Below, in pieces: positions 1-29,269 of a DNA stretch of 29,269 nt (position 1 is the stretch's first letter; each line of letters opens with the position of its first letter). The stretch is from a virus, in the IMG/VR virus record IMGVR_UViG_3300013099_000063, positions 1 to 29,269 of that record. One strand, written 5' to 3'. The position numbers and the translations under genes were made by a program. The notes under the pieces are model-generated. The model saw only the letters and a list, made by a program, of their open reading frames with translations, did not search any database and was not told the DNA's origin.

Positions 1-75
1 GCTGAAAAAGGCGAAGCTGAAAAAGGCGAAGCTGAAAAAGGCGAAGCTGAAAAAGGCGAAGCTGAAAAAGGCGAA
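1..75 (+). repeat. 15-bp perfect tandem repeat, at least five copies
   Basis: The unit GCTGAAAAAGGCGAA is repeated five times without a mismatch and encodes AEKGE. A degenerate sixth unit follows (76-90). The array starts at the window edge, so it may be longer upstream. The unit length is a multiple of three, so copy-number change would keep the reading frame. Confidence 0.95.
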
Positions 76-150
76 GCTTCTGAAAAAGAAGCAAAAGTTT
101 CTGTTTCTAAACCTAAAAAAATCCGTAAAGTAACTCCTAAGAAAAAATAA
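1..150 (+). CDS. C-terminus of a repeat-containing, lysine-rich protein (5' partial)
   Basis: This is the end of a reading frame that enters from the left edge and stops at TAA 148-150. It encodes five perfect copies of the pentapeptide AEKGE, one degenerate copy (ASEKE), then a basic tail rich in Lys, Val and Ser ending in PKKK. The tail has no recognisable fold and looks like a charged, disordered extension. Because the next gene is a head-tail connector, the protein is probably a head or head-associated structural protein such as a capsid or decoration protein, but that rests on position only. A GGAGG ribosome binding site for the next gene follows directly at 151-155. Confidence 0.75.
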   Translation, partial: AEKGEAEKGEAEKGEAEKGEAEKGEASEKEAKVSVSKPKKIRKVTPKKK

Positions 151-160
151 GGAGGATTAA

Positions 161-664
161 ATGTCTTTAAATGCAGCCATAGGTGCAGCGGATTCAAACT
201 CATATGTGACTCAAGCGGAGGCAAATGCATACATTCTTGATCGTGTGCATGCCTCCGCCTGGGAAGACTTTGAAGATAAGGATAAAGTGCTGATTACATC
301 GTCACAGATGTTAGATTGGTATATAAATTGGAAAGGTTTTCGTGCCACAACTACTCAAAGTTTGCTGTGGCCGAGAACAGGTGTTATTCGTAGAGACGGC
401 ACTGAGATTGATGAGGAAATCATACCCAATGAAGTAAAAGTTGCGGTATACGAACTTGCTTTATCATCCCTTGAAGCTGATAGAACCGATGATGATCCAT
501 TATCCGGTATTGATCAGTTAAAAGCTGGCTCTCTTATGATTAAAGCGGGACCATCGGGAGTGAATTCAACTTCTATTGATGCAATACCTTCTAAAGTATT
601 TAAGATTTTATCTGATTTACGTACTTTGGGCGGGTCCAGTGTTGTGAGGCTTTTGAGAGCATAA
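161..664 (+). CDS. Head-tail connector / adaptor, DnaT-like family
   Basis: This 167-residue protein has the signature of the family often labelled DnaT-like ssDNA-binding protein in phage genomes. An N-terminal SYVTQAEANAYI is followed by an aromatic-rich helix with W-x-G, then LLWPRTGV and an IPNEVKVAVYELAL helix. In phages this family sits between capsid and tail genes and is best read as a head-completion adaptor rather than a replication protein. The gene follows the upstream gene by 10 bases with a GGAGG site, and its stop overlaps the next start (TAATG). The family resemblance is seen in the sequence; the adaptor role is inferred from position. Confidence 0.75.
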   Translation: MSLNAAIGAADSNSYVTQAEANAYILDRVHASAWEDFEDKDKVLITSSQMLDWYINWKGFRATTTQSLLWPRTGVIRRDGTEIDEEIIPNEVKVAVYELALSSLEADRTDDDPLSGIDQLKAGSLMIKAGPSGVNSTSIDAIPSKVFKILSDLRTLGGSSVVRLLRA

Positions 665-1023
665 TGGCAAAATTAAAAAACATATTTGTAAAAGGTGTAA
701 ATACTCTTTTTTCAACTTTTGAAGAAGCAGTACATACGGGAACGTATGTTCAGACTACAGATAATGGTTTTGATGATGCTACAAGTGAATCAAATGATGT
801 TAGGTGTATTTTTGAAAAATTTACTGAAAAAGATGTAGAACTTCTTACATTTTCTAAGTTAATTCAACCCACTGATATTAAAGGTTTGATGCCTGCTGAA
901 GATGTGACTTTGGATATGAATGTTAAGGGCTATTGTGTTTTTGATGACGTTGAATATACTGTTGAAGGTTCAGAGATTGATCCAATGGGTGTTTTATATA
1001 CTTTATTGTTGAGGAATACCTAA
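664..1023 (+). CDS. Putative head-tail stopper / joining protein
   Basis: A 119-residue protein with no strong motif. It is compact, mixed alpha/beta in character, and contains a short beta-rich C-terminal half (DVTLDMNVKGYCVFDDVEYTV) like small stopper or joining proteins that plug the connector. It lies exactly where a stopper is expected, between the adaptor and an HK97 gp10-like gene. It starts on the overlapping TAATG of the previous gene and its own stop overlaps the next start in the same way, so translational coupling is likely. The assignment is from gene order only. Confidence 0.55.
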   Translation: MAKLKNIFVKGVNTLFSTFEEAVHTGTYVQTTDNGFDDATSESNDVRCIFEKFTEKDVELLTFSKLIQPTDIKGLMPAEDVTLDMNVKGYCVFDDVEYTVEGSEIDPMGVLYTLLLRNT

Positions 1024-1523
1024 TGACTTTATTAGAATTTTTAAATAGAATTAAATTAACTGTTCGAGGCCCTAAGTTTAAGAAGGTTTCAGTTCAAGCT
1101 TTGAAGAAAAATGAAGCTTTCATTTTGCAAAAACTTAGAGCAAGTTCCCCTGTAGATTCTGGATATTTCAGATCACGTTGGAGAGTTTCATTGACTAAAT
1201 TTGCTGGAGCGGATGAATTAGCGGGAATGATAATTTCAAATGATACTTCTCATTATGGACAATTCATTGAACACGGAGCAGAGCCGGGACAAGCACCTTG
1301 GTACTTTCCTAAAAGAAGTAAAGCAGGAAAAACTAAAGGGCAGATGGTGAAAGGTACAGGGAAATTAAAACTATCTGATGGCAAAGTATGGGCGGGTGGA
1401 TTACAACCTGGACATAATTTAACAGTTGGAGGAGTGTTACAAAATGTATTTTCTGATAAAAGTAAAATATTAGAAAAACTCATGATTGATGTATCTAATT
1501 CAGCTATAAGGGTGTTCATATGA
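1023..1523 (+). CDS. HK97 gp10-like neck / tail completion protein
   Basis: The 166-residue product carries the typical core of the HK97 gp10-like family. A helical N-terminus with repeated lysines leads to SSPVDSGYFRSRW, then a beta section with IISNDTSHYGQFIEHG and a Gly/Pro-rich loop with APWYF. Proteins of this family form part of the neck and help join heads to tails. The start overlaps the upstream stop (TAATG) and the stop overlaps the next start by four bases (ATGA), consistent with one coupled operon. Length is normal for the family. The precise ring it forms cannot be decided from sequence alone. Confidence 0.75.
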   Translation: MTLLEFLNRIKLTVRGPKFKKVSVQALKKNEAFILQKLRASSPVDSGYFRSRWRVSLTKFAGADELAGMIISNDTSHYGQFIEHGAEPGQAPWYFPKRSKAGKTKGQMVKGTGKLKLSDGKVWAGGLQPGHNLTVGGVLQNVFSDKSKILEKLMIDVSNSAIRVFI

Positions 1524-1957
1524 TAAACAGGGAAGTGGGATTAAATGAGCTTTATGAACGTGTAAGAGATAAACGTACTACTATTGGCGTAACATCTTTT
1601 AAACGCACTCCTACTAATCCCATTACTGAATCTGATATGCCCTGTATTTTTATGTTGGAAGGAATTGACAACATCATTAACCCATCAAAAAGAAATGCTA
1701 CTGGATATCCAGCACGAAGATTATTAGAAGTGATTTTTGAGTTAGTAACTGATGAAAAGACTGATATCAAAACTATGTATCTGGAAATGCGTAAAGCTTT
1801 ATTTACTGATATCACTTCAGGTCAATTTAATCCAAGAATTGCCGATAATGTTTTCATGGGGGAAAATCGAACAGAAGGACCTTTAGGGTATGGTTTACCC
1901 GATATTTTATCTATGCGTTTAATTTTAGATTTAGTTTATACAGACGATAGCTTGTAA
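1520..1957 (+). CDS. Putative tail terminator protein
   Basis: A 145-residue protein placed between the gp10-like neck gene and the major tail protein, the usual site of the tail terminator that caps the tube and connects it to the head. It shows the expected alternation of a long N-terminal helix, a central strand/helix section (RRLLEVIFELVTDEKTD, typical of the conserved strand in terminators) and a C-terminal hydrophobic strand (SMRLILDLVYTDD). Start ATGA overlaps the previous stop. No catalytic motif is expected. The family call is by layout and general pattern, not by a diagnostic motif. Confidence 0.6.
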   Translation: MINREVGLNELYERVRDKRTTIGVTSFKRTPTNPITESDMPCIFMLEGIDNIINPSKRNATGYPARRLLEVIFELVTDEKTDIKTMYLEMRKALFTDITSGQFNPRIADNVFMGENRTEGPLGYGLPDILSMRLILDLVYTDDSL

Positions 1958-1972
1958 CAAATTATAATTTTT

Positions 1973-1980
1973 AAGGAGGA
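1973..1980 (+). promoter_or_regulatory. Strong Shine-Dalgarno site of the major tail protein gene
   Basis: AAGGAGGA lies six bases before ATG 1987, a near-perfect anti-16S match. This fits the very high copy number expected for a tail tube subunit. Confidence 0.85.
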
Positions 1981-1986
1981 TTTAAA

Positions 1987-3012
1987 ATGGCAACCGCACC
2001 GAACACTGACAATTATACGTTGGGTAAGGGAGTTGTATTCTTTGATCAGTTAGTCGATGGTGTTTTCCAAGGCGAACGTGATTTAGGAAATGCACCTGCT
2101 TTTACATTTAACATTGCACTTGAGAAACTGGATCATTTCAGTTCTCGTGGTGGACTGAAGGCAAAGGACAAAGAGATTATTTCCCAGATTACACCGGGTC
2201 TTACATTTACTCTTGATGAAGTTAATAAAGAAAATATGGCATTGCTTACATTGGGTGATACTTCCACTGAGACTCAGACTGCTGGTGGTGTATCTTCTGA
2301 AGAAGTTGTAGCCAATTTGGGCAAACGTTCTGATCTTGCATTCAGAGGAGTTTCTCATTGGTTGCTACCTTATGATGCTGGCACTGTGATTTTCGTAGTC
2401 GGTGAAGTTGTAACTGGCGCAGGTGGTGCCACTGGTATTGTACTTGCAGTCACTGGTGATTCCGCTTCTGGCACATTGACCATAGCACGAACCAACACTA
2501 CTTCTTTTGTTGACGATGAAACTCTTACTGGTGATGGTACGGGTGCTGCAACTGTTAATTCAGCCACTGGCGGAACTGCGAATGCGGGCACTCCATTTTG
2601 CTTGGTTCAGGATGATACTGACTCAACTACATACGTTGAAGGTACTGACTATGAGCTTGACACAACTTTGAGCGATGATAAAATTGGTCGTATTAAATTT
2701 CTTGAAGGTGGAACTTTGGTTGATGGTTCAACTGTTCATGTTTCTTATGGATATACTGCATTGACATACACATTGATTAAAGCTTTTGCCAATACTGAAA
2801 TTACTGGAAAACTCAGATTTGTTTCTGACAATCCAGCAGGTAATCAGCAAGAGTTGGAAGTGTGGACTGTTTCACTCACTCCTGCTGGGGACACTGCCCT
2901 TATTGGTGATGATTGGAGTACAATGGAATTTGCAGGGGAAATCTTGAAAGATGAGACAAACCATCCGCTGAATCCGTATATGTCAATTATTATGGATCAG
3001 GTAGCAACTTAA
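1987..3012 (+). CDS. Major tail (tube) protein with an inserted Gly/Thr-rich beta domain
   Basis: This 341-residue protein follows the terminator gene and precedes the frameshifted chaperone pair and tape measure, the classic place of the tail tube subunit. Residues about 1-125 and 205-341 look like a tube fold: an N-terminal GKGVVFFDQL strand, a LEKLDHFSSRGGL loop with the conserved acidic-hydrophobic-Ser/Arg pattern, and a C-terminal EVWTVSLTPAGDTALIGDDW segment followed by FAGEILKD. Between them, residues about 133-197 are rich in Gly, Ala, Thr and Val and contain two related beta segments (VVGEVVTGAGGATG and VDDETLTGDGTGAAT). These look like an inserted surface module on the tube. The start is fixed by the strong AAGGAGGA site. 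Confidence 0.8.
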   Translation: MATAPNTDNYTLGKGVVFFDQLVDGVFQGERDLGNAPAFTFNIALEKLDHFSSRGGLKAKDKEIISQITPGLTFTLDEVNKENMALLTLGDTSTETQTAGGVSSEEVVANLGKRSDLAFRGVSHWLLPYDAGTVIFVVGEVVTGAGGATGIVLAVTGDSASGTLTIARTNTTSFVDDETLTGDGTGAATVNSATGGTANAGTPFCLVQDDTDSTTYVEGTDYELDTTLSDDKIGRIKFLEGGTLVDGSTVHVSYGYTALTYTLIKAFANTEITGKLRFVSDNPAGNQQELEVWTVSLTPAGDTALIGDDWSTMEFAGEILKDETNHPLNPYMSIIMDQVAT

Positions 3013-3035
3013 TAATAACGTAATTTAATTACTAT

Positions 3036-3077
3036 AGTCTGGTGAGTGAGATACAAAGAAAAAAAGCTCACCAGACT
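3036..3077 (+). promoter_or_regulatory. 11-bp perfect inverted repeat (RNA hairpin) between tail tube and chaperone genes
   Basis: AGTCTGGTGAG at 3036-3046 is the exact reverse complement of CTCACCAGACT at 3067-3077, with an A-rich loop of about 20 bases. The hairpin starts 24 bases after the tail tube stop and ends 33 bases before the chosen chaperone start. It is not followed by a good T tract, so a strong intrinsic terminator is unlikely. It may act as an attenuator, an mRNA 3' stabiliser or a processing site that keeps tail tube expression far above that of the chaperone. Confidence 0.7.
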
Positions 3078-3094
3078 TTAATCGCACAACCAAA

Positions 3095-3101
3095 AGAAGG
3101 A
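3095..3101 (+). promoter_or_regulatory. Ribosome binding site that decides the chaperone start
   Basis: AGAAGGA lies nine bases before ATG 3111. It is downstream of the hairpin, whereas the alternative GTG 3042 has no comparable site and would be buried in the stem. Confidence 0.65.
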
Positions 3102-3110
3102 AAGATTATC

Positions 3111-3584
3111 ATGGAACAAAAACTCCAGAGATTGAATCTAAATCTCGATTCACTATTCCCAGGAAAGTCTATTGAAATTTGTGGTCAAGTTGTAATTATC
3201 CGACCCCTAAACATCGAACAATTAGCTGTTGTTTCTCGTACTCTAAAAGGGTATATTGACGGTTTGCTTGCTGAAGGTGTGACATGGGAAACTGTTCAAC
3301 TTCCTGCAAATATGGTTAAAATTGCCGTAACACTTCTTGAACAATTTCCAGACGTTCTTGAAACTGTATCACAAATTAGAAAAGAGGATTTGCTTCAACT
3401 CCCAATTGATGTTGTGGTTGACATTTTATCAACAGTTGTTGAAGCTAATTTAGACTCGAAAGAAAAACTTGAGGGAAACTTAAATTCCTTGATCAAGCAC
3501 CTAAATCTTCCGACAGAAGAGCCCACGCCAGTTACTCCAAAGAAGAAGGTGAAGCAGAAATTGCAAAAGCTGTCCAAAAATTAG
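3111..3584 (+). CDS. Tail assembly chaperone, short form (lambda gpG-like)
   Basis: The 157-residue product lies directly before the tape measure and after the tube gene, as the gpG-type chaperone does. The sequence is mostly helical (LNIEQLAVVSRTLKGYIDGLL, then repeated IDVVVDILSTVVEANL) and ends in a Lys-rich tail. A longer frame opens at GTG 3042, but that codon sits inside the stem of the hairpin and has no ribosome site. ATG 3111 has AGAAGGA at 3095-3101 and is preferred. A canonical slippery heptamer at 3473-3479 lets part of the ribosomes continue in the -1 frame. The chaperones bind the tape measure during tail assembly and are not part of the mature virion. Confidence 0.8.
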   Translation: MEQKLQRLNLNLDSLFPGKSIEICGQVVIIRPLNIEQLAVVSRTLKGYIDGLLAEGVTWETVQLPANMVKIAVTLLEQFPDVLETVSQIRKEDLLQLPIDVVVDILSTVVEANLDSKEKLEGNLNSLIKHLNLPTEEPTPVTPKKKVKQKLQKLSKN

Positions 3585-3853
3585 TTGAACATGGACACTC
3601 TTGGTCAAGGATTAAATCATACACATTAGCAGAAATTGGTATTTTTTTAAGAGTAACAATAGAAGGTGAGAAAGAGAGGAAGGCTGAAAAACTTACGCAT
3701 ATGTGGTTCGGCAATAATTTAACAAACGAAGGTTTACAGAAAATTTTAGACCTTCTCGATCCACAAGCGAAGAAAGCGGTAGAGTCTCCTGCTCCAGAAG
3801 TAGTTACAGGCGAATGGAAAAGATTAGCCACGTTCATGTCAAAAAGGAGATAA
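3111..3853 (+). CDS. Tail assembly chaperone, frameshifted long form (lambda gpGT-like)
   Basis: Slippage at 3473-3479 joins the first 123 residues of the short chaperone to 124 residues read in the -1 frame (3479-3850), giving about 247 residues and ending at TAA 3851-3853. The added domain has an acidic start (SKEEGEAEIAKAV), SWSRIKSYTLAEIGIFLRV, a charged helix and LTHMWFGNN, and ends in MSKRR two bases before the tape measure ATG. In lambda the extra T domain recruits the tube protein to the chaperone-tape measure complex. No credible start codon or ribosome site opens the T part alone, so it is only made by frameshifting. The stretch 3585-3854 would otherwise look like a gap. Confidence 0.85.
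3473..3479 (+). promoter_or_regulatory. Programmed -1 frameshift site GGGAAAC
   Basis: Read in the chaperone frame the bases are G GGA AAC, a textbook X XXY YYZ slippery heptamer closely matching the lambda G/GT site GGGAAAG. The -1 frame is closed by TGA at 3470-3472 immediately upstream and is open from 3473 to the TAA at 3851-3853, so the heptamer sits at the very start of the usable window. No obvious downstream pseudoknot was seen. Confidence 0.85.
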
Positions 3854-3854
3854 A

Positions 3855-6800
3855 ATGGCTTCTGATACTAAAAAAACGGTTGAAATTGGTTTAAAGATAA
3901 CTGGTTTTGACAAAAACACCTTAAAATCTATCACCACTGCATTTACCAATCTGCAAAAAACGGTCGAAAAAACTCAGTTATCTATTGAAAAGTTGGGGAA
4001 TTCTTTAAAAAATTTAAAGGTTCCCCCAACATTTATCAAATCTATTGATTCATTAAAACAGCTTAATGATATCAAAGCTCCCAATATAAAAAATCTGTCA
4101 TCTGGACTTAAAGAATTAATGAGTATTAAGTTCAGTGGATTTAATTTAAAGATGACTTCTGTGGTTGTGGGCTTAAAACAATTAAATGCTGTGAAAGTTC
4201 CAAATATACTTCAATTAGCTAATGGATTAAGCAAGTTAATGAAGACCTCTTTCAGTGGATTTAATTTAAAAATTACTACTGTAGTGAATGGACTTAAAAG
4301 ATTAGTTGGAATTAAAGTTCCAAATATACTTCAATTAGCTAATGCGTTAAGCAAGTTAATGAAGACTTCTTTCAGTGGATTTAATTTAAAAATTACATCC
4401 ATTGCAACAGCATTAACAAAATTACAGGGAATTTCTGTTCCAAGTATTACTGGTCTTGCGAACGGATTAAAAAAATTAGTATCTCTTGATGTAGGAAAAG
4501 TTGCTGCAAAAATAAGAGAATTATCGAATGCGTTAAAAGAATTAGGAAAACAAGGATTTCTGAAAGTCTTTGCCACGTTTGCAAGAGATTTAAATAATCT
4601 TGCTTCTGGATTTAATAAAGCTACCACTGCTGCAAATCGAGCATCCAGATCATTTAAAAATTTAGGCAGTACTGCTAAAGATTCAGGATTAAAATTAAGA
4701 ACTTTTGGTGATAAGATTAGAACAGTATTAGAATTCCGATCTATTTCTGCCGGTATTTTGCAGGTTCGAGATGCTATTACAAGTGGAGTCACTGCTATTA
4801 TTGAATATGATCAAGCATTGAAAGATTTACAAGCTATCACCAGAGCCAGTGGGCTTGAAGTTTCTCAAATGGGTGCAAAGATTCTTGAGGTTGCTGCCAC
4901 AACAAAATTTTCTGCTTCTGAAGTTGCTGCTGGAATGAGAATAATTGGTCAGGCTGGTTTCTCTGCTTCTGAATCAATTGAAACTATGCAAGCTGTTTCG
5001 GATCTTGCTACTGGTACTTTGTCAAGTATGGCGTCTACTGTTGATCTTGTAACCACCGCAATGAGAGTTTACAATATTGAATCATCAAGATCCAATGAAG
5101 TTGCTGATGTTTTTGCCAATGCGGTCAATAGGTCTAAACTCACAATTGATAAATTAAGAACGTCTATGAACTTCATTGGTCCTGTTGCGACTGCTGCTGG
5201 AGTTTCATTCGCTGAATTAAATGCTGCCATGGGTACCTTAGCTAATTCAGGTATTCGTGCAAGTACCATAGGTACTGGATTAAGACGCATCTTTGCTGAA
5301 TTGATAGATCCATCTGAGAAATTAAAGAAAGCCGCAAGACAGGCAGGAATAGCTCTTTCTGATTTAGATCCTCGTTCTGCATCATTGACTGATGTATTTA
5401 AAAATTTAAAATTAATTCTTGCTGATACTGGGGTTGCATTTGATATATTTGGTAAACGTGGGGCTGCTGCTGCTTTAGCTCTCGCAAAGAATCCTGAAAA
5501 ATATCAAGAGATGTTGGAAGTTATCAGTGAATCTGGTACTGCTGCTGATATGGCTGCAACACAGATGGAAGGTCTTGGAGTTGCGTTTAAGAATTTACGT
5601 GATAGATTAGGTAATTTGGCAATTGCATTAGGTGAAGCGGGATTAACTGATATTCTTCGTGGTCTTGTTGTTATTATTAAAAATTTAATCATTGCTGTAA
5701 CGGCTTTGGTGAATTCTGCTTTTGGACAATTTCTTATTAGGGTAGTTGCAATTTCTGCGGCAATATATGGGTTAACTAAAGCTTTTCTCATTTTGAAGGT
5801 TGCTTTAAAGGGTTTTGTGGCATTGCGTGCTGCCACTGCATTTGGTACAATGATTCCTGCTGTACATGGAGCGACAGTGGCTGTTGGGGGATTATCTCTT
5901 GCGCTTGGTCCATTGATAATTGCAGTTGCCGCGGTTACTTTGGGGCTTGGGTACATGTTCAAAAAATTTGGAGCATCTAAAAAAGCATCTGATGAAGCTT
6001 CCATTCTTGCTGATGAATATGGAAGATTAAGTAAGCAACTTTTAGATTATAGAATTGCTACTGTAAATTTGGCTACTGATTCTAAGGAATATGCCGAAGC
6101 AAATAAAACTTTGAGGGCTGAGTTGTTGGAAGTTGCTCAAGGAGTTGGAAGTGTAGCTGAAAAAGCAAGAGAGGCAGCGTTAAGTATTAATCCTTTGACT
6201 GGAGAAATTGCTAACAATGGAGAAGCTCTTGCGAAGTATAAAAAAGAAATAGAAACTTTTCAAATTACTAAAATAGTAGAGGGACTAAATAAAGCTACTG
6301 AACATTTAGAGGCGCAATCGACTGCCATGAGTCGATGGGTGGATAGATGGAAAGATGCGGCTGGACAAATTGGAATTTATCTTTCATCTACTGCGGATCA
6401 AATATCTGCTGCTTTTGATGGGAATTTTAGAGAAATTCCGGGTATGTGGGCAAAGGCGTGGAAAGATGCTTCAAAACGTGGGGCTGCTTTTCAAACTGCT
6501 CAAGATTTTTCTAAAGCAATTGCTCAAGGTAAAAAATCTTTTGATGAGATTGCCAAATATGCAAATGAACTTGGGGCTAAATTTGATTTAACTTCTTCTG
6601 AAAAATCCTTCTTGAATTCTTTCAAATTGATTCAAGAAAGAGGTGTTAAGGCTTTTAAGCATTTACAAGAAACTGGACAAATTGATATTCGACATACTGT
6701 TGAACAAGTCGAGGCGACGGCAAAGGGATTGAATCTATCCAAATTAGCTGTTGAGGCTGTTGTACGGCAATTCAAAGAGTTGAAAAAAGCAAGTTCTGAT

Positions 6801-9092
6801 ACGCTTGATACAATTATTGATAAATGGACACAACAAAAAGATCAAGGTGCTTTTGTTGCTAATTATATTGATGAATATAAAGCTCTTGGGGGTGTAATTG
6901 ATGAAACAAATCAAAAAGAATATGCGGCCTTAGTTAAAAATGCTGAACTTCGGGAAGATTTAATCAAGCAACTTCAGGAAGCTAAAGATTTATTAAAAAC
7001 TGAGTTAACTGGAGCGGGTCCGGAAGAACAAGAAGCTGCTTATAAAAAATATTATACTACTCGAAATGTACTGGTTGAGAAAGCCAGAGTTATTACAACC
7101 TCAGCCGCCAAAAATGAATTAACTCAAACTATCTTAGCATTGAAACGTATATCGACGGAGAGAGATAACGCTTTAAAACTCAATGAAGTTAAAAATGCAA
7201 ATTCTGTTCGCATTAGAATGGAAGATGAATTAAAGATTATTGCTGAGTTTGAAAGAAAAAAGAAATCTATTTTGGAAAAGACCATTGATCCTAAAGTACT
7301 TCTTGCAGATACAAAAGAAGAAGTTACAGGAATTGAGGCTGAGTATGCTACTTTATATTCTAAATTAGAATTAGAAGTTTTAAATCATAAAAAAACTGAA
7401 AAAGAAGCTGCAATAGAAAAAAGTGCATTATTACAGGAAGAAGCTAATAAAATTGTTGCTATTTGGGCAGAAGCGAATAAAAAGATTATTGATCAAGATG
7501 AACCGGACTCACCTGCGGTACGTGCCATAAGAAAAGCTCAATTAGATGCTCAAATTGCTCTTGGTAAAGCTAAAGTAAAAGCCGCAAAAGATACCAATAA
7601 AGCAATAATGAAAGAACAGAAAGATCAATATAAGTTAATGGTAAAAGAAGTTAAAAATGCTGCATCCGATGTCGATAAAGAAATTGCGGAAGTTGAAATG
7701 AAAGCTGCAAAAGGATTAATTTCTGGTGATGAAGCTTTCAGACAAATTGCTCAACTTAGATTAGAGGCAATTGGAGATCAAAAAGATGCTTATATAAAGC
7801 TCAAAAACGTCGCTGAAGAGTTCTTTGGAAAAGATAGTACTCAATATCTCTCAGTATTAGCACAACTTAATAAATTAGATGTTTCTCGTACTCAGATTTT
7901 GATTTCTGAAGCTTCCGCAAATAGAAAACTTGTTCAGTCTATGAAAACACTTAAAAATGAACGTGCTTTAATGGGACAAGAGGGGATTATTGAGGAAGCT
8001 GGAAAAGGGCAAAGTGGGGATACTGAGTTAATTAAGATGACTCGCATTTTTGAAGCAGAAAAAACATTTTCAAAATTAAAAATTCAACAGAAGCAAGATG
8101 AAATAGCTGAATTACAAGTAATGGAAGGTGATAATATAGTTAAGCTTGCTAAATTAGAAAATGATCTTTTTTCTTTAAGACAACAGCAGTCAATAGATTT
8201 AAATGCTCACTTAAAAGCGGCTTCTGAGGAACGAATGCAAGTTGCGGAAGAAGAATGGAGACGCGGTATAATTAGTGCTGAAGAATATTCTGCGGCAGTA
8301 AAAGAAGCTTTTACTGCGGGTGCAATTGGCGCTGAAGAATTACGAACCCGAACTCTTGCATCTACTGGTAGTATGTGGGAAAATTTTCAAGAAGGCACGT
8401 ATCAAGCAATGGAGGGTGTGCAATCTCTTGGAGAGTTTATGCAGGGTGCAGGTGCCCAGATGTTTGACTCCTTTGGTAATGGTATGGCTGATGCTTTTAG
8501 TTCTTTTCTCGAAGGAACAAAATCCGCCAAAGAAGCAATGTCAGATTTTGCAAAATCATTCTTGATTGAGATTCAACGAATGATTGTAAAACAATTAGTA
8601 TTTAATGCTTTAAAATCTATTGCAAGTTATGGAATGTCAGATGGTGGATTAGTTCCATCTTTTGCAAGTGGAGGGCGAATCCCGGGCAATTCCCCTACTT
8701 CAACTTCTGATAATATTAGAATTAATGCTACTGCTGGTGAGTTTATGCACCCAGTTAAAACAGTTAAGCATTATGGTGAGGATGTAATGGAATTATTGAG
8801 AAGAAGAATGATCCCTAAGGCATTATTTACTAATGCGTTAAGTGGTTTAACGACAAAATTTCCTACATTAAGTCGTAAGAATTACTCCCTTGCTTCTGGA
8901 GGATCAGTTCCTTCTACAAATCGAGACCGAGACACGGTAACTTTACCTTCAGAACAAAAACAACCCATTAATATAATTAATGTCACTGATCCAAGAGAAG
9001 TTGGTAATTATCTTGCAACTTCCGAAGGTACCAATGCTTTGATGAACGTATTGAGTTCTAAGGCTCAGACACTTAAAAGGATATTAAGATGA
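3855..9092 (+). CDS. Tail tape measure protein
   Basis: At 1745 residues this is the longest gene in the window and follows the chaperone pair. Residues about 65-220 are four 40-residue repeats. Residues about 300-525 match the phage minor tail / tape measure core (YDQALKDLQAITRASG, then KFSASEVAAGMRIIGQAG, and AAMGTLANSGIRASTIGTGLRR). Residues about 600-705 are strongly hydrophobic with several membrane-type segments, as expected for the part that crosses the inner membrane during DNA entry. A long charged coiled-coil region follows. Residues about 1525-1600 resemble the lambda-type C-terminal tape measure domain, followed by DGGLVPSFASGGRIPG and a GEFMHP motif. By the usual rule of about 0.15 nm per residue the tail could be up to about 260 nm. 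ATG is preceded by AAGGAG and the stop overlaps the next start (ATGA). Confidence 0.93.
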   Translation: MASDTKKTVEIGLKITGFDKNTLKSITTAFTNLQKTVEKTQLSIEKLGNSLKNLKVPPTFIKSIDSLKQLNDIKAPNIKNLSSGLKELMSIKFSGFNLKMTSVVVGLKQLNAVKVPNILQLANGLSKLMKTSFSGFNLKITTVVNGLKRLVGIKVPNILQLANALSKLMKTSFSGFNLKITSIATALTKLQGISVPSITGLANGLKKLVSLDVGKVAAKIRELSNALKELGKQGFLKVFATFARDLNNLASGFNKATTAANRASRSFKNLGSTAKDSGLKLRTFGDKIRTVLEFRSISAGILQVRDAITSGVTAIIEYDQALKDLQAITRASGLEVSQMGAKILEVAATTKFSASEVAAGMRIIGQAGFSASESIETMQAVSDLATGTLSSMASTVDLVTTAMRVYNIESSRSNEVADVFANAVNRSKLTIDKLRTSMNFIGPVATAAGVSFAELNAAMGTLANSGIRASTIGTGLRRIFAELIDPSEKLKKAARQAGIALSDLDPRSASLTDVFKNLKLILADTGVAFDIFGKRGAAAALALAKNPEKYQEMLEVISESGTAADMAATQMEGLGVAFKNLRDRLGNLAIALGEAGLTDILRGLVVIIKNLIIAVTALVNSAFGQFLIRVVAISAAIYGLTKAFLILKVALKGFVALRAATAFGTMIPAVHGATVAVGGLSLALGPLIIAVAAVTLGLGYMFKKFGASKKASDEASILADEYGRLSKQLLDYRIATVNLATDSKEYAEANKTLRAELLEVAQGVGSVAEKAREAALSINPLTGEIANNGEALAKYKKEIETFQITKIVEGLNKATEHLEAQSTAMSRWVDRWKDAAGQIGIYLSSTADQISAAFDGNFREIPGMWAKAWKDASKRGAAFQTAQDFSKAIAQGKKSFDEIAKYANELGAKFDLTSSEKSFLNSFKLIQERGVKAFKHLQETGQIDIRHTVEQVEATAKGLNLSKLAVEAVVRQFKELKKASSDTLDTIIDKWTQQKDQGAFVANYIDEYKALGGVIDETNQKEYAALVKNAELREDLIKQLQEAKDLLKTELTGAGPEEQEAAYKKYYTTRNVLVEKARVITTSAAKNELTQTILALKRISTERDNALKLNEVKNANSVRIRMEDELKIIAEFERKKKSILEKTIDPKVLLADTKEEVTGIEAEYATLYSKLELEVLNHKKTEKEAAIEKSALLQEEANKIVAIWAEANKKIIDQDEPDSPAVRAIRKAQLDAQIALGKAKVKAAKDTNKAIMKEQKDQYKLMVKEVKNAASDVDKEIAEVEMKAAKGLISGDEAFRQIAQLRLEAIGDQKDAYIKLKNVAEEFFGKDSTQYLSVLAQLNKLDVSRTQILISEASANRKLVQSMKTLKNERALMGQEGIIEEAGKGQSGDTELIKMTRIFEAEKTFSKLKIQQKQDEIAELQVMEGDNIVKLAKLENDLFSLRQQQSIDLNAHLKAASEERMQVAEEEWRRGIISAEEYSAAVKEAFTAGAIGAEELRTRTLASTGSMWENFQEGTYQAMEGVQSLGEFMQGAGAQMFDSFGNGMADAFSSFLEGTKSAKEAMSDFAKSFLIEIQRMIVKQLVFNALKSIASYGMSDGGLVPSFASGGRIPGNSPTSTSDNIRINATAGEFMHPVKTVKHYGEDVMELLRRRMIPKALFTNALSGLTTKFPTLSRKNYSLASGGSVPSTNRDRDTVTLPSEQKQPINIINVTDPREVGNYLATSEGTNALMNVLSSKAQTLKRILR
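4050..4500 (+). repeat. 120-bp tandem repeats in the tape measure gene
   Basis: Four units of 120 bp encode 40-residue helical repeats with KVPNI, a leucine/asparagine-rich helix and SFSGFNLKIT. Units at 4201-4275 and 4321-4395 differ at only 3 of 75 bases, while the outer units are more diverged, so the middle duplication is recent. Confidence 0.9.
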
Positions 9093-10768
9093 CGATTGAT
9101 ATTAATGAATATCTGTTAATTCCTCCTAATTGGGATAACGGTATTAAATATAAACGAATTTGGAATACTGGGATTCAATTAAGTATTAATGCTATGGAAA
9201 AACGTTCAGCATTGTTTACTTGGTCAAGATTGTTTTTGTCTTTTTCTATATTAACAATGTCTGCCAGTGAAACCAATTATATGATACGAAAGTTTTATAA
9301 ATCACTGCATTTGGTTTGGGGAATTCCTTATTGGCCCGACAGAATAGATTTAACAAGTCAAGCAGCTTTGGGACAAGCTGTTTTGAATGTTGAAGATACT
9401 ACGAATTTAAACTTTGCAGTAGATGGAAAATGCATTATCATAATTGATGAAAATACGTATGAAGCTGGTACTATTTTAAGTATGACAACAAATACAATTA
9501 CTTTAGATGCTAACCTTTCGGATACATGGGTTTCAGGTACTATGGTCTATCCTGTATTAAAAGCACGATTACAGATTAAGCAAAGTGCAGATGTTCCTCT
9601 TGCTGGACACACTATATTTGAAATTGATGCGAATGAAGTTCCTGATGTGGATGTAACTCATGTCCCAATGACTACATCATCATTTCCAATAAAATTTGGT
9701 TTGCCTGTTTTTGATTTATTACCTGATTGGTCAAGTGGTTTAAAATTACAATTTCACCATAATTTTGAATCTTTAAAATTTTTAGGCCCTGAATTTACAT
9801 TATCAACTATAAATGAATCAGCTCTTGATTTAGATATGCAGTTTTTGCAGGCTACAAATGCGGAAACAAATGAAGTTCTGGCATTCTTTGATGATAATAA
9901 AGGTCGATGGGGAACTTTTTTAATCCCTTCTCAAATGAATGATATTGTAATTACTGAGGATTTTGTTTCGACAGATACAATATTCACAATTGAAGACATT
10001 GATTGGAGTACTTATTGGGATGAGATGACTTCCATGGGACATATACTTCAATTTAGATTTCCTGATGGGAGTGCAGTATATAGAACGATAGTGGGTGCTA
10101 CAGGTACATCAATGACTATAACTCCGGCTATAGGAGAGAATATAACGGAATCAGCTTTGCCAAATTTAACAGTTTCATTTTTATACCAAGTACGATTCAA
10201 TATGGACGAAATAGAAGTTTTGAAAGTTACAGATACCATCTCAAAGTTTAATTTAAGATTTAGAACTGTCTATAATGATGGAGTTGATATAGTCACCCCG
10301 TGTACCGTTTTCGGTGCAACTGTTTGTGAAGTTGATTTCGCTATTGGTGAAGAAGACCCATCATATTCGGGTGGTGGGTACGATGGTATATCCTCTGCAA
10401 CTGGTATTGATAACTGTTGGTATGCATGGGAGACATTTCCTAAAAATACAGGATGGACGGGACAGGATTTTGGAGTAGATAATTTTAAAATAATTGTACA
10501 GTATTCTCTTATTTCGTTTAATGATACTGAGCGATCTTATGATCCTAAAGATTGGACATTTGAAGCTTCTGACACAGGTGCGTGGGGTGGAGAGGAAGTC
10601 GTGTTAGATACTCAAACTGATCAATCATTTACCCAAATGGAACAAAAGGATTATTCTATTTCTAATAATACTGCTTATAGATATTATAGACTTAATGTTA
10701 CTGCAAATAATGGACATGGTTCGTATTTAATAATCCCCGAAATAGAAATGAGTGAATGTGTGGAATAA
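9089..10768 (+). CDS. Putative distal tail protein with C-terminal discoidin-like domain
   Basis: This 559-residue protein lies between the tape measure and the DUF2163 hub gene, the position of the distal tail protein in GTA and lambda-like tails. The N-terminus has a basic/aromatic section (KRIWNTGIQLSINAMEKRS, then KFYKSLHLVWGIPYWPD) like distal tail N-domains, followed by repeated beta modules of the type gtMVYPVLKARLQI. Residues about 420-557 look like an F5/8 type C (discoidin) carbohydrate-binding domain, ending in YDPKDWTFEASDTGAW and YRYYRLNVTANNGHGSYLIIPEIEM. That would expose a glycan-binding module at the distal tail ring. It starts on the ATGA overlap with the tape measure. The tail ring role is inferred from order; the discoidin-like pattern is seen in sequence. 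Confidence 0.65.
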   Translation: MTIDINEYLLIPPNWDNGIKYKRIWNTGIQLSINAMEKRSALFTWSRLFLSFSILTMSASETNYMIRKFYKSLHLVWGIPYWPDRIDLTSQAALGQAVLNVEDTTNLNFAVDGKCIIIIDENTYEAGTILSMTTNTITLDANLSDTWVSGTMVYPVLKARLQIKQSADVPLAGHTIFEIDANEVPDVDVTHVPMTTSSFPIKFGLPVFDLLPDWSSGLKLQFHHNFESLKFLGPEFTLSTINESALDLDMQFLQATNAETNEVLAFFDDNKGRWGTFLIPSQMNDIVITEDFVSTDTIFTIEDIDWSTYWDEMTSMGHILQFRFPDGSAVYRTIVGATGTSMTITPAIGENITESALPNLTVSFLYQVRFNMDEIEVLKVTDTISKFNLRFRTVYNDGVDIVTPCTVFGATVCEVDFAIGEEDPSYSGGGYDGISSATGIDNCWYAWETFPKNTGWTGQDFGVDNFKIIVQYSLISFNDTERSYDPKDWTFEASDTGAWGGEEVVLDTQTDQSFTQMEQKDYSISNNTAYRYYRLNVTANNGHGSYLIIPEIEMSECVE

Positions 10769-10777
10769 GGAGAAATT

Positions 10778-11611
10778 ATGAAAGATATTGCACAAGATTT
10801 TATTGATAATGAAGAAGCGGAACAACGTAAACCCGTTGAGTTGTATCATATTTGGCGAGATGGTGGAGTTGATTGGCGTTATACGGATGGAGATGTTGCT
10901 GTAACTTATGATGGAGAAGAATATACTCCCGCTACATTAGAGCGTGGGTCTGTCTCTTTTGAAAATAAACTTGATGTCACCACACTGGTCATTAAAGCTG
11001 CGTATGTGGAAAATCCTGTTCTGGATTTTATTGCATCAAACCCAGTTGAAATTCTTTGGGTATCTATAATGAAATTACATAGGGATGATTTGACCAATGC
11101 AGATGTTGTTTTTATTGGACAAATAAAGAATGTAGCGTTTCAGGGCAGTGCTGCCTCAATTACATGTGTTGGATTTGAGCATTTTTTGAAAAAAACAGTT
11201 CCTACGTGGAGATACCAATTAACATGTAATCACAATGTATTTGACAGTAAATGCCAATTAGTTGGGGCTACATATACGGTAACTACTGCAATAAGTTTGG
11301 ATGCGACTGGAGTTCAATTAACAAGTTCTGATTTTACCCAGGATGCTTCTTCAGAAGATGTTGAAGATGGTTACTGGACTGGTGGGCAAGTCCTTTTTGG
11401 TGATGAAGCTCGAACGGTAATTGCTCATGTAGATAATACAATTACCTTAATGTACAAAATGAAAGAGTTAGAGGATACTGATACAATTACAATTACTCCT
11501 GGATGTGATGGGAGAGTTGAAACTTGTTTTGCTAAATATAATAATGTTATTAACTTTTTGGGTTTTCCATTTATTCCAGTTGAAAATCCTGCACTTAGAG
11601 TAAGTTGGTAA
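10778..11611 (+). CDS. Tail hub protein, DUF2163 / Phage_BR0599 family
   Basis: The 277-residue product has the two-part structure of GTA gp13-like hub proteins. The N-terminal domain contains VELYHIW and YDGEEYTPATLERGSVSFENKL, and the C-terminal BR0599 domain ends in PGCDGRVETCFAKYNN followed by INFLGFPFIP. Cysteines 150, 159, 243 and 250 are positioned as in lambda gpL and GTA hub proteins, where four cysteines hold an iron-sulfur cluster. The protein forms part of the ring connecting the distal tail to the tip. It lies nine bases after the distal tail gene with an AAGGAG site built into the stop region, and ten bases before the peptidase gene. The family call is firm; the cluster is inferred from the family. 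Confidence 0.88.
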   Translation: MKDIAQDFIDNEEAEQRKPVELYHIWRDGGVDWRYTDGDVAVTYDGEEYTPATLERGSVSFENKLDVTTLVIKAAYVENPVLDFIASNPVEILWVSIMKLHRDDLTNADVVFIGQIKNVAFQGSAASITCVGFEHFLKKTVPTWRYQLTCNHNVFDSKCQLVGATYTVTTAISLDATGVQLTSSDFTQDASSEDVEDGYWTGGQVLFGDEARTVIAHVDNTITLMYKMKELEDTDTITITPGCDGRVETCFAKYNNVINFLGFPFIPVENPALRVSW

Positions 11612-11620
11612 GGAGATGAA

Positions 11621-12082
11621 ATGACTGATTATTATTTTGATAATAAAGAGAAAGATGCACAATTAAAAATTATTTTAGATGAATGGTTAGATACGCCTTT
11701 TAAACATCATTGTGGTGTTAAGAATTTAGGATGTGATTGCATCCATTTTGCTATTCGAGTTTTTGAAGAAATGGGGTTAATGGCGTACACAAAAGATATG
11801 ATTCCTGATTACCCTCGTGATTGGCATTTGCACAATACAAGAGAAGCTCTATTAGAAGCGATTTTTAAACACTTAGACGTTGAACAAATAGAATTGAATA
11901 GTAATGTACACATTAACGGGGATATCATTCTATCGCACTATGGACAAGCTTCATCTCATGTGGGTATTTTATATGGAAAACACGTATATCAATCTTTGAC
12001 TGGATTAGGGGTTAAGAGAATACATTTTGATGATCAAAAATTCAAAAAGCAAATGAAATTTATATTTAGGATTCTTGTCTAA
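11621..12082 (+). CDS. NlpC/P60 tail-tip cysteine peptidase
   Basis: The 153-residue protein has the NlpC/P60 fold signature: a WLDTPFKHH helix entry, LGCDCIHFAIRVFEEMG with the catalytic Cys40, and SSHVGILYG with the catalytic His113. In GTA and lambda-like tails this peptidase cuts peptidoglycan peptides locally as the tip crosses the cell wall, and is encoded between the DUF2163 hub and the J-like hub, exactly as here. An AAGGAG site overlaps the preceding stop. The stop TAA abuts the next ATG with no spacer. Length is standard for the family. Confidence 0.9.
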   Translation: MTDYYFDNKEKDAQLKIILDEWLDTPFKHHCGVKNLGCDCIHFAIRVFEEMGLMAYTKDMIPDYPRDWHLHNTREALLEAIFKHLDVEQIELNSNVHINGDIILSHYGQASSHVGILYGKHVYQSLTGLGVKRIHFDDQKFKKQMKFIFRILV

Positions 12083-14305
12083 ATGGGTTCAACTGGGCAA
12101 ATAGTTGGTGCGATTGTCGGGGCAATAATTAGTTATTTTATTCCTGGATTATCTTTAGTGTATGGTATGGCTCTTGGCTACGCTGTGGGCGGAATTATTG
12201 ATCCTGCAACTCCTGATATATCTACTCCCGGAGTTCCAGATATAGGTCAAATTGTAATGACGAGTACTGTGGGTGATCCGGTACCTATTGTGCTTGGTTC
12301 TGCCAAAATCACGGGACACCTTCTTGCTTATGGGAATGAGCGTACTGTAGAAATTACAGCAGAACAGGACTCTGGTGGCAAGGGTGGTGGTGGCGGTTCT
12401 ACTACTTATGTAACCGGACATAAATATTATATGACATGGGTTTTAGGATTGTGTACTGGACCAGTAAATACTTTATATGCAATTTACAAGGGTGAAGATG
12501 TTGTTTGGGAAGGTGAACTCAATCTTGATGATGCTGTTAATGGAGAAGAAACTATTGTAATTGATGGAATTGGTTCTTGCACATTTTATTTTGGAACTGA
12601 TGACCAAGTAGTTAATAGCATTATCGAAGAAATTATCCCTAATTCAGATTATAATACACCTTATAGAAATTTCTGTTATGTTCTTATGAATGATTGTTAT
12701 ATTGGGAATTATTCTCGGACACCTACATTTCATTTTATAGTTTCTAAAATACCTGAGTTTAGTTTTTCAGAAAGACATAGTATCCAAAAATATGATTGTA
12801 ATCCAGCCCATGCTATATGGTATATTTTACATACTGTTTCGGGATTGCCGACGTCTTGGTTGAATGAAGACACTTTTACGTCTTTAGCGTCATCTTGTGC
12901 CCAGGAGTATCGAGGAATTAGTTTATTATTAGTAAGTAATCAGAGTGCGGCAGAATATATACAAGCTATAACTGCGCATATTGATAGTATTTTAATATAT
13001 GGTTCAGATGGAAAATTTCATCCAAAAGTAATAAGAAATGATTATGATGTAGATTTAGTACCGAGTATTTCGGAAGACGTTTTGGTTGAAGATCCTACAT
13101 TTACACGTAGAAATTGGAATGATACGGTTAATGAAATGAAGGTCCAATACACGGAACTTATAACATTACGTGAGAAAATTGCCACATATAATTTATTTGG
13201 TGTAGGCAGTAATACACAAGTAGGTGGAGGTGGTTCTCAATTATGGGGGTATGTGGGAGGTACAATTGGAGCTACAACTCCCGTTCCGTTAGAAGGTTTA
13301 TGGGAGAAAATAGTTATTTCTCCAGAATCTTATACATCGTATATGCATAATGGTGATAATTGGTTTGCTGCGGGAAGTAATAGAAGTTATGAATTTGGGT
13401 TAGGACATACTGACACTAACTTAGGTATCACTGAGTTAAATATACATTCAGATACTATACATACAATAGCTTCCAGTCGTGCCCCGTATAGTACAGAGCA
13501 TACAAAAACATGCTCTATTAAGTATGTTGTGGGCACTTCTGGAGAACGAGACCATGGTGTGCAAGGCGATGGGTTATTGACTGGGGTTGTTACAATTTTT
13601 GAACAAGAATCAACTTTCAATACATTCTCCAAGGTAGCTGTGGGTTCAGACCACAGTTTAGCTTTGGGTTTAAATGGTATTATTTATGCTGTAGGATGGA
13701 ATGGGCAATTACAATGCGGGCAAGGTTGGGTTGGTGGTGATGTGTTAACTTATTCTCCAGTATTGGCAAATGTTGAGGAAGACATTGATAATGATTGGAT
13801 TGATATTGTTGCAGGGGGTTACACTTCTTACGGTATAAAAATTGGGGGTGCGCTTTACGGATGGGGACAAAATGGTGTCAATCTTGGGAGTAGATTTGGA
13901 GACGGCACTACTGATCCTTATGTACCATATCCGAGGTACATAAGTTCGGGATGGTCAAAATTTAAAGCAGGGACATATCAAACTATAGGACTAAAGGAAG
14001 ATGGTACTATTTGGGGTACCGGTATGAATGGTACTGGATGGGCAGGGTTCTCTGGGGATATTTCTACTTGGACACAATTAATGCCCGGTAGTAATTGGAT
14101 TGATTTTGCTATAGCTGGAAGTGTTTCACAAACAGGGGCTTGCGGTTTGCTTTTGAATAGTGATGGTGATTTATATGTATCAGGATTTTTTAAATCTTAT
14201 CCAAATACACGAATAAAAGATTATGGTATAGGATTTCAGTTATTAGATACTGATGTAAGTTTTATTGAAGGTGGAGCGGAACATTTTATTTACGGGAAAT
14301 TATAA
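12083..14305 (+). CDS. Tail-tip hub N-terminal module, copy 1, fused to an RCC1-type beta-propeller
   Basis: This 740-residue protein is the first of three paralogues. Residues about 1-368 are the J/GTA gp15-like hub N-half: a hydrophobic Gly/Ala-rich lead (QIVGAIVGAIISYFIPG), IDPATPDISTPGVPD, a phage tail core with GKGGGGG loop, KYYMTWVLGLCTGPV, CTFYFGTDDQ and YNTPYRNFCYV, ending in NEMKVQYTELITLRE. From residue about 370 the sequence changes to repeats of the regulator of chromosome condensation (RCC1) type, such as VAVGSDHSLALGLNGIIYAVGWNG and IVAGGYTSY with ALYGWGQNG. These predict a multi-bladed beta-propeller. In other phages the hub C-half would follow here instead. The propeller is a likely receptor or glycan binder. 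Confidence 0.85.
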   Translation: MGSTGQIVGAIVGAIISYFIPGLSLVYGMALGYAVGGIIDPATPDISTPGVPDIGQIVMTSTVGDPVPIVLGSAKITGHLLAYGNERTVEITAEQDSGGKGGGGGSTTYVTGHKYYMTWVLGLCTGPVNTLYAIYKGEDVVWEGELNLDDAVNGEETIVIDGIGSCTFYFGTDDQVVNSIIEEIIPNSDYNTPYRNFCYVLMNDCYIGNYSRTPTFHFIVSKIPEFSFSERHSIQKYDCNPAHAIWYILHTVSGLPTSWLNEDTFTSLASSCAQEYRGISLLLVSNQSAAEYIQAITAHIDSILIYGSDGKFHPKVIRNDYDVDLVPSISEDVLVEDPTFTRRNWNDTVNEMKVQYTELITLREKIATYNLFGVGSNTQVGGGGSQLWGYVGGTIGATTPVPLEGLWEKIVISPESYTSYMHNGDNWFAAGSNRSYEFGLGHTDTNLGITELNIHSDTIHTIASSRAPYSTEHTKTCSIKYVVGTSGERDHGVQGDGLLTGVVTIFEQESTFNTFSKVAVGSDHSLALGLNGIIYAVGWNGQLQCGQGWVGGDVLTYSPVLANVEEDIDNDWIDIVAGGYTSYGIKIGGALYGWGQNGVNLGSRFGDGTTDPYVPYPRYISSGWSKFKAGTYQTIGLKEDGTIWGTGMNGTGWAGFSGDISTWTQLMPGSNWIDFAIAGSVSQTGACGLLLNSDGDLYVSGFFKSYPNTRIKDYGIGFQLLDTDVSFIEGGAEHFIYGKL

Positions 14306-16318
14306 ATGAGTTTAGGTCAAATATTAGGTGGTATTGTTGGTGGGATTGTTGGCTTCTTTACCGGAGGTCCTTACGGAGCTTTATATGGAATTTTGATAGG
14401 TGCTGGCATTGGGGGCTATATTGATCCAAATACTCCTGATCTACCAACTCCAGGTGCCCCAGATCCGCAAATTCAATCAATGTCTGGTAAAATTGGTGTG
14501 GGTGTTCCTGATTTATGTGGTTCTGCCAAAATCACGGGACATCTTCTTGCTTACGGGAATGAGCATCATATCGAAATAACTGAAACTCAAGAATCTGGGG
14601 GCAAGGGTGGGGGAAGTAGTTCTACTACTTATGTAACCGGATATACTTATTACATGACATGGGCAGTTGGTATTTGTACTGGACCTGTTAATACACTATA
14701 TACAATCTTTAAAAATGAGGATGTTGTTTGGGAAGGTGAACTCAATCTTGATGATGCTGTTAATGGGGAAGAAACAATAACTTTAGATGGTATGGGTTCT
14801 TGTACATTTTATTTTGGAACGGATGACCACGTACAGAATTCAGTCTTAGAAGATATAATTCCCAATCCCGATTACAATACGCCTTATAGAAACTTCTGTT
14901 ATGCAGTTCTGGATGACTGTATAATTGGGGAATATCCAAGAACCCCCACGTTAAAATTTTTGATTAGAAAAATTCCTGAATATTCATTTTCTGATTTTGG
15001 AGAAATACAAACTTATGATTGTAATCCAATGAATATTATTTGGTATTTGTTATATGAGGTTATTGGAGTGCCTGAAAGTTGGTTGGATACTACTGTATTT
15101 GGTGAAGTTGCGAATGTCCTTAATAGGGAACATAGAGGATTAAGTATTTTACTCGATAAACAACAAGACGCTTTAGTTTATTTACAAACTGTAAATTTTC
15201 ATATTGATAATATTTTGTCCTATTCAAATGAAGGAAAATTTTATCCAAAATTATTTCGAGATGATTATGATGTAGATGCTGCACCTATTGTAGATGCCGA
15301 TGTTATAGTAGATAACCCCGTTTTTAATAGAAAATCATGGAATGATACTATTAATGAGGTAAAAGTTCAATACACACAATTAACAGCCCTTCGTCCAGTC
15401 GAATGGGTTATTGATGATAATATAGTGTACCTAAATGTGATTGATATGGCGTGGACGGATACTCTTGGAGGAATCTATGGTCGTTTTGTAGCAGTTGGAT
15501 TATATGGAACATCCCATTATTCTGATGACGGAGGTTACACATGGACAGCAGTTCCATTTCCGGTATATGATACTTATAATTGCACTCAAATTGAATACCA
15601 GAATGGATTATTTTTTGCAAAAGGTACGAATTGTTTTACTTCAGTAGATGGTGAATCTTGGACTACTCTTGATATTGGTGGTACTGCCTATAATGGTTGT
15701 GTTGCGTGGAATGCGGAATATGAAAGATGGGTGCTGATAGTTTCAATTGGAACTCCAGAATATATTAGAATTTCGGAGGATGATGGAGATACTTGGATTA
15801 CGAAAAGTGGTGCTGGTAATTATTCATCTCATTGGGGTAGTATGGAATTTGGAGCAAATCACTACACATTTGTTACATCAGGACCTGGATTTATGTCAGA
15901 AGACACGGATACCTGGGGAAGTTATAATACAAGTAATTTAGGAACAATAGGTGGATTAGGTGTCCGAGTACGACAAGCTGCCGCAAATCATCCTAATCCG
16001 ACTATTATGGTTTGTGCAAATTGTTATACTCTGGATGCTATAACTTGGATACGAATGACTACTCCTGAAGCGATTGCTCCTCCAGTAATGCAAAATTTTG
16101 ATTACTCACCATCATTTGGATTTATGGGTTCTTGGTCTGGATTATCTGGTGATCCAGATTTTGGATATAGTGGAACTATGATATCTACAGATGGAATTAA
16201 TTGGGTGAACCAAGAAATGCCTGCAACTGCTGTCACTCATTATGGTTGTTGTTGTGGTGGGGATAGATGGATTCAAACCCGTAGGTCGGATGGTTTGGTT
16301 ATAGGACGTATGAAATGA
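14306..16318 (+). CDS. Tail-tip hub N-terminal module, copy 2, fused to a BNR/Asp-box beta-propeller
   Basis: The 670-residue second paralogue has the same N-terminal module (residues about 1-363), with IDPNTPDLPTPGAPD, GKGGGSSS, MTWAVGICTGPV, CTFYFGTDDH and YNTPYRNFCYAVLDD, ending in NEVKVQYTQLTALRP. Residues about 367-670 contain sialidase-type Asp-box motifs (SDDGGYTW, SVDGESW, SEDDGDTW, STDGINW), each followed by a hydrophobic strand, so a second type of beta-propeller is predicted. No sialidase catalytic set (Arg triad, Tyr/Glu pair) is evident, so binding is more likely than cleavage. ATG directly abuts the stop of copy 1 and the ribosome site is weak, which suggests translational coupling. 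Confidence 0.85.
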   Translation: MSLGQILGGIVGGIVGFFTGGPYGALYGILIGAGIGGYIDPNTPDLPTPGAPDPQIQSMSGKIGVGVPDLCGSAKITGHLLAYGNEHHIEITETQESGGKGGGSSSTTYVTGYTYYMTWAVGICTGPVNTLYTIFKNEDVVWEGELNLDDAVNGEETITLDGMGSCTFYFGTDDHVQNSVLEDIIPNPDYNTPYRNFCYAVLDDCIIGEYPRTPTLKFLIRKIPEYSFSDFGEIQTYDCNPMNIIWYLLYEVIGVPESWLDTTVFGEVANVLNREHRGLSILLDKQQDALVYLQTVNFHIDNILSYSNEGKFYPKLFRDDYDVDAAPIVDADVIVDNPVFNRKSWNDTINEVKVQYTQLTALRPVEWVIDDNIVYLNVIDMAWTDTLGGIYGRFVAVGLYGTSHYSDDGGYTWTAVPFPVYDTYNCTQIEYQNGLFFAKGTNCFTSVDGESWTTLDIGGTAYNGCVAWNAEYERWVLIVSIGTPEYIRISEDDGDTWITKSGAGNYSSHWGSMEFGANHYTFVTSGPGFMSEDTDTWGSYNTSNLGTIGGLGVRVRQAAANHPNPTIMVCANCYTLDAITWIRMTTPEAIAPPVMQNFDYSPSFGFMGSWSGLSGDPDFGYSGTMISTDGINWVNQEMPATAVTHYGCCCGGDRWIQTRRSDGLVIGRMK

Positions 16319-16334
16319 TTAAAGGATTAAACAT

Positions 16335-18329
16335 ATGAGTTCTAATGGAGGTATATTAGGAGCTATAGTTGGGGGGATTATAGGTTATTTGGTGCCTGGT
16401 TTAGGCATGTTATATGGTGTTAGTCTTGGGTATGCTGTAGGAATGATGATTGATCCTGCAACTCCTGATCTGCCTACTCCCGGAGTTCCTGATCCTCAAG
16501 ATATTGTTATGTCAAGTTCTGTGGGTACTCCAGTTCCTGATTTAATTGGTACTGGAATGATAACGGGACACCTCCTTGCATATGGAAATGAACGTGTAGA
16601 AGAAGTCTATGACACAATGGAAGGTGGTGGAGGTAAAGGTGGTGGGGGTGGTGGTGATAAAACATATATTTCAGGCTATTTATATTATATGTCTTGGGCT
16701 GTTGGTATTTGTGCTGGTCCCATTTCAGCCTTGCATACAATATTTAGGGAAGATGAAGTTGTCTGGGAAGGATCTCTTGAACTTCCGGAATCTGGCGGAG
16801 AAGAAACAATCACTTTAGATGGAATGGGTTCCTGTACGTTCTATTTTGGAACAGATGATCAAGTAGCAAATGATCTTGTGGCTGAATTAATTCCCAATCC
16901 CGATTATAATACTCCTTATAGAAACTTCTGTTATGCTGTTTTAGATGATTGTATAATGGGTGAATACACTGATAGATGTCCAACTTTACGTTTTGTTATT
17001 TCTAAATTACCTGAATATGATTTTTTGTCAAATAAAGAAATAATTCAAGAATATGATTATAATCCCATTCATGGAATTTGGCATATTTTACATAATTTGT
17101 GTGGATTATCTGAGAATTGGTTAGATGAAGATTCTTTTGCTGTATCTGCTGATGCATGTTTTCTTGAGTATAGAGGAATAAGTGCTTTGTTTATCTCACA
17201 ACAATCTGCAATTGATTACATAGCCACTTTGAATATGCATGCCGATTGTGTACTTAGATATGGGTCTGATGGGAAGTTTCATATTAAATTACTTCGAGAT
17301 GACTATGCTGTAGAAAGTTTACCTGTAATTGAAGAATCTGTTTTAGTAGACGATCCAACATTCAAAAGAGATAGTTGGGCAGGCACTATTAATGAGGTGA
17401 AGGTACAATATACTGAATTAATTACTGTTCGTAAAAAGGAAGTTTGGCTTAATAATTGTTATTTTATCGACAATGGAATTCATGCGGCATCAACCACGTG
17501 GATGCCCTCCAATAACCTTCTCGGAACTTTTGTAATTGGAGATTATGTAGGACAAGTACATTTATCCATCGATGGTGGGAACACTTGGGCAACAGCAGGT
17601 GAGTTAGATGGTGCGACTGGTGAAGTATATGTTTCTTATGAAAATTCTTATTTATTTGCCGCATCTGGTAATTATGTGTATAAATCAGGAAATTTGGGAA
17701 TATCCTGGGTGAAAGGTACTGCATTACCATATTCTGGTGTGGTTAGGTTTGCTGTAAAGTGGAATAGTGCTGGTGAAAAATATGCTTTAATTGGTGAGTG
17801 GTCACCTCGAACAAGATGGCTCACTTCAGTGGATGGTTTGTCTTGGGATTATGAATGGTATCTTAGTCTATACGCTGGGTACAGTGCGAGTATAGAATTT
17901 GATAATGATCATTGGATTGGAACTTTTAGTGAACAAACTGTTTTAGCTATATCAAGTGATGATATGACTACAAAACGTATTCCAACTGGTGTCTTTCCTT
18001 CTGCGGGTTCAGTTCATTATGAAATGGCGACCGATGGAGTCATATTAACTTGGGGACTGGGGTATAAAGATACATTCGATAATGATTTTAAACGCAATGA
18101 TGGGACACTTATAACTTTCATGCGTTATAATTCAATAGCCCGACTATGGTTGGGTTCGCAACATACTGGTTCGGGTCCACGTGGCATATTTCAATCCAAA
18201 GATGGAATAAATTGGGAAGTTGTTGATTGTGCTGCGGGTCCTTTTGGAACTGTCAATTCTGTTGCACTTGGAAGTGGCAGCGGAATTTGTATAAATTCCG
18301 TTCGTGGATTGTGGATTTTAGAAAGATAG
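16335..18329 (+). CDS. Tail-tip hub N-terminal module, copy 3, fused to a second BNR/Asp-box beta-propeller
   Basis: The 664-residue third paralogue repeats the hub N-module (residues about 1-367), with IDPATPDLPTPGVPD, a longer Gly-rich loop (GGGGKGGGGGG), YMSWAVGICAGPI and YNTPYRNFCYAVLDDC, ending in NEVKVQYTELITVRK. The remainder is a different Asp-box propeller with SIDGGNTW, SVDGLSWDY and SKDGINWEV; it differs strongly from that of copy 2. Unlike copy 2 it has a 16-base spacer with AAAGGA before its ATG. The stop is followed at once by the gene for the missing hub C-half. Receptor binding is inferred; the sequence shows no catalytic residues I can identify. Confidence 0.85.
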   Translation: MSSNGGILGAIVGGIIGYLVPGLGMLYGVSLGYAVGMMIDPATPDLPTPGVPDPQDIVMSSSVGTPVPDLIGTGMITGHLLAYGNERVEEVYDTMEGGGGKGGGGGGDKTYISGYLYYMSWAVGICAGPISALHTIFREDEVVWEGSLELPESGGEETITLDGMGSCTFYFGTDDQVANDLVAELIPNPDYNTPYRNFCYAVLDDCIMGEYTDRCPTLRFVISKLPEYDFLSNKEIIQEYDYNPIHGIWHILHNLCGLSENWLDEDSFAVSADACFLEYRGISALFISQQSAIDYIATLNMHADCVLRYGSDGKFHIKLLRDDYAVESLPVIEESVLVDDPTFKRDSWAGTINEVKVQYTELITVRKKEVWLNNCYFIDNGIHAASTTWMPSNNLLGTFVIGDYVGQVHLSIDGGNTWATAGELDGATGEVYVSYENSYLFAASGNYVYKSGNLGISWVKGTALPYSGVVRFAVKWNSAGEKYALIGEWSPRTRWLTSVDGLSWDYEWYLSLYAGYSASIEFDNDHWIGTFSEQTVLAISSDDMTTKRIPTGVFPSAGSVHYEMATDGVILTWGLGYKDTFDNDFKRNDGTLITFMRYNSIARLWLGSQHTGSGPRGIFQSKDGINWEVVDCAAGPFGTVNSVALGSGSGICINSVRGLWILER

Positions 18330-18333
18330 ATAT

Positions 18334-18338
18334 GGGAG
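18334..18338 (+). promoter_or_regulatory. Ribosome binding site that decides the start of the hub C-half gene
   Basis: GGGAG lies eight bases before ATG 18347. Starting there avoids overlap with copy 3 and gives the sequence MAITFKESI. The reading frame extends further upstream, but only as a shadow of copy 3. Confidence 0.6.
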
Positions 18339-18346
18339 TTAATAAA

Positions 18347-19726
18347 ATGGCTATTACATTTAAAGAATCAATTTCAAGTCCAGTAGCAGTGGATATAGGG
18401 AATCAAACTGTTCAAGGCAGGATTGTTTCCAAAACTGTAAAATTTGGGTTGTTTACCACTAATGAAAATGCAGTATGGGCGGCAAAACAACAATTGCAGA
18501 AAGAATCATATCCTTTTGCTTTTATTTCCATTCCAGTAAATAGAAATATGTTTCGTTTGCAGGTTGGAGATGTGTTTAAATTTTCCTATGGTCCATATGG
18601 CATAACAGATATGATTTGTAGAGTTCTTCAAATTGAAGAAGAAGGTTTAAAATCTGAAAAGATTATTATTCATGCTATGGAGGATATATTCTCAGTTGCT
18701 AATGCGATTACGGAATATGGTGATCCTGAAGATAATACTTCAGTAGCGCCTGATTATGCAATAGATCCTTTTACCGTGCAACAAGTACGAGAAGCAATAC
18801 ATGTATTATCTCCTGATTCGATCGGGATTGTGCCGTTGGCAAGTTCTGATAATGAACTACTTCTTGGATACGATGTGTACATGAGTATTGATGATGGGTC
18901 TTCGTATTCTTTTTTAGGAAGATCAACAAGCATTCAGCCATACGGCACGTTAAATGCTGAATATCCTTTAACGTACTCAATTGATGATTCAGTTGGTTTT
19001 GTTGTGGATTTTGTAAATGGTCAAGATACTCTCGAAACTATTACTTTATCTGAAGCTTTAAGTGGTAGTAAAAATGGAGCTTTGCTTGGGGATGAGTATA
19101 TAACTTTTCAAACTATTACTCCAATTACTGAAACCCAATACCGAATTGACGGAATTATCAGAAGTAGATGGGGAAGTGAGCAAGCTGTTCATGCAGTTGA
19201 TACCCCGTTTACTGTTATACCAGCCCCTTTAGTTTTGAAAAATGTGGAAATTTCTGCGGGTGCAGATAGAAAATTTAAGTTCGTTCCATTTAATAACAAA
19301 TTTTCTGGTAGTATAGCTGATGCTATTGCTATAGATTTAAGTATTGTTGGAGTAGCAAAAACCCCATATAAGCCTACTAATTTTATAGCAAATGATGGGG
19401 CATATGATGCACGGTATGATGATGATGTTGATTTAGAGTGGGATTGTAGAGTGCGAGGAGAGGGGGCAGGAATTGGTATTCCCGGTACAGTACTTGCAGA
19501 TGATACACATGAAGGATTGTTTAAAGTTGAGGTTTGGGTAAGTGCTGCTTTAGTTAGAACCACTACTGACTTAGATGCTTTATCCTGGACATATACTGAA
19601 GCTATGAATTTAGCAGATAATACATCCCTTGCATCAGAAATTACTTTCAAATTAACAAATTTTATAGTAGACTCAGGAATAACATACGAATCAGAGGCAG
19701 TGGAAGTGATTTGTACATTAAATTAG
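18347..19726 (+). CDS. Tail-tip hub C-terminal half (separate gene)
   Basis: The 459-residue product aligns in pattern with the second half of GTA gp15 / J-like hub proteins. It contains SPVAVDIGNQTVQGRI, then AVWAAKQQLQKESYPFAF, a strand with FRLQVGDVFKFSYG (the leiGDvv section), RVLQIEEE and IIIHAMEDIF. Further on it has IIRSRWGSEQAVHAV and a fibronectin type III-like end (KTPYKPTNFIANDGA). In related phages this follows the N-module in one chain. Here the N-module occurs three times upstream, each ended by a propeller, and the C-half is made once. It lacks the hydrophobic lead of the N-module. It very likely assembles with one or more of the three upstream products to complete the tip. Confidence 0.8.
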   Translation: MAITFKESISSPVAVDIGNQTVQGRIVSKTVKFGLFTTNENAVWAAKQQLQKESYPFAFISIPVNRNMFRLQVGDVFKFSYGPYGITDMICRVLQIEEEGLKSEKIIIHAMEDIFSVANAITEYGDPEDNTSVAPDYAIDPFTVQQVREAIHVLSPDSIGIVPLASSDNELLLGYDVYMSIDDGSSYSFLGRSTSIQPYGTLNAEYPLTYSIDDSVGFVVDFVNGQDTLETITLSEALSGSKNGALLGDEYITFQTITPITETQYRIDGIIRSRWGSEQAVHAVDTPFTVIPAPLVLKNVEISAGADRKFKFVPFNNKFSGSIADAIAIDLSIVGVAKTPYKPTNFIANDGAYDARYDDDVDLEWDCRVRGEGAGIGIPGTVLADDTHEGLFKVEVWVSAALVRTTTDLDALSWTYTEAMNLADNTSLASEITFKLTNFIVDSGITYESEAVEVICTLN

Positions 19727-19735
19727 GAGGAAAAA

Positions 19736-20728
19736 ATGACTACCGAGAAATATGATTTACATACTATAGATTATTCAGTACAGGGATGGGACGCCATTTT
19801 AAATACTGATATGGAAAAGTTAGATGACATGATCACTTCCAGAATGATTAATACTATAGGTGAGACGGTTGCTCAATATGATGCAGTTTATTTAAAATCT
19901 GATGGAAAATTTTGGAAAGCACAAGCTGATGGAACTAAACAACCTGCATTGGGATTAATGATTGAATCAGGTGTTGCCGATGACGAAAAACGAATACAAC
20001 GGGAAGGTGTGATAACGAATGTTGCGTGGTCATGGACTACAATTGGAGCGTATGTGTATTTAGATGGGTCAACGGCAGGAGATTTAACAGAAACCGAACC
20101 CTCATCTAATGCTCAGGTTATTGGATATGTTTTGTCTGCTACTTCAATATTTTTTAATCCAGTTGTTATTGCAGAACGTCCATTTGAGATTGGTGGTACT
20201 TGGAATGCCGTACTTGAGGATAGTATGGTTTTATTGAGATTGCCAATTTATAAAGCTTGTACTTTTCCGGAAGATTTAGTTGATTCAAATTTATATGCGG
20301 AAATAAGTGCGACTGCAAGTACGGTTATTACTTTGAAAAAGAATGGAACTTCATTTGGGACGGCAACATTTTTGCCAGATACAAATCCTGATGCGGCGGT
20401 TGCTGTCGATAAAACTGGAGGTAAAGTAGGTATTCCCGTTACCGCTCATGGATTGTCTGAAGGACAGAAAATCATTCTTGATGGAACAACAAACTATGAT
20501 GGAACTTACGAGGTTGACGCTGATTCGTCGACAAATGAAATAGTGATAGTTGCTACTTATGTAGCTGAAACCTTCGCAGGAACAGAAGATATACTACTCT
20601 CATGGGCGTTTTTTGTAGCAGCTTCGGAAACGTCATTTGTTGCAAACGATATTTTGACAATAACTGCTCCAGTCACAGCAGATACCACTCTTGCAGATTT
20701 AGGATGGGTGATTGTTGGTACAAGATAA
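19736..20728 (+). CDS. Tail fibre-like protein with an interrupted C-terminal beta domain
   Basis: This 330-residue protein starts like many phage fibre N-termini (YDLHTIDYSVQGWDAILNTDMEKLDDMI). Residues about 40-145 resemble DUF2190-type beta domains (AQYDAVYLKSDGKFWKAQAD, ALGLMIESGV, GAYVYLDGSTAGDLTETEP). Residues about 175-224 and 286-330 look like two parts of one fibre C-terminal domain (TVITLKKNGTSFGTATF and then SFVANDILTITAPV, TLADLGWVIVGTR). Residues about 225-285 (VTAHGLSEGQKIILDGTTNY and following) form a separate module seen in other phage tail proteins, here inserted between them. A GGAGG site at 19727-19731 precedes the start. It is a likely receptor-binding or fibre-base component; no enzyme motif is visible. 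Confidence 0.65.
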   Translation: MTTEKYDLHTIDYSVQGWDAILNTDMEKLDDMITSRMINTIGETVAQYDAVYLKSDGKFWKAQADGTKQPALGLMIESGVADDEKRIQREGVITNVAWSWTTIGAYVYLDGSTAGDLTETEPSSNAQVIGYVLSATSIFFNPVVIAERPFEIGGTWNAVLEDSMVLLRLPIYKACTFPEDLVDSNLYAEISATASTVITLKKNGTSFGTATFLPDTNPDAAVAVDKTGGKVGIPVTAHGLSEGQKIILDGTTNYDGTYEVDADSSTNEIVIVATYVAETFAGTEDILLSWAFFVAASETSFVANDILTITAPVTADTTLADLGWVIVGTR

Positions 20729-20737
20729 GGGGGAGAA

Positions 20738-23700
20738 ATGAGTTATACATTTAAATCAATTATTTTAGATGCGGCTGATAATCATGGAGATGCAAGCTAT
20801 ATCGGAATTCTATCAGTGGATTTCTGGTTTGAAGGTTCCAAAATAACTAATATAGAAACAACTGATTTTGTTGCTTATGCAACTACGGAATATAGTACCA
20901 GTTACGATGCAGCTATGGCTTTTGATACCTCCCTTCCAAAAACAGGTACAGCTACGGGTAACCGTTGGTATTCATCCGTAGGCAATAATAGCATTCAAAG
21001 ATTGATTTGTGTTTTTAATTCTGAAACAGAATTTGATGAAATTAGAATAAATAATTCTCATCATGGAGGCACATTAACAGATCGTGGTATTAATAATGTA
21101 AAAATACATGGTTCTACGGACAGTATTACTGACACAACCTATGATGCCGCAATTGCAAATTCTACGTTAATTTTTGATGGTGTCTTTGCAGAACATGTTG
21201 GTACTGACACTGAAGATGAGGAAATTTTAACTTTATTAGTAAATAAATTTCAAATTACTATTGATGCTGGTGATATTGATTCTGATTTAACTCATTTTCC
21301 TTTACTCATTATTTTAAATTCTGAAGAGAATGAATATCATAAAACTATGTTTGAAGCTATTCAACATGATTGGCGTAAATTAAAAATAACCAAGGCTGAT
21401 AATTCTGAATTATATGTAGAGAAAGTTCATTGGGGTGGTGGTCCAGGAATTGTTTTGCATATTCATTCAGATACGTATGATGGTAGTGTTATGTATAAAG
21501 ATAGTTCTCAGTATTCTCATTTAATTGATGGTGCTGTTGTGCGTCACAGTACCGACCAATCTCAATGGGGTGATAGTTCTATAGACTTACCAGGGAATAG
21601 TGGTTTAGTTATTGCAGCTTCCCCCTATTTACAATTTACAGGTGATTTTACAATTCATCAATGGGTTTACCCCACTGGCGGCGGGTCCATGTCGTTAGTT
21701 AATTATGATTCATCTAATAATTTTCACGCATTATATTTAGATTCAAGTACATCAGGAAGGGTCATTATTGCTGGAGCAAATAACCTAACAGGAATTGTTT
21801 TAACAGCCGATACTTGGCAACATTTTGCTTTAGTAAGAAATGGAACTTCATTAAAAGCTTATATTGATGGCGTACAATCAGGGACCACTGGCACATCTTC
21901 GGGAACAGTAGGTGGGGTTACTCTTAATTATATAGGTCGTTCTACTTCTACACATTATGGAAATGGATACATTGATGAAATTATTGTTCATAATGGAGAA
22001 GCTCTTTGGACTACGACATTTACCCCACCAACTGCGGCAATGGTAAACATGTACGGAGTATTATGGGCTTCCCGTGATGATTTCGTAATTTCATCTTCGA
22101 CAGATACAGTTTTGGAATTAGAGTATGGAGCCACTCCAATAGAGCGTCTTGAGTTTTTTGATGATGTGCATAGAGGCCCCGATTTAGTTGTTGCCGATAA
22201 CGGAAGAACTCTCTCACACGGGGCGGCGGCTGTTGATTACGAGCAAGTTATTTGTAAACAAGGACGAACAACCGGAAAATGGTATTTTGAAGTAATTTGC
22301 ACATCTACAAGTATTTATGAAGCAATTGGAGTGCAAAGAGGTTATGAAACTCCCGAAACATACGTAGGTGATACTGTTAACGGATGGGGTTTCATGAACA
22401 CCTTGTTTTTCAATAGTACGACTGTGACGCCAACTGATACATTTAATACTGGTGATATAGTCGGTGTTGCCGTGGATATGGATAATGGTTATATTTGGTG
22501 GAGTATAAATGGAACTTGGGTCGGTGTCTCTGGTGATTCTCCCAATCCAGTAACAGGCACCGATCCAGCCTATTCAAATTTACCTGATGTGGTCTATCCG
22601 GCTTTATCAATGTACACCTTAACTTCTGAAATGACAGCTTGTTTTATTGAATCCCATATGAACTATTCAATACCTTCTGGATTTTCAGCTTGGTGTGAAG
22701 ATTCTACAGTCGGAAATAATATTGATTATGTTAGTTCAGTAGATAATTTGGATTCACAAAACAAAACTGTTACTGCTAAATCAATAATTTTAGATATTGC
22801 TGATAATCATGGGGGTTCATATATTGGTGTTCGCTCTATTGATTTCTGGTTGAATGGTGAAAAGTTGACTGTTTTGACCGCTGATATTACTGCATATGCA
22901 ACAACTGAATATAGTACGGGACAAGCTGAGTATGCGTTTGATACTTCTTATACGAAAATTGGAACTGGTACAAACACACAGTGGTTATCAAATGCAGTAA
23001 CAACTAATCAAAGATTAATTTGTGTTTTTGATCTACCTATTGTGTTTGATACAATTATTATCAATAACGCTCACGGTTCTGGGACTAATACTGATCGTGG
23101 ATCGCAGAATGTTGTTATTAATATTTCCTCCGATGCAATTACTGACACAACTTATGATGCTGCCATTGCAAATTCAACAGAGCTTTTTGATGATGTATTT
23201 AGAGAACATCAAGCAGTGGATCAAGAACATTCACAAGTGGTGTATGTTGCTGCTCCATCAATTGAACAGGTGGATGCGACTTTTCTGCTTTCTTCCGATA
23301 CTACAGATGGAAGTGTAGTATTTCAAGATTCGTCTTTTAGTGGACATGGTATTGAATATGCGGGGGACACTCATCATGAAGATACGGAAAAGCAATTTGG
23401 GGCCACCTCTATTTATTTTGATGGTACTGAAGATTATTTAAGTATTCCTGATTCGACTGATTTTACATTTGGTTCGGGGGATTGGACAATTGATTTCTGT
23501 ATGCAACGAGGTCGAAATTCCACTCGTGAAATGGTTTTTGGTCAATGTGATTCGTCAGGCAATGGCTCTTCTATTTCAATGAGAATGGAAATTACAGCAG
23601 GAGATGTCGTTTCTTTGTACTTAATGAATTCAAATAAAGCTTCATCTTATTCATTATCTGATACCAGTAATTTTTATCATATAGCCTGGGTTAGAAAGGG

Positions 23701-24697
23701 TAGTAATTTATTATTATTTGTCGATGGTACTTTAGAAGACACTATGTCGATTGGAACTGGGTCTTTAGTTGATTCCTCTACTGATTTTTCCATTGGGCGT
23801 CAGGGGGAATATGCTGGTATTTACTATCAAGGTTATATAGATGAGTTCAGAATTGTCAAAGGAACTGCTGTTTGGACAAGTAATTTTATTCCTCCAAATA
23901 GATCATATATTAGACCACTCATAGTTTCGGAAAATGTCTGGAAATCAGATTTTAAAGCTGTGTATCATATGAATCAAGATCCTGCTGGAGCTGTAACTGG
24001 AGGCATAAAAGAATCTACTTCTAATGCACATCATGGAACTTCATCAGGTATGACAAGTGCTAATTTAGTTGAAGGTTTGTTCGGACACGGATTTGATTTT
24101 GATGGAAGTAATGACTCTATAGATTTGAATACACTTCCCATGATTGATTCGACGGAACCATTTACTATTTCTGCAATAGTTAATTTAGATGCTTTTACTG
24201 ATAATTATCCTACAATTATTACAACTCATACAGATATAGCCGAAAATTGGAGATTTGTATTTTCTAATCAAGCTGGTTATTTAGATATAGCTTTTGGTTC
24301 TGGTTCTGCTACATTTGCAAATGGAACTACAGGAAATATTTCACTGGCTGTTGATACTGACTATTTGGTAACTCTTGTTTATAATGGTAGTGGTGCAAGT
24401 ACTCTATCTAATTACACTTTATACGTTGATGGAGTGAATAAAACTTTATCAGCTTCAAGTGCTTTTGGTACTGAGACTGCTGCTAATACTCGAATTGGAG
24501 GATACACTACAAATACAATGTGGGATGGACTTATAAGTGAAGTCACCATTGAACAAGGTGAAAGATCAGCTACATGGGAAGCAGTAAATAATCTGGCAAT
24601 AACTAATTCACTATTGGCTTTCAGTGGTCCCTCGGAAGGGGGTCCCGATCCCGAAGGAAGTACCGCAACACCAATAATGATGATAATTTTTACATAA
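20738..24697 (+). CDS. Large multidomain lectin-like tail protein (discoidin-like, LamG-like, SPRY-like)
   Basis: This 1319-residue protein is built from carbohydrate/protein-binding modules. Residues about 2-160 and 680-830 are duplicated discoidin-like units (SIILDAADNHG / SIILDIADNHG; both contain AYATTEYST, RLICVF and TDTTYDAAIANST). Residues about 165-235 resemble DUF2341 (FQITIDAGDIDSDLTHFPLLI). LamG / concanavalin A-like domains occupy about 300-435, 910-1055 and 1140-1295, each with the W-x-H-x-A or equivalent strand and a YIDG / FVDG / YVDG turn. Residues about 480-640 match a SPRY-like domain (GKWYFEVICTS, GDIVGVAVDMDNG, WWSINGTWVG). There is no enzyme motif. It is a strong candidate side fibre or adhesin that binds host surface glycans. 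GGGGGAG at 20729-20735 precedes the start. Confidence 0.8.
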   Translation: MSYTFKSIILDAADNHGDASYIGILSVDFWFEGSKITNIETTDFVAYATTEYSTSYDAAMAFDTSLPKTGTATGNRWYSSVGNNSIQRLICVFNSETEFDEIRINNSHHGGTLTDRGINNVKIHGSTDSITDTTYDAAIANSTLIFDGVFAEHVGTDTEDEEILTLLVNKFQITIDAGDIDSDLTHFPLLIILNSEENEYHKTMFEAIQHDWRKLKITKADNSELYVEKVHWGGGPGIVLHIHSDTYDGSVMYKDSSQYSHLIDGAVVRHSTDQSQWGDSSIDLPGNSGLVIAASPYLQFTGDFTIHQWVYPTGGGSMSLVNYDSSNNFHALYLDSSTSGRVIIAGANNLTGIVLTADTWQHFALVRNGTSLKAYIDGVQSGTTGTSSGTVGGVTLNYIGRSTSTHYGNGYIDEIIVHNGEALWTTTFTPPTAAMVNMYGVLWASRDDFVISSSTDTVLELEYGATPIERLEFFDDVHRGPDLVVADNGRTLSHGAAAVDYEQVICKQGRTTGKWYFEVICTSTSIYEAIGVQRGYETPETYVGDTVNGWGFMNTLFFNSTTVTPTDTFNTGDIVGVAVDMDNGYIWWSINGTWVGVSGDSPNPVTGTDPAYSNLPDVVYPALSMYTLTSEMTACFIESHMNYSIPSGFSAWCEDSTVGNNIDYVSSVDNLDSQNKTVTAKSIILDIADNHGGSYIGVRSIDFWLNGEKLTVLTADITAYATTEYSTGQAEYAFDTSYTKIGTGTNTQWLSNAVTTNQRLICVFDLPIVFDTIIINNAHGSGTNTDRGSQNVVINISSDAITDTTYDAAIANSTELFDDVFREHQAVDQEHSQVVYVAAPSIEQVDATFLLSSDTTDGSVVFQDSSFSGHGIEYAGDTHHEDTEKQFGATSIYFDGTEDYLSIPDSTDFTFGSGDWTIDFCMQRGRNSTREMVFGQCDSSGNGSSISMRMEITAGDVVSLYLMNSNKASSYSLSDTSNFYHIAWVRKGSNLLLFVDGTLEDTMSIGTGSLVDSSTDFSIGRQGEYAGIYYQGYIDEFRIVKGTAVWTSNFIPPNRSYIRPLIVSENVWKSDFKAVYHMNQDPAGAVTGGIKESTSNAHHGTSSGMTSANLVEGLFGHGFDFDGSNDSIDLNTLPMIDSTEPFTISAIVNLDAFTDNYPTIITTHTDIAENWRFVFSNQAGYLDIAFGSGSATFANGTTGNISLAVDTDYLVTLVYNGSGASTLSNYTLYVDGVNKTLSASSAFGTETAANTRIGGYTTNTMWDGLISEVTIEQGERSATWEAVNNLAITNSLLAFSGPSEGGPDPEGSTATPIMMIIFT
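20753..23190 (+). repeat. Internal duplication of a ~150-residue discoidin-like unit
   Basis: Unit 1 is at about 20753-21190 and unit 2 at about 22778-23190. They share AAATCAAT-A/T-ATTTTAGAT at the start and near-identical coding for TDTTYDAAIANST at the end, with moderate divergence between. The LamG-like and SPRY-like domains lie between the two units. Confidence 0.85.
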
Positions 24698-24714
24698 CAA
24701 GAAGGTGTTAAACA

Positions 24715-25158
24715 ATGAAAATCTATCGAAATTTGAACGTTCTGCATCCAGTGCTTGCTCAGTGCGCAAGAAAGATTCAATCAAGCATTATCGACACATA
24801 TAACGTCCCTATGCGCCTATTTGAAACAGGACGAGATCACGAAAGACATGAGATGTTAATTAATAGAGGGAAAACAAAGAATATTGTATCAAGACATCTT
24901 TATAATTTAGAAAATGATCCTCCTTTATATGCAACAGCGATTGATTATGTTCACTATGATAAAAAATGGTCGTGGAATTTGCGTGATGGAACTACAACAG
25001 CATGGTATATTTTATTTGCTAATCTTGTGCTTGATGCATGTCCTGAATTAAAATGGGGTGGGTCTAATAGGAAGAGTGTTAATTTCTGTCATTTTGAATT
25101 GAGCAAAGAAATAATAATTTCAAAATTAGATGAAATTCCATGTGTGGTTCCTTTATGA
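24715..25158 (+). CDS. Endolysin, M15-type peptidase (L-Ala-D-Glu / D-Ala-D-Ala type)
   Basis: The 147-residue single-domain protein shows the M15 zinc peptidase pattern: RLFETGRDHERHEM, SRHLYNLENDPPLYATAIDYV with likely ligands His61 and Asp77, KWGGSNRK, and CHFEL with His126. Such enzymes cut the peptide stems of peptidoglycan and release progeny. Two oddities stand out. His61 and Asp77 are separated by 15 residues rather than the usual six or so. The position three before His126, normally the catalytic Asp/Glu (D130 in T5 endolysin), is Asn123. There is no cell wall binding domain, as in Gram-negative phages. AGAAGG lies upstream; the stop overlaps the endonuclease start (ATGA). No holin is recognisable nearby. 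Confidence 0.8.
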   Translation: MKIYRNLNVLHPVLAQCARKIQSSIIDTYNVPMRLFETGRDHERHEMLINRGKTKNIVSRHLYNLENDPPLYATAIDYVHYDKKWSWNLRDGTTTAWYILFANLVLDACPELKWGGSNRKSVNFCHFELSKEIIISKLDEIPCVVPL

Positions 25159-25763
25159 TCACTTACAAACAATTGAAATATCATTTTACATATAATGAAT
25201 TAACGGGATATTTTTATTGGAGAAATCCTACAAATAAGTCGATAAAAGTTAATTCTATTGCGGGACATCGTAGTAAAGTTGGTTATATTAGAATTGTTTT
25301 TAATAATAGAGCATATCTTGCTCACAGATTGGCTTGGTTTTATGTTCATGGGTATATGCCTGAGAATGATATTGATCATGAAGATAGAATTAAATACCAT
25401 AATTGGATTTCTAATTTAAGAGAAATATCAAAGCAATGTAATTTGCAAAATTGTAATATTCAAAAAAATAATAAAACAGGAATAACAGGAGTATGTTATC
25501 ATAAAAAACGTAAAACGCATATAGTGTATATACGGAAAAATAAGAAAACGGTTCAAATAGGGTATTGCAAAGACTTTGTTGAAGCTGTTTGTATGCGTCT
25601 TGCGGCTGAACAATGTTTGGGATGGGATAAGTGTAATTTAAATAGTTCTGCTTATCAATATGTAGAGGAAAATGTACAAAAATATTATTGTCATTTTGAA
25701 TTGAGATATGCTATAGTACAATCTAAGCTGGATGAAATCCCTTGTGTGATGCCTTTAAAATGA
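25087..25763 (+). repeat. Duplicated endolysin 3' end flanking the endonuclease gene
   Basis: Copy 1 (25087-25158) is the end of the endolysin; copy 2 (25689-25763) is the end of the endonuclease reading frame. The first 17 bases (TGTCATTTTGAATTGAG) are identical and 17 of 23 encoded residues match (CHFEL..., SKLDEIPCV.PL). The two copies are 602 bases apart, which defines the size of an inserted or duplicated unit. Confidence 0.9.
25155..25763 (+). CDS. HNH homing endonuclease with AP2 domain, fused to a duplicate endolysin C-terminus
   Basis: Starting at ATG 25155 (ATGA overlap with the endolysin), the protein has 202 residues. Residues about 1-60 are the usual phage HNH lead (LTGYFYWR, then AGHRSKVGYIRI and YLAHRLAWFYVHG). 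Asp74-His75 (DIDHED), Asn83 and SNLREIS form the HNH core. Residues about 105-165 are an AP2-type DNA-binding domain (KTGITGVCYHKKRKTHIVYI, EAVCMRLAAEQCLGW). The natural end of such proteins is near AYQYVEENVQ. Here residues 179-202 continue in frame as CHFELRYAIVQSKLDEIP, a copy of the endolysin C-terminus. Free-standing HNH enzymes cut empty alleles and spread by repair. An upstream in-frame ATG at 25140 is less likely because it lies deeper in the endolysin gene. Confidence 0.9.
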   Translation: MITYKQLKYHFTYNELTGYFYWRNPTNKSIKVNSIAGHRSKVGYIRIVFNNRAYLAHRLAWFYVHGYMPENDIDHEDRIKYHNWISNLREISKQCNLQNCNIQKNNKTGITGVCYHKKRKTHIVYIRKNKKTVQIGYCKDFVEAVCMRLAAEQCLGWDKCNLNSSAYQYVEENVQKYYCHFELRYAIVQSKLDEIPCVMPLK

Positions 25764-25800
25764 TTAGTGGTTTAATTTTAATCAAAAGGAAAATTTTAAA

Positions 25801-26070
25801 ATGTTAATCAAAGATATAAATAACAAAGAAAGAACAGTGTATGATGATTTAAAAATTATTATTGATAAACGATCGAATGAGTGTGGTCAAATCTTTCATG
25901 AGAATGTTGACGGCGAACTTCAAGCTATGCAGGAAATAAGTGTTGTTAATGTAGAAGAACAATTTGTTGAATATACAATAATAGGACGGAATCGAGAGTG
26001 GATTGAATGGTGTCCGTTAAAAGATTTTGAAAGACTTAATCCAGACATACTATTATCGGAGGGGGTTTAA
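25801..26070 (+). CDS. Small protein of unknown function (89 aa)
   Basis: I do not recognise this protein. It is acidic, with a predicted helix (NNKERTVYDDLKIIIDKR) and beta-rich centre (EISVVNVEEQFVEYTIIGR), and a C-terminal EWIEWCPLKDFERLNPD. No signal peptide or membrane segment is present, so it is not a holin of any common type. AAAGGA lies about 11 bases before ATG, after a 37-base spacer from the endonuclease. The next gene starts one base after its stop, so the two small genes are probably expressed together. Confidence 0.7.
   Translation: MLIKDINNKERTVYDDLKIIIDKRSNECGQIFHENVDGELQAMQEISVVNVEEQFVEYTIIGRNREWIEWCPLKDFERLNPDILLSEGV
26058..26065 (+). promoter_or_regulatory. Ribosome binding site deciding the zinc-ribbon gene start
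   Basis: GGAGGGGG lies six bases before ATG 26072. An upstream in-frame ATG at 26027 lies within the previous gene and has no such site. Confidence 0.75.
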
Positions 26071-26071
26071 A

Positions 26072-26290
26072 ATGGCTGCACAAATTGAACTTACTTGTGA
26101 TAAATGTAATTTAGTTGAGATTGCTGTTATAACTTCGTTATTCTCAAATGTATACAGTAGAAATTTGATTCATGATTGGCAGATAATAGACGATATGGTT
26201 TTGTGTAAAAAGTGCATTAAAGATTGGTCTAAATCTTTTAAAAAAATAAAAAAGGATAATAAAGAGAAATTTTTAAAGGCTGGTAAATAA
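26072..26290 (+). CDS. Small zinc-ribbon-like protein (72 aa)
   Basis: The product has two CxxC pairs, Cys9/Cys12 (TCDKCN) and Cys45/Cys48 (LCKKCI), separated by 32 residues, which fits a zinc ribbon. The C-terminus is very basic (repeated KK in SKSFKKIKKDNKEK), suggesting nucleic acid or protein binding. Similar small zinc-ribbon genes are common filler genes in phages, with unknown roles. The start follows a strong GGAGGGGG site and the stop overlaps the next ATG (TAATG), so it is coupled to the structural gene behind it. Confidence 0.7.
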   Translation: MAAQIELTCDKCNLVEIAVITSLFSNVYSRNLIHDWQIIDDMVLCKKCIKDWSKSFKKIKKDNKEKFLKAGK

Positions 26291-27876
26291 TGACTGTCGC
26301 AGGGTATACAACGGATTTAACAACTCTTGATGATTTTGAAGGGGCAACTACGGACAGTGAGTTCACTGGTTATACCGCCACCAGTAAGCCAGATGACAGT
26401 GATACTGATTTTCCAATTCAAGGGAATGCTCATGTTTCATCTGAACAGAGAACTGCTGCCCAAGGTTCAATCGCAGTGGATAATGGATCTAACATAACAT
26501 GGACAAGTGGTTGGAATTTCTTTTTATGGGGCATATTTCTTGCTCCTGCTGCCGTCAATACTGATGCAAATGGTGGTATCGTTATGATGGTTGGTTCGTC
26601 TACTTCTGCTTTCTATAAGTGGACAGTTGGTGGAAATGATTTTGGTCGTTATCCTTATGGTGGTTGGCAGAATTTTGTTTGTGATCCTGAAGTAACGAAT
26701 GGTCGGACAACAACAGGTTCTCCTGGTACAAATTACAGATGGTGTGGCATGGGGTGTGATGTCATCTCAGCCATTGCTAAGGGTTCACCATATGGGGTAG
26801 ATGTTATTCGATACGGTCGTGGAGAATTACGAGTAATCAATGGGCAAGCTGGTGATTACGGAACATTTGCAGATATGGCGTCTACCAACGACAACAATTC
26901 TAATATGTGGGGATTATTTCAAGAAAATTCTGGGTCTTATTTATGGAAAGGGTTGTTATCTTTAGGTACTACTACTTCCGTAGATTTTAGAGATTCTAAT
27001 AGAGCTATCTTCATTGATAATACCAGAAGGGTGCAGCCCAGTTTTAATAGAATAGAAATTAATCATTCGTCTTCAAATGTAGAATGGACTGCAATAAATA
27101 TTTCTGCTTTAGGTACTCAATCAAAGGGTGAATTTGAAGTTATTGATAATGCAGATGTCTCTCTTGATACTTGTGTTTTTACCGATATGAGTACGTTTGA
27201 TTTTTTATCAAATACCACTTTAACGAATACTACTTTTCGTAGGTGTGGATTAGTTACTCAAGGTGGAGCAACACTGACAGGTTGTGTGTTTGATTCTTCA
27301 GCCGCAACTACAGCTTTATCTTGCGATGATTTAGACCTTGTAACAGAATGTACTTTTAATAGTGATGGAACTGGTCACGCCGTTGATTTGGGAACAATCT
27401 CAAGCACCCAAGGAATAACGTGGGATAATACAGACGTGGGGTATTCTTCAAGTGTTGATGCAAATAAAACTATACTGGTAAATGTTACCGGGTCATATGT
27501 ATTAACCATTTCGATAGGATCAAATGCAGGATCTACCCCAACTATTTATAACACAGGTACGGGCACAGCCGTAACATCTGCTTCTGTTCCATTATCTATT
27601 TCAGTTGTGGATTCTGATAATACACCAATAACTACGGCTGCTGTACGTATAGAAGAAGCTGATGGTACGCTTGTAAAACAAGGTGATGTCAATGGTTCCG
27701 GGGTATATAGTACAACTTTTACGGAATCAACTCCTTTGAGTGTCGTGATTAAAGTACGAAGTTCCAGTTCTACTGAAACTCGTTATATACCCGTAAGAAC
27801 CAGTGGAACAATAGCGACAACATCGGGATTGGTAACAACGGTTACACTACAAAAGGACTCGATTGCGAGTTCATAA
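26290..27876 (+). CDS. Virion structural protein with predicted beta-helix and Ig-like domain
   Basis: A 528-residue protein of a type often found among structural genes of uncultured phages. Residues about 60-200 contain an aromatic/Gly-rich domain (WNFFLWGIFLAP, FYKWTVGGNDFGRYPYGGW, IRYGRGELRVING). Residues about 255-440 show short repeated strands with TLTNTTFRRCGL, TLTGCVFDSS, LVTECTFNSD, as in right-handed beta-helices. Residues about 440-525 look like an Ig-like or carboxypeptidase-regulatory-like domain (PLSISVVDSDNTPI, TAAVRIEEADGTLV, GVYSTTF). No lyase residues are identifiable, so enzymatic depolymerase activity cannot be claimed. The start overlaps the zinc-ribbon stop. The role could be tail spike, head fibre or decoration; sequence does not decide. 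Confidence 0.65.
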   Translation: MTVAGYTTDLTTLDDFEGATTDSEFTGYTATSKPDDSDTDFPIQGNAHVSSEQRTAAQGSIAVDNGSNITWTSGWNFFLWGIFLAPAAVNTDANGGIVMMVGSSTSAFYKWTVGGNDFGRYPYGGWQNFVCDPEVTNGRTTTGSPGTNYRWCGMGCDVISAIAKGSPYGVDVIRYGRGELRVINGQAGDYGTFADMASTNDNNSNMWGLFQENSGSYLWKGLLSLGTTTSVDFRDSNRAIFIDNTRRVQPSFNRIEINHSSSNVEWTAINISALGTQSKGEFEVIDNADVSLDTCVFTDMSTFDFLSNTTLTNTTFRRCGLVTQGGATLTGCVFDSSAATTALSCDDLDLVTECTFNSDGTGHAVDLGTISSTQGITWDNTDVGYSSSVDANKTILVNVTGSYVLTISIGSNAGSTPTIYNTGTGTAVTSASVPLSISVVDSDNTPITTAAVRIEEADGTLVKQGDVNGSGVYSTTFTESTPLSVVIKVRSSSSTETRYIPVRTSGTIATTSGLVTTVTLQKDSIASS

Positions 27877-27885
27877 ATATTTAAT

Positions 27886-27891
27886 AAGGAG
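27886..27891 (+). promoter_or_regulatory. Strong ribosome binding site of the last gene
   Basis: AAGGAG lies eight bases before ATG 27900 in an A/T-rich spacer like that of the tail tube gene, suggesting high expression of this structural protein. Confidence 0.7.
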
Positions 27892-27899
27892 ATTTAAAA

Positions 27900-29269
27900 A
27901 TGGCTATTGCTGACGATATTTCGATTGATTATGTAAACAAAATTATAGGAAGGGATTCGTCCCCATCCACAGATTTATATACAGTAAATCAACTGTATAG
28001 TTATTTGATGGATACTTTTGATGAGTTGGCACAGATGGATGATCAGATCCCAATGTCAGCACAAACTCCAACTTCTTATACGATGACGAATGGCTGGTAT
28101 ATTCGAGAGGATTTAACCAGACAATTAAAAACAGGTGCTATTCAAACCAGTGGATATACCGATGATGTGCATACTCTGGAACTTGACGGAACTTATAGTG
28201 GTCCGGATGAAGCGAATATTGGTTCGCAGGTTACAGATGATTCTTCGGACGTTGGCGCATTACTTGATTTTGATAATGTAGCCCAAAAATGGTGGATTAG
28301 AGTTGGCTCATCAACTGTAATTGCTGATAATTCAGTAATGAGTATTAACGGGGATGCAGGTGTCACCGGTGATGCTTCTGGTGATTCAGTTACAGGTGAA
28401 ACAATTTTCGCTAATCCTTATTCTCTTGGTTCTATCAATGGTTCACCAACTCTTTATATTTATCAAGAGGGCGTAGTTCTGGACTGGTCTGGTTTTGCTG
28501 TTGATCAATCATGGGCTGATGGACATTTTGACATCCTTGTTAAAGTAACTGAAGGCAGTACCGATATTAATTCTAAACAGATTACAGTTTTCGCCAGAGA
28601 GTTTGGTGAATTGTATTCCAACTTTGTTATAACTCTGACAACTGCTGGTCAGAATGCTGTACCTCTTGGTACTGCTCTTGATGGTAATAATGAATCTTCT
28701 GTTGGTGATGTTGAAGATTTGCAAGATGGAACTACAGCCACGATTGCGATTGCTTATAATTTTGCTTCCCCATATCAGTATGATATTGGTGATGGTAATG
28801 GTAACCAATCCTATGATTGTGAGATTGATTGTGATGGGCAATCTCTTGCCGATGTTTATGAGGTAACTAAATACTGGACAAGAAGAACAAGTACAAAACA
28901 ACTCGAATTTAATTCAGACAGTAATTTCATTAACGGTGAAGCTTATCTTTATGCTGATGCTGCTTATTCTCCAGTTGTAACTGCTCCCTTTGGTGCATTT
29001 GCTGGTGGTAAGTTCTTTGGAGCAAGGGGTGTTTACTTTACTGATTTACATGGTGATGATGCCCAAGCATTTCAACTTATTGATAATGGTGGAACAACAA
29101 GAAATCCACCGAATTACCAAGCATTTACTGTTGCAGGTCTTGCTTCTGGTGATAGAGTTGGTGTATATCTTGAGACTGCTGAAGGTTCTGGTCTCGTTAA
29201 AAAAGATCAGTACAGCTTAAGTGGAGCAAATGCACTTAATACTATAACTGTAGGCGTTGCAATTCCAGC
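27900..29269 (+). CDS. Virion structural protein (3' partial, 456 residues seen)
   Basis: The frame opens at ATG 27900 and stays open to the window end. The N-terminus (MAIADDISIDYVNKIIGRD, LYTVNQLYSYLMDTFDEL, QIPMSAQTPTSYTMTNGWYI) resembles a set of large phage structural proteins often encoded beside the beta-helix type protein upstream. Later parts contain a YEVTKYWTRRTSTKQLEF section, APFGAFAGGKFFGARGVYF and AFQLIDNGGTTRNPPNYQAF, followed by VAGLASGDRVGVYL, an Ig-like strand pattern. No enzyme motif was seen. It is probably a fibre, spike or surface protein that works together with the preceding gene product. Confidence 0.75.
   Translation, partial: MAIADDISIDYVNKIIGRDSSPSTDLYTVNQLYSYLMDTFDELAQMDDQIPMSAQTPTSYTMTNGWYIREDLTRQLKTGAIQTSGYTDDVHTLELDGTYSGPDEANIGSQVTDDSSDVGALLDFDNVAQKWWIRVGSSTVIADNSVMSINGDAGVTGDASGDSVTGETIFANPYSLGSINGSPTLYIYQEGVVLDWSGFAVDQSWADGHFDILVKVTEGSTDINSKQITVFAREFGELYSNFVITLTTAGQNAVPLGTALDGNNESSVGDVEDLQDGTTATIAIAYNFASPYQYDIGDGNGNQSYDCEIDCDGQSLADVYEVTKYWTRRTSTKQLEFNSDSNFINGEAYLYADAAYSPVVTAPFGAFAGGKFFGARGVYFTDLHGDDAQAFQLIDNGGTTRNPPNYQAFTVAGLASGDRVGVYLETAEGSGLVKKDQYSLSGANALNTITVGVAIP

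Follow-up and report, generated by a model that had tools for sequence, protein, structure and literature searches.

We analysed a stretch of 29,269 nucleotides of viral DNA (hereafter the window), which is a contig fragment and corresponds to positions 1 to 29,269 of the IMG/VR record IMGVR_UViG_3300013099_000063. The window holds a siphophage tail operon. Its tape measure gene (3855-9092) is followed by three genes, starting at 9089, 10778 and 11621, that are ordered as the baseplate genes g12, g13 and g14 of RcGTA. Behind them lie, in tandem, on the same strand and in one apparent operon, three hub N-half genes and one C-half gene (Table 1). The original prediction had placed three genes with a common N-terminal module and a common end point in front of a fourth gene at exactly these positions, and our analysis confirmed this layout.

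Table 1. Genes and domains of the tail-tip region of the window, and bare adapter genes of related loci.
Feature	Position	Strand	Description and evidence
Distal tail / tail assembly protein (RcGTA g12 equivalent by order)	9089..10768	+	phrog_1082 E 1e-47; DUF2460 weak
Baseplate hub-attachment protein (RcGTA g13 equivalent by order)	10778..11611	+	PF09931, PF09356, phrog_778
NlpC/P60-like tail peptidase (RcGTA g14 equivalent by order)	11621..12082	+	PF00877 E 2e-4, just under cut-off; gene order
N-half 1	12083..14305	+	glycine-rich N-terminal helical hairpin (iris/penetration-like), hub head and tail segment (residues 1-360)
N-half 1, C-terminal domain	13163-14302	+	RCC1-like propeller
N-half 2	14306..16318	+	module as in N-half 1, followed at 15386-16315 by a domain that has four Asp-box (BNR-like) motifs
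N-half 3	16335..18329	+	module as in N-half 1, then a four-Asp-box domain at 17424-18326
Shared hub C-half	18347..19726	+	second half of PF13550 (Phage-tail_3), PF23666 (Rcc01698_C)
Bare adapter genes of relatives, 56-62 aa	L066 3985-4170; L067 2972-3151; L080 12515-12694; L110 11389-11556		no binding domain

The three N-modules are 58-61% identical in local alignment (57-60% to copy 1 over 381 aligned columns) and close with the common motif NE-V/M-KVQYT, beyond which each copy continues into a distinct domain of 300-380 residues. Using the PHROG profile phrog_1101, N genes 1, 2 and 3 were found to match positions ~37-358 (E 2e-51, 2e-46 and 6e-48) and the C-half gene positions 363-781 (E 2e-50). 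Since these ranges adjoin, the hub is broken at one point. C-half segments were looked for in all three N genes and were absent. In addition, the N-half profile matched the solved hubs 8vjh (E 3e-22), 8gtc (3e-14), 6tba (6e-13) and 8rk3 (7e-12), while the C-half profile matched 8rk3 (E 3e-18, residues 295-690) and 8vjh (5e-16, residues 295-730); the PF23666 match of the C-half lies above the cut-off. That is, the locus encodes a GTA/lambda-J-type hub in two pieces, with three N-halves and one shared C-half, as had been proposed from the sequence. The possibility that the fourth product is unrelated to hub C-halves, which had been named as a potential objection, does not hold, given the matches to JBD30 (E 3e-18) and Chi (5e-16).

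The starts of the four genes differ. N-half 1 begins in a TAA-ATG directly behind the stop of the NlpC gene, with no clear Shine-Dalgarno motif, and N-half 2 in a TAA-ATG directly behind the stop of N-half 1. The ATG of N-half 3 is preceded by AAAGGA and that of the C-half, at 18347, by GGGAG; this ATG is the likely start of the C-half, TTG 18227 being merely the first start codon of the frame. Since copies 1 and 2 abut the preceding stop and copy 3 and the C-half have Shine-Dalgarno motifs of their own, the amounts of the N-halves and the C-half may differ, which is a guess from the start contexts.

We then located the break on undivided hubs. In the Chi hub (8vjh), the N part spans residues 2-283 and the C part begins at 295, with a gap of ~11 residues; in the JBD30 hub (8rk3), the N part extends up to 253 and the C part again begins at 295. 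Among undivided relatives of the window (loci are given by L numbers), 7-20 residues separate the N and C profiles, and PF13550 runs unbroken over the junction in L064 (243-412) and L082 (243-417). Judged by these profiles, the split falls within a single domain, PF13550, where undivided hubs have a short loop. Since PF13550 crosses the junction in undivided relatives, the corresponding domain of the window hub would be built from two polypeptides. At the same junction, eight undivided hubs (L005, L015, L026, L044, L050, L058, L114, L126) carry an insert of 199-491 residues, which in L015 is a carbohydrate-binding domain of the CBM96 type. The split form resembles an undivided, insert-bearing hub that was cut just behind its insert, an order of events that we infer.

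An AlphaFold model of the undivided L015 hub (97 sequences, mean pLDDT 81) was confident before and after an insert that was itself poorly modelled, with block means of 92-97 in the tail segment (residues 321-360) and about 95 from residue 561 on. Its top Foldseek hits were all tail-tip hubs (JBD30, Chi, T5, DT57C, lambda, R4C, T1, RcGTA); this agreement in fold applies to the undivided relative, not to the window proteins themselves. When copy 2 was modelled without the C-half, most of the head scored 82-96, and the tail segment fell to 59, 46, 43 and 34. The comparison of the two models is confounded by alignment depth (97 versus 33 rows). As supporting evidence, the models suggest that the tail segment needs the C-half.

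Megatron hubs are single continuous chains, whereas stop codons lie between the N and C genes of the window. Joining of the pieces by frameshift, read-through or an intein was rejected because of these stops, because the copies lie up to 4 kb from the C-half and because no intein was found.

The domains behind the common module differ between the copies. For copy 1, a propeller is predicted from RCC1 matches (PF13540 E 6e-12, PF25390 E 7e-24). Copies 2 and 3 contain four Asp-box motifs each, versus 0.05-0.07 expected, and the earlier description of these domains as propellers is carried by these motifs; the domain of copy 3 weakly resembles that of copy 2, which AlphaFold modelled poorly (mostly pLDDT 25-50). 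The inserts of the window are either unalignable or 33% identical over half their length, versus 58-61% for the modules, and the same trend was seen between the copies of L130 (module 77% versus insert 26% identity) and L116 (76% versus 55%). RCC1, Kelch, BNR and CBM96 domains occur among the window and its relatives, and these are domain types of binding proteins. Both the domain type and a divergence faster than that of the module were thus found, and because the argument is one of domain type and fast divergence, we refer to the variable domains as putative receptor-binding domains.

To place the window among its relatives, viral contigs and genomes were scanned, which yielded 186 loci including the window, 131 of them non-redundant and 68 with a complete hub region. 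The hub is undivided in 14 of these 68. In 43 it is split once with a single N-half, in three it is split once with two copies (L107, L116, L130), and the window is the only once-split complete locus with three. The remaining seven are split twice, with one (L073), two (L055, L067, L110, L115, L118) or three (L080) adapter genes. Altogether, the piece that bears the variable domain is present two or three times in 10 of the 68 complete loci (window included), six of which are twice-split. The duplicated piece is always the one that holds both the tail segment and the variable domain; the C-half was duplicated in none of the loci, and copies never exceeded three in complete arrays. L107 is split further upstream (at about residue 230) and repeats residues 233-357. 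In L028 and L065, two loci cut short by the contig end, at least two N-halves are present, and L043 has two N-halves, the first of which is broken. In the genome scan, relatives were found only in a Deltaproteobacteria MAG and a Desulfobacterales MAG.

Among these uncultured phages, split hubs are therefore common; what is rare, though it recurs, is a binding piece multiplied on one shared core. This modifies the original view of an unusual tail-tip design: the split itself is ordinary (43 of 68 complete loci are split with one N-half), and what is unusual is the multiplication (10 of 68). In the search for the same triple arrangement in other phages, the multi-copy pattern proved wider than the window, and the once-split triple array was confined to it among complete loci. 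Recurrence in at least five lineages (the window with L028, L116, L130, L107 and the twice-split hubs) suggests selection rather than accident.

Several further features were observed among the relatives. A second insertion site in the head, at residue ~155-190, carries extra sequence in L005, L011, L027, L045, L073 and L080. In L004, L019, L023 and L024, the halves are separated by small unrelated ORFs, some of which have zinc-ribbon-like cysteine pairs. Proteins encoded downstream of the C-half end in very long serine-rich runs (SSSSSLSSSS...) in L055, L067 and L080, and L043 has threonine runs in their place. L043 also shows a larger tandem duplication (1193-6528), in which the N-half and propeller gene is present twice, with hub-attachment and NlpC genes between.

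All three N-modules of the window are conserved. At 45 positions, 46 other N-modules show at least 90% conservation; the window copies keep 42, 43 and 43 of these (range among the others 39-45). The dN/dS ratio is 0.26-0.32 between the window copies and 0.14-0.35 when L028 is included, with dS near saturation. An assembly artefact as the source of the duplication was discarded because the copies are too diverged (dS between copies about 1.1-1.3; 58-61% identity). In a tree of the full module, copies 1 and 2 each group with the copy of the same number in L028 (support 100/97 and 98/53), within a clade of these five window and L028 modules (100/99); further scans found no closer relatives of copies 1 and 2. 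In L116, L130 and L043, the two copies of each genome are each other's sisters, which points to independent duplications. Trees of segments gave a mixed picture: residues 1-66 group largely by position in the array, and residues 67-200 by genome (weak support, 70 and 19). Nucleotide identity is patchy as well, reaching 92% between copies 1 and 2 at codons 140-160 and 72-78% between copies 1 and 3 around codons 30-70. Together, the grouping of residues 67-200 and the patchy identity suggest gene conversion between the copies. The array probably predates the separation from L028 and has been partly homogenised; as residues 67-200 group by genome, its age is less certain than the full tree implies.

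In twice-split hubs, a single gene encodes the head (residues 1-309), and what is repeated is a 50-residue adapter, either bare or joined to a domain. The adapter genes have their own start codon at residue ~308 (MSSKFQLKLLR..., MPSSFKLHLLR...), and their common part closes with a motif such as NDIKVQY. Their cargo is an RCC1 propeller in two adapters of L080 and one of L110, a BNR domain in L118, and short repeats in others. L110 and L115 have adapters downstream of the C-half, so these must act in trans as separate proteins, and translational joining is ruled out in both loci by the position of the cassettes. Since a bare adapter lacks a binding domain, the simplest use we can conceive for it would be that of a filler in a mixed trimer.

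The siphophage hubs known from this family consist of one chain each and assemble as homotrimers. By cryo-EM, the hubs of RcGTA, R4C and JBD30 are trimeric at the tail tip (PMC7296036, PMC10276861, PMC11445458), in line with the trimeric nature stated at the outset for hubs of lambda and GTA type. RcGTA gp15 and the R4C megatron (6tba, 8gtc) share with the window homologous N-terminal iris/penetration and adhesin-like regions (E 6e-13, 3e-14), and RcGTA also the gene order g12-g13-g14-g15. Unlike the window hub, both are single undivided chains of 1304-1447 residues without paralogues; R4C has an inserted carbohydrate-binding domain, but in its peripheral domain. JBD30 gp53 and the Chi hub (8rk3, 8vjh) match both halves by profile and the undivided relative by fold, yet they are undivided, and in JBD30 the receptor-binding proteins are separate trimers. 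YuA gp76, the FtMidnight gp22 'tail megatron' and PaMx42_26 belong to the same family and occupy a comparable place in the tail operon, but each is one undivided gene of ~690-810 residues. Among cultured phages, 295 records match the N-module, all at less than 60% identity and at about 30% for the best-covered one. A second N-module match was found in none of these 295 records, and queries from other clades likewise matched each record at a single place. In open-access literature, we found no account of split, multi-copy or heterotrimeric tail hubs of this kind; as far as searched, a multiplied binding piece on a shared core is undescribed. An analogy of working, as distinct from membership, is offered by specialised VgrG heterotrimers of type VI secretion, in which subunits that differ in their C-terminal domains presumably co-assemble in a trimeric hub (PMC10433429); the VgrG hub and the megatron share a domain via the T4 gp27 fold (PMC7296036). 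VgrG proteins, however, carry effectors instead of receptor-binding domains, and their chains are not split within a domain.

We propose that the tail-tip hub of this phage consists of separately translated pieces that would dock non-covalently, a pairing read from the adjoining profiles. The ~50-residue tail segment of each N-half would complete the PF13550 domain with the start of the shared C-half, and its propeller-type domain would take the place that a short loop or an inserted binding domain holds in undivided relatives. All three N-halves would pair interchangeably with the one C-half. Given the trimeric state of homologous hubs, three equivalent N-half slots should be available at each tail tip, provided that the same stoichiometry applies here. 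Most likely, the paralogues would be produced side by side and occupy these slots in varying mixtures, which would place more than one putative receptor-binding domain on each virion; if mixing were free, ten trimer compositions would be possible. We hold the modular docking of interchangeable N-halves to be very probable. Mixed trimers, random or fixed, have about an even chance in our estimate; the bare adapters of related loci favour mixed occupancy without proving it. As a whole, a split hub with interchangeable N-halves on a shared C-half, and with mixed trimers as the likeliest state, appears probable to us, with moderate confidence. Only tentatively, and somewhat short of even confidence, do we extend it to a general design of uncultured phages, in which a docking core of two or three polypeptides would receive swappable cassettes of adapter and binding domain, bare fillers included, to form one mixed trimer per virion.

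Three N-halves that are all intact, on one strand and in one apparent operon, could also serve a phage that builds three alternative homotrimers, with one kind of N-half per virion and a burst that mixes three receptor specificities; co-translational assembly or self-affinity of the modules could do the sorting. However, no regulatory switch was found. Promoter- and terminator-like sites were at chance level, 11500-20800 contained no inverted repeats suited to inversion, and no recombinase was present among the searched genes of the contig, itself a fragment. Phase variation by an invertible or recombinase-driven element was rejected on the grounds of the missing repeats and the chance level of the sites, and an RNA element because nothing in the window matched Rfam. 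In addition, a bare adapter of 56-62 amino acids would give relatives a homotrimer without any binding domain, and the 58-61% identity together with the possible gene conversion (residues 67-200) suggests that the modules are still compatible. We therefore consider sorted homotrimers unlikely. An obligate heterotrimer, with one of each N-half in a fixed place at every tail tip, fits the exactly three copies of the window, the absence of more than three in any complete relative array and the order of copies 1 and 2 that is kept in L028. Most multi-copy arrays have two copies, though, and 43 split relatives have one, which, with the caution that small numbers demand, argues against a general rule of three and makes this arrangement distinctly unlikely.

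Other readings deny a joint use of the copies. The mosaic identity between them and the different domains on a common module would fit a recombination reservoir, in which one N-half enters the virion and the others are donors for domain swaps by gene conversion, and a decayed copy does exist in the relative L043. Full ORFs, starts that abut the preceding gene or follow a Shine-Dalgarno motif and purifying selection on the module speak against such silent donors, which we regard as improbable. Split phage genes are often decay products or sequencing errors, so the hub could also have been broken by mutation, with functionless remnants of tandem duplication as extra copies. To such ordinary gene decay we give hardly any credence, since 43 further complete loci, with long intact genes, are split at the same place, the conserved positions are kept and dN/dS is well below 1.

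Several versions of the binding half on one core would enable a phage to present more than one binding domain with the rest of the tail unchanged; on the preferred reading of mixed trimers, one tail tip may display up to three different ones. Whether a particle tip has several receptor specificities thus becomes a question that experiments can answer, and the hub would offer a natural split-domain scaffold for studies of hub assembly.

Downstream of the tip genes, a gene at 20738-24697 encodes a protein of 1319 residues with repeated LamG domains and one SPRY domain, which is probably a further adhesion protein. It is followed (24715-25763) by a small endolysin-type peptidase-like gene and, behind this, a gene for an HNH_3 endonuclease (25140-25763, PF13392); the small gene had no Pfam match, and 'peptidase' is our reading of its sequence. 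At its end, the endonuclease gene carries a copy (25684-25757), 74% identical, of the last 74 nucleotides of the peptidase gene (25082-25155), which looks as though the endonuclease had entered the peptidase gene and supplied a substitute 3' end.
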